Positions 1-64,000 of a stretch of DNA of 64,000 nucleotides are shown one piece after another (the stretch's first letter is position 1; each line of letters opens with the position of its first letter). The notes beneath the pieces are model-generated. The model was not told the DNA's origin. It saw only the letters and a program-made list of their open reading frames with translations, and did no database searches. The position numbers were made by a program, and so were the translations under genes. This stretch comes from Cliona cf. orientalis. Its lineage: Eukaryota; Porifera; Demospongiae; Clionaida; Clionaidae. The stretch lies in contig OZ005694.1 in NCBI GenBank assembly GCA_963930775.1, forward strand, positions 2,790,001 through 2,854,000, written 5' to 3'.

Positions 1-2
1 GC

Positions 3-2441
3 GTAAAGGAAAACGTGAATAGAAAGGCGACTCTCAAGAAACAAAAAGTTGACTGGCTCTCCATTAGGTGGATACAGGTCACAAAGGACAAACCCTTTGC
101 ATTCAAGTATCGCTGCAGCTTAAAGGCATTGTGCCACGATATAAGGGCTATTTTTAGTAAATTAGTGTCACACGTGATGTAACCGCGCCCATTAGATTGA
201 AATCTGGCAGCCACTTTTCAATCAATGGTTGTAGTTCGCGGTAGCAGAACGCGATCGGTCCAAGAAAGGCTCAAGGGTTGGAGCTGGAAAGTCTTCAGCT
301 AGCGGGGGAAGGTAAGAGGTCTACCAGGGGGACGGGCGAGAGTCGGCCTTGCCAGAGTAGCGATGTCTATGTCTAGCTAGATCCACCACGTGCGAGGTGG
401 TATACCACGAGTAGATTTACCTTTAGCGAGGGCTAGTAGGTCGAGAAACAGACAAAGATACCAGTCCTATGGCAGCGCCACGAGTAGCTAAGTCCTTGCC
501 TTGTCCTTCGATGGCGTTCTGGAGTCCACGAGGAGCGCGCGACAATATTTTTGTACGTGCGCGATTTATCACCGTACACTAGGTCTAAAAATAGTAACAA
601 TCACCGCTTATATCGTGACACAATGCCTTTAAATAGCTTGGAGCAGTGGAAGGTGGTGGATGTCAAAAGGAAGCGACAAAGAGCTGCAATGTTCATTACC
701 ACCCGGAAGTGTTCAGAAATGGTTTGGACTGGTACAAAATCCAGCCAGTGGTGAAATGCACTCAACAAGCATACATTGAGAGACAGCTGTTTTCAATGGT
801 TGCATCAGCAGGGTATGTTCTTATGCTAATAAGACTAGTATAGGTAAAAGTAGTTAATACAATTATTGAATTTTTGTGTATTCAGCCATCATGCTTGGAC
901 TTCATTCGAGTCATGGGCTGAAGTATACAACAAAGTCCGTCAAGGATCTATAACAAGCAGGACTTTTTCCAAAAATATCCACTGAAGGAAGTATCAGGTG
1001 AGATTGATCAGAATGTGCATGACTGGAGAAATTATAACATTAAATAATATCAGAGGGCACAGCTATTCATTGCACTGGAGAGCTAACCCGCAAACATGTG
1101 GCCGAGGCATTCTGGAATGCAGAAGTTGAGCATGAACTGAGAACGAGTGATGTCAAATTCAAATTCACCGAGAACACTGACATGGATGCAGTAGACAGAG
1201 GCCGAGCAAACAGTCCTTATGCACACACCAACTGCTCAGAAGAGTGCAGAAAACGAGGTAACTTGACCCTATACTATAATATAGTAATGTTCATGGAATG
1301 GAGTCTATATAATATTACTATACTATGCATGGTGATAATTATGTACAGAAAAATTATGATAATCTTTGCAGGTTGTGGAACACTTTGGTCGCTTAATGGC
1401 AACTGGAAGCTAACATACCCAATTTGCATGTATCAAGTGCCCAAGAGTGTTCCCTTCGGTGGGACACTGCAATATGTGAATTCTTGCCCAAAAGCAGCCT
1501 GCGCCAAACATGGCTTTTTGCGTCGAGCACTGTGAGATGGCCAAAAAGCAGCAGATTCCTACAGAGCTCCACGACTATCTGAAGTACACCAACAAAATGA
1601 CTGCACCCAAAGCCCGAAAATGCCAAACTAATGACGTAGATCTACAAGAGATTGCTGCCGATTGCCAGGGTATAGCTTCTTCTGCAACAATTTCTTTCAA
1701 CAATGCTGAACAGTCACCCAAACCTCCCAGCTGTGGTAGACTACACGGATGAAGAAGAAGCAACAATGACGTCATGCAACTAGGACACTGGAACAAGAAA
1801 GAAGGTGCAGAAGTGGACAAGAGGCCACCTTTTTGTTGTTCGTGGTCGTGGCCACATTGAGACCTAGCAGCCTTTGTACCAGTGAGTCCTGTTGTCTTGA
1901 CTAGCAATAGGGCAATAATGATACAATAATTATAATCATATAATATTATTCTTATGTTAATAGATCAGAAGGACCAGCGCAGGTCTTCTTGATTGTTCTG
2001 GTGTGGATGCTGGCAGCGTTTTCTCGCATGACCAGAGGAGATAGACAAAAGAAAATCTTGTCTTATGACAACATGTGTCATTTAGACAATTTGAAAGTGG
2101 CAAAAAAACCACTGCCACTGCCTGGAGATTGGTAGCATATGTGGTTGGATATAACAAAAATTATTGACAGCCTGCACATTGCCAACCACAAGGACAGAAG
2201 GTGTCGGGAGACGTACAATCCACAACTCAAAAAAGACCATCCGCACATGAATACTATGTGCTGCGAACAAATATTTGCTTGGCTATCGAGATACAAAAGG
2301 ATCTTGAGTTCGATGCCAAAGACGCATCATCACGTTTATTTACATCGTATGGTGAAGTGAAGAAACGCGTATATTGAGAGATGCTACATGCAAGGAAGAC
2401 GACCAGTGGTGCCGAACGTGAAGGCCGCGCATCCCCAGTGA
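3..2441 (+). pseudogene. KDZ-type transposase gene, decayed copy
   Basis: Broken coding remnant of a Kyakuja-Dileera-Zisupton type DNA transposase. It aligns block by block with the copy at 58937-63834. Recognisable blocks are a Cys-rich N-terminal segment (3-119, resumed at 633-840), HHAWTSFESWAEVYN (about 890), VAEAFWNAEVEHELR (about 1100), GCGTLWSLNGNWK (about 1375), a Cys/His block FCVEHCEMAKK (about 1512), RGHLFVVRGRGHIETWQPLY (about 1820-1880), the core motif SYDNMCHLDNLKVAKKPLP (about 2063) and the C-terminal block ending at a TGA at 2439. Introns near 843-880, 998-1053, 1257-1373 and 1882-1963 sit at the same positions as in the other copy. In-frame stops (after GDW near 2133 and after YLHRMVK near 2358) and frame changes make it non-functional. 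The DNA at 124-628 is a later insertion. The gene runs off the left edge. The family call rests on conserved motifs and is fairly secure; the exact KDZ subgroup is not. Confidence 0.75.
124..628. mobile_element. TTAA-flanked inverted-repeat element (piggyBac/Kolobok-like MITE)
   Basis: The ends are inverted repeats beginning AGGCATTGTG[C/T]CACGATAT, and both ends are flanked by TTAA (120-123 and 629-632). TTAA duplication is typical of piggyBac and Kolobok elements. It encodes no transposase. It splits the Cys-rich block of the KDZ remnant: the reading frame before it (..FKYRCSL) resumes after the right TTAA (NSLEQWK..). Removing the element and one TTAA joins the frame. Confidence 0.8.
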
Positions 2442-3200
2442 CTGATAGTTTATTTATCTTGTTTTGATTCATTTATTTGTTAACAATTAATCGTTATAGT
2501 CACTAATGTGTATCGCAAAGCGCGGGCGGTGAGCGTTATGAATATTATAGTATAATATGATAGTAGGCGTGGCTGTGTGAAGATCTAGTCACGCAATAGT
2601 AATAAATATTCGATGAAGCACAGTCTATGAGTATGCAGACAACCACGAGGAAGCACAGTAGTATCCTGAGAATCATGAGAACCACGAGAACTGGTTATCG
2701 TTGTTACCAGGAGCATATGAGCCGCCGAAGGCGGCGAAGGAGCATGCAACTACCATGTACGCCCGGGTGCCATCAAAATACAAATTCAAGCGCAATACCT
2801 TCCAAATATGGAAAGTGCACGTCTATTGGAACTGGCTATTGCCATACACATACACAGAGAGCCACGCCCAGTTCCGCGTTTGAATTTGTATTTCGATGAC
2901 ACGCAAGTTACATGCTCCTTCGCTGCCTTCGGCAGCTCATATGCTCCTGTCGTTACTAATTCAATGTTTCAACCTTATATCATGCCACTACTGGTAAGGG
3001 AACTCTCCTGTATGGAAAGCAAGTTCAGCCTTTTGTTCTAGTTGTTGTAGCTGGAGACGGTCCCAGTATATAGTTGACCAAAACTGGCTGAAATAATATT
3101 ATATTCAACTCGACTGGAAGCAAATTATTACAGTATGTACTGATTCAGTCCCCTCCAGATACTGTTTTAAGAGCAAGAAAAATAACATCAAGGCATACCT
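2442..3200. repeat. Non-coding stretch with a fold-back palindrome at 2708-2949
   Basis: No gene was recognised. Positions 2708-2799 and 2855-2949 are imperfect inverted copies of each other. Both arms contain GGAGCATATGAG, a GCCGAAGGC core, GAAGGAGCATG and ATACAAATTCAA, separated by only about 55 bases. The arms would form a long hairpin. No target duplication was identified. Confidence 0.6.
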
Positions 3201-3221
3201 TGTGACTACAGACATTTCCAG

Positions 3222-4575
3222 ATGGTGACCCACAAGGATGAAGAGATGAACAGAGAATTGACAGTGAGTCTGATGGATATGCAGAATAAGTGGCTGAAGA
3301 AGTGTAGTATGGTGGCAGAGATACAGGAGATGATAGGAATAGAGCAATTCTTAAACACACTGCCGATTGAGAAGAAGCTATGGGTGATGGAGAAGAAGCC
3401 GTGTTGCACGTGTTAAAGCAGGAGAGCTAGAAGATGAATATGAACAGGTTAGACGACAAGCTAATTATTCAAACAAACAAGTTTATTTTTGCAGTGAGAA
3501 AGTAGACACAAGAGTATAATAGAAGCAGAAGGTTGGGAGGTCGAGAAGATTCTACTGGACATCCAATGCTCCAAGACTACAGAGCAAAGAAAAAGTTAGT
3601 GCCAGGACACATTGTCAAATATTTGGGAGATGCTGTGACAAGGTGCGCACATGGATACACAGTACTCAATCCTCTTGCTAAGATAGATATGGTTGTGGAC
3701 AGGATGCCAATTGAGGTGGAAGATGCTGTATCAAAGACCCTACCAGTGCCAATTCTGCTGGGTATAAATGTAACTGAGTTAATTCAGTTGCTTGGAGGAG
3801 CAGACCCAGAGCTAGGAAAGTCAGAGGATGTCATGGTGGTTGTCACATCAGCCCAAGGCCGGAAACTACTCGAAGAAGAACTTCTGAGGAGAGAGAAAGA
3901 AGTTTGTTAACCAAATCTGTTGGAAGAATCCAAGGAAATAGACTACATAAACCAATAGAGCCGCTAATGAGGGAGCAGAACTTTATGTCAGAAAGAAAAT
4001 GAAACAGGGAGACGATAAATCCTCCCTACATGCATTGAAAATTTCAGCAAGTGAGTTAAGAAAGCTACAAGACCAGGATGAGATCCTGGCAAAGTGCAAG
4101 ATGTAGCTTATGGAAAGTCAAGCACAGCAGGTACTGGGTTCTTTAAGTGGGATAATTTGATTTTCGGAAGATGTACCCCTCCAGGAAGAGAAGGGATGGA
4201 TATCAAATAACTTGTCCTTTCGAAAGAGTGCAGACATACAATGTTGGAATTGGCTTGTGATATTCCACTTACTGGTCATCTTGGGAAGGAGAAGACTCGG
4301 CAACGGGTGCTGAGGAGGTCTCTATTGGCTGACAATTTTCAGGAATTTTGCCAATGTTGCAGCGTATGTCAGAAGACAGCTAACCGGAAAGCTCCTCCAG
4401 CTCCTCTCATTCCCTTGCCAATTATCTCAGAGCCATTCTCTTGGATAGCCATGGATATACAATGTAGTTGGACCAATACCGTGCAGCCATACAGGAAATA
4501 GGTATATTCTAGTCTTATGTGATTATGCCACACGCTATCCTGATGCCACTGAAAGATCGACACCGAATATGGTGC
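3222..4575 (+). pseudogene. Ty3/gypsy retroelement fragment: gag, protease, integrase N-terminus
   Basis: A decayed retrotransposon piece. Frame 3222-3416 resembles a gag capsid segment (KWLKKCSMVAEIQEM, EQFLNTLPIEKKLWV), followed by a short continuation to about 3480. Frame 3533-3910 ends in PVPILLGINVTELIQLL, the usual end of the retroelement aspartic protease domain. A linker (about 4030-4100, ASELRKLQDQDEILAKCK) leads into an HHCC zinc-binding integrase N-terminus (about 4238-4490) with TGHLGKEKTRQRVL and CQCCSVCQKTA, then FSWIAMDI at the start of the core. No reverse transcriptase or RNase H lies between protease and integrase. Several stops break the frame. It is dead. The class assignment is good; the family is inferred. 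Confidence 0.75.
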
Positions 4576-4586
4576 AGAAGAATTGA

Positions 4587-5097
4587 TTAAGGTCTGCATA
4601 CTGCTGCCTCTCTGCTCTTCTCTCGACCTCCCTGAAAAAGATCCTCATTCAGATTTGCAAATTCCCTTGGAAACTCCCCAACTCGCCTAGCTGCCTCCAT
4701 CTCTGATATCCATTGGTCTCCTCTCTCCTCCTCAGTATCTTGGATTAACTCAGGCTGCTTCTCTGCATCTTCCTCCACTGCAACTTGCTTTGGCTGTGCT
4801 CCAAACAACCTCTCTTGCTCCCTATAAATACTTTCTCTCTCCTCTGTCTCTCAGCTTGCGCTCAAACTGAGCAAATCCCGTGGAGGTCTGTGGTACTTCT
4901 CTGTAGGTGAATAGTAGACAAGGAATGAGCTTATCCCAGTCTTTTCCTTCAGTTGTAGCTGTCCTATGGCACATCGCCTTCAGAATCAGGATGAAACGTT
5001 CCACTAAGCCATCCGCTTGAGGATGGTAAGGGCTTGTACAAATTAGACGAACGTGTAGCAGTAGCTGAGAGGTGAAGTTGCTCCCCTGGTCCATCAA
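4587..5097 (-). pseudogene. Inverted integrase core fragment of a gypsy element
   Basis: Read on the minus strand, 5097-4822 encodes part of an integrase catalytic core: DQGSNFTSQLL, then the typical SPYHPQADGLVERF motif and DWDKLIPCLLFTYREVP. The DQGSNF aspartate and the E of LVERF match the second and third acidic residues of the DDE triad. Frame 4808-4587 continues with an acidic tail. It points opposite to the fragments on both sides, which indicates an inversion or a separate insertion. Confidence 0.75.
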
Positions 5098-5109
5098 GGC
5101 ACTCCAACT

Positions 5110-6900
5110 CTAGCGAACAGAAGTGAAACTTACACCCTTTGATTTGTCTATGCAGGAAATGCAGCAATTTCAGGAGGGAGATGATACATTGGCAGTAGTA
5201 AGGAAGGAGGCAGAAGGAGAGTTCAGGCAGATAGTGAGAGGATTCTTAAACAAGGAGGGGCTGGTTTATAGACAATGGATGCCCCCAGGACGAGACGAGG
5301 AGATAGTTGAGCAGCTGCATGTACATGTAATTTTTTTATCATGGGAATGTAGAAGGGTGATGCAATAGTGTACCACTTGCAGATCACATGGAGAAGAACA
5401 TGACGGCACAGAGGATCCTGCAGTGTTTCTACTGGCCTACACTATACAAGGATACAGCAGACTACTATAAAACCTTTGCTGAGTGTCAGAAAATATGTAA
5501 CAGAACGGGAAGACCAGCCCGCCTCATTTCACTACCCAATATCGAGGTGCCATTCCAACAGATTGCCAGGTATATTGTAGGACCGCTACCATGAAGCCAT
5601 TCAAGAAAGAAGTAGGTCCTAGTGGTATGTGATTATGTCACACAATATCCGGAAGCGTTAGATCTCTACACTCACTGATTGCTGAGCACACAGCGGAGAA
5701 GCTCGTCAAGCTGTTTGTGAGTGTGGACATGCTGAAGGAGTCACTGACAGACCAGGAGAGTAACTTTATTTCAGTTACTAGGGGAGGTGTACTGACTGCT
5801 ACACATCAAGCTGAGCCTCTATCATCCCCAGACAGACAGACGTTTAATCAGACATTGAAGACGATGCTAAAAAAGACGGCAAAGGAGGAAGGGAAGAATG
5901 GGAACAAGCTCCTACCCTACCGTTTATTTGCTACAGGAGGTGCCCCAGAAATCTACAGGTTTCTCCCCCTTGAGCTACTATACAGGAGGGGTCAGCTAGA
6001 TGTTCTATCAGAGACATAAGAATTGAGCAACAAGAGCAGTGGGAGTATTGTGTCCTATGTGATTAGAGTATGTGGGAGAAGATGGATCGAATGATGGAAT
6101 TAGTGAAAAGGAACTTACCCAAGGCACATAAGGATGGTGGTACGATAAGGATACTCAAACGAGAGTTTGAGAAGGAATATCTTGTGTTGGTGCTGCTACC
6201 AATGTCGAGCAGTAAGCTATTAGCCCAGTGGTTGGGGCCTTATCAAATTGAAAAGAAAGTGGAGAGGGTGAACTACCATTGTTGACATGGCAGATAGAAA
6301 GCGTACTTTTCATGTAAACATGCTTAAGTAGTGGCACACACCCACCCACACAAGGTGAAATCTGCCTAGTGATCTGGGTAGAAAGAAAGCTATCAAAATC
6401 AGTATTAGAACCAGACAAACTACTGTCAGAGGTAATTGAAGGAATACCAGTAGACATCATTGAGGGAGAACTGTTCCACTCTATACGTTAATGTTGTTGT
6501 ACAATTAATATATGATCATCATATAATGATGAGGAGGACGTATCATTATGGAACGAAGACATTGGAGTGGAGGTCCGCCGACGTTAGATCAGCTGAGTGA
6601 CAGTTAACAAGAACAGTTATAGAGAAACTAATTATGGGAGCTAGTTTACAAACGTAATGCAGAATGAGCTGGGACATACAATGTTAGCAGAGCACATAAT
6701 TGAGATAGAGGAAGGCAAAAATATCAAACCCCCAATGAGTGAGTGCATGGTCATCTCCAATTGGTTTAGTAAAGAGAGAAAGACAGTACTTAAAGAACGT
6801 GTGTGGACTATCGATATTTAAACAGAGTTTCACAAGCAGATGTGTATCCTATGCCTAGAATAGACAATTTATTTGACAGATTGCTCACCCAAGTGATTCA
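5110..6900 (+). pseudogene. Gypsy fragment with integrase upstream of reverse transcriptase (Gmr1-like order)
   Basis: A second decayed copy. The linker and zinc-finger region (5123-5590) include MQEMQQFQEGDDTLAVV, GLVYRQWMPPGRDEEIVEQL and C-x2-C remnants. A damaged core follows (DQESNF near 5752). The integrase C-terminus (6070-6285) contains LVLVLLPMSSSKLLAQWLGPY. About 500 bases later the sequence reads LAEHIIEIEEGKNIKPP (about 6690) and then [20 protein letters not shown] (about 6800-6860), the diagnostic N-terminal part of a gypsy reverse transcriptase. Integrase therefore precedes reverse transcriptase, the unusual order known from the Gmr1 group. Stops and frameshifts are frequent. The palm with its catalytic DD was not found. 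Confidence 0.7.
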
Positions 6901-7204
6901 CAAAGTCTGACAAGCAAGCTCTACAAAAGAGATCATTCTCTGTGCTCTGCTGGCAATCTCGGAGGTAAATTGCTACTAGAGTAGATACATATTACCAGCC
7001 TAGATGGCCAAACTGTTTTAATCATACCTTATTCTATAGCTAATACATGAATTCTAATTTCATAGGAAGATTTAAGATTGGAACTGTGGTTCAGGAGCAA
7101 CTTGTGATCGAAGATCCTGATCAACACAATACATCACACATGGGGCTCAACAGGACCACTGATATGGTTTCTGGAAGTACTATTGGCCGTAGTAGACCAT
7201 AGAT

Positions 7205-8180
7205 ATGTACATGTACATGTATGACATTGAAAACGGTCAGACCCGACGACAGGTTACTGAAATGGTCAAAAGATCTTGGATAAAGATGACCGACCAAATT
7301 CTTTTAAAGACAGACCAGGAAAGGATTGGTGGTATTCCTTTCTCACCAGGAATAAGCTTGCATGGAGAAGCCCTTCTGCTCTCGAGTCGTATAGAGCTTC
7401 AGCCTGCTAAAGGAGTGGTATGTACAATTTGAGCAGTTTCTCATTTGTCATAGCTTAAAGACCAGATTATCTCCCACTTCACTCTTCTCATATCACTCAA
7501 CCATTGGACATGGGATTCTTTGGACCTTTGAAAACTGATTGGAAAAAGGTTGTGGACTCATTCAGAGTGGCCCACATACATATAGGGCAACAAATCACCA
7601 AAGAGGTGTTTACCTGTTTATTTAAGAATTCAAAGCATAGCTGGATACCATCAAGCCAAGATCGATCGTGAATGCTTTCCACGGATCAGAGATATATCCT
7701 GTCGATGTGTCAAAGGCAAGCATCAAAGTCACTCCTTTAAAGATTATCCTACGAGAAGCCCAAATCAGACCCCTCTGTGACTGCAATTTCCTCCAGAGAT
7801 ACCTCGAGTGATAAGAGTATTAGTGAATCTGAAGTCAGAGGGAGTGGCCGAGGAAGAGGCAATGGAAGTGGCCAAAGAGGTACGTAGAAGACTAGGCAGA
7901 GGGACCAGAGGAAAGAGAGGGAGAGGAAAACTCTGTGAGATAGTATCACAGCCACAGTCAGAGCCCTCCACTTGTGCAACCTCTTCCAAAGATACCTCAA
8001 GTGACGAGAATGATAGTGAATCTGATGTGGTCTGTCCTGTTTGCAAATTTCCAGAATCAAACGATAACTAGTGAGAACACAGACTGGGTGCAGTGTGAAA
8101 CTGCAACCAAGAAAACACCATTTGTGTTCCACTCAAGTCAGTTGCAAGATTATGTTGGATTTGCCTCACAGCCATAGAAA
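7205..8180 (+). pseudogene. pogo/jerky-like (DDE_1) transposase remnant
   Basis: TRRQVTEMV (about 7240) and DRPGKDWWYSFLTRNKLAW (about 7310-7370) match the CENP-B/Tc5-type helix-turn-helix of pogo-like transposases. The catalytic core is mostly missing. The sequence resumes at about 7475 with HITQPLDMGFFGPLKTDWKK, the end of a DDE_1 domain that normally follows the PPHTSH motif. A Ser/Arg/Gly-rich linker follows (DTSSDKSISESE), and then a degenerate zinc finger with CPVCKF and DWVQCE near 8030-8095, as seen at the C-terminus of some pogo relatives. Frames change several times. It is a deleted, inactive copy. Confidence 0.75.
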
Positions 8181-9358
8181 GGGATCTTACGATGTATAAT
8201 TTATAAAATTAATGATTGCGCACACTCAGACACAATTCATGTATTAATGCGGTTTTGTGGGAAAAGCAAACAAACGTCGATCATTTCCAGATGTAAACAA
8301 AAGTCCAAATTTCTGCATCAACTTTTGAAGACCAGAGGCGTGAACGAACTGACTTCGCTGTCGTTCATGATAGCTCATTGATCGGAGCAATGCCAAGATT
8401 CGAAAACTCAAAGATTGAGTATCATCAGACAAGATTTTGTTCTCTAGGGCCGCCTTCAAGCAACTCACATGAATGCTGCTCAGTAAGTTTTATGTTTCGT
8501 GCAGTTCAAATTCTATACTTGGCCCTGTAGAGACTCGTAAGCTATCGTTTCGTTCGTGTGTCGTTTGACACAGACTGTTTGCCTTGGCAAAACTGACGCA
8601 GAAAATTGTAATACTTATCTGTGCTTGCAGACTGACAGTGGCAGGTTTACTTTTCATCTATTATGGACAATGGGGCAGGCATCAGGAGAGCTACTTATCT
8701 GTGCCTATAGACTGTGCACAGAACATGAACAAAAACTGGAATATAACTATCTCATTAATTATTTGTGTGAACTTTGACCATGAGTGGGTGGAACACTATC
8801 TTGGGGACAAGGAGCTAGTGGGAGAGTCATTTTGGGTATGTTTATGAGTGCAGTCATTGGAGTTAAAATACCATGTGCGACTGTATGTTGACCACAAGTA
8901 CTGGCTTCTTTTCAAGAAGACTTACGCTTGTGATGAGGCAATGGCAGCACTGACGCAACTAACGGGAAGGGCAGAGAAGAAAGTTTTGTTAGCGGTAGAA
9001 TATAAGCCCAAAGTCTCACGTGAATTAGAGGATCAAACACCGTAGCATTTATCTGAAACTTTGCTTCAGGTGTTCCATCTGAGAGATAGATTTCATCATG
9101 ATATAGTGCATTGCTTGATGGACTTGAAAGATTATCACTATTATTTAGTTGGTAGCTCCAAAGAGAAGCTATTTTTTGTGAAAAACTACTAGTACAGGAA
9201 TCCCGTAACCTTAAAGAGACAAAAGGAAAAAAATATGTCCATTTATCATTTTCACAACTTTGGGATCGATTGGAAGTTCGTGATGGTGCCGTTTGGCGAG
9301 GTTTTGATAGTGAGGAAAGAAGATTGTTATAGCTAATTTTGCCCCTGAGTATGTGATG
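8181..9358. other. Unassigned stretch, possible retroelement debris
   Basis: No intact gene is visible. Around 9195-9345 (plus) the frame KYVHLSFSQLWDRLEVRDGA resembles the linker before a gypsy integrase, so this may be another retroelement scrap. The open frames at 8244-8468 (minus) and 8556-9045 (plus) have no recognisable motif. Confidence 0.3.
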
Positions 9359-9513
9359 AAGTGCTACACTGCAAAAATTTTGGGGTGATATCACTCCAAA
9401 AATGGGTGCACTTCACCCAACCAGTCAATCACTCCAGTGGAGTGAAGCACCAAAAGAGTGACTTCACTCCAAGGATGAGTGGAGTTCACTCCTTCAGTAA
9501 CTCACTCCAGTGG

Positions 9514-9839
9514 CATGGGCGTAGGAACAGGGGTGGCCACAGGGGCCAGGGCCCCCCCCCCCACTTTTTGAGCTGACATTTAATACCTGCAGTTCAAAAT
9601 AGATCCAATCCAGGTAGTCTGCAGTGACTAACATGAGTGAAAGTGCCTCAATTGCTTCAAATCCATTCCATTCGACTTACATTTTATTTTTTCATCGAGA
9701 AACTCGCGATAGCAGTGTCGATCGTGCAAAAATGGGCGTGGTTTGACACAAAGTGGGCGTGGTCGTAAAATTTCGCGCGCGCTTCGCGCTCAACTGGATA
9801 TTGGGCCCACCCAACCCTCAACATCTTCCTACGCCCATG
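9514..9839. mobile_element. Nested MITE with 5-bp target duplication
   Basis: A 326-base element with 14-base inverted ends CATGGGCGTAGGAA, flanked on both sides by AGTGG (9509-9513 and 9840-9844). It is inserted in the left GGAGTGA array of the 9359-12192 element. It contains a short run of C (from about 9550) and no coding capacity. Confidence 0.75.
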
Positions 9840-10020
9840 AGTGGAGTGAAGGACTAAAAGAGTGAATTCACTCCAATGATGACTGTGGTTCACTCTCGTA
9901 GCAAACCACTCCTAGGAGTGAAACAGACTCACTCCAGCAAACTGGCCTTGGAGTGCCAGTAATCCAGGAGTGATTTCACCCATCATGCACTTTCAACATT
10001 AATAGCTATCTATCTGGTAA

Positions 10021-10335
10021 TGCACCTGTCAATGGTATGCCCCACCACCCCTACATGGGGCAAATATGGGGATAATGTAGGAGATATGCAAAATCAAGCC
10101 AGCCCTAGGGGTGGGGCATTGTCACGCCCAAAAATCAAGTGCTAATCAGTAATCTTGAAGCTAATACAATGGGCAAAGGTCAAGAAGTAAGCCAGCTGGC
10201 AACAAAGAATAGAATATGTGGGGGCTTTGCATAGCTTGAAGTGCCCCAGGGGTGGGGACTTATTGAAATTCGAAAGGAACAATCCCCACCCTGCCCCACA
10301 TCGGCCCCATGTAGGGGTAGTGGGGCACAGGTGCA
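10021..10335. mobile_element. PIF/Harbinger-like MITE, copy 1
   Basis: A 315-base inverted-repeat element. The ends share TGCACCTGT and several GCCCCAC blocks, and it is flanked by TAA on both sides (10018-10020 and 10336-10338). A three-base TWA duplication is the usual Harbinger signature. A relative lies at 27301-27663. Confidence 0.75.
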
Positions 10336-10567
10336 TAACTATTTTGCATAGCTAACATCATAGTATTGAAGTTATTTCTAGCTAGCTAGCTAGCAAGACT
10401 CCTGCATGTGAAAAACTGAAGAGCTAGTCAATGGCTGTCACAAGTTAGCTATTCAAGCCTCACTTCTGAAATTCAAAAAATGTAGGCTCTAGCTATAAGG
10501 ATGTTCAAAACTGTGGTATACAATGACTCTGAGGATGGATTTCTAAATGCTAACTTAGGCTAGCTAC

Positions 10568-10735
10568 TGAGCTGCCAAAAGATGGAGCATCTTGGCAGAG
10601 TACTACCTAAAGATGATACATCTTGGTAGTACAATCAGTCACTGCTAGCTATAGTGATGACCCACTGACCAACTGCCAAAAGATGGAGCATCTTGGCAGA
10701 GTACGTACTACCCAAAGATGAGGCATCTTGGTAGC
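10568..10735. repeat. Direct repeats made of small hairpins
   Basis: The unit CTGCCAAAAGATGGAGCATC..TTGGCAG followed by a second hairpin (TACC..AAGATG..CATCTTGGTA) occurs twice, at about 10568-10645 and 10670-10735. Each half is itself an inverted repeat. Confidence 0.6.
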
Positions 10736-10855
10736 ACTGGTCACTACTACTATACTTTTGTTCCCCTCTCTTGCTAGTACTACTCTACTCAGTAACTAAC
10801 CTTCATATGCAGCTTGTCATAGCGCGCGCAAATGTAGTGTTCACGTGAAAATCAC

Positions 10856-11158
10856 ATGACTCAGATTGCACTATCACTATGGGGTTCAAAGGTTATGTGT
10901 GGGCGGTGCCAGGAGCAGCTGCAGGCGTTTTTGAAAGTAGACAAGAAGAGAAAGCTATTTTCGTGCCTTGTGCCGCCGAAAAAGCTCATCCTTGGAGTCC
11001 TTTTTATCAGTGAAGGTTGTATAATGAAAGAAAAGGCTCGTAGAAGCTCTTTTGAGGTGAGTGAAATGTGGTACATAACAATTTTAATATGCCCGTGCCA
11101 TTTGGCAAATTTTTTACTAAATATAATATGGCTGATAAAAATGTCCAGGCATTATTGA
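10856..11158 (+). other. Open frame of 100 codons, unassigned
   Basis: This frame lies inside the CACTA-like element. It contains CGRCQEQLQAF and VDKKRKLFSCLVPPKK but matches no family I recognise. A second frame at 11811-11900 could be a further exon. It could be a captured exon or chance. Confidence 0.2.
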
Positions 11159-11401
11159 TACCAAAAGACTGGGACGAAATGGATGCCGAATCGGAATCTA
11201 GTCTTCACAAAGAGAAGGATTAAGCTTGCTGTTGAAAATGTAAGTACTAAAAAATAAACTACTGCCCTAGGGTACAGTGTCTGGGGGACAACTTTTTAGG
11301 GGGGTCATGTGACACTATTACAACGTAGCTGGCTAGCTACTATGCATGCAGTAAAAAATTGAATCTCTGGTTCAAGTAAAGGGAGGGGGTGGGGAAAGTT
11401 G

Positions 11402-11709
11402 TAGCCTCGTACCCAGGCCCTTTGATCGAGGAGAAAGCGCCTGGTACCTATTGCACGTGCATGCGCTAACTACCCCAAGAAAACTTAGGGTGCTGCAAAC
11501 TACTGTACGCTTTTTCGCCCTCCTCCCGTGGCCTAGAGTATGAGGCTACACCGATATCGACATCGCTTCGTGCCCTAGGCGTGAGAGGAGGGCGAAAAAG
11601 CGTACAGTCGTTCTCGGCACCCCAGGTTTTCTAGGGGTAGTTGGCGCATGCGTGTGCAATAAGTACCAGGCCCTCTTTCCTCCTCCTTCCGGGCCTGGGT
11701 ACGAGGCTA
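11402..11709. mobile_element. Mutator-like MITE, copy 1
   Basis: Inverted ends TAGCCTCGTACCCAGGCCC. The nine bases on each side are GGAAAGTTG and GGGAAGTTG, differing at one position, which fits a 9-bp duplication as made by Mutator-type elements. Internal inverted blocks (GCGTACAG, GGAGGGCGAAAAAGC) make it nearly one long palindrome. A second copy lies at 39548-40173. Confidence 0.75.
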
Positions 11710-12192
11710 GGGAAGTTGGTACATATTATTATATCTTTTTTTTATATAGTTTAATTGGATCAGTGATGATGTACTTTTCTGCATGCATGCATACATTTGC
11801 AGGAAGAAAGACAGCAGGCAATGTGCGACCTTTAGCTACAAAATTGCTCAAGGTCCCTGTGTCAGTAAGGCTTGGATTTCTCGTCCGTGACCTATATTGA
11901 ACTTCAACAGAATTTCTAGAAGTTGAGACATTCCTATTGTTGTTTTCTTGCTATTTGTGTGTAATCTGTGTTACTGTGTACCACCTATCGATATAATACT
12001 ATACAGTGTATACTACAGTACTAGTATTGCTAGTAACCAGGAGTGATGGTCACCTTAACTTAGGAGTGAGATCACTCCTTGTCTAATATGAGGAGTGGGT
12101 GCCACTCCAGAAAAAAGAGTGCTATTTGTGGCAATCATTTCACTCCAATTTTGGGGTGAAGTTCACCCTTCCATTTTTGCAGTGTAGCACTT

Positions 12193-13878
12193 ATAGAACT
12201 TTTGGTTTTGGATGCTTGTCTAGTTATGGGTGGGGTTGGGTTTGGTTTGGGTTCCGCGAAATATAAACCATAAACGTACGTTCTCGCAAGGTCGACGCGC
12301 GTGATAACAGGGGGTGTGGCCTTCGTAGTGCATGCCGCTGCTTGATCGATCTATTAAACAGCTGAGCTTCTTCGACACAAATGTCTTATTTCAAGCTTTC
12401 AAGCGACTCTACCAAACTTCCTGACCCACGTGGCCCAAATCTTGTAGACGTGGTAACCACGGACCATAGCCTCGATCATATGCGACTCTCGTGCCATTTC
12501 TCGATCTCACCAACGATCGCTGTCACAATTTTCGGAGCCACGGCGCGCGTGCAGTAAGAGACGGAGCCTAACCGATATTAGGGGTGGAGCAACCCTGGAG
12601 CATTCATCCGCGAAAATTAGATCGCGAAATCTTTGAAGATGCGCCTTCCGCGAAAATTGGATCCCTCGAAAATTTCCGGCTATACGGTACTTTAGTTGAT
12701 ATTTACTTCACAAGCCAGATGGAGAAAACGAAACAAAAAGTGCTTCAACTGAAGGATACAATTCATGAGCGTCATATTGATAGTGCCTACTCATTGATGC
12801 ATAATGCATGCTCGCGCACACAGCAAACTGGCCCGGTAAAGATTGTCGACATGTATGCTTGTAACATTCTGGCTGAAATCTTAAGAATTGCATCACTGTA
12901 GCTACAGCTTGCGCAATGTACACACAGGGTATGCGCTCTACAGAGCTCTAGTTGTGAATTTCATGAAAAAAAAATAGTATGTTACTTCGAGTCAGTTTAC
13001 CTGTTTGCTTGGTAGCCCTTATGGCATGTGGCAAACAGTTGAAAGAGTTGTACTAACAGCTACAGCTTTCTGCTTGACTATTGAACTTGCTACTTGTGTC
13101 AACAAGTTCCACTATAGTAGCTTGATGCTACTATCAGAAATTCAAATGTATAGCAGCATATTTAGAGGGGGGGCTCGAGGAAATACAAATCCAAGGGGGA
13201 CAACCCCCATAATAACATATATTATTATAGGGAAGGCAAATCAACCCAAGAGTCCCAAGGGAGGGCCCCTGATCCCCCCCCCCCCCCCCCCGACGTGTAT
13301 ATACAAATAATTAGTACATATATTTTATGCATCTGCAACATGTCATGAACATGCTTAGCCTATTGGTTTCCCACAAATGTCTTCCATCATAGGCGTACCT
13401 GGCTACATTCAAGTTATTGGCAGAATTAAAGGACCATATCCTTGGGGGTAACTTTTTTTTGATTTGATTGTCAAGGAAAACGAGTTCCGTGTACTGGGTC
13501 ACAAAATGTGGAGTTCATTACAGTGTCTAGTCATGTCCTACCATTCTGGTCTGCAAGTTGACGGGCTATTGGTGCTTCATATCTGAATGCACATAGGGTG
13601 GATTGGTTTCCAGATATGGCAGGTTTATAATTAGTGCCATGATCATGGTGTACTGCTTTAATATGGGTTGCATGTGAATCCTGCATATGTTGTAAGCTGG
13701 TGTTCAGCCGGGACCATTGAGTTAGCAGGGACAGGTACTGGATGAACATCACTCCCCGGTACTAACTATCTCTGCCTTCTCATCTAGCGTTTTGCAAGCA
13801 CCCATAAGTACTGAACATTACACATGCCAAGAGATGACGGAGTCCACATATTATGTTCTCAAGTTTTCATTACGTATA
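12193..13878. other. No recognised gene
   Basis: An open frame of 105 codons at 12584-12901 (plus) has no known motif; part of it (about 12775-12850) recurs imperfectly at 23085-23170, so it is probably repeat-derived. A run of 20 C lies at 13274-13293. Nothing else stands out. Confidence 0.4.
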
Positions 13879-14578
13879 CAGTACAACCAAGCAAGAGAGC
13901 AAAACTTTTTAAAACCATATTTTTGGGCTAAAAACTACACAGACAGACCTACTTGATATCGAAATGGCCACAACAATCATTTTTATTGTGTTATACAAAA
14001 TTGCAAATTTCCCATATAGCTAATACAGAAGCCACATACGTGCAGGCCAGTTTTCATAGATTTTTCACTGATTTTGGATAAAAGTGGCTATATCTTGGAA
14101 GTGGTAAGGAGTCAAGACTTCAAATTTGGGATTTAGTAACTTTATTACAAGTGCTATCAGCCAACCAAGTGGAATTTCTTAACTAGAACTAAATAGGAAA
14201 AAATGTGCCTAACATATTTGGCCCTCTGAAAGGGATTTCATGACAATATCTGGTTAGCAATGCACTGCACAACCTCTACACTCATGTTCAATTAACTTCA
14301 TATGGAAGTGCATAACTGGGTAGAGCGCACACCCTTAACTGAAAACAATACTCATTTAATGTGCCTAACATATTTTGGAGAGCCACGTTACCTTATGAAG
14401 CCATAAAAATGGAAATAATCATGGTTACATTCCATAATTTAAATTCTATATAGAGTTTATGTTGAAGAAGATTGGTACCAAATTTTAAACTCTTATCTAT
14501 AATAGATTTTATTTTATGAGTCAAAATAGGCTCAAATTCTGAAATAAAAAAGTTTTGCTCTCTTGCTTGGTTGCACTG
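13879..14578. mobile_element. TA-target inverted-repeat element (mariner-like), copy 1
   Basis: A 700-base element with ends CAGT[A/G]CAACCAAGCAAGAGAG. TA precedes the left end, while the right flank reads CA. No transposase frame is present. A second copy at 43537-44656 is nearly identical apart from a nested insertion. The intact sequence GGATAAAAGTGG at about 14077-14088 is the uninterrupted version of that insertion site. Confidence 0.75.
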
Positions 14579-15299
14579 CACATATAAACGAACAGAATGC
14601 TCATCCAGACTGATCTTCATCCAAACTGTGAACATAAGGCAATGCCACAGAAATACTGTTTTGATCGCCAGTTCCGTAGATCATAGTGATAGTAATAACC
14701 AAGTAATCCAAACCAATGATGTGGTTAATTGGTTAATTGGCTTGTTGGCTTGAGCACAGACGGATCCATTGAACAATTTGTCTTTGGACACCAATCAATC
14801 ATTTGTCAAACAAAAAGAAATCACAAGTGACATCACACAATCCTTATGCAATCATTATACACGACACAAAAAGGGATAAAACTACACCAATGAGAGCAGG
14901 TAACAAATTGGCAAAAATTTCTACGCCTGCATGCGGTATTCTTGGTACATTGTAATAATATTATTGTGAAGATCAGGCCTTGCATGTGCTGCGCGCGTTG
15001 TTTACAGTCCACATACAGATAAATTATTCTACTTCGACTTTGCATTGGTTGTGAAAGAGACCCTCCTTTAGATAGGCTTAGCACAATAATTACGCTCATG
15101 ACTGCAACATCTGGCATACTAGTGACTGCAAGATGTACACTGTGGTAACAATCAATTACTTGACCACTTGTAAAGTCAATTACAATCAGAAGCCACAAAT
15201 AGAATAAAATACAACCTCATTTACTTTTACTTCTGTTTCACTTTTGCCTACCTGTTCCAGTTTTTCATAAAATAATAATATTATAGATGTTTGTTTATC
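14579..15299. other. Intergenic stretch downstream of the beta-helix gene
   Basis: No gene, structured RNA or element boundary was recognised here. Confidence 0.4.
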
Positions 15300-18200
15300 T
15301 CACGCATCATCGGCATTAAGCCCTGTCTGAGTATTTGCTGCTTTTCCCATTATCCGCGTTGAACCCTGATTACAATAATAATTATGAAGACATAGCTACT
15401 TCAGTATGATTAAAAGCAATAAACTCACGGAAAAAATATTTCCAACAATAACAGCTTTTTTCAGAGATTTTCCAAGGTTAACTTGAGGAGCATCATGCTG
15501 AAAATCACATCCCTTCACAACCAGGCTGTTGGTGAGTGCAAGTGAGGTAGCTAATGAGTAAACTACCAATGAGTAAATATGAAAAATGATTGGTCAGAGG
15601 TTGGAAAAATTATTATTGAAATTAATTTTGATAAGAATCAGATGATGCCATAACCTAAATCACTATGTTCATACTTTACCTGCCAGTGGCTGTTTCAACT
15701 TTGATAGCAGCATTTCCCTATAGGGACAGCATTACAGATTACTTTTACTAGCTATTTCCGACTAATTGCTCTTACTTTCTTATCTTTGTCCCAAGCGTTG
15801 AAAATGCAATCAGAAAATATAGTTGTTCCCGATCCATTTAGCTAGAGTGCAATAAACTTTTAGTCAAAAAAGGTATCTACTGTATAAATAATATGTTCTT
15901 TTATAGGCGCCACCCTAATTTAGGCACCCTTTGAGACCTGTGCAATTTTTTCTGTTCAAATTTAAGGCGCCTTTCCAGATATCAATTATATTAAGGCAGC
16001 GCTTATTTAATTGGAACGTATTGCCACGTGCAATATCGCAATAAATTGGTACCGTACTGTCAATTGATCTATCGGTTTAGATGTAAAACTGTCCTTTTAC
16101 ATTTACAGTCGAGCCTCCGAACAAAGGACACTTGGGAACGTGCCTTTTGTCCTTTGTTCGGAGGTTGTCCTTATCTTGGAGGTTTGCCACATTTTGACCT
16201 TAATAGGGCAGAGATTAATTGAAATGTACTAACTATGACAATCGAATGTTCAAAAACCTAATAATACGTACTGTAAGTGAATCATTGCATGACATGTTAC
16301 TGAATAAAGTAGTCACACATTGTTGCTTGTCTTGCAGATGTATGCTTTAGGCAATCTTGTCAATATTTATAGCTAAAAGGCTTCATGTCCATGTCCTTTA
16401 GCTATACTTCCTTGTATTAAAGCTGTCATCTGGGAAGGGGTTCTTATTGATCAACGCCGGTCATCGTCCTCATCATCACATCTCCTTCCATTTGCTGAGG
16501 AGCGGGTTATGGACTTGAATACCATATTATTTGTGTGTATCACCTCTATAGACCTATGCCTTACATAGACGAGATGAAGGAGTTGGTGGACTCATTATCA
16601 TCATCTGGCCTCGTGTAAATACCGGTAGCTATCATGTACGTAAAAATATTTGTATCAGTGCGCGTGCTTGGTGTGTGTGGACGTGGCACATTTTTGAGGG
16701 CGTGGTTACCTGGTGTCCGCTATTTAGAAGTGAATTTGTATTGGAAAGTCACGTTGGGAGCTGGAGTTTTGTGCACTGTCCGGAAACGAGAAGCGGTTGC
16801 GTATGTACTACAATCATGCTAAATCCAATCCATAACACGATGCTTGTCCGTTGTAGAGAGGTTGTCCTCTTCTCGGAGGGACCGTTATTGGAGGCTCGAC
16901 TGTATATAGGCACTTACCTACTGCTTTGATGTCTTTCTGGCATTAGAGACAACCGTTCTGATGCATGGCTATGGTACATGTACCAGTAACTCAAGCATGA
17001 TTCAGTGATCAGAGTGAAATTTCCAAAAAGAACTGAAACTAGAACCATATTCTTGTTGTTTTCGCCACCGTACTGCCACTGAATAGTATACCTCTCTAGG
17101 CACCTCTCTAATTAAGGCACCCTTTGATCTGCTCATGAACTTTTCGGTTCTAAGTGGAGGTGCCTGTGCGATCTGTAATTACCTTTTAGGGGCGCCTATA
17201 TTATTTACGATATTATAATAATCTATTATAATAATGTACTAGCCTATCTGCTAAAATGTATACCTTAGCTATTTGATTTGAAGGTCCCCAAAAAGCGGAG
17301 TTCACAAAATTTACATTGCCAGCGTTAGAAGATGTCACAAGGACTTGAGTTGAATCTGCATACTGAAAGATATAAACGTACAACAGTTAGACTCCTCCGC
17401 TAGACAACATGGAAGTCAAGAAATCTACGATGATGAGGACACTGTACTAATCCGAAACATACTCAAAAATCCCACAATATTACAATATTATAATTACATG
17501 AATCATGTAATTCGACATAATATTTATACATAGTCCGATCCAATAGTGTAGCCTCCATGTGGTCCTATAAAACTTGCCTGAATTAAGAATTGATGTGTTA
17601 TATACTAGTTTAGGGTCGTAGCAGTGTATGAATTAAAGTGGAATCCAGACAATAACCTTTAATTGGCCCCAGTATTAGTGGCTGGATTGTCGAAATGTCT
17701 ATATCCACGGATTTTTTTAGATATGATAGGCAGGCTAATTTTTGCTGTTGGTTTCTAAATTTTTGTCCAAGTGTTCTCTATGAAGCTGAGATTGTATTGG
17801 TGAATAACTGCTGGGCCAAGCCAAGTGTGTGCTATATGGAATAGCAAGGTGGGCCAATTTAGGAATTCTGATTGTACGTACCATTATATGGTGCGAAACT
17901 TTGGCGATGTTCTTAATTTGGAAATTTGGCGAATCGGTATAATAATTATCAAATATTCACTAAATGAATGTGCAGCTATGGTAGTAAGTATTTAGACCAT
18001 CCAAAAACCCAATGGAAAGTCATTTCGCCAAATTTAATGCTCACCAATTATCCGCTATACAGTATACTACCATGGAGGTCCATTCCAGATCATGCAAAGT
18101 GTCCACATTATTATAGATTTAATAAGGTCGGGGTCCTCTGTGCATGTGCTAGAATACCTGCTGTCCAAAGTTGGGATCAACAAAAGATGTAAATTCTCCA

Positions 18201-21200
18201 TTTGTTATGAGAATGCCGAATGGATCTGCAGCATCAACCTGCACTGAGGCATTAGCAGCCATGTCCGCTCCTGATAATTTGAACAGAAATTTAAATGCAT
18301 GTATGGCTAAGTTACAGAAGGTATAATGGAGCTAGACACCATTGAGTATTTAAGAAAGAGGAAAATTAATGCTATAATCGGGGTGAACCGAATTGAGCTC
18401 CACATGGATCATGTACAAGTAGCGATACATCATCCATATGTGCATGCAATAATTATTGCATTATATCCCTTTTACATACTTTTCTAGAACAATTATTCTT
18501 AATATCGCACTGCTAAGTGTGCGATATTAACCCCCTTAGGGTGTACAGTGCGATATTAATTCCTTTAGGGTGTACTAGTACTGTATACTTGATAATGAGA
18601 TAACAGTTAGGAATATAGGTGTAGGGAGGGAATAGGTGACCAACCAGTCAAGAATGCAGCCAGCTGGCTGTGTGCATACACACCAACGGACCACACTGGT
18701 TTACACAGGTACAGGAAGCATACGCGCACTAATTGATATCACACAGGATACAATATAGCAATCATTCAATTGATACGTGCCACGTGCAAGAATTAGCTAG
18801 CTAGTTGGTACAATATACAGTGTACGGCGCTTCTCTCGATCGAGAAACTAAAAGGATGCCACTATTGTTGACCGAACTGACGCTGGACTATTATTGGCTA
18901 GTTGTACAGACAGATAGCTATTCAAAACACTCGTAGCTAGCTAGCTAGGCTACTCACAGTCAACAGCTAACCTCACTCAGTCAGCGATTTCGAGTTGGAT
19001 GGTTCTTTGTCTTGTCACTATCAAAGTTGAATTTGTTTCTACGGAACGGCCTGTTTCCATGGAGAAGAGCCATTGACCAATCAGCGGTGAGATAAAACAC
19101 TGCGGGGGCCACTGTTTACTTCCTCGGGATATAAATTAGTTATATCACGTGCACTCGGGATCTATGGCGACATATTGCACTCAGCCCTCGGGCGCAAAGC
19201 GCCCTCGGGCTTCGGTGCAATATATCGCATAGATCCCTCGCGCCCGTGATATAACTATTACGTAAAGATTGTCAATATTGGCCGTGTTGTAACTAAGAGG
19301 TTGCATCCAGTTTGAGTAGATATGTAGCTACAAACAAGAAATGGTAATTAATTAAGGCATCAGTACATAACAAAGTACTGCAGCAACAAGGCTATAGTCT
19401 CAACAATAATATTGTATTGGGAATGAAGCATGCATGGTACATAACTGTTGATTGTAGATAGAACGTCATCCCATAACCTTCATGGAGACATTATGTTGTG
19501 CCTCAGTGTATCAGCTAAAAAACAGACATGCAATTACTTGCATGATGTACATGCACTTTGGATCAAATTTTGCTAGCTACTACCAAAAATTCTACTATAG
19601 TATTACTGTGAGCATGGATAGTACAGGGGGGATCTCAATCCTCCCCCTCTATTGTCTATACTGTGAGTAAAGGCTCGCCCCTCAATGATTTACATCACCA
19701 AAGTATATTCTATTGTTCAGTCTTAGAATACCGTATTTTCTCGTTATTAGGCGCATTTCACTTATACGCACATATTCACTGTTAAGCATATGTTATTTTG
19801 TTGTCCTATGCACTAGCTATTAGGCACATTTCGCCTGTGACCCTTGACCTCGATATCTGCATGCTTCCTTACTAGCCCAGGGTTCCAGCCTTTTTGAATT
19901 AGTCAAAATTATGATGGCTATAGTCGATTCTCAGGCATTTTAATGTAGTGCTAGGTCCACATCAAAATGTAGTAACATGCAGCACGAACCATCGTGTGAT
20001 CGATCGAGCGACAGGCCATGCCCCTTAAATATGCTCACCGTATACTTGGATGTACATGTAAGTATTTTTGTTAGGCGCACCTTGCTATTAAGTACAGGTT
20101 TTCTTCCTATGGAGATATAAGCAGGAAAATACGGTAATTACTATTACTATATTTATTCGAATAAAAGCCACACCTGGAGCTCCACCAAAGAAATAGTAGT
20201 CGCCCTCGAATAGTAACCGCACGCATGTGTGAACATAATTAAGTGGGTGTGGCCACATTCGCACACCATGAACGATTGTCAGTTCGAGGCAAAAGCATGA
20301 CAGCAGACGTCCCTGGCTTGATTCTACTGCTGTTTTCCATCACAATATCTCAACTATTCGAAAAGTAGTCCTGAAAAACTAGTCTATCACAACAAGATAC
20401 CACCAGATTGGCGCAAAGGTATCCCTCTAAAGTAAATAAAAGCCGTCCTCGAATAAGAGCCACCCTCAATTAGTAGCCGCACTCAAACAAGGCTGAAATT
20501 AATAGTAGCTGCGCCCTACTCAAAATGGAGCGCCTGAAACATGCATGTTTCATGCATGTTTCAGCACATTTCATGCGCCCAAATCCAGAAAGTTCCATGC
20601 ATGAAATTTCCAGTGACAATATTGAATAATTCGAAATTTCATGCATGTTACATGCATGATTCCTGAAACATGCATGTAACATGCAGGGATTTGGGACGTT
20701 TTTCAGGTATGGGACATGCATGTTACATGCATGGATTGGTGCCTAAATTTCATGCATGTTTCATGCATGTTCCATGCATGAAAAATATGGATATTTCATG
20801 CATGAAACCTGCATGTTTCAGGTGTATTCCATGCGTCGTACAAGCATATTCCAAGCATGATACAGGCGTATTCCATGCGTGGTACAGGCGTATTCCATGC
20901 GTGATACAGGCGTATTCCATACGTGGTACAGGCGTATTCCATGCATGATACAGGCGTATTCCATGCGTAGTACAGGCGCATTCCATGATACTGGGATATT
21001 CCATTCATGTGTGCATACACAGTACAGCTACAGGCATATTTTAACAACCCTTGGACAGAGTACTTGTACTATACTTGCTGTAAGCATATTAAAAGGCACT
21101 GTGCTCCTGCATAGGCAAGTATGCTCTTTATAGATATGTAGAGATACTGGCTTTAAGGAAAATAGACAAAGCTTGTTGGCACCTATAGACATGCATATTA

Positions 21201-24200
21201 TGCTGTAAGATATGAGATTTAGAGCAGCTCTTACATAATTTTTATAGCAAAGGTATACACATTCTGTCCCCCAAAAAATTACAGGCATATGAAAATCTCA
21301 GCAGTATGTTACTACCCACTGATTTAATAGCAGCTAAACCATATTCAGTGTTCACATAGCTACATGGCATTGTATACGTACTGGCCCTCTCCCCCCCCCC
21401 CCTCCCCCCCAATTTGGTCTTTTACATATTGTAGGATACTTCAGTAACTAGCACTGAGACCCCAAGGTGAGTTCGAGGACTGAAATAAGGGACCACATTC
21501 TTATCTGTAACCTTGATATCTGTAATGCTAGTTGGGGACAACTTTCAAACTAAAGAAGCTATTTTTATTTACAGTCTTCCAGCCAAATAAACTTACACCC
21601 ACTCTATAATTATGGAAATTATACATGGGGTATACAAAACAATGTGTTAATTTAGTATGGCTCTCCAAGTTAGGCCATATAGTAGCTACTCACCTTGGAG
21701 CACGTTTCACAAAGTCTCACACTTTCAAATCTACAAAGCAGCTGCTTCTAATCAGTATGATGTAATGTGGAACTTCATGCATGTAACATGCATGGTTCAG
21801 GAGTGATAAAATCTCACGCATGTTTCGTTTCATGCATGTTTTCATGCATGGTATTTCTGTCACACATGTTTTGTACTTTCATGCATGTTCCATGCATGTT
21901 TCATGCATAAAATACACTTTCATGCATGTTTCATGCATGAAAAAAGCATGAAAGTAGCTTCCATGCATGAAACATGCATGAAAGTATATTCCATGCATAA
22001 ACTATCCTGAAATATGCATGGAAAACGCATGAAAGTCGCTTCCATGCATGAAATGTGCTGAAACATGCATGTTTCAGGCGCTCCATTTTGAGTAGGGCGG
22101 CTACTATTCGAATAAATACGGTATCTATTCTAGTGGTGGATGGTGGGGGGTGGGTGTGACTAAATGATTAAATTAATGTCATACCAATTCCAAGAAAGTT
22201 GCCATTACATGAGCCTTTGTCACTGGCAATGAAATGGTACCCAATGGCATATCCAAAAGAGAAAGTGTTGAGAACATACTCCCAGTCAGTACGGGCAAAG
22301 ACGAAAGACCTGCCGTGGACTAGCTGCCAGCTCATGAAGGCTTTGTTAGCTCCAGAATACCTTGCATAAAAAAGAAGAGGGAGAGAGAGAGGAAGAGGGG
22401 AGAGCAACTTGCAACAAGATGATTGCAGTCCATTTGAGTGATTTCTTGCTCTCTTACCATGGGTTGAAATGTACATCCTCAACTCTGCCAATATCATAGG
22501 TCTCGTCCACATACACTCCCTACAAAGCACCATTTCATAACATAAAGTTTGCTCTCTTCCATGACACAATAAATTCATGCTACTCACAGTATTGATTGGT
22601 TGACCTTGAATTCTAGCAATGTAATGTCTAGCAGCACCCACTGCACGAATAGCATTCCAACAGTTGAGGCATTCCAGATCTGTTACTGCTGGATTATTAC
22701 CAGTCATACAGACAGACCTACATGTACAACAATCGAATAACAGACTCGTAGATAATTTAAAACTAATGTCATACAGAGCCTGTAGTGTGGCATGCAAGGC
22801 CAACCAGATGCATAAAAAACTCATGCCTCTAACCTATAAGCATCACCGTCTAATTACCCCATCCACAAGCGCAGGGGGTAAGGTAATCAATCTGTCATTT
22901 CGGCATTGTTGTCAGTAGCACAAAAATCACCATACATGTATCTTGACACCTAGGCACATGAGTGACTTGTAAGCATAACGAATCAGTTGAATTTGGCAGA
23001 AAACTGGCTTCAGCATATGCTTCAAACCAAAGGACATGCTTCAAAGTGTCACAAATTGAGCTTTTTTTGGCCACCATAGCCACGCCAATCGACAGTGCCT
23101 ACTCAATGTATAATGCAGACCATAATATGCTTCTGCTATGTACACAACAGTTACTTAGCAGCCCAAACTGGTAAGAATTATCAAGTGTCTAAATAATGAT
23201 TTGGTTTGGTTAGGCTGCTAGATATCTGATAACTGAAATGTGATGACCGATGGAAGCACATAAGTTAATATGTAGGAAGTAGCAGTTCATATCTTCCTAG
23301 TCTAGGTCTGGGGCAGAGAGAGAATGTCACCTCACTTCCAACATTAGTTTTCCTTGATGTTGTTTTTAAAACCACAAGAATGCTTTGAACTTGAATCATT
23401 ACCGCCCCCTATAAAATAATGGCTACAACATTGACCTGCATCTGAGACAGACATAAATTTTGTGACCGTCCTAAATTATAACTTAGTCATTCCATAGCCA
23501 GGAATTTAGGTAGGGGGTGCTGGAGTACGTGCACGAAGTGCGCGCGTAAAATTTTAAGCCGTGCCCGTCAAGGTCGAAGTTCAAATTGTCAAAGAGAAAG
23601 CGTTCTGAATGTAGCTAGTGAACTAGCTCAAGATTTTTGGCCAAATCTTGGGATGAGGTAAGTTTCTAACTGTCTTCTAAGCTGTTTTTTTGTGGTAGCT
23701 AGATGATAGTTTAGAGTAGCGGGGGGGGGGGGGGGGGGGGGGGGGGGGTGCTGGATGAGGCTGTTCTATGGACTATGTGAACTATAGGCATGACTAAGAG
23801 CCCCATGAGCACCCCCCTTCCTACACCACTGTGGATTGGCATGCTTACCCTGGATACGGTTTTGGCACCATTGTAGGATCTTGTTTAGGATAGTACACAG
23901 TAAATCCAGTCATAGTGGAGTCTTCACTGAGCTGAAAGAAACAGCCACCATCTCCCCCTTCTCCAGCGTATGCCAACAGCACAGAGCCAACTGAGTGTTG
24001 TACAGAAGTACATGTATAGTAAATTATAATCAAGTGACTGCAGTACAGACACTAAGAATAGTGTACATAGTATCTTACCATCAACTTTTTCATTACCAAC
24101 AACAGCATGAGAAGGAACAGAGCTACAAAATAAATAATAATTATTATTTTTATAGAAGATTCATTGATGAACTCTGGATGGGATCAATCATACACCCACT

Positions 24201-27091
24201 GGTATCCCCCCTCCAACTTTACAGAATGACCGTTACCACATACTGAATATGCTAAAATTTTCACTGGATAAAACTTTTATCAAGCCTGGCTTCCCTAGTA
24301 TTACAGAAACTTTTGATTTTGCTAATAATATTAATAATTATTATGGCGAAAGTTTCTACTGGCAAAATTTTACATAATATGCGATAATAATATAACGTCA
24401 GGGGTTATAAATGTTCTATGCTTACCGGTACGTTCCTTGCAGTGTTACTCCTCTGGGAATAACTATAGTAGTATTCGTCTTAAATGCGTACTGTCCAGGT
24501 GGTACAAACACTGTAGTAATTAAGTCACATTGTAAATACTAATAGTAGGTACATGTAATTATTACTGGTTTACCTATTCCTCCAGCACTGGCAGCATCAA
24601 GTGAGTTTTGAAAAAACTTAACATTATCAGTTACTCCATCACCTTTGGCACCAAAATCGAGTACTGCATGAAAACATTTATCATGTATTAAGTACATAGC
24701 GCATTAAATTTGAACAATAACACTTAGGACATACATCTTAATTGTGTATTTTAATTACTAAAAGATTGCTCAAAAGCCACAAAAATAAATAGCATGCAAC
24801 TGTTGGTGGCCACATGATCGTGCTGTTCACTTAAATCCATGGAAATGAGCTACAGTTGGTAAATTAAATGTATGAAAGCCATGTTTAATTAATTATCCAA
24901 GTTCAACTCATTTTCACCATTCTGATCATTCTCATGATTCTGCTCTTGAGTATGTGGCCACCATGGCCAAGGTGGCCATGGATGGGGATGGTCCTGTACC
25001 AGGCTCTACCTCTCCTTCAAATTTTTACTTATTTATGCATGTAAAAAATTTAAGAAGGAAGAAATGAGAGCTTGGAAACAAGGCTAGAGCATAAGTACAT
25101 GTATAGGAAGAATGGGGTGGCAATTCACACTTGGGTCAGAACACACTATAGGCACCAAAGGAGTGAAAGTTTTGGAACGTGAACAGAAATACTGAAGGAG
25201 AAGGGTCTTAGAAACTAGTGTGGTTCCACCTACATGTGTACACACAAACTAATATTCCCGTACACTTTGACGTAAAAAGCCTTTTATAGCTAGAGCTCTC
25301 TCTAGCACATACGGAGATATTTGTACAATATGATCATGTATGTACACACACAACATAGAGCAATTTTCCGTAAGTTATGGTTCCAATAATCATGCCGCAT
25401 ATTATATGCCCATAAAAATCTGTGTCATTTAGCTACATGGAGTACTAGCCTATATAGTTTCGGTCCGAAGCTTTATAATAATATTATGCCTAAAATACAC
25501 ACAAGTCCAAGGTGAAAAGCATCACTGTATAAAACTTGCCAGTCTTCCTCCACTGCAACACTTTCTTGGATGGGCATGGCTAAAAGCGGACTCTGGCTTC
25601 TTGTATTTAAACTCTTGAGGATTGATTTATCTTTATGATACCTTTTTACGGAAGCCGAGAAGTGCACCTTTTTTGGACCTTACCCGCACTACGCTCCGCT
25701 AGCGGAAGGTCCCTCTCCGCTAGCGGAAATTCATTCTCCGCTAGCGGAAAAATGAACCTCCGCTAGCGGAGAATGTCTCAGCCCTGCATTTGGAGACCTG
25801 TCTTTCGCGTGCGGAACTAAACTTTTCGCTTGCCGAGAGCGAGTAGTCTGGGTGCCAGCCCCTGGCACCCAGACTAGAGAGCGGGTTGTGCGCGGAGACG
25901 CCGCTCTATCTACACGACATATAGACCTACCTACATGCTGCTGAGAGGCCACAAATATAGACATCGCGTCGACGACTTTAACTCGTGGAGCGAGCAAAGC
26001 GACCCTGTACCATGTGTTGTTCTAATTCAAGCACACCTCGTACCTTTCGCGGCGTGAGGCCCGGGCTGCGTCTGTACGCCCACTGCCAAACTAGTCCTTG
26101 ATCGATGTGATGTCTAAATACCTGCTTAGTAAATGTCTACAGCAATCCAATCATCAGTGCATTATAATCATAAACAGGAAACTTCTCAGATCCTATAGGC
26201 ACCCCTAAGATCGCGAAGTTGCATGGTGTGCTTCAATTAGAATAACACGGGGTCGCTGATCTCGCTCCACAAACCAAAGAAGTTCTCGATGCGATGTCTA
26301 GCTGCATCGTGGCCTCTCAGCTGCATGTAGGTACGTCTATATGCCGTGTAGTAGATAAGTTGTCTCCTCGCACAACTCACTCTCGGCAAGCGAAAAGTTG
26401 AGACATTCTCCGCTGGCGGAGGTTTATTTTTCCGCTAGCGGAGAATGACATTCCGCTAGCGAAGAGGGACCTTCCGCTAGCGGAGACAGGTCCAAGATCG
26501 TGCGGGTAAGGGCCAGAAAAGTGCACTTCTCGGCTTCCATACCTTTTGAAGGCTCATTAGGGAAGGGATTTAGCTCACTTAAAAAATTAAACAGCAAAAG
26601 GAGTGTTGACGGGGGGATCGGGGACCCCAACATGGAACATCACATAATCAGGACACATGAGTCCCGAAAGACCTAAGTGCTGCTGTAGGACCAATATGAT
26701 AGAGACTAGGTGTGCGAGGTAATATGAGGGCCTATTGAAAAGATAGTAGCTATGGCTAATTACCAAAAACATAGCCCGCCCACATGAGCTCATTAGGCAT
26801 AGCCTATTAAACTTGCAGCTACTGATACATCATAGCATACGCACTATACACACTTTTTAATAATTAAACTCTCAGAGTATTTATAAATATTAAAAGCTTA
26901 CCATTGAATACAGAGAAGTTTGCAACACCCACGTTAACATGTTGCCACGTGATTGCCTCCCTCCACTTCTTTAAGTTGCTTGCCCGGTTGTGCATGCGCC
27001 ATGGTTCAGTTTGTCGACTGCAAACGTATCGATAAGACAGGCCAAGGAACAGACACAGCAGCCCAACAGTCACACGAGTATAAACAGCCAT
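15300..27091 (-). CDS. Secreted right-handed beta-helix protein, Pectate_lyase_3-like
   Basis: Complete 14-exon gene, about 465 residues. Exons: 27091-26902, 24663-24574, 24510-24426, 24122-24079, 23990-23849, 22717-22588, 22519-22458, 22360-22185, 18270-18158, 17362-17264, 15841-15776, 15717-15680, 15525-15429 and 15365-15300 (TGA). All junctions are gt..ag and the phases agree. It starts with a signal peptide (MAVYTRVTVGLLCLFLGLS). VLDFGAKGDGVTDN is the hallmark start of the pectate lyase superfamily 3 domain. VFVPPGQY, RHYIARIQGQP, GVYVDETYDIGRVEDVHFNP and LITNGEF follow, and the end (AVIVGNIFSGSTRI) looks like the last helix coils. Known relatives fold as parallel beta-helices, often acting on or binding polysaccharide. 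No catalytic residues can be named, so the substrate is unknown. The introns hold many transposons. The family looks bacterial-like, so ancient lateral transfer is possible but unproven. Confidence 0.88.
16106..16902. mobile_element. TA-flanked element with pogo/Tigger-like ends
   Basis: A 797-base element with inverted ends CAGTCGAGCCTCC, flanked by TA on each side (16104-16105 and 16903-16904). Each end carries further GGAGG and TTGTCC blocks. This end resembles Tigger/pogo termini. It has no transposase frame and lies in an intron of the beta-helix gene. Confidence 0.75.
17879..18064. mobile_element. Short TTTGGCGA-family inverted-repeat element, copy 1
   Basis: The ends carry AACTTTGGCGA and CCGCTATAC[A]GTA blocks shared with the longer copy at 61532-62032. 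It lies in an intron of the beta-helix gene. Its left end is mutated. Confidence 0.6.
18499..18580. repeat. Small hairpin with repeated GCGATATTAA units
   Basis: AATATCGCAC..GTGCGATATT forms a perfect short stem, and the block GCGATATTAA..CCTTTAGGGTGTAC occurs twice in tandem. Confidence 0.5.
19140..19258. repeat. Long palindrome with CCCTCGGGC core (palindrome 1)
   Basis: The arms (about 45 bases, starting TAGTTATATCACG) are near-perfect inverted copies. The centre reads GCCCTCGGGCGC AAA GCGCCCTCGGGC. Small unpaired blocks containing CTCG sit in both arms in the same direction rather than inverted. Compare 29946-30048, 35730-35874 and 45533-45660. Confidence 0.65.
19729..20136. mobile_element. 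Inverted-repeat element with TACCGTATTTTC ends
   Basis: Ends TACCGTATTTTC (19729) and GAAAATACGGTA (to 20136) are inverted copies, and GGCGCA or TGCGCC-type blocks recur inside. There is no coding capacity. It lies in an intron of the beta-helix gene. Confidence 0.55.
20150..22119. mobile_element. Large element built of CATGCATG repeats with inverted ends
   Basis: The outer ends share TATTTATTCGAATA and the inner ends share GCCCTACTCAAAATGGAGCG (20512-20531 and its inverse near 22080-22100). Between them are two arrays (about 20540-20820 and 21770-22075) of CATGCATG with GAAA/TTTC spacers, read equally on both strands. At 20824-20990 a 22-base unit (TTCCATGCGTGGTACAGGCGTA and variants) is repeated about eight times. 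Open frames across it are translations of the repeat. Confidence 0.65.
23495..23830. mobile_element. Probable MITE with a 28-base G run
   Basis: Begins CCATAGCCAGGAATTTAGG and carries GGGGGTGCTGGA near both ends, with a GCGCGCG block inside. A related sequence (ATCCAGGATTTGAAGGAGGG..GCGCGCGAAATTTT) lies around 39535-40250. The G run is at 23721-23748. The ends are not well defined. Confidence 0.4.
25650..26538. mobile_element. Palindromic element with TCCGCTAGCGGA arrays
   Basis: Inverted ends GGAAGCCGAGAAGTGCAC. The nine bases ATACCTTTT occur outside both ends (25638-25646 and 26539-26547), with three extra bases at the left junction. Just inside each end are several copies of the perfectly palindromic 12-mer TCCGCTAGCGGA and close variants. 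The rest is also largely an inverted repeat. The 9-bp duplication fits a Mutator-like element. It lies in the first intron of the beta-helix gene. Confidence 0.7.
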
Positions 27092-27300
27092 GCTCCGTTT
27101 GATTCAGAGCTTGTCGGATAACGACCATTTCCAGCAATTTATCCGTTTCCGGTTTCGTCCCCAGACCCCACCCTCTAGAGGATTTGGATTGAACTGGATT
27201 TGGACGCAACAATTTCCCCACTCTTTGAAGAAGACAAAGCTGGAACAGTTGACGTAAATAATTAGCTCAGTACAACTAAAAATTACAAGTGCATACATTA

Positions 27301-27663
27301 TGCACCTGTCAATGGTATGCCCCAGTATCCCCCTCCCGCTCCAAGTAGGGGCACACTAGGGGATTTGACAATGATCATTTCAATTGCCCCAGGGTCAGAG
27401 CAATATCTGAAGTCAAATCCCCTCTTCAGTACCAAGTACATCCTAGGGGAACATAGGGGATTTGATTGCATTCATGCTGCTTTTGTTATGACGTGGCAAT
27501 CATAGTCTCGCAAACCACACCCTCTAGTTTACAGTTTAATATGTCAATGAGCACGGAAAAGTCAAATGCCCCACCCTAGGTCCAGCTTCTCCTGTAAAAA
27601 CCCCTTGGTACCCCTTGGTTTTGCGCGGGAGGGGGATAGTGGGGCATGCCATTGACAGGTGCA
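27301..27663. mobile_element. PIF/Harbinger-like MITE, copy 2
   Basis: A 363-base element with ends TGCACCTGTCAATGG[T/C]ATGC, flanked by TTA on both sides (27298-27300 and 27664-27666). Same family as 10021-10335. It lies about 210 bases upstream of the beta-helix gene start and could affect its promoter. Confidence 0.8.
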
Positions 27664-27699
27664 TTATACTCATAGCAAAAGAATACCAACTCTAAAAGT

Positions 27700-28440
27700 G
27701 ATTCAATACCTGACATGGAAAATGATGTTGTATGGGTTGATGATGAAGCCTCGGACAATTATATGGACGCTACTCTTGTGCAAGTGAGCCATAATATCTT
27801 TATTAAATTTTGCTGCCAGGTTATGGTGTCCACTGTCATTGACAAGTGCATATGAATTACATGCGTATTGCTGTAAATTTTCAAGGGAGAAAACCTTCAA
27901 CGAATTTCGCTATTTACAGCCACCCATATAACTGTTAGGTGTGCCATACCCATTCTGCAATCAGTTTACATGCCATAAAATTCTCCCTCAGTCCCACTGA
28001 TTCATGTAAGATTTTCCCCTCAAAAGTTTCCCGCTATACAATAGTTGCCAAGTTTATGAGAAATGACTCAGCCCAGGACAATTAAAGCAGAAGATGCATA
28101 AACTGGATCACACCCACTTCATGCATTAATTTTGGTGACCATGTTTGTAACCTGAGGGCACGATATCTGCCAAAATAGAATATAAGTCAAAGAATTTAAG
28201 AAATTCACTATAGGAGTATTATAAGAGAGAGAGAGAGAGAGAGAGAACGCATACTAGCTATATACAATCCTTGAGCTTGCATCTCACTGCTCGGTACGAT
28301 CTTCGGTGATGGTTGCCTCAGAGAAGCTTCTATAGAGTCTCGATCATTAGTCGGATAGAGTGTTAGTATCTGCCTCTGAATGCCCTGGCCAAGATTAGGT
28401 AGGGGCAAATCTTATGGGGTTGCATTCTGAGCAGCCCCAC
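27700..28440. other. No recognised gene
   Basis: The stretch contains a short GA repeat (28227-28248). Nothing else could be assigned; the part next to 28440 may belong to the Penelope-like fragment. Confidence 0.35.
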
Positions 28441-28479
28441 CCACTTCCATACATTGTCAAGTGCTAGGAGAAACTGGCA

Positions 28480-28801
28480 GGTGTGGTCTACCAGATCCGG
28501 CCCTTGCGAGTGTGGTAAGGTGTATGTTGGGGAAACGCAGAGGGGCCTAGAAATGCGAGTCAAAGAGCATTGGGACGCATGCAACAAGGGGTACACGTGG
28601 AAGTCTGCCATAGCTGAGCACCAGTGAGACCAGCAACACCAAGTGGATTGGGATGCAACCAGAGTGCTGGACAGGGCCGCCAGACCTGTCCAGCTAAAGG
28701 TAAAGGAAGCCTTACACATCGAGAAGACCCCGGCAAACAACAGGCTTAATCGAGACGGGGGCTACGAGCTACCGGGCTGTTGGATCGCGACAATGAAGTA
28801 A
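28480..28801 (+). pseudogene. Penelope-like element, GIY-YIG endonuclease end
   Basis: The frame CECGKVYVGETQRGLEMRVK (about 28507-28566) is the start of a GIY-YIG nuclease domain of the Penelope-like type. KSAIAEH, RPVQLKVKEALHIEK, NRLNRDGGYELP and a stop at 28799 follow in the order typical of these retroelements. An in-frame TGA at 28625 and a probable frameshift before the CEC motif show decay. No reverse transcriptase was recognised upstream, so the copy is 5'-truncated. Confidence 0.75.
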
Positions 28802-28923
28802 CTAGGGGGCAGGGGCAACCGCGCTAGCACGGCGCTCTACCCTCTGTACCCAGCTGCATGGGTGAGCGAGCGCAGTAGCCACGCCTATAAGAGCACCAAC
28901 CTTTTCGCACCTCGCTTCATTTT

Positions 28924-28960
28924 GTCCTGAGGATGACTAGAGCATCTAGTCGAAACATCG
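28924..28960 (+). ncRNA. Hammerhead-like motif after the Penelope fragment
   Basis: CTGAGGA (28927-28933) matches the hammerhead core CUGANGA. It is followed by one T, a perfect 7-bp stem (GACTAGA, loop GCA, TCTAGTC) and GAAAC (28952-28956), matching the second core strand. Penelope-like elements are known to carry hammerhead motifs. The extra base between core and stem II departs from the consensus, so activity is uncertain. Confidence 0.4.
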
Positions 28961-29010
28961 GCAAGGTTTACCGAACAGTTAAGTTGTCTGAAAAGAATCT
29001 TCGTTTATTA

Positions 29011-29095
29011 GTGTATGTGTTGTCAATGATGGGCACAATGACGCCCAATGTGGCGAGAAAATAATCACATATCTTATCTAAGTGCAAGCAAGTAC
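29011..29095. repeat. Dispersed repeat shared with 34432-34512
   Basis: About 80 bases beginning GTGTATGTGTTGTCAATGA recur at 34432-34512 with few changes. No ends or target duplication were identified. Confidence 0.6.
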
Positions 29096-29135
29096 CTAAA
29101 TTGATTATAAATAATGCATGTGTATACCTAACGGG

Positions 29136-29204
29136 TAGGAAGGAAGAGGGAGAGAGAGAGAGAAACGGAGAGAGAGAAATGGAGAGAAAGAGAGGAGAGA
29201 AAGA

Positions 29205-29240
<36 letters not shown>

Positions 29241-29577
29241 TAGGGCACACAAGAGAGTGGGAGGGAGAGACATGGGGGGCATGCATGCAAAATAATACTT
29301 ACTAATTCAGAATCACAAGTGAATCACCATGTCTTGTTCATATGGTACCTCTGTAGTAAAATGCACAAGAGATAATCAGAAGCTAAATGCTTACCAATTC
29401 ATTGGCTATGTTAGAGAAGAATCACAAGTGAGTCACCATGTTCATGTACTTGTTACCTATAGTAACATTCACAAAAGACAATGTGCACGTGGCATAAGAG
29501 AAAAGAGAGAGAGAAAGAGAGAGGGATCAGAGGGAGAGATTAGAGAGACGAGATCAGAGAGAGGGGGGGGGGGGGGG
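29136..29577. repeat. GA-rich microsatellites and a G run, with short dispersed units
   Basis: GA-type repeats occupy about 29136-29245 and 29500-29560, and a run of 15 G lies at 29563-29577. Between them, AATCACAAGTGA[A/G]TCACCATG..TTGTTCAT units recur (29308 and 29420), with relatives at about 30575 and 30665. Confidence 0.7.
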
Positions 29578-29945
29578 CATGGGTATGGCCTATCATATAC
29601 ACTTCTTAGTACATTGTTGTAACAACCCTATCATTAAATTTTTAATAGAAACAGTGCAGTGTATTAATAGTGTTACATAATATGTACATGTGCACAGCTA
29701 TTGATATAATAATTGTAGTACTGAAGCCATAGAAATCAAAGGATGCCGACAACAGCTAAAATCGCTTACCACCCAACTGCCTTCCCACAGGACTATAACT
29801 AAACCCACAGGACAATAACTCCTGCAAGGACTATAACTGACTTGTTATTGTCCTGTGGGTAGCAGCTGAGGGAAAGCACCTTGTAGCTATGTACACTAGC
29901 TGTGGTTTGCACCTTGTAGTTTTCTTTTGTTCAGTACTACAAATC

Positions 29946-30048
29946 GGTTATAGTACTCGATCTCGACAGTTCAGTGGCTTATTGACCTCGGGCTTCGCCC
30001 TCGATCAATAAATCACTGAACTGTCTCGCTCTCGTGCTATAACCTATA
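29946..30048. repeat. Long palindrome with CTCGGGCTTCGCCCTCG core (palindrome 2)
   Basis: The arms begin GGTTATAG and contain CAGTTCAGTG..TTATTGA; they are inverted copies around the core CCTCGGGCTTCGCCCTCG. Both arms contain an unpaired block with CTCG twice in the same direction. The arms are unrelated to those of the other palindromes. Confidence 0.7.
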
Positions 30049-30052
30049 TTTA

Positions 30053-31308
30053 TTATTTAATTAATACCAAGGGGTGGGTGCGGAAGAGGATGTGCTCCGC
30101 GGAGCGCGAAGCTGTCAATAATTCATATGTTAAAATGAGCAAGAATGTCTGATTTAGATAGCTTTTCGTATCAATCAGGGGAATAATTATTATGTATATG
30201 AATGGTAGCAATTTTCAAGGGGGGGGCAACCAGCTACTTGTCCCATAACAATTCTCAAAATAACCCAAGTAATTGTAGTAATTAGTGCAGTATTCACTCC
30301 CCTATACATAACTATGTCAAACATGCCAATTTGTTAGTAACAAACGGTAATAATATAATAATATTATTATTACTAAATCTTACAGTCCCATGATAATTTT
30401 CAAGAAGGGACAAGAAGTACGTGCAAATATGCCAGACTGGCATGCATACTTGAATTAATTATGTATAATAGAGTACTATAATTAACTGAAATTATGTTGA
30501 GAAATGTCATGGGAGAATTAAATAGTTTGTGCAACTGAGGCAACCCACATTATAGGTTATTTATGTGCAATGCAGAATTGCAATTGAATGACATGTCTTG
30601 TTCATACAAGACACCTGTAGTAGTGCAAGGTAAAGATCGAAAGGAGGGTGCGAGCTTACCAATTCATTATTACAAGTGATTCACCGTGTATGTTCATATT
30701 GTGGTACCTGTAGTAGTGATTTTCCATATTTAGAGTAAAGAGAGAGAGAGAGATTGGAACAGTGAAAAAGGAACTACTCCAGTGTTAGTTTACCAGCTTT
30801 TAAATTGTATTTCGGTTCGACCTTCTATAAATGGTGTACCTTTTACAGCAAACAAAAATTGCACAGTCATAGCAGGCAAAAACTAGAGTACGGATTGTTA
30901 TTAAGTAACTTAGTAGAGATATAGAGTGCTTGATAACTTACTGATTGTTGGAGAGGCATCCATTTCTCTCTAAAATGTAGCCAGGCAGAGACTTTGGTAG
31001 CCAGGAGACTTGTAAAAATTTCAAAATGTGAAAGGGTTAAAGGTGCTAGAATGCACATGCTCATTAACACAAATGCCACACCCCCTCTAGTGTCCAAAGA
31101 GAATAGCACCCCCATGGTGTTCAAATTCAGTCAGCACCCCACCATCATGGTGGGGTGTTACAGCAACACTCTGCTAATCAAGCTGCAAACATGGGGTGCT
31201 GGGACAGCACACCATTATTTTTAACAGTGTACATACACCTCCTCTCAATAAGGAATTTGAGGGAGTATTGCGGTGTTACTACATTTGTAGTCAGCTAATA
31301 TGTTACAA
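30053..31308. other. No recognised gene
   Basis: Simple AT-rich sequence with a short perfect palindrome CACCCCACCATGATGGTG-like at about 31135-31157 and dispersed units noted under 29136-29577. No coding signal was found. Confidence 0.4.
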
Positions 31309-31502
31309 TACCGTAAATTGTGAATATTTCGTGTCAAGAATATTTCATGCGATAATTTTTCACGTTAAATAATTTTTGGACAAACGATCTTGTAGCTACC
31401 GCATTGTCATTAATATCGTGCATATATTTCGTGCGTTTAATTTTCGCACAAGCCATGATGTCTGAAAATATTTTAACATCGAAATATTCGCGATTTACGG
31501 TA
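31309..31502. mobile_element. Short inverted-repeat element with TACCGTAAAT ends
   Basis: Ends TACCGTAAAT[T/C]G[T/C]GAATATTTC are inverted copies. It is about 194 bases long with no coding capacity, and no target duplication was identified. Confidence 0.6.
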
Positions 31503-31585
31503 CATTTATCCATAGTGGTCATGAGACATATTTGCTTTTGCAACTGAGGTAAACCTATAAGTGGTTGAAATAACCTTGCATTTTA

Positions 31586-32824
31586 AAATCACTATCCGGA
31601 CAGATTGCATGCAACAACCCAACCCAAACATGGAGTTTCGGCACTATTGAACGACACATTACAGTCATACAAGCCTTCGTCTGAGAGATGGACAGAGGGT
31701 ATTGTTAGCAGGCCTAAGGAGCTGCAGACTTCATGCACCATTTTGAAGCCATGATACGAATGCATTCTCAATGACAGTGGAGCAATTAAGAGTGTAGCTT
31801 CGACCATGCAAATAGAGCAGACTGATGAGGGGGAGCAATGACATCATGTGGGTCTGAAGTCATTGGTTTGTGTGTGTGTGTGTGTGTGTGTGGGTTTGGT
31901 TTGGGTTTGGTAGTTAATTCTAGTGTGATACAATCAATAATGTTTTGCTATTTGAACCAGACACAATGTTACACTTTGGAAATTCTACCTAGTTGGGACA
32001 ACGGCTGGGACAACAGAGAGACTTAATAATCAGAGGTACAATGTCATGTATCCTTATTTTGAAATTCTACAAAATTTTAAAGTTGATCCATTTTGACAGA
32101 TACATGAGAGTACTTCCTTCATGCACACATACTCGTATACGTAGCTACTGAGTCAACACAAAATTAAAGTAAACACGTTATAGATTCTACCATTAAAGAA
32201 TTGAATGGGTAAACCATGCCATTGCTAAATTTCCGGCTTTGCCAAAAAAAGGAACAGTACTGTAACAAGTATAAAAAGCAACTGAATAAAATTGAAGGAT
32301 TAAGTAGGGATGGCAGGACCAAAAAGCAAGATTTGTGGGGATAATCACATCGGATTCCACTATACATCCTTATGCTTGCATTTTTCAAATATATAGCTAT
32401 ATGGGGCGCAGGAATAGTAATGCAACAATCAACTGACTATCCAAGTCATAATACTAATAAGTTCTCCCACATGCATAGTCAAGACTCAAAGGATAGCACT
32501 AGCATGCTAAAGCAAAAGTATATCCGTTTCCCTGTATGGGAATCAGGTGCATGATTATTGAGAAAAAAGCAAGCGTAGGGATGTATAGAGGAATCCGATG
32601 TGATTATCCCCACAAATCTTGTTCATGTACTTTTTGGTCCTGCCATCCCTACTTAATCCTTTAATTTTATTCAATTGCTTTTAATACTTGTCATAATAAT
32701 TAGTATACACAAAATTAATATGCACGCTGAATGCATCTAATAAAACAAGTCATTAATTTTAGAGTTTTATCACCAATATTTTGGTCTATAATTACAAAAT
32801 AATAGCTAGTGCGTATATATAATA
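31586..32824. repeat. Duplicated 1.24-kb block, copy A
   Basis: Nearly the whole block recurs in the same orientation at 36117-37362. Within it, about 32235-32365 and 32578-32700 are inverted copies of each other (GGATTAAGTAGGGATGGCAGG and GTGGGGATAATCACAT blocks). A TG microsatellite lies at about 31867-31892. No gene was seen. Confidence 0.75.
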
Positions 32825-34431
32825 TTCTATACTCACACAAGTGAGTGCATGTGTGTGTCATTACTTCTTGTGCGCCACCTGCTGCAGCCCTGTGTATATG
32901 TACACACACACACACTTTGTATCCAATCGACTGCCAAAGTATCAAACGATCCGTACGATTGATCCCACCACCCCTACACACTCTCTCAAGAGATAGAATT
33001 AGTGGCATCTGCACCCACGCCCTTAAATCGCACTTACCACACTTTTAAATACGCGGCTCATCTGATAGATTGATGTATCTATAGGGTCATTCTCTCATGC
33101 AATACTACATGCACCCGAACCTTAATTGAATGTACCATGCCGGTATTGGTATGTACGGTATGCTTCATCAGATGGATTGTTGTGTTATATTAAATATCTG
33201 TAATACAACTAGCTCTCTCTTGTGTTGCCATGGGATAGGGCTCCACTCGGTCTATCGCTTGTTAACTAACAATTATCCCCGTCTATTGTGACTCCGGACA
33301 GCTAGGGCGACCTGGATTTAAATAATTATGGTATGATATAGCCATACGTGTACATACCAAAATAATTGGTATACGTAGCTATAGATTTTAATAATATTAT
33401 ACTGTAAACATCATACTGCTAAACAGCCTAAGATTTCAGCAATCAATAGCAGTATCCTTTTAAGATCCAGAATATAATATTATATTATACGACAGCCTAC
33501 ACATGGCTTAGTAGTTACTGCCTCTCCAAAGTATTATTATATAATAATTGCGGTATTAGATTTGGGCACCTCTCCTCCCCACGTCACGCGTATGGCAATA
33601 TAGGGAATGACTTAAGCGGGTATTATCTAGTGGTGATATTAGTGGAGCTTATGAGGTGGTTGTTCTTTAACCATCTAATACTGTAGAGGATTCCTGGTGG
33701 CAGGAAATTCCACAATGACAAATTATCCAAACACGATTTTAATATAATCGATCTTTAATGACATAAAAACGGTGCAGCATCTCTTAGACTATCTACTTGC
33801 ACCTGTATGTGAGAGTGGATGATTTTGATAGTATCTCTACAAGACTGGGTTTTGCCATTCCTTGTATGATTTGAGACAATCAAGGAAGGTGATATGCTAC
33901 GCACAATTAGTGCTCTGGAGACACGAAGGGAGAACCTGGCATGCACACCCACATGCAGGTCTACCCTACACAATGAAGTAACTGAACCACATATGTCACA
34001 TGCACTTGCTACACGTATACAGGCACACGTACATGCATGGCACTACATGCATGTTGCCTGTGCTGGAGCTATATATAGTGCTGTTGAATCATGATAGTTA
34101 CTAACTGGACGTATACATAGCCCTTCTGAGGCAGGTACAGACATCTCTGTGTAGCTATATAGAGTCGTAAAATTAACCTTGCATAAGCTCAATGATTCAT
34201 AAATGCAGCTATAATATAGCTAGTGGAACTTTTCTATTGAGGATACCTTTTGCACTGCTACTGTACTTTGTCCTTATACCTTCAATTTCGAATGGAGACT
34301 GGATGGGGTGTGGGTTCCATGCACTGTACAGAAGGATGTGGGGATGCAGTCTTATAATTGTTACATAACCAGACAGAGTGTTGGGTGCGAATACGTGCGT
34401 AGGATAGACTTTAAGTGATAGGAAAATGGGC
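32825..34431. other. No recognised gene
   Basis: AT-rich sequence with several chance open frames. No family motif, RNA gene or element end was recognised. Confidence 0.4.
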
Positions 34432-34528
34432 AGTGTATGTGTTGTCAATGACGGGTACAATGATGCCCAATGTGGCGAGAAAATAATCACATACCTTATC
34501 TAAGTGCAAGCAATTAATATTATATAAT

Positions 34529-35640
34529 ATATATATACTGTAAAAACTAAAGGATTATTTTAACCTGATACGGGTTGTCTCAGTTGCATTGCCTATACTT
34601 CTCTCATGATATTTGCAACATTGCTGATATAATGAACACCATTGGTGCAAAACCCTCGGCGCTGTGAGATTTATTGCACTATTAAAGAAATAGTAGTGAC
34701 AGAGCTAGAGTACAGCTAGGCTAGGCTAGTAGTCTACATGTTGCAAATTTGTAAGCCAGCAACACTGTTGGTATTGTAGAGAGTAACCACAAGAATGCAC
34801 TGACATGATATGGATTGCACAGCATTACATAATAGTACCACGTGCATGCCAATGTCTATACAGTACAGTATAATGTATACGGTAGCATGATTTACGTGTA
34901 AATAGAAACGAGTGCATTGGCAAGAAAGTCAAGAAGCTTAGCAGTTACTTCGCAGACTATTGGCAGGCAGGCAGTACCTTCACAGGAGTTGTAGCTGGAA
35001 CTACTTATTTTGTATCTTGAAAAAAGTCTACTGTTGTTCATTCTGTCCATGGAAAAGCTGCCAGGGTGCGTGGAAGGATGGATCTATGGTGGAAGGTAGC
35101 GGTCTTGAGCAAACGTCGCCAGAACTGGAGAACAAAGCGTTTTCAGCGAAATCCACACAATACAAGGCTTTGAAACGTCATAAGGAATCATATAACACCG
35201 AGGTTGAGACTCGCAAACGAGGTATGTAGCAGTTACAGAGTTAACAGACAGACAGACAGACTGACAGACACACACACAGAACGACTACAGTAACCCTTGC
35301 GCATGCGCCGAGGGTTAATAATAACTAGCACACCCTCCTCCTACATATTATATCAATGCAAGCAATATTATTTGTTGCTACAGTCTATGGCATAGCTGTT
35401 GTAGGCGTGTACATGGCTTTTTATGGCTACCTATATGAGTTAAAGTTAGAACAATAATATTGCGTAGCTATGCCATAGATTGTAGCAACAAATAACATTG
35501 TCTGCATTGATATATGCAGAGGAGGGTGTGCTAGTTATTATATCAGCAAATGTTGCAACTATCATGAGAGAAGTAGGTAATGTAACTGAGACAACTCATA
35601 TCAGGTTAAAATAGTTTTTATAGTGATATATATATATGTA
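34529..35640. mobile_element. Nested inverted-repeat elements
   Basis: Outer arms of about 100 bases (34529-34632 and 35537-35640) share TTTTAACCTGATA, GTTGTCTCAGTT and CTTCTCTCATGATA in inverted order. Just inside, AACCCTCGGCGC (about 34656) and its inverse (about 35302-35316) mark a second pair of ends. A fold-back hairpin with arms of about 78 bases (35318-35541) adjoins the right side. An open frame at 34960-35229 has no recognised motif. Confidence 0.55.
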
Positions 35641-35729
35641 TAATAATACCAGTATCAACAAGCAAGTTCGATTCAGTGTCATTATAATAATATTATTGGT
35701 AAGATAGTTTATGAGCGAAGTTATAGTTA

Positions 35730-35874
35730 ATACACCCCTACTAGTGCTGTATGGAATATAATGCACGAGTGCAGTAACCACATACAGCACGAGGGCGAAG
35801 CCCGAGGGCTGTATGTGGTTACGCACGAGTGCATTATTCCATACAGCACTAGTAGGGGTGTGTTAACTGGTTTG
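35730..35874. repeat. Long palindrome with CGAGGGCGAAGCCCGAGGG core (palindrome 3)
   Basis: The arms are about 62 bases (CACCCCTACTAGTGCTGTAT, then GGTTAC or GTAACC and ACATACAGC) and are nearly perfect inverted copies. GCACGAGTGC occurs in both arms in the same direction. The core carries GGGC GAA GCCC. Confidence 0.75.
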
Positions 35875-36116
35875 TATCCCCACTGTTGACTTAGCACTAC
35901 AAGTGTGGTGTCTGAGTCTGACCACTGGGCCGGGTACCTGTAGTAGTCAGCTGTACCACAGGGCAATATCATGATATTGCCCTAGCCACAGGGCAATATC
36001 CAGTATACTGCCCTGGCGGTAGCTTTGATCTACGTCATAGGTGGGATACAAAACATGATATTTCTTAGGGCCCAGTTTGGTGTCCATTTTTATATCAACC
36101 AAATACTAGTTTTATT

Positions 36117-37362
36117 AAATCACTATCCAGACAGATTGCATGCAACAACCCAACCCAAACATGGAGTTTCTGACAGCGCTATTGACCGACACATGACAGT
36201 CATACAAGCCTTCGTCTGAGAGTATGACAGAGGGTATTGTTAGCGGGCCTAAGGAGCTGCAGACTTCACCGTTTTGCAGCCATGATATGAATGCATTCTC
36301 AATGACAGTGGAGCAATTTTAAGAGTGTAGCTTCAACCAACTAGAGCGGACTGCTGAGGGGGAGCAATTAAAATATAATGACATCATCTGGGTCTGAAGT
36401 CGTTTGTGTGTGTGTGATGACAATAATATTATTATACAATAATGCTATAGTTAGTTCTAGTGTGATAGAATTAATAATGTTGTGCTATTTGAACCAGACA
36501 CAATGTTACACTTTGGAAATTCTATCTATAGTTGGGACAAGGGCTGGGACAACAGAGAGACCTTAATAATCAGAGGTACAATGTCATGTATCCTTATTTC
36601 GAAATTCCACAAAATTTTAAAGTTGATCCATTTTGACTGATACATGAGAGTACTTCCTTCATGCACACATACTCGTATACGTAGCTACTGACACAAAATT
36701 AAAGTAAACACGTTATGGATTCAACCATTCAAAAATTGAATTGGTAAACCATGCCATTGTTGATTTCCGGCTTTGCCCGAAAAAGGAACAGTAACAAGTA
36801 TAAAAAGCAATTGTCAATGAAATTGAAGGATTAAGTAGGGATGGCAGGACCAAAAAGCAAAATTTGTGGGGATAATCACATCCACTATACATCCTTATGC
36901 TTGCATTTTTCAAGTAGCTATATGGGGCGCAGGAATAGTAATGCAACAATCAACTGACTATCCAAGTCATAATACTAATAAGTTCTCCCACATGCATATA
37001 TAGAGTCAAGACTCAAACTAACATGCTGAAGCGAAAGTATATCCGCTTCCCTGTATGGGAATCGATATCAACAGATGCATGATAATTGAGAAAAAACAAA
37101 CGTATAGGGATGTATAATAGTGGATGAGATTATCCCCACAAATCTTGTTCATGTACTTTTTGGTCCTGCCCTCCCTATAGTACTTAATCCTTCAATTTTA
37201 TTCAATTACTTTTATTACTTAATTAGTATACACAAATAATATGCACGCTGAATGCACCTAATAAAACATTGTCAAGTCATTTAGAGTTTTATCATGCACC
37301 AATATTAAATTTTTGGTCTATAATTACAAAAATTAAATAATAGCTAGTGCGTATATATAATA
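36117..37362. repeat. Duplicated 1.24-kb block, copy B
   Basis: Second copy of 31586-32824, same orientation, about 4.5 kb away. It has small indels, including a different short TG tract and a changed spacer, so the duplication is not recent. Confidence 0.75.
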
Positions 37363-37663
37363 GTTACATAATTATAAGAATAATAGGCTTATAGGATCGA
37401 TACAACTTCCACTCAAACCCAGGTACTAAAAAGTAATGAAGTTGATGCAGAACGCCGTACAGTAATTAATTAAGAAGAACAATATTAATTATTATCAGTG
37501 CATGGGTTTACTGGAAGTGTAAACCATGCTGATACGGTAACCATATTTTTCGGATTAATAATAATAATACTCAATACTCTACAATACTGCCATAATACAT
37601 CATAATATTATAGTTAATTATTAAGGTAGCTATGTGGCTAAAATACAGGATATTCAATTAAAT

Positions 37664-39452
37664 TTACAGAGGATTCTCTTCAACTGTTGTAGGATCAATG
37701 TGCTTATTAGCTTGGTATTCTTTATCCTTAGTGTCATCAAGTTTTTCATCAAGTAAAGTTTTCTTTATGATCCAAGCTGCTATCGATATCAAAATTGAGG
37801 GAAGAAGAGAGAGTACTGCCAGTGGAGCTGAACTGACTACAGATGCCCTTCCAATTATGAGTGAGTACAAAAGTCCAAAAACAAACAGAAAAAAGTATAA
37901 AAACATAAGAGTAATTAAGAATCCAATAGCAAACTTAGTTATTGAATGACATCTATCTTTACTGCAACAACATCTATCCTCACAGTATATAAGCACTTCG
38001 ACTTTTCTAGTGAGATACGTAATGACATACACCATAAATAGTACAATGAATGTAAGCATAAAAACAAATACACTTATGACCCTAATTGGGTATGCAAAAG
38101 CAAGTATAAAGGCAGGAAAAAAAGAATAGAGGAGAAGATAGGAAAAATAAGATGAAACCCAAATAAAGGGATATTTTCTAAGGAGATGAAACAGATGACA
38201 CAAAAAAATTTTACAGAAATCACAACATTTTTTTTGGTTATTATTATTTGTGTCATTCTGCCCCTCAGGGTCACCCTGTGGAGGTTGCATTTCTATATTA
38301 TTTTTATTTTGATTCTGCTTCAGAGAGACACACTTTGAGAAAAATTTATGCCCTATCATGATGCCTACAGACGCAACTCCAGGAATGCAATAAACTACTG
38401 TGGAGGTAATCACATACACAGCAATAACTGGATCTTGAACAGCTTTAGACCAAATGCCAGCCATAATAATTTCAGCCACCAATTCCAAAATGATAAAGAT
38501 AATCATAACAATTGCCAAACCATTCACCACATCAGTGTTTCTATCAGTGAATTGTTTCATTCCTTCTTCACTATGAATTTTTGATTTAATAAAGAATGCT
38601 GTTGTGATACATAATGCATAGAGTGCGATTGAACTTATCGTATAAACGAGGTAGAAAGGAGTGTATGATGCATCCCTGAATCCTTGACCAGATACTCCAC
38701 TCTGTGGTAAAGAAAAGCCAACGAGGAATGTATTTCCACTATCTTGAAGAACATCACTTAGCCCAGCATAAACTCGTAACTGGAAGTATAATATATATTT
38801 TAATTTAATAGCTTACTTTTGAACTTAAGAAAGATAGACTTACCAAAGAATTAAAGTCCTTCAGTGCAGACATGAAAATGTCGTCACTAGGAATACAGGG
38901 AAGAGATGGGATATGAAGGTGAATCCGAAGCGTAGGAAGATCGTATGTACCATCCCACAGGAATGTTTGTGCTTCAGGTCCTCTGTCGGATCCAAGAAGC
39001 TCGTAGAAAATTCTCAATAGTCCGAAAGGTAACTGTATTTGCATAAAATTCAAAACCAGCGGATGGACCACGGTGAAGACTCCACTTGAAGTCCATCCAT
39101 AGACCACTGTTGTCTCATTGCTCAGTATGTCACTAGAAGAAGGTGAAATGCTATTGCAGAAATCCATCTCTGTATGCGTTACATTATATACAACTCTTAT
39201 TAGAACAGGATGAGCATTTGGTGCGTAGAAGAAGGCCTTTCTAAGTCGGTATAAATTTTCTTGATCGTCATTAAGGGCATCTTGAAATTGTTGAAATAGT
39301 TTATTGCAGATATCCACATACGCTTCATTATCGTCACAACCACACACTGCTACTGCAAATAGAGAAGCAAGTATCCAAGCAATGAATTCGAATAATATAA
39401 TTTTCTTCATGATGTGACTGGACATTAATTTTATATTAGCTTTCAAAGGCAA
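37664..39452 (-). CDS. Multi-pass membrane protein with secreted N-terminal domain, unknown family
   Basis: A two-exon gene. Exon 1 is 39452-38844 and exon 2 is 38779-37664 (stop), joined in phase 0 by a 64-base gt..ag intron. The likely start is the third in-frame ATG (about 39410), because it opens directly onto a signal peptide (MKKIILFEFIAWILASLFAV). About 240 extracellular residues follow, with Cys residues and N-glycosylation sites (NVTH, NETT). Then come about seven hydrophobic helices: FYLVYTISSIALYALCIT, VVNGLAIVMIIFIILELVA, VIAVYVITSTVVYCIPGVA, a loop with CCDFCKIFLC, then four more to LLPSILISIAAWI. A polar tail (DEKLDDTKDKEYQ) ends it. The layout resembles a receptor or channel, but I recognise no GPCR or channel motif. 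The gene looks intact. Confidence 0.85.
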
Positions 39453-39547
39453 AAATAGTAGCTATTGATCCTCAGCTTCTCTACTCTACTAGTATAAAGC
39501 TGAATATACCTCCCTTATATAACCGGTGCCAGTGGCGTATCCAGGAT

Positions 39548-40173
39548 TAGCCTCGTACCCAGGCCCTTTGAGGAGGAGGAGAAAGGGCCTGGTACACACT
39601 GTGTGCGCATGCGTTATTTTCCCAGTAAAAGCTGGGAATTCGTATTTTTGTCCGCTTATCTGTCCGTAAACGTGAACCTTGACCTCAGGTATATGCCTAA
39701 AAATCATTTTTGCTGGCAGCGTTTCGGACTCAAGACGCCTACTGTGACCAATTTAGCTATCACAAGCGAGCAATATCGACAGAAGAATAATAAAGAAGCT
39801 ATGATAAGGACATCGACTCACGTTTAGTCGACTTTTTTAATGAAAAAATGGAAGTATCGACACCGAGGAAGTTGTCCAACGGCAGCGAAGGGACTTTGTC
39901 AGATCTCTGAAGCTCAAGAAGGTTTGTTTAAAGTCAAATTAGAGCGAAGAAAGTCTTCCGTACGATATTCTTTAGAAATATCCAGTCTGTAGGCTTCACC
40001 GACTTCGGATGCCATGGGATGCTTAGTATACGTTGTCCGTACACGTCCGACCGCGTGGTAACGCCAATATCCGGTGAATTATACTAGAAAATGCTCCGTA
40101 AACTTTGCGCATGCGCGTACCGTGTGTACCAGGCCCTTTCTCCTCCTCCTCAAAGGGCCTGGGTACGAGGCTA
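39548..40173. mobile_element. Mutator-like MITE, copy 2, with perfect 9-bp duplication
   Basis: Inverted ends TAGCCTCGTACCCAGGCCC, flanked by ATCCAGGAT on both sides (39539-39547 and 40174-40182). It is inserted inside another small repeat (GTGGCGT|ATCCAGGAT|TTGAAGG). The inner ends carry GGAGGAGGAG blocks. Family mate of 11402-11709. Confidence 0.85.
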
Positions 40174-40182
40174 ATCCAGGAT

Positions 40183-40590
40183 TTGAAGGAGGGAGCGAGG
40201 TGCTAGTTCGATCGCGCGCGAAATTTTTCGCCACGCCCCTCATTTACGCGTTCTTGAAGATAGCTGGCTGACAAAGAAGGCTGTTTTAGGCCTAGTGACG
40301 ATGAGAAAACGCTGTTTAAGGAGCGAATTTTAGAAGCCAGTAAGTTTATTGTTGGTAGGAGCTGCCAGTTATCGATTATCGTTGACAATATATATTTGTG
40401 CTGAGGTACTGAGCTGGCTTTTGTGCCAGAGCTGAGGGGTGCTCCAGCACCCTGAGCTCCATGCTATATAGACAGGGCTAGCCCTACAGAGCTGGTTTAA
40501 TTTCCGGTGTCATTGGTTGGGACCAGGAAATGGAATTCATACCTCGCCGCATGCGCCGCAGGGTTACGGTAGTCGTTCTGTGTGTGTGTC

Positions 40591-40666
<76 letters not shown>

Positions 40667-41190
40667 CACGGTACAATGTATGTTCGATTTATCATTGCTC
40701 AGGTTTATGCCACGCCCCTCGTTAAAGGGGTGTGACGCTAAGGTTAAAGGTCACTTGTGGTGGTTTTAAGCTTTTTGTCTAGATCCTTTTCCTTCCTTTC
40801 GAGGGTGGGATCTGGGGACGAGACTATATGTACAGGCCTTAAAATCAAACTCTCCCTTGAAACTAACCCTGCTACCCACTTATACCCGAAACCCAGCCTC
40901 TGGCCCCTCCCATAAAATAATGGTGGGGGGATCATGCGTGGACAGTCCGGGGGGACCACTCAGTACATTATGACAGGATTTCTCATTGAGGTGATCGAAT
41001 CTGTGGCACATATAACGGATTTAATTTTCTACTAGCTATTTTAGCATGCCACTGAATGTTTTGACTCACCTGTGTCGATCAGTTGGGTGTTCTGTGTAGT
41101 GATTACGTCATGAATAATGAAAATTTTGCTAGGTTCAAAATACCATGTGGCTGGGTGGCAACGCTTAACGTACAGTCAGTGTGGCCATAG
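40183..41190. repeat. Repeat debris and a TG microsatellite
   Basis: The TG tract runs about 40580-40664, interrupted once. GCCGCATGCGCCGCAGGGTTAC (about 40547) belongs to the AACCCTC family seen at 56386. About 40845-40910 is related in reverse to 42605-42725. No gene was seen. Confidence 0.55.
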
Positions 41191-41284
41191 CTAATATTCA
41201 TTTGGTGATAAAAAGGGGTGGATCAACAAGTAGCAGCTTAATACTTGTTGATCCACCCTTTTTGACACCAAATGAACATTATTA
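41191..41284. repeat. Hairpin element, GGGGTGGATCAACAAGTA arms
   Basis: ATTCATTTGGTG..AAGGGGTGGATCAACAAGTA and its inverse form a near-perfect hairpin of about 94 bases. Relatives are at 43228-43302 and 43404-43460. Confidence 0.65.
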
Positions 41285-42093
41285 CCCCGCATATATCTCA
41301 AACATCTAGGCACGTTAGCGACTCGTAAGCATGCATGCACAACGAATCGGTCGAAATTGTCGAAAACCTGCTTCATTATGCTTTAAATTGTTTGGTAAGG
41401 CATACAAGTATATCCCAAATAGTGTTTTGTTTGCCACACCTACCCCTACCCCTATGTGCTTTATGCACATGCACACAACCTAATTAACACTTAATATTAC
41501 ATCCCTAGTAGCAATTTACTTTTTTGAAACAAGCAATATTTGCCCAGTAAGGGTATCGAATCGTGAAATTTGGCACAGACATAGCTGGATATAGAAAATA
41601 GTTTAGTAGATACTTGAAAGTTTGTCATCTATTTTCACATTCTGCCACATTGTATTATATAAGCACTAAGTCTTGACGAATATTATGCATAACTTAAATA
41701 TGCTACTTACATACATAATGACCCTTAACCAGAAAAAACATAATCCCATACCTTTCAAGGTCTATAGGCTGGAACGCTGACTGTGGACTACGTACCATAG
41801 CCAGTTATGATTCAGTAATAATTTACAGCCACAGGGGATTGGGGTCAGCTTGTGGTGAAGGAGCTAGCTTTATCCATCGATTTTGGAAGGAAAAAAAGAT
41901 GACACCATCCTCGCTACAGACTGGTGAGCTGCAGCACCACTTATCCATATGGGTGTCCGCAGACATTACCACAGCCAGTTGCCTAGGATGGGGTAGGAAC
42001 TGGGCGGCCCCTAAGCCTGAGGTACGTATAGCTAGCGGGTTTTCTACTAGCTGTTTTAGTATGCCACTGGATAAGTGAATGTTTGGACTCACC

Positions 42094-43085
42094 GCAGTGG
42101 CAGATCCAGAGGGGGATCTCAGGGTGCCATGCATGGAACCCTCCTTTGGGCTGCACCAAGCACTAACATGATAAGCAAAATAGAGCCCCCTCTCTGGCTA
42201 CAGAGTTAAGAAAGGCTGCTGTTAGCTATAGATGGCTCACCTCAGCATGCTTTAGGCCATACAAAATAACTTACTTGATTCTCATCCAATTTTTACAGCG
42301 GCTGCCTCAACAAATTATATTGCTATTAGGCGTGCGCAGAGCGACCCTTTACGAAATATTTAGACAATAGTAAGCTCCAGGTAGTCTTCCTAGTGTCCTG
42401 ATGAGTAAAATTAAAAATAAAAGCCTCCTCCCACCCCATTTTTTTTTGAAAATAGTGGATGAGAATCAAGTGAGTTATTTCAAATGGACTTAGTGGAAGA
42501 TTTGTTCGAAATCAGATCAGTAGGTTAATGTCTCATATGTAAGAGGTATCCACGCATACATGAACAATGATGTTATATCAAATTAATGGTTAGCTAATAG
42601 GGTTAGTAGTCTTCAGGGTAGGGGTGGGTTTTGGGTCGGGTATAAATGGTAAGCAGAGTTAGTGTGCAGAGTAGGGCTGGGAATTGGGCACAAATGGTCA
42701 GCAGGGTTAGTTTCTGGGTAGGGCTAGTAGCTATGTACTGTACTACTAGTATCATTGGTGGTTTGTTTGATATAATCATTGAAAGTTGTATTCCAGCGGC
42801 AGCAACAGTGGTGGCATAGTGGAGGTGTCCCTGGGCTCTGGAGCAGATGGTATGGGTTCGAATCCTGCTAGTACTCTTTCATCGTAATCTTTTTCCTTCA
42901 TTACTCAAATTTTCGAAGTATTGAATCTCATCTTAGCTACATGAGATATCCACCGATCATTAGGGCTGGTAACTTACTCGATCAAAAATGGGCGTAGATT
43001 CCCCCGAGGTGGGCGTGGTACCTACAATTTTCGCGTCCAGGAGTGTGACAAAACCCTCCGTCACAAAATCCTAGAACCGCCACTG
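42094..43085. mobile_element. Inverted-repeat element interrupting a duplicated block
   Basis: The ends GCAGTGGC and GCCACTGC are inverted. The flanking sequence 42040-42093 plus 43086-43150 matches the continuous block 41033-41130, so the 0.99 kb between is an insertion. It contains a tandem pair of about 60 bases (42605-42725) and a tRNA-like segment (42806-42880). Confidence 0.6.
42806..42880 (+). repeat. tRNA-derived (SINE-like) head
   Basis: TGGCATAGTGG (42812-42822) fits the RNA polymerase III A box and GGTTCGAATCC (42855-42865) is a perfect B box, at the right spacing. The acceptor stem does not pair well, so this is more likely a SINE head or decayed tRNA than a working tRNA. Confidence 0.5.
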
Positions 43086-43227
43086 CACCTAGCTATGTCG
43101 ATTGTTCGGGTGTTATGTGTATAGTGATTATGTCATGAATAATGAAAAATTTTCTACCATGTAGGTTGTGATGTTATTGAACCTGTCCATTTAGTTGGTG
43201 TGGCCTCATAATATACAATAATGTTCA

Positions 43228-43536
43228 TGTGGTATCAAAAGGGGTGGATCAACAAGTAGCCGCTACTTGTTAATCCACCCTTTCTTGACACCAAATGATT
43301 ATTGTATACTATACAATAATCATTTGCTGTCAAGAAAGCTACAATGTCAGATAGCTACAATGAATGTATTGAATACATTGATTGTAGCTATAATATATAT
43401 ATCAAAAGGGGTGGATCAACAAGTAGCCGCTACTTGTTAATCCACCCTTTCTTGACAGCAAATGATTATTACACCAAATGATTATTGTATACTATACAAT
43501 AATCATTTGCTGTCAAGAAAGCTACAATGTCAGATA
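43228..43536. repeat. Tandemly duplicated palindromes
   Basis: The GGGGTGGATCAACAAGTAGC hairpin and the block CATTTGCTGTCAAGAAAGCTACAATG occur twice. The first copy (43321-43390) continues uninterrupted through CAGATAGCTACAATGAATG; the second is split by the mariner-like element. Confidence 0.65.
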
Positions 43537-44656
43537 CAGTGCAACCAAGCAAGATAGCAAAACTTTTTAAAACCATATTTTTGGGCTAAAAACTACACAG
43601 ACAGACCTACTTGATATCAAAATGGCCACAACAATCATTTTTATTGTGTTTTACAAAATTGCAAATTTCCTATATTTAGCTAATACAGAAGCCACATAAT
43701 ATGTGCAGGCCAGTTTTCATAGATTTTTCACTGATTTTGGATAAGGCCACACAAATAAAATTACTTGTTTCTCAGGCCCGCCCGCCTCGTTTTTTCCTAC
43801 CCGCATGGGCCTTTTTATTTCGCATTCTGAAGCTTTTCCGGTAAAGGTCGTCAGCACTAAAAGTGTTGGCTATTAGGTAAGAGGCCAGTTTACATAGGAA
43901 CCTGACCAATTTACATAGAAACTGACCAATATACATAGGAAATTGACCTATATACATAGAAACTGGCCATTTGCATAGGAAACTGACCAAAATAAAGCTT
44001 ATTTCCATTTTTTGTCTTATTTTTCAATATGTTTGCTACGTATTATACTTTGCCTTAAAAAAAAAAAAAGAAATTTAATTTAAAAAAAAAGCCTCATCCC
44101 CTCATCGATTTGAGAAGAAATATGCCTGAGAAACAAGTAATTTTTTTTTGTTCGGCCTAAAAGTGGCTATATCTTGGAAGTGGTAAGGAGTCAAGACTTC
44201 AAATTTGGGATTTAGTAACTTTATTACAAGTGCTATCAGCCAACCAAGTGGAATTTCTTAACTAGAACTAAATAGGAAAAAATGTGCCTAACATATTTGG
44301 CCCTCCGAAAGGGATTTTATGACAATATCTGTTTAGCAATGCACTGCACAGCCTCTACACTCATGTCCAATTAACTTCGTATGGATGTGCATAACTGGGT
44401 AGAGCGCACACCCTTAACCGAAAACAATACTCATTTAATGTGCCTAACATATTTTGGAGAGCGACGTTATCTTATGAAGCCATAAAAATGGAAATAATCA
44501 TGGTTACATCCCATAATTATAATTCTATATAGAGTTTATGTTGAAGAAGATTGGTACGAAATTTCAAACTTTTATCTATAATAGATTTTATTTTATGAGT
44601 CAAAATAGGTTCAAATTCTGAAATAAAAAAGTTTGCTCTCTTGCTTGGTTGCACTG
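43537..44656. mobile_element. TA-target inverted-repeat element (mariner-like), copy 2
   Basis: Same family as 13879-14578, with ends CAGTGCAACCAAGCAAGA. TA is present on both sides (43535-43536 and 44657-44658). The adjacent duplicated block at 43321-43390 shows the target without the element and with a single TA. It carries a nested insertion at 43745-44157. Confidence 0.8.
43745..44157. mobile_element. Harbinger-like MITE nested in the mariner-like element
   Basis: A 413-base element with inverted ends starting GGCC and continuing AAATTACTTGTTTCTCAGGC, flanked by TAA on both sides (43742-43744 and 44158-44160). The sister copy at 13879-14578 reads straight through GGATAAAAGTGG with one TAA, which confirms the insertion and the 3-bp duplication. 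Confidence 0.88.
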
Positions 44657-44896
44657 TAGCTATAATGAATTCGAATGTATTGAATACATTGATTGTATCT
44701 ATAATTATGACATTAAATTTTAACTCATCCAATACGCTTAGTCTTAATCAACACTGTGCATGTGAACCTAGGAGGTTCAGTCTACACTTGATCAACCCCA
44801 CTTAACTGCTTAGTCTATTCATAGCATCATATCACACTTCCTGACATCCAAATCCACCTCTCTTTGTAAATTAGCATACATTCCGCACTAATATAG

Positions 44897-45175
44897 CCTC
44901 GTCCCCAGGCACCCCAATCTTTTCAACGCATGCAAGAGAAAAACGGGGAGCCGGCCTGGTACGCGAAATCACGTGAGCTCACATGTGAGGTGAAGGGTGA
45001 CTATCGCGCATAGGTGAGTGCTGCTTGCAGTGGTGTGATTGTTGGGCATGACCGACTGGGTGAGGCATTACGTCTACCAGCCGCGTGTTTACTTCTTTCT
45101 TCGTATTTACAGCTACTGAAATGTGCCAGTGAAAATTTTGTGACGCAGCGCACGTGACTTCACGTACCAGGCTCA
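44897..45175. repeat. Inverted-repeat element related to the TAGCCTCG family
   Basis: Begins TAGCCTCGTCCCCAGGC. GGCCTGGTACGCGAAATCACG (about 44958-44980) has its inverse near 45148-45172. No clear target duplication was seen. Confidence 0.45.
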
Positions 45176-45184
45176 TCAGTCATG

Positions 45185-45430
45185 TAGCTCAGGTAGGTGC
45201 TATATAAACACAGACCGGCAACATCTGCACAGAATGCACTGAGTACTTTCTCTCAGACGACCCTTTGCCATACTTAACGACCCTTACCAGTTAACAAAGG
45301 GAGGTTGCGACGGACAGACGGACCATAATAATAATTTTATGGTCCGTTTGTCCGCCCATAGATAATAAAGAAAAATCGCCAAACGATTGCAGTAACCCTC
45401 CGCCTACGCTTTGCGGCAAGGGGTAATAAA
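45185..45430. mobile_element. AACCCTC-family element fragment
   Basis: Shares ATCGCCAAACGATTGCAGTAA and GCCTACGCTTTGCGGCAAGG with the copies at 60624-61142 and (inverted) 56378-56890. It contains a short palindrome of GGACCATAA..TTATGGTCC. Confidence 0.55.
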
Positions 45431-45532
45431 TAATTATGTCTAGTAATTTATAGCTGGAGAATCTGACGTACTAATACTTTTATAATCAACGAATAGCTTC
45501 AAATAGATGGCTAGAATACTATTAATTCGGGG

Positions 45533-45660
45533 CGAGCCTGAGCGAGCCCCGAATACACGAGAAACCGGAAGCGGTGTATATGTATAGGTTATATACCGAG
45601 GTGCAGGTCTCTACGCTATTTACACAACCGAGGGCCGAAGGCCTGAGGCTGTGTATTTTT
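45533..45660. repeat. CGAG-rich palindromes (palindrome 4)
   Basis: ATTCGGGGC..GCCCCGAAT (45533-45562) and TACACA..CGAGGGCCGAAGGCCTGAGG..TGTGTA (about 45620-45655) are adjacent hairpins with CGAG/CTGAG repeats. They resemble the cores of palindromes 1-3. Confidence 0.5.
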
Positions 45661-47935
45661 TATTGTTATTCTGTAATGAAATGCAAGGATACATGAGATA
45701 GCCTAAGCTAGTACACAGCATGTAACCTATATTATTATAACATGATGCACTAATAATTGAAGTTAATGATTAAGAGCAAACTTAAAAGCAGCAATTGAGG
45801 TACTGGAATGAGTGCTTGAGGGTAGAGAGTTCCATGCATCGATAGTACTGGGAAAGTACGACTTGCCAAACTGATTTGAATGGAACTGAATTGGCATAAG
45901 TGAATGTTCTCGAGATGATCTTACGGCATAATGGTGGGTCCGATTAGCGAGTGGGGCGTCTGGAAAATAAGTTTGAGCATTAGCTATTTTAAAAAGATGG
46001 CAAAGTTTTGCTTGGTGTCGTCTGGACTCCAGAGATGGCAGGTTGGTTATAGTTAGTAGGGTCTGATAATCCTGGTCCCAAGATTTTGTGCACATTTTAA
46101 GTGCAAATTTCTGCACATCTTCAAGGGCAGTAATGTCCTTTTTTAAATAGGGGTCCCAGGCAATGCATGCGTATTCCAAGTGGGGTCGGATGAAAGATGT
46201 ATATAACTTAAGGAGAGTTTCAGATGAGGAAAACTTATAAAATTTACGATAGATCAGACCAACTAATCTTCTGGTTTTATTGCAGATTTTGGAAATATGT
46301 GATGACCACATAGAATCTAAAGTAATCAGGACACCTAAATACTTATAGCTGGACACATGTTTGAGAGGAACATCATTCAGCATTAGTACAGGGGGATGAA
46401 TAGAGTGTGATCTCTTCCGGGAGAGAAGGAGGTAGCAGCATTTGCTAGCATTAAGCTGAAGATGCTTTGATCCAAGACAGGAACTAACAGCAGTGATGTC
46501 CTTTTGGAGAATGGTGTAATCGACAGATGATCTAATGATTCTGTAAAGGGCAATATCATCGGCGAAAAGATTTATATTGCTATCAGGATGTATTTTGTTT
46601 ACAACATCATTAATGTAGATGATAAAGAGAAGTGGACCCATGCAGCACTGATCCCTGAGGGACTCCAGATAACACTTGCAAAAGATTGGAAGAACAGCCA
46701 TTGACCACTGTAAATTGCTCCCTGTTTGTCAGATAGCTCTGTATCCACTTCAGGAGGAGGGGATCCAGACCTACATCCTTTAATTTTTGGAGTAGAGGAA
46801 TGTGTGGCACAGAGTCAAAAGCTTTCTTGACATCAAAGAATACAATACAAACTTCTTCACCGGAATCTAGAGAACTGAGCCAGTCATGATAGACAGAAAA
46901 TAATGCTGATGTAGAGGACCTGTGGTGCATGAAACCCCATTGGTGTTTTGAAATTGGGGCATTATCTGCTAAGAAAACTTCAATGAGTTCCTTTACATGA
47001 CGCTCCAGGACTTTGCTTACAATAGGTAGAATAGATATGGGCCGATAGCCAGTTACAGATGAACTTGGAGAATCGATTTTGGGAATAGGAACTATTCTAG
47101 CTGTTTTCCACTCACTAGGGAATGTGCCACTAGTTAAAGATAGATTAAAAAATTTAGTTAGACTTGGTGCAATACTGTAGGCACATGCTTTCAACATTCT
47201 TGCAGGGATATTATCGACACCGGTAGACTTTGATGGGTCAAGGCTGATGAGCATGTCTGCAACAGTGTCCTCTGTACAGAGGAACTCTTCTGGAAACTCT
47301 TGCAAATCAGTATGTGACAGATGGGATCGAGGCAGGACTATGAGCTTCACTCAGTGGAGGACATCGACGATTAAAGCATCCGAAGAAAAATTCGTTCAGC
47401 AGCTCTGCTTTACCTTGGCTGGAGTTAATCGGAAGGCCAGCCTCGTTGTTTAAAGATGGAATTATTGTGGAGTTGTTGCTGTTCAAACTTTTGATGGATT
47501 TCCAGAAGCCTTTTGCATTCGAGGGATTTAGATTTTGAAAGTATTCTTCCTTTCGAGAACGAAGTAATGAGACAACGGTGTTTCTTTGCTGCTTATACTT
47601 ATCATGATCTAGCTGACTGCCAGTGCGCTTGTACAACCGGTAGAGTGACTTTCTTTTGCGAATGGCTTTCAAAACAGTGGAGTTGATCCAAGGAAGACTT
47701 TCACTGCATACAGATGTGAAGTGGGGATGAATCTATGCATGATACTCATAAAATGGTTTTTCCAGCTTTCCCAACAAGTATCCACATCACCTGAAAGTAG
47801 GAGGTCCCAATCGGTGCTGTCTAGGGAGTCAGAAATACTAGCATAGTCGGCAAGTGCATACTTCCAAACCTTTCTTGAGACAGCTTTATCTGAGGCCTTG
47901 GCAGATTGTATCTGTGGCCTTGGCAGATTGTAAAT
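45657..47935 (-). pseudogene. 5'-truncated non-LTR retrotransposon (CR1/jockey-like LINE), reverse transcriptase
   Basis: Read on the minus strand: a pre-RT region (about 47880-47310, SDSTDWDLLLSGDVDTCWES, then KRKSLYRLYKRTGS), then a full reverse transcriptase with DPSKSTGVDNIPARML, VPIPK, YRPISILPIVSKVLER, FFDVKKAFDSVPH, LSGVPQGS, GPLLFIIYINDV, the catalytic FADD (about 46555) and SSYKYLGVLI, ending at a stop at 45763. A frameshift near 47345 and a four-base insertion (GCAT, about 46640-46643) inside the SGVPQGSVLGP motif inactivate it. The endonuclease is missing. An AATAAAAAA-like tract near 45660 may be the 3' end. Confidence 0.85.
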
Positions 47936-48159
47936 AGCCTAGAGACCGAACCGAGGTGTATAACGGACTTGTACGATAGGCTGCTTGATTTGAGGACACG
48001 TTTTTGATGTAATAAATATTGTGATCATTCAATGTTCACACTGGCAAAGTAGTAAGTAGTTATCTAGGTATAGCTATATATACACACATTCAAAACTGTC
48101 ACAATGTAGGTACGTGCAAATTCTCCAATTGGCTAAATCCTATTTATAAACACTGTCTT
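47936..48159. other. No recognised feature
   Basis: A short spacer between the truncated LINE and the minisatellite. Confidence 0.4.
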
Positions 48160-48164
48160 ATGTT

Positions 48165-48850
48165 TCTTATGTTCACAAATGTAGAAATGTTCATAATAAT
48201 ATTGTTAACACATGCTACTGTAGATAAAAAAAAAACTTTCTTAAAGCCTATAATACATGTGCATGTACTGTCTTGTGTTCACAAATGTAAAAATGTTCAC
48301 AATCTTAATAATTATTATTGTAGGCCTGTGCAAACCTCTATATAGCTATAAAGCCTGCATGCATGTGTATATACTATAGATATACTCAGTCTGTACAAAT
48401 CTAAAGATCAAACATGTTCACAATGTTGTGCCAACATCAACATATCACAACATGCATTTAGATATTAAAGTCAAAAATGTTCACAAGCATCTAAATACAA
48501 CCATGAGATAAATCTATGTTCACAAACTTGAAAATGTTCACAATGTCATGCAAACAGTTAAATAATGTATACCCATGAGCCAGTAAGTAAATTATTAATT
48601 TTATATGTTCACAAACTCAAAAATGTTCACAACAATATCATGCAAGCATCTATTATAATATAGATACTATCACAACCATGCATGAGGTAAATTTATGTTC
48701 ACAAACTCGAAAATGTTCACAATATCATGCAAGCATACATCTAACCATACAAGAGCTAAATTTGTGTTCACAAACTTGAAAATGTTCACAATGTCATGCA
48801 AGCATGCATGAGCTAAATTTATGTTCACAAATTCAAAAATGTTCACAAAA
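48165..48850. repeat. Degenerate minisatellite built on GTTCACAAA
   Basis: Units of about 60-80 bases, [A/T]TGTTCACAAA..[T/C]GAAAATGTTCACAAT, often with ATGCAAGCAT, repeat about eight times with strong drift. It lies just downstream of the ATPase-PHD gene stop, in its presumed 3' flank. The open frame at 48670-48876 is a translation of the repeat. Confidence 0.7.
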
Positions 48851-48987
48851 TGCATTGTATATTGTACACATCGCAATACGTACTGTATTATGCTCTCACA
48901 TGTTCTGAGTCCTTCAATTAGCTATTATTATTATAGTTATAGTTACAATAATATCATACTCTGCATGATAGTCAAACACTCTGAGAC

Positions 48988-51900
48988 TCAATCATTGCAC
49001 CTTTTACACAACCACTCAATAACAGTTTCTGCCTGCTTCTTAGTCACACTGACACATTTCTGATGATACCATTGTTGACAATTATCACATTGTACCATCC
49101 TGATCCCAGCCCTGTACCTCTTGTACAGGCAAATATCCTTGGGACATGTATCCTTATCAATGTGGGCATCTATAAATTTAAATTATAATGAGAAAGGTGA
49201 GTTAATTCACTACGTGTGAGCTCCTTCCCCACCCCAAAATCTTGAAATCCGGGAGATTGTCTGGTGAACTGTGTATTTTAACTATAGTCAAGTCTATAAA
49301 GAGCACTTCACTGCAGCTGGAATTATATTATGTACTCAAAATATGTAATGCACTTAAAGTAGTCCAATAGTACGCTTAAGAGTATAGGCAGCTTGTAAAA
49401 TTGAAGCAGTATACTAGCTACATATTATAGCTTCTACGTGGATATATGAGTGGGGGGGGGGGGGGGGAGGGGGCAGGGAGAGGGAGATCGATACTTTATA
49501 TTATTCTAATCTCATGCAGCAATGTTAAAGATGAACATTAAAATTTTAATGTGGATTTCGTGTAGGTGATACCTTGTGCTGATACATTAGATGCAGTGTG
49601 TCGCGTACTTCTCATCTTTGTTCTGGTGAGCTGATTAAGGAATCTTGAATTGTCTATAATAATATTATCAACATACAAAAATAATGGGGTTAGTAACCAT
49701 CTCAGTGTATCACGCATGCATGCTCAAGGGGTAAAGCATTCGGTCTATTATAGGTATTATGCAGAGATGAGCATCCTATGATACAGTTTCCACATCTTGG
49801 AGGGCTGTTGTTTTCTCAACAACAACATCTTCTTTGCCATTCCTATAGCATACAATACCAGTAAATTATTTAAATACAAGCATGGGGGACAAGCAATTAT
49901 AAAGTGAGCCCCCGATTATTACATTAGAAGTGTGTACACAATTGCATGTACAATATTCACTGAATACAGTAGAGCTCTGTAGAGCACATGCCCACATTGC
50001 ATCACATCCTGGTGTTGCTCACAAACTCTCTATAGCACTAGCATTCTGAGCGGAAAGCATGTGGGTGTGTTTGATAGGGGTCAGCTTTGTTTGATTCCAA
50101 GCCAAGTGAAGCCTAATTTTTCTGCAGCGTTAGATGCCAGGGGGTTTGATCACCGTTGTAGTATAAATCACCCAGGAAGTCTACATCTCCAGACTAGGCC
50201 GTTTTTTGTGCCACCAACAACTACGACAGCAGATGGATACCTCGGTAGACTGATTACTTTGCCCCTTGGGCATGTGTGTGGGGTAGCTAATTACATGCAT
50301 ATAGTATGTTTATAATACTTGGTGTTTGTGTGAAGCTGTGTGCAGATGTATCTTTAGTAGATAGAAGACGTTGTAGAACTATTAGTATCCCAGGTTCAAT
50401 AACCAGGTGCCGCAGGCCACAGGGCAGAGTGTAACTATTACAGGCAACTATGGACGGACAAATAGACAGACACCAGACAATCATAATCTTACGTAATACC
50501 TCTGGAGATGCTTCTTGGTGGTGTTGCTCCAGCTTGTAAGTATAATCTAGCCATAGTGCGTTGTCGCACATTCCTATCTATAAGATGTTAAATGAACACC
50601 CAAGTATTAAAATTAATTAGTCAATTAAGTTTAATCTGTTACCAGGTAACACCACTGTGCCTATGTGACATAGTATAAGATGTATACGTATTGCACCACT
50701 CGTGCCACATGCGATGGCCTAACTAGACAAACTGCATGCATGTACTGATGTCATCATAATCACTCAGCAATATAATAAGCTATCGAGCCTAGGCCAGTAG
50801 AGTCAAACATAGGCACTCTAAATTCAGATAGTCATCACTTCTAGCTTGCATATGATTTCATATAGCTACTGTGCAATTAAATAATATTATAGTCATGTCT
50901 GCAGTAACCATCAGACTGAGTGTGTTTTTTATCGACTCGAAAGAACCAAGTCGCATATCATCATAATTATCTCCCAAATGCAACATTAATTCTCAGCAAA
51001 ACCATATCAGATAAAGGCCTAGATGCTGCTTTTATATAGTATAACGGCTCACTGCATAAACCAGGTAGTTATGTGACTACTATAGCACATAATATATGGT
51101 AAAAAGACATACAGAATGACTACCGTAACCCTTATGCATGTGCACCAAGCTCAATAACTTACAACGTAGAGGAGTGGATATTGTTGTATGCATCCTCTTG
51201 GATTTAGAACTGTGGACATGTTTTTTCTTCAACATTGTAGCTATGTATGTGTGTATGTATTGCATATGTATGCATGCATACATACGTGGGTGCAATTATG
51301 TGTATATAATTAGCTATAGTTACTAGTGTAGCTACATGTTCTGTATGATACTTATTGAATCACCACCAAAATTAGAGGGTATACATAAAATTTGTTTGTA
51401 ATAATTATTGTTATTAATTCCACTATATATATATATTGTGGATTTGAATGAGGGAGGTGCTAAGCCATTCTGAAGCGTGTGCGGAAATTATGATAGGTTG
51501 TAGCTACCAGTTATCCATTGGTAACAATTATTATCACTGACCTCGAGCACATTATTCAACATGCTTTTGAACCACACAGTATAAGGTAATAAATATTGCA
51601 GTAGTACCTGAATCATCAACTGTACACGGTACAGAAGCTTCCAACACTCCACTGCCTGATATAATTGAGTCATCAAAGGAAAGTCCTACAAAGATACCCA
51701 CGAGATAAGTAAGCAAATAGCTACCCGATTAAGTAATATAGTTACATGTCTAAAATTAACGCACAAGTTTTTATAGTAAGTACTATGTTGTATAGAGAAT
51801 TATTAAGCAACTAATAATTGTAATAGCTATACCTGAATCTTGGAAATACTCATCATCACTTCTTAAACGAAAGTGGTCATCCGATGCATCAGATCCAGAG

Positions 51901-54900
51901 GTTGAAATGTCATCAGAAACATCTCCAATCACTGTGGACTGGTGGCAAAAATTGGATCCCTCTGTGTCAATTAGTGCAATCGTTATTATAAAGCAGAGTT
52001 TACAAATGCACTGAAAATAGTTGTCCATGCTTTACATTAGTAGTTTAAGAGAATGCTATCCAAGGTCACATTATAATAATATTATGAGGTTGTTTTCTCT
52101 ATGTAAAGTGTTTAAGTTGATTACTCAACAACATACGACTAGAATGCTGACTCTCGCTTTGATGCACGCGGCTCTTCGTCTTATCACCTATAATTGAGAA
52201 AAGGGTATTATTATTATAATATCATCGTACGAATCTTCGGTAGCTATGATTCTATCTGAATAAAGCATGAGGTCATAATAATATTATTATAGAGAAATGA
52301 GCTAGCAAATTAATGCAAGCTTATTTCTTGCATGCAGTGATCATGATGATCGCAATTACAGTATTTAAATTCTCTAACCATGGCCAAAATAAAGCAGAAA
52401 ATCCTCTAACATTTGATCCTCCGGAACACAAAGGCATCCCTTGCAAACAGATTGAGTACGCTGTATCTTCTTATCTTTTACAATGATACCGGCCTTGAGA
52501 AAATATTGCTTCATCCTGGGTGCACACTTTCTACTCTTCTTGGCCTTCTTTCTGATTATCTTAGCAGATTTGTGGTTGATGCCATGTTTATCAAGGTAGT
52601 TGATCAGCTGTGGAATCCTGATAGCTACTCCCCGAATCATACCCTTGGCATTAGGAGGATGCATGGTAGTTGATACTGGGTGCTACAAAGGTAAGAAACT
52701 GGAAAACAAATTATAGCAGTCAGCAAAAGTATCAGATATTATACCTACATGTTATAAAATTAATATTATTGATACCTGTAATGCACCACATGCACACTCG
52801 ATACATAGATTATGGGAATGTGTTGCAAAATTATCTTACATAATACAGCAGTACCAAATACCATTTAATAAAGAAATTAGTGGACCACTAGTACAATAAT
52901 ACAAGTACAAACCTCAGACATGACTTTGATGCATGGTCTAGAGCTTCATTTAATAACTTCCCTAAGTTGCTGCTCTGTGTTTGGTCACCAGCGACAAAAT
53001 GTGACTGCAAATTTTTGATAGCAGGCACAATGGAGTTGAGAAAGTGATCCCAGATACTCTCGGCTGTGACACCTGCACAATTGGCCCTGACGGCAACCTA
53101 TAAACAATAATTATTTTACACATAATTATCAAGGGATCAGCACCTATATAATAACAGATGAGGCTAATAGGAAGTGGTTTTTTATTATGAAAGACAGTGT
53201 ATTAATGTGATATAGCAAGGGAGATGGTATAGATGTATAGAGTTGATGATTATAATGCTTGATAAGATTTTCAGATTTACTGCTAGAATAATCACCAGAC
53301 ACCATAATTATTGCAAGCATGCATAAAAGATTAAAGTATATTATGACTTCATACCTCTTGAGCACACAGTATGGTCATTGCGTATTGTATGGCTAGCCTT
53401 CCCTCCAAGCGTCCTCCAATCACTTCCTGTACTTTATCTACCATTTGGCATATATTATATCACTTTGTGGTAGGAGACTCAACCATTTTCCAACGGAGAT
53501 AGCCTCGGGGATAGCCATATATGCCTCACCAAGCATAGCATCAAGAGCACCAACCTTGATAGATGGTGCTTCATAAATGAACGGAATCAGGATCACCCTG
53601 GCAAGGTACCTGAAATAATAACACTGCATAATAATATTATGTAATTATTATTATTTATGTATGTTGACATGCATACAAAGAATGTATAAATCTAGAGTGT
53701 ACTTCAAATTATTTCTAACTTCATTATGTAATCATGTATGGTGCATATAATACTAGGTACCTACAATCATTTTACTGACTCCATATTATTGTAGTATCAT
53801 ACCTATCGTCAGCTTTTGCTAAACTGTCAATGACATGCTCATTGCATGTTATAATTGGGGTGCAGCGTGGAGTAAACTGACATCGCCTGGTTCCTATTTC
53901 TGTTGCACTAAATGCATTCATGAGCAGAGGTTTCAATACGATGTCATCATCAGGATCATCATACAAGAAAGGAAGGTTACCACTCAGGTGAACCCTGGCC
54001 ATGCTGTCAGTCATGTACGTCAGGCATCCCTTTGGATAATTTCCACAGCATCCGACAGCCAACTTAGCTAGGTTAGTTTTCCCTCGGCTTATGGAACTTG
54101 TTGCAACAGCTACTCCCACTGATCCACACTGCGATACCATCATCTCATGATTCATTGAGATAATGGCTGAACCTGAAGTAAATAACATTGTGACACATAA
54201 TGTGAAATTCTTAGCTACCTATATTGCGGTAATAGGAGTGGAATAATAATTAATTAAACACCATACATTTACAATGAGTGATAATTAATCCTTTTTAGAG
54301 TGTATAGAGGTTCTCAACGAAAATATGGGAAATCAATTTTGGAATTTCAATTAGATTATTATTAATTATTTACAGAGAATCTACTATATCACTATCATAG
54401 CAAACATAGCAAATTAAGCATACTGTAGTAGCTAGTATACTACTAGTTGCTACAGTTTAGTATAATTGTTTTAACACACCAAGTAGGTACACTCCACTAA
54501 GAACATTATCTCCAGAAATAGTGCGCATCCTGCCACGATTTTAGTGAGATGGGTGAACGAGTGGTCAGATAAGGGAGGCAGTGGATTAAGTGGCCGTTGA
54601 AGCTTGTGAAGGATCTCATCAATCCATATGAATCTTTGGTCCTCTGCGGGTATAAGATCTCCATTATCTGTTACCTGAAAGTTGGGTCCGAATACAAAGA
54701 CATTCGAGTTTATCTGACGTCCAGTACATGTCACTGCATCATACTGTGTGGTGCTATCATCACTCTCATCATCACTATCCTCTAATCTATAAGGATTATC
54801 AATGATAACACAATCATCGTAACAAAGACACTTATATGGACAATAACAGTTCTTACTGAGAAAGCAATACTGATAGTATGGGAATTTGATCAGCATGTAT

Positions 54901-57900
54901 TAAAATTGGGTAAATACGTTATCAGCCTCATCAAATCTGGCAAGTTTCAGCTATACCTATGTACCGGCATCATAGGCAAACATAGATGTACTCTTGTGAG
55001 GATAACTCACTCATAGAATTGCTGGCACAGATGCATCAGAAATGACTTTGTCTGGGATACTATCAGTTGAGCTGAGAGTGCTCCAGATGGAATGGCTGGA
55101 CTCAAGTATTGCATAAGTTGCTCTGTATTTGGTATTTTATACCATGGCAGAAATGCCTCCCTGTATCATCATAAGAACCAGATGGAATACACTTATACTG
55201 GTCCACAGATACAATGGCATGAGGTATAGGCTTGGTACTTGAAGTAACACTTATGTAATGATAATTGCAAGTTCAATCTCTAAGGTATTATGTAACTTTG
55301 TTAAGTTGTACCAGGAGTACATTACTAGGAGTGTGCAACCCACATAATAGTAGTACAAACATCTCTTTCCAGATTTGACATCACAGAATATCATTAATAT
55401 GCAACCACTAAAACCATGAAGCCATGAAGGTTGTGTCTGCACTGTCCTATCAGTAACTAGCTGCAGCTGCATCTATACAGAATGTAACTCAGTGGTTGCA
55501 ACTTAAGTACCTTCTAATGATATTCAGGCCCACGTACAAGGGTGGTTGTGATATCAAATCTGGAAAGAGATGTTTGTACTACTAATGTGTGCGTTGCACA
55601 CTCCTAGTAATGTACTCCTGGTTGTACCAAGGGCTTATAGACCCCAGAGGGGGAGAGGGCACGTAACTGGCACCTGGCAAACTTCAAATCCATGGGCTAA
55701 AAATAGTAAAGTCCACATTATCAGTCCATAGCACTAATGCAATCCAGACAGCAGCTGTTACTATAATTAGTTACAAACCACTGTCTGATTTGAAGTTTGC
55801 TAGGTACACTATCATGTATGGCAGTTACATGCCCTCTCCCCCTTTGGGGTCTATAAGCCCTTGGTTGTACTGAGTGTGAATTGTCTGAAAACAGTTCTAG
55901 GTGTATGTGAATTGTATAAGTGTGATATCTTCTAGAATGTTCTGTGTTCTCTATTTATGTAACACTTATGTAATTGTAATTGCACAACACTTATGTAATA
56001 TTGTAATTGCACGTTTATTCTCTAAGGAAATTAAAGTAACTTCATTAAGTTGTACTGAGTGTGAATTGTCTGGAAACAGTTCTAGGTGTATTAAGTGTCA
56101 TATCTTCTAGAATGCTCTGCTTTCTTCTTACATACAATAATCAAACCACTAGCATTAATTATGTTCTCGATCAAAAATTACCCAAAACAATTTGGAGGAG
56201 CTACAGAAATTCTCCTAAAAATACGTCCCAAGGAACTTGGTGTGTTAAATATGCCCACTCATTTATCGTGCTTCCACCCCAAATTTTTATCGCTGGACGA
56301 AACCCTGCTGATTGCATTCATGATATAATAGTTGCATCTAGCTAGACTCTACTAGACTATTAACACCTGAATTTTCTTATAGTAATTAACCCTCGCCGCA
56401 ACGCGTAGGCGGAGGGTTACTGCAATCGTTTGGCGATTTTTGTCCGTCCGTCCGTCCGTCCGTTTGTCCGTCCGTCCGTATGGTAAGGGTCGTCTGAAAG
56501 AAAGTACGCATCTGAGGATTACCAGGCATCAAGGAAGAGTGGTCACGTTAAGTCCTGCCCAGTGGTATAATAGTGTGCAGCTGTGGTTGCCATTCTGTGC
56601 CTTGCTGGTCAGTTGTCAATGCAGTGACAGTGTAAACAGGCAGTGGCTCTCAAGTGCATATAATTGAGTTTAAGTAGTCACAGTTATTATAGTGACATAG
56701 GCAGGGTATGTATATTATAATAGACATACATACTACCATATTATGGTAGTATGTATCTAGTTCAATACTCCTTATATTGAGAAGGCATATACACACTGAG
56801 ATATGCTAGCTACTATAGATCTTGTATACATGTGCATGAGTCATGCATGCATGTAGCGGTGAGGGTTTTGCACTCCTGTGCATTCATTAATACCAGGAGT
56901 ACATTACTAGGAGTGTGCAACGCACACTATAGTAGTGCAAACATCTCTTTCCAGATTTGACATCACAACCACCCTTGTCATGGGCCTGAATATCATTAGA
57001 AGGTACTTAAGTTGCAACCACTGAGTTATACATTCTGTATAGCTGCAGCTACAGCTAGTTACTGATAGGACAGTGCAGACACAACCTTCATGGCTTCATG
57101 GTTTTAGTGGTTGCATATTAATGATATTCTGTGATGTCAAATCTGGAAAGAGATGTTTGCACTACTATAGTATGCGTTGCACACTCCTAGTAATGTACTC
57201 CTGTTAATACATAGTAGATTACCTCATAAATACCATAATAATATTTATTATGATTGGTTTCATTATAGATTACACCGTGATTACGGGGAGTATAATAAGC
57301 GACCATTTGCTCTACTTGTGTGATGATGAAGTATTATGTGTTAGTTATGCAATCATAACCATTACAATGTCATTGTGCATCTTGTTTTCCCAGTGAGTAC
57401 ATGTAGGATTCAGAGGACAATTGCAATGCAGTTAAGAGAAGATCAAGAGACAGAGAATGCACAAGTTACTGACCAATATCACATAACTATAAACATGTAT
57501 GTATGTATACAAGTGTCTGGATTCAGAGAGACCAGCTTAGGTATAATGCAAATTAATTTTATCAGTGTGGACTTAAGAATGTATGCATATGCACACCTTA
57601 TAATTACCGGGCGACCTAAATAACTGTACTCCTAATAATAATTATTTGAAAATAGAGCTTACCCTTTTACTACAGTAACCCTGTCTCCACTCTCACTCTG
57701 ACGACATCGCTGTCTCTGTGAGACCTCAACAATGAATCCAGAATATTGTGGTAGTTCTTGTGGTGGTCTTATATGTTTCAAGAGTCTGAGCCCAAAATTA
57801 GACAGCTTATGGAAAGTTTTGTTATTCCCTTTTCCTTTCCAGTGGCCAATACAATGGTCTTCCTGGACGATTTTCATCTAAAGTAATGGTATAGCTACTG

Positions 57901-58877
57901 GTATTAATACGTACATGACATTGTTACAGTAATAATTTATACAAGTACACTTACTTTTCAAAACGGTATCAGCTTGCATGCAGATGCAAAAACAATCCGC
58001 TGGTCGATCCGGCGAGGTACAGCGAGCTCTCGATTTATTCTGTTGCTTATATATATAATTATAGCCATCATGGGCAAAAGGAAACGGAAACAGGAAATGG
58101 AAAGCTGAAACGACAAAAAAAAATTAGGAAATGGTCGTCATTATTTCTTCCGCTAATGGCACCTTTTGTGCATACGCTATTTGTTTGAGGATAAATTAAG
58201 TGCCAGAGTCTTCCTCTTGAAACTACAGATAAACGTTTCATAGTAGCCAATTGGCTGGCAACAGTACATCACCTATTTTGTGGAGGGTTGAATACGACTA
58301 GCTACCTCAGTACAAACAGCAGGAAGAGCCCCAGTATGGGCAGTATGGCACCGAGAATGCAAGATGTTGAATGCTAGACCAAGCAGTAGAATTTATATAG
58401 ACGTCACTGAAAGATGTCCATGCAGAGAGATAAATCAATACTAGGCAGCTGAGAGCCTCTCATCATGCAATTATACTATATAACATTATATATATTATTG
58501 CTTGGCTGGTACGTACAGAGTCAGCACATAAACTCATTGTCAACTTTCATTAATTATTTCCTATGAATGGCCAGATACGTATAGTATCACACTGATCGAA
58601 GATGTCCATCAATGTAATATTCTGACCACCATCACCAATTTTCATCTTTTTGTGACTTTTCCGTTTCCAGCTATCATTGACTGCAATGGCACTTGTACAT
58701 GTATCTTTAAAACCGTGAGAGAGAAACAGAGAATACGTATCAGGGACAACAATTCATAGACAATAGATAACAGAGCATTTATTTTATAAATGGCTGCACA
58801 AATTGAACACATTAATTTTACATACACAGGACGTTGCGTATACAAAGGAAGGAGAAAACAATTGCAATGCTATTCAT
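48988..58877 (-). CDS. P-loop ATPase (SF3/DUF927-like) with C-terminal PHD-type zinc finger, many exons
   Basis: Exons read on the minus strand: 58680-58579, 58104-57955, 57877-57663, 55160-55011, 54855-54480, 54172-53803, 53609-53355, 53097-52909, 52682-52379, 52187-52137, 51961-51833, 51685-51608, 50577-50500, 49842-49785, 49643-49573 and 49169-48988 (TGA). A possible first ATG lies at 58877. Blocks: LYWPLER; NVFVFGPNFQV; NVLSGVYLLG; a Walker A-like SSISRGKTN with S where G is usual; Walker B-like LPFLYDDPDDD; a sensor-like TPIITCNEH; RYLARVILIPF. An acidic, Ser-rich section and a basic section (RNVRQRTMARLY) follow. It ends with CPKDIC..CDNCQQWYHQKC..WLCKRC, a PHD-like C4HC3 pattern. Most junctions agree in phase. 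Single-base frame breaks near 57825, 54530 and 53440 mean the copy is damaged or the sequence has indels. Helicase-like DNA remodelling is inferred. Confidence 0.75.
49452..49467. repeat. Run of 16 G
   Basis: Uninterrupted G tract inside an intron of the ATPase-PHD gene, followed by further short G runs, so a four-stranded structure is possible. Confidence 0.85.
55312..55620. mobile_element. MITE with 7-bp target duplication, family CAGGAG, copy 1
   Basis: A 309-base element. The ends, about 85 bases, begin CAGGAGTACATTACTAGGAG and are inverted copies. Flanked by GTTGTAC on both sides (55305-55311 and 55621-55627). It lies in an intron of the ATPase gene. Copy 2 is at 56894-57203. Confidence 0.85.
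55628..55863. mobile_element. MITE with 7-bp target duplication, family CAAGGG
   Basis: A 236-base element with inverted ends CAAGGGCTTATAGACCCC, flanked by the same GTTGTAC (55621-55627 and 55864-55870). It lies directly next to the CAGGAG element and shares one copy of the duplication with it. The related uninterrupted target is at 56049-56055. Confidence 0.85.
55988..56110. repeat. Local duplicate containing the empty insertion site
   Basis: This block (ACACTTATGTAAT..TCTCTAAGG..TTAAGTTGTACTGAGTGTG..) matches 55246-55310 plus 55864-55945 with the two elements removed. A single GTTGTAC is present at 56049-56055. Confidence 0.8.
56378..56890. mobile_element. AACCCTC-family element, copy in ATPase intron
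   Basis: Ends AACCCTCGCCGC (56386) and GCGGTGAGGGTT (about 56854-56870) are inverted. Just inside the left end is a run of TCCG repeats (about 56443-56480). The same element in opposite orientation lies at 60624-61142, in an intron of the KDZ gene. Confidence 0.65.
56894..57203. mobile_element. MITE with 7-bp target duplication, family CAGGAG, copy 2
   Basis: A 310-base element, flanked by TTAATAC on both sides (56887-56893 and 57204-57210). Its interior is in the opposite orientation to copy 1. Confidence 0.85.
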
Positions 58878-58936
58878 TGTACTGTAAATTGGGGGGAAAA
58901 TCTGCTAGGAAATAGTACTATAGAGGTGCTATCGGC

Positions 58937-61900
58937 CTATATTATAGTGTCACTCTTTGTGATCTTTGGGAGCAATGGTTTCTTTCCATTCATATAGCAT
59001 TTGCTCGTGTAGTGATTCCTCCTCAACACCATCCGGTGTAGGTAGAATAAGTGATGTACTTTATTCATAGAGCACAAAATATGGTGGAAGCGGTGGACCC
59101 ACACGAACGTTTGCTCACCCACTTGGGTATTAAAATCAGGATGCTCCTCTTTTAATCTGGCAGGAGAGAACTTTCTTTGGCAGTCTGGCGAAACACGATT
59201 CTTGAAATGAAACACATCTATCACCTTCCGGACATCCAACCATAGCTTGTCTAGGGGTGGTGGGAAAGGAAGTGGATTCTGAGCAACCTTCAACTTTGCG
59301 AGATTACACATGTTGTCATACGCCAAGATGACAGACTGTTTTTGGCCATCGTTTTCCTTTGCTAGAGACAGCAACCACTGAACAAGAATGTAGTATACCT
59401 GGGATGGAGACTCAGACCTAAACAAAGTGTGTACGCATGTATGTGTATGTGCGTGTGAAAGAGAGAGTATGTGGATGTGTGTGTATGGAAGGTTCAATTA
59501 GGGAATTTGTTGTATCGCAATAGTGATAAATCCTCATACAGGATCACTTAACAGCCCCTTGACGGTATTAATGAATGAATCACTAGTTTAGTAACGAATA
59601 ACCTGATTGTGGAAACCTGCAATAAATATTAAGCATAGAGACCATTACACGAGGTCTCTATTATATTATCTGATTTAGAATTTTAGGTCTCTATATGTAT
59701 AATATTATATATACCTGTACAATGGCTGAAATGCATCAATATGGCCACCTCCCCGAATAACAAACTGGTGACCTCGTGACCACTTCCTCAGCTTTTTAGC
59801 CTGCCCTATATTTTTTCGACAAATAGTTTCTGATTCATCACTATACACTGCATTTTGAAGTAGCTCAGGATGGCTTTCAATCAGGGTTGCAGTTCCTATA
59901 GTAAAGCACCGAGTCATCTAATCACGTAGAAATCTCCTAAACAATGTCTAATTATTACAATGTCATGTATTTAGACTGTTTAGGCAGTTGTGTATATGAC
60001 TTACAAGATTGTAGGTAGAATTAGTGTCTATTATATAGTAACAGTTGTGTTTCAAAATTAAGTTTTAGACCACCCCCCCCCCCCCCCCCCCCCCAAGATC
60101 TCAGCAGCACAATAATAGAGATGATGATTGATAATTAACCCTTTCATGGGCGGTGCCCAATTTACTATGTCACACCCATTGGGCGGGGATTTTAGCTATT
60201 TTTGCTCATTTAGCAATAAGCACCAGCAGGCAGTATAAGCATATTCATAGACACTCTTCTTGTTTGAGGTCTCTATGGGCCTTCCCTTACTGCTAGGTGG
60301 CTTCAGGTCATGACCTTCTGTAATAGCTACAGTACACAGTGCCATATACATGAACGGTATTTGTAAAATGGCGGTCAAGTATGACTCTCAAACGGCGCTT
60401 TTTTGGTGCAAAGGTAAGCACTATAGCTATATCACTTGGTTTAGAGTTAGAAAAGGACCAAGTGACCATGAATATGAAGTAAATTTGCCGTTGGCTTACA
60501 CTTTTTGGTCAAGCGAGTCGATAAAAACGGCCATTTGTTGATGGTGCAGAAATGCTCCCTTGCCCATTCAATCAATACCACGTGTGGTGCAAAATTGCTC
60601 CCTTGCCCGTGAAAGGGTTAATAAATGCACAGGGGTGCAGAACCCTCACCGCTACATGCATGCATAATAGCATGGCTCACTGTGTATATGATACTGTGTT
60701 TGTTCAATACTATCAGGAGTATTGAACTACGTACATACCCTACACCTGAGTTCTAGTACTGCTCTCTTCAGGGTCAGTGATCTAAGAGTTGGAGAAAGCA
60801 CTACATGTCTATAAACACAAAGCCAGAATTATGCACTTGAGACCCACAGCCTGTTTACACTGTCTCCACATTGACAAGGGACCAGCAAAGCACAGAATGG
60901 TAATCAGTAATGTAGTTGAGGTAGGTGCCATGTAAATACAGACTGGCAAGTTGCAACAGCTGCACACTACTACTCCACTGGGCAGGACTTAACATGATCA
61001 CTTTTCCTTTATACCTAGAATGCGTACTTTCTCTATGACGACCCATACCATTTAGCAAAAGAGGGTTGCAACAGACGGACGGACAAAAATCGCCAAATGA
61101 TTGCAGTAACCCTCTGCCTACGCTTTGCGGCAAGGGTTAATTATCCCTAAGTTATGTAAGGGCAGTAAAATCCTGAATGAAGTAATCGAGGGTTCTAGCT
61201 ATAGTGAGCCTTAAGGTCTTCTAAATCACGTAGAAACCGATTAAACAGTGTCTAACAACTTAAGATCCTAGCAACAATGCCTAAAAGTTTGACATATAAA
61301 CTGCTGCCTAGTAACAATCCTAACCACAGGCAACAATTTGTACAAGTGAATTATATAGAAATTATTTTACAAATTGTATAATATACTACCTGCTTGATCC
61401 AATCAGATTTCAGTATTTGGATGTAATAATTATGCCATTGCATGCACTGTAAGATCCAAATGTATTATTGCTATTAAAATTAATGTACATTTAATTTATT
61501 GTCTATGATAACACCTGTATCATAACTATTATACCGTATAGCGGGAAACTTTGGCGAGATTTTTAATTTGGCGATTTGGCGAATTTTAAAGAAAATCGCC
61601 AAATTAAAACTCGCCAATATTTAAATAACCGTATTTTTATGACGTAATGACTACGTGTGCGCATGCGCATGTGAACGAGAGCAGTGCAAATTCAGCAAAA
61701 TTAGATTGATTGCTCGCAACCATCGTTTGTCAGGAATCAATGTCGCTGCTCAAGTTCTTTCAGGTTAAACGTCCGACGCTACCTTCGTCATCAACATGTG
61801 CCTCGAACACAACTCTCGATCTGACACGTCTCCATTTTTGATAGCTGCTAGCTAGCTCGACGAATGGAGTGGCAGGCCGGCCAGCAGCTCATCCATGCAT

Positions 61901-63834
61901 TACGTCACTTGTTTATCGCGTCATGCGCTTGCGCTCACAATTTGTCAAGTCGCCAAATTTAAAATTCGCCAATATCTTTAAGGGAGTGATTCGCCAAATT
62001 TAATGCTCGCCAAATTTACCCGCTATACGGTAATTTCCTAAAGATGGACTATACACACATATACACACCTTGAGAAGTAGATGCAGATTCTCCAACACTA
62101 TTATTCTGCACCATAATTGACTTCACCACTCTGTCTACTTTGTCAGCATCCCCTGATGTTGCAACTGAATCCTCATCATTGTCTAAAAAATATAATAATA
62201 CATGCATGTACTTACTTATAGTCCTGCACTACTAAATGTGGTGTATATAATTGGTTTCGCTACACTTGCCACTACAAATGAAGCATTATCGTGCAGGTGC
62301 CAATTATCTGCATGCAGTTATCAACAACTGGAGCTACCACTAGTATACATGCATAGTATAGTTGCCAAATCATGTGCAGATGTCATGATCGATGTGTTAG
62401 TATGATTCATAATCAATGTTTTTTTTGCGGTCGTGTCAAGAATCGTTAAGTTTATGTTTCTCATCGTGAGAGGAGAATCATCAATCATGGCAAGTAAATA
62501 ATGCCGTATCTCTCAAAGAAAACATTTCCAGCACATGAATGTTAACCAAGGAGAAAACAAGGGGAGGCTTATACTAGGCAAAGGGGCAGCGGGATATTTG
62601 TGGGATGCTAATTACTATGAGTACACGGATATTACCTGCTTGCACGCCACAATACTTCAGGAAGTCCTTTAGCCCCAAAGGAACACCAGGAGCATCTCTT
62701 TGCAGGAGTTCACAGTGCTGGCGACAAAATGCTTTTCCACGCTCTGGAGACAGTGTACATACATCAGGCAGATGTATAGCGGGGATACTCTCCACTGATT
62801 GCTAAACAAAAATAATAATAATTTTAAAAAAAAAGTGGTATAACTTAACAACTATTTGAAAATTAATGTGGGAAGATAAACAATAGATATACTGTTTGGG
62901 GGGGGATGGTATTGGGGCCAAGGGACGCTATACAAATCGAATGTACTTGTATAATTGTAGCAATGCTGATAATTGTAAGCTATATGTAAGGTACAACATG
63001 ATTGCATAATAATAATTATAATTTTATGTATCCACATGCAACATACCACAACTCGAAACATGCAATGTGGAAACACGACTTTCCAGATTCCATCAGTTAC
63101 CCACAGATGTCCACAACCTAGATGTACATATAATTTTGAGATATACTTCATCTATATATAGCATGAATATAAACATTTTCATACACCTCTCTTCTTGCAT
63201 TCAGATGTGCACATATCTGCATCATGGGGATAAATTTTCTGTCTTCGTAGTTCCTCATGCACTCTTCCCGGCTGCTGTCCTTCTTGAACTTGTAATCAAT
63301 CCTGCCAATCCTCCTTAATTCGTTCTCAACTTCGCCATTGTAAAATGCTTCACCAACTATGCGAGGACTCAATTCTGCAAGAAGTAATATCGTTATATTT
63401 GTACACTCACTCTGATACTATGTACCTTTATCAGCTGGTATACAGAATGTGTCATTGTAACTTTCAGCAAAGCCTTGAAATGATACCCATGAATGATTGC
63501 TACACATGGAATATTTATAAGTAGATAGACAGAGAGTACTAGTAAGTAAAAGATCCATTTTCAATCATGGTACTAGGTATACAAACCTGTAACCAAAATT
63601 ACCATCCAAACAAAAAAATTATACTTACGCAAGACTACACTGCAATTCCAACATTTCTCGAGAAAAGAAAACAGTATCAGAAACTTCGATGAATCTTCTT
63701 GGATGAGGATAGAACCGAAATCCATCTTCATTCTTCGTTCCAAATTGTGCATAGTTGTATGTCAAGCTACAATGCTTACATCGAAGTGTAAATTTGGTCC
63801 CTTCAATAAAACCATCTAGTGTGTAGCATTTCAC
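58937..63834 (-). CDS. KDZ-type DNA transposase, multi-exon, 5' end beyond the window
   Basis: Exons on the minus strand: 63834-63629, 63499-63426, 63374-63187, 63117-63047, 62801-62636, 62182-62069, 59895-59715 and 59417-58937 (TAG), giving about 494 residues in view. A Cys-rich N-terminal block (RCKHCSLTYNYAQF) is of the CxC kind found in KDZ proteins. NHSWVSFQGFAESYN, GEAFYNGEVENELRR, CGHLWVTDGIWK and KAFCRQHCEL follow. The core carries SRGHQFVIRGGGHIDAF, LAYDNMCNLAKLK, VIDVFHFKN and VGEQTFVWVHRFHHIL; their acidic residues are the likely catalytic set, with GEQ supplying the last one. It should cut and move DNA in the nucleus. All junctions agree in phase except exon 3 to 4, where one base is missing. 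Intron 6 (2.2 kb) holds three repeats. Far better kept than the copy at 3-2441. Confidence 0.82.
60073..60094. repeat. Run of 22 C
   Basis: An uninterrupted poly-C tract, G-rich on the minus strand, in the large KDZ intron. Confidence 0.9.
60135..60621. mobile_element. TAA-flanked inverted-repeat element (Harbinger-like)
   Basis: Ends TTAACCCTTTCA[T/C]GGGC are inverted copies, flanked by TAA on both sides (60132-60134 and 60622-60624). It is 487 bases long with no coding capacity recognised, and lies in a KDZ gene intron. Confidence 0.7.
60624..61142. mobile_element. AACCCTC-family element, copy in KDZ intron
   Basis: Inverted relative of 56378-56890. Shared blocks include AGTCCTGCCCAGTGG, CAGTGTAAACAGGC and TCTCAAGTGCATA (all read on the minus strand here). 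It adjoins the element ending at 60621. Confidence 0.65.
61532..62032. mobile_element. TTTGGCGA-family inverted-repeat element, copy 2
   Basis: Ends TACCGTATAGCGGG are inverted copies, followed inside by repeated TTTGGCGA and TCGCCAAA blocks. It is 501 bases long with an undefined target duplication. A shorter relative is at 17879-18064. Confidence 0.75.
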
Positions 63835-64000
63835 CTGCATGGTTACAAAAAATCGTGCAGTTACTATGGAGACAAAAATTGTATGCATTCACAAGGGATA
63901 AAATTATCAGTTGGGTAATTTCGTATGTGCTTAAAATAGCCATTTCTACTAGTATGATGAACCAAGATACTGTATAATTTCGCTGGATAAAAATAGGAGC

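Follow-up and report, generated by a model that had tools for sequence, protein, structure and literature searches.

Three features follow one another on the minus strand of a 64,000-nucleotide stretch of DNA from the sponge Cliona cf. orientalis (referred to here as the window): a gene for a KDZ-type transposase, a gene for an ATPase and an exon for a PHD finger. Are these the parts of a single mobile element, or genes brought side by side by accident? With slightly less than even confidence, we lean toward a decaying DNA transposon that encodes two proteins in the same direction: a DDE transposase of KDZ type, which has a CxC5 zinc cluster, and an ATPase of the plasmid primase-helicase type that ends in a PHD finger.

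The KDZ-type transposase gene and its second copy

The KDZ-type gene (copy 1) is a multi-exon gene on the minus strand that ends with a stop at 58937. That a gene of this type ends there had been proposed in a sequence-only reading, and it is borne out both by a match to the CxC5 zinc cluster (Pfam PF18718, E 8.9e-13) and by colinearity with a second KDZ copy in the window. This second copy (copy 2; 872..2440, plus strand) is decayed and contains in-frame stops, and matches the Pfam KDZ domain (PF18758) with an E of 3.8e-8 over profile positions 104-217 of 217. Copy 1 (63513-58961) is colinear with copy 2 (872-2420) in six of the eight regions tested, and the two are 46% identical. The C-terminal exon of copy 1 taken alone had no match to the Pfam KDZ domain; we identify it as KDZ because of the identity to copy 2 and the presence of the CxC5 domain.

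The CxC5 match spans the exon at 63629..63840 (minus strand, donor gtaagt) and the exons that follow, and this first exon had no convincing match in copy 2. The match runs from profile position 31 or 34 to 117, and so the N-terminus of copy 1 probably lies further right, perhaps past 64000 and thus beyond the window edge, rather than at 63834, where the start had been placed. Four middle exons on the minus strand within 62635..63501 (approximately 63500-63425, 63374-63173, 63118-63046 and 62799-62635) each score above their own shuffles against copy 2, with edges near GT-AG sites as judged by eye. The penultimate exon (59712..59890, minus strand) scores 162 against copy 2 (shuffle maximum 47), and the C-terminal exon (58937..59416, minus strand), which carries the YDNMC and GEQ motifs and the stop, scores 387 (shuffle maximum 52). 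From reading the translation, TDGIWK, YDNMC and GEQ are candidate sites of the catalytic D, D and E. The gene may be less well kept than first described: the reading frame of its third exon appears to shift around 63.23 kb, a marginal call in which the score in the second frame (45) falls below the shuffle maximum (47).

An ATPase gene related to plasmid-type primase-helicases

The ATPase gene lies downstream of copy 1 in the same orientation. Its exon at 53775..54218 (minus strand) carries the Walker A-like (SSISRGKT), Walker B-like (PFLYDDP) and sensor-like (IITCN) motifs on which its description as an ATPase had been based; the Walker A-like motif opens with S, not with G or A. A possible start of the gene had been suggested at 58877, but the earliest similarity is a weak one at 57662..57877 (minus strand; helicase-profile positions 17-38, E 0.22 among eight segments; donor near 57661), a possible N-terminal exon 1.06 kb from the KDZ stop. 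It is followed by a possible exon at 55010..55165 (minus strand), which is an open frame bounded, as judged by eye, by AG and GT and has no profile match, and, about 4 kb from the KDZ stop, by a segment at 54474..54899 (minus strand) that precedes the P-loop exon and aligns colinearly with profile positions 110-148. On the other side of the P-loop exon, two further segments fall within 52891..53644 (53644-53441 and 53097-52891; minus strand; AG and GT edges by eye, profile matches not significant). Direct reading then gives a basic segment (52682-52377), which had no Pfam family above cut-off, and acidic and serine/aspartate segments (51972-51603), all on the minus strand and in agreement with the earlier description.

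By sequence comparison, the ATPase exon is related to plasmid-type primase-helicases, specifically to their helicase domain. This relationship is new here and lends support to the earlier guess of a replication helper. With a profile of six diverse, close bacterial members, the exon was the best of the 2161 segments in the window (E 1.8e-7), and the segment just upstream was the runner-up (E 0.75, not significant by itself). With a 14-sequence profile, the exon was again first of 2161 (E 6.2e-4) and the upstream segment third (E 5.8), while the best reversed segment, a control that covers this profile only, reached 2.4. The profile is free of window letters, and its members were found using the window ATPase exon as bait. 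Two sequences were left out of the 14: L005, which shares a contig with L004, and L011, for which a wrong 47-aa frame had been picked. The core of another, L007, is identical to that of the Nostoc plasmid protein, and thus the 14 include one duplicate; when L007 and L003 were removed, the exon scored 1.1e-3 and the next segment 1.7.

The exon was also compared with individual relatives and small sets of them. A tblastn search with a limit of E 10, covering 72,556 plasmid records, yielded a single match, a Gloeothece primase/polymerase (E 0.8), with which the exon gave an E of 1e-6 in pairwise comparison. The hhalign probability was 80.1% with two relatives and 93.7% (E 2e-7) with four. When nine single window pieces were compared pairwise with the Gloeothece core, only the P-loop exon was clear (z 11.9, a score that none of 300 shuffles reached); the remaining eight scored about as their shuffles did. 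The exon thus contains the P-loop-to-sensor 1 core of this ATPase type, and shares that aligned core, together with the colinear upstream segment, with the cyanobacterial plasmid primase-helicases of Gloeothece (WP_013325793.1) and Nostoc (WP_237997490.1) and with those on Crocosphaera MAG contigs (L003 and L004; the identity to Crocosphaera is 33% across query residues 34-118).

Unlike these proteins, the window gene has basic and acidic segments, introns and a PHD finger nearby, and neither a Prim-Pol N-terminus (a profile built from four N-termini gave E 5.9 at best) nor the bacterial C-terminus was found in it. Because the Prim-Pol N-terminus was not found, we classify the ATPase as no more than a relative of the helicase domain. 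DUF927 (PF06048) had no match in the window pieces, and one of four bacterial relatives matched it at 0.0047, under the cut-off. In viral contigs we found no relative of the ATPase or KDZ exon, of the Gloeothece helicase, or of either alignment, and phages gave none; the KDZ exon had no match in plasmids at E up to 1. Searches of PHROGs, NCBIfam and PADLOC gave no matches, as did PDB sequences searched with the window, and two bacterial queries gave one chance-level PDB match each (E 0.14 and 1.3). Structure predictions had mean pLDDT values of 30.5 and 36.7, too poor for use.

The introns of the ATPase gene look spliceosomal, and a PHD finger is a eukaryotic chromatin domain, both of which would suit a gene of the host, or a plasmid-type gene that was acquired long ago and then domesticated, upstream of which a KDZ copy inserted. 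However, the KDZ gene likewise has introns, and the ATPase gene seems, by eye, to have frame breaks near 54.53 and 53.45 kb, which suggests decay rather than a maintained host gene. We consider this origin improbable.

The PHD finger and the adjacent site array

The PHD finger that had been reported in the downstream region of the same strand was recovered by Pfam at 49158-48991 (PF00628, E 5.3e-11; 42.8 bits against a cut-off of 24). Its exon (48988..49168, minus strand) contains the C4HC3 ligands, assigned by reading, and a stop. As judged from sequence, the ATPase exons and this exon may form one gene encoding one protein. Alternatively, they are two genes or fragments and there is no ATPase-PHD protein, a reading that is compatible with each of the other origins discussed here and that gains from the 2.4 kb without recognised coding sequence between the serine/aspartate segment and the PHD exon (51.6-49.2 kb). 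The shared strand, the splice-like exon edges and the stop immediately after the PHD finger argue against such a separation, which we regard as unlikely.

Just past the PHD exon, an array of 15 exact TGTTCACAA sites occupies 48169..48850 on the plus strand, with all sites on one strand and six exact pairs spaced 18 bp apart. Allowing one mismatch, the 11-base form of the site has 18 matches in the window, 15 of them in the array, compared to 2.97 expected, and 0 of 100 shuffles reached 18. The array possibly resembles subterminal repeats, or it may be an unrelated minisatellite; its pattern was absent from the viral contigs and the genome contigs searched. No exact reverse site occurs anywhere in the 64 kb, and one imperfect reverse site (two mismatches) lies at 48018, at the left border of the array. 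A mirror array, made of TTGTGAACA sites, would thus lie either beyond the right edge of the window, at a distance of over 15 kb and with both genes enclosed, or over 48 kb away on the left. The position of the array next to the PHD exon and the lack of an exact reverse site in the window fit, but do not prove, an element that extends past the right edge and encloses both genes.

Other repeats are found in the surroundings. Two other elements in the window (20512-22099 and 25694-26485) have repeat arrays near both ends, which counts in favor of a two-gene element here, but the motifs of these arrays are palindromes and their orientation is thus not comparable. A LINE (RVT_1) at 45.8-48.0 kb abuts the TGTTCACAA array, and the left end of the putative element is blurred as a result. 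We set aside the possibility that the array represents the 5' repeats of the LINE itself, which on reading appears 5'-truncated near 48.0 kb; the longest common word flanking the LINE is 10 bp (45423/48009), unconvincing as a duplication. Nested inverted repeats lie between the two genes at 55302-57213, and repeats are common to 45.4, 56.4 and 61.1 kb. Rfam at gathering scores and a tRNA search in bacterial setting each returned 0 matches in the window, and a bacterial promoter and terminator scan of 58-59 kb, a method unsuited to a eukaryote, was near shuffles.

We scanned for terminal repeats of 14 bases, at least 11 of them paired, with 7- or 8-bp duplications, around copy 2, copy 1 alone and the composite. 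Six scans gave one match, within shuffles, and only about 150 positions to the right of the KDZ exon were scannable. Kyakuja-type elements have 7-bp duplications and no terminal inverted repeats, while KDZ duplications are otherwise of 8 bp. The right end of the element is probably outside the window.

One element or two neighbours

The proposal of a composite element has stood in its gene order and strand, and is itself neither proved nor refuted. In its favor, the genes share a strand and are separated by 1 to 4 kb, and no array or terminal-repeat pair that could mark an element end was found between them. Against it, the scan for terminal inverted repeats with duplications of 7-8 bp gave nothing above chance, the case consists of a single locus in which both genes are apparently frame-broken, and copy 2 has no ATPase-PHD gene near it in the window, although this second copy is decayed and only 46% identical to copy 1. 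We put the chance of a two-gene element at about even. The solitary state of copy 2 also favors the alternative in which the ATPase-PHD gene belongs to a mobile element or multicopy family of its own and a KDZ element landed alongside it by chance, as could happen in a region so dense in insertions (the inverted repeats between the genes, the LINE and the repeats shared among three sites). The common strand, the close spacing, the lack of an end signal between the genes and the absence of the exact reverse site from the window all argue against this chance adjacency, which we consider quite possible but do not favor.

If the two genes do form one element, the transposase would cut and paste it by binding its subterminal repeats, of which the TGTTCACAA array would be an example, and the helicase-like ATPase would aid the unwinding or copying of element DNA in transposition or gap repair. 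The PHD finger of RAG2 binds marked histone H3, and by analogy the PHD finger here might anchor the complex to chromatin marked in this way.

Known transposons offer partial counterparts to such an arrangement. Fungal KDZ transposons, for which ends and 7-8 bp duplications were shown, have the same type of transposase and carry TET/JBP dioxygenase cargo proposed to act on chromatin silencing (PMC12730594); the cargo here is an ATPase and a PHD finger, and no ends were found. In TransibSU, a RAG1-RAG2 transposon, an animal transposase gene similarly adjoins a gene for a PHD protein, the Kelch-PHD RAG2L, but the transposase is of another superfamily, the genes are head-to-head in purple sea urchin and no ATPase is described (PMC4411706). 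KolobokH, a Kolobok lineage with an accessory RecQ helicase, likewise combines a DDE transposon with a helicase, although it is neither KDZ nor equipped with a primase-helicase ATPase (PMC9587614). In the literature searched, no text combined 'KDZ', 'ATPase' and 'PHD finger', and no such pair was described in the titles or abstract openings among the matches listed; we do not claim its absence from print, as the founding KDZ paper was outside the search.

More tentatively, animals might harbor a lineage of KDZ transposons with a second gene in which a helicase ATPase of plasmid origin is fused to a PHD finger. Such a transposon would supply both a replication motor and a tether that reads histones, in a RAG2-like arrangement of separate origin. 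Replication of DNA is usually regarded as a task that cut-and-paste transposons leave to the host. If our reading is correct, it would suggest that some eukaryotic transposons carry replication and chromatin-targeting functions, the pair would join RAG1-RAG2 as another transposase associated with a PHD protein, and a bacterial plasmid replication family would be linked to animal mobile DNA.

The KDZ-type gene and its second copy

The sequence-only reading had proposed a composite transposon holding a KDZ transposase and an ATPase–PHD gene. The window appears eukaryotic, probably from a sponge. Both genes are real, a KDZ-type gene followed by an ATPase/PHD neighbour in the same direction, and by eye both look split by short GT-AG introns. 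The KDZ-type gene (copy 1) extends on the minus strand from at least 63840 to a stop codon at 58937. In its earliest visible exons Pfam recognises the CxC5 zinc cluster of KDZ transposases (8.9e-13); because this match begins at profile position 31-34, the N-terminus lies further right, probably beyond the window. Copy 1 itself is below the reach of the Pfam KDZ model, which is matched (3.8e-8) by copy 2, a plus-strand copy at 872-2440 with in-frame stops. The two copies are colinear in six of the eight regions tested (R2-R5, R7 and R8; no convincing match in R1 and R6), and it is via copy 2 that sequence comparison links copy 1 to the Pfam KDZ model. The copies are 46% identical, which places copy 2 in another subfamily. 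Calling copy 1 well kept was too strong, as a frame change is likely, if marginal, in one of its exons. Frame changes are also likely at two places in the ATPase gene, judged by eye and by bacterial alignment; in both genes they could be assembly errors.

The ATPase gene and the PHD finger

The P-loop exon of the downstream neighbour gene (54218-53775, same direction as copy 1) had no match in Pfam, PHROGs, NCBIfam or PDB sequences. A tblastn search of 72,556 plasmid records returned a single match (E 0.8), a Gloeothece ‘bifunctional DNA primase/polymerase’, and pairwise comparison with this lead gave E 1e-6. The hhalign probability was 80.1% against two relatives and 93.7% (E 2e-7) against four. 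When a 14-sequence bacterial profile was built without window letters, the P-loop exon, at E 6.2e-4, ranked first of 2161 segments from all six frames. The second-best segment had E 1.7, and the best of the reversed segments used as control had 2.4; a six-sequence profile of diverse close members gave E 1.8e-7. The runner-up with this second profile, not significant alone, was the exon directly upstream (E 0.75), which fits earlier profile positions, so that order is kept; segment 57877-57662 fits helicase-profile positions 17-38, a weak match also in order. In pairwise alignment to the Gloeothece core, window pieces other than the P-loop exon scored at or near shuffle level.

The relatives are uncommon: a search of 386 genomes, all from the phylum to which the Crocosphaera genome belongs, gave matches with E of 1e-3 or less in 12, of which 5 were strong, the source itself counted. 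The Prim-Pol primase domain was matched by three of four scanned bacterial proteins at E up to 1, above the Pfam cut-off for Gloeothece and below it for Crocosphaera L004. Because no Prim-Pol part was seen in the window, we class the ATPase, on these profile similarities, as a relative of the helicase half of primase-helicases, and this kinship is new information from the present analysis. Downstream of the ATPase exons are basic and acidic segments and then a PHD finger (Pfam, 5.3e-11); fusion of ATPase and PHD in one protein is likely but unproven. Nested inverted repeats at 55302-57213 (185-nt arms, 94%, with inner copies), probably inserted, lie inside the ATPase gene region.

The TGTTCACAA array and other repeats

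An array of TGTTCACAA sites starts 140 bp beyond the PHD stop. Its 15 exact sites (48170-48848) share a single strand and include six exact pairs spaced 18 bp. With simple words excluded, this array contains the densest 9-base word in the window: 15 copies fall within 1 kb, against 7 for the next unrelated word. Three block-shuffled controls held no 9-base word with 5 or more copies. The 11-base form, with one mismatch allowed, has 18 window matches (15 in the array) compared to 2.97 expected. The exact reverse site TTGTGAACA occurs nowhere in the 64 kb; one imperfect reverse site is found at 48018. Adjoining the array on the left is a LINE of truncated appearance, a frame-broken, apparently 5'-truncated non-LTR retrotransposon remnant at 45763-48030 (RVT_1, 7.9e-19 and 7.7e-10).

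Two other elements of the window, with arrays spanning 20512-22099 and 25694-26485, are bounded by inverted repeats and carry a repeat array close to each end, though their motifs are palindromic. The element at 20512-22099 has 41-bp perfect inverted ends, many CATGCATG sites near both ends and an internal 22-bp tandem array (unit GGCGTATTCCATG); the short element at 25647-26541 has inverted arms of 87 nt (94%) and the palindrome TCCGCTAGCGGA near both ends, in six exact copies. A further repeat is common to 45371-45432, 56380-56455 and 61071-61143 (92-95% alike), and at 56.4 kb it adjoins a GTCC run; it may be one terminus of a shared element. Two adjoining long open frames at 37664-39461 (minus strand) contain what read as membrane-like segments, and no Pfam family scored above its cut-off there.

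Do both genes belong to one element?

That one element encloses copy 1 and the ATPase–PHD gene is about an even bet. Terminal repeats combined with 7-8 bp duplications did not rise above chance, but only ~150 positions were scannable right of the KDZ exon, and Kyakuja-type ends lack inverted repeats (PMC12730594). No ATPase–PHD remnant was found by copy 2, which has <1 kb of its upstream side inside the window, and elsewhere in the window pieces of the gene gave only chance-level matches (E 0.7-0.9). Among the papers listed by the literature searches, which did not include the 2014 KDZ paper, none was seen to describe a KDZ element with this ATPase–PHD gene, and none named KDZ, ATPase and PHD finger together; we claim no absence from print. 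Related pairings are reported. TET/JBP genes occur as cargo of fungal KDZ elements, which have duplications of 7-8 bp (PMC12730594); in RAG1-RAG2 transposons the partner of the transposase is a Kelch-PHD protein (PMC4411706); the accessory genes of Kolobok lineages encode nucleases or a RecQ helicase (PMC9587614); and fish proteins combine F-box domains with the KDZ-type cysteine cluster CxC7 (PMC12062965).

The TGTTCACAA array is the most telling new sign for one element. Two points count against this reading: a simple minisatellite, the loss of one arm or ends that are asymmetric would all produce this picture, and the truncated-looking LINE directly adjoins the array on its left. Since the window holds no mirror arm, the mirror, if the array is one arm, lies >48 kb to the left or >15 kb to the right. 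If the two genes do form one element, family resemblances suggest that the KDZ transposase would cut and paste it, with recognition supplied by CxC5 and the TGTTCACAA array; the helicase-type ATPase may aid in opening or copying the element DNA, and the PHD finger might read histone H3 and steer the complex, as in RAG2. A mirror arm to the right, if real, would enclose both genes.
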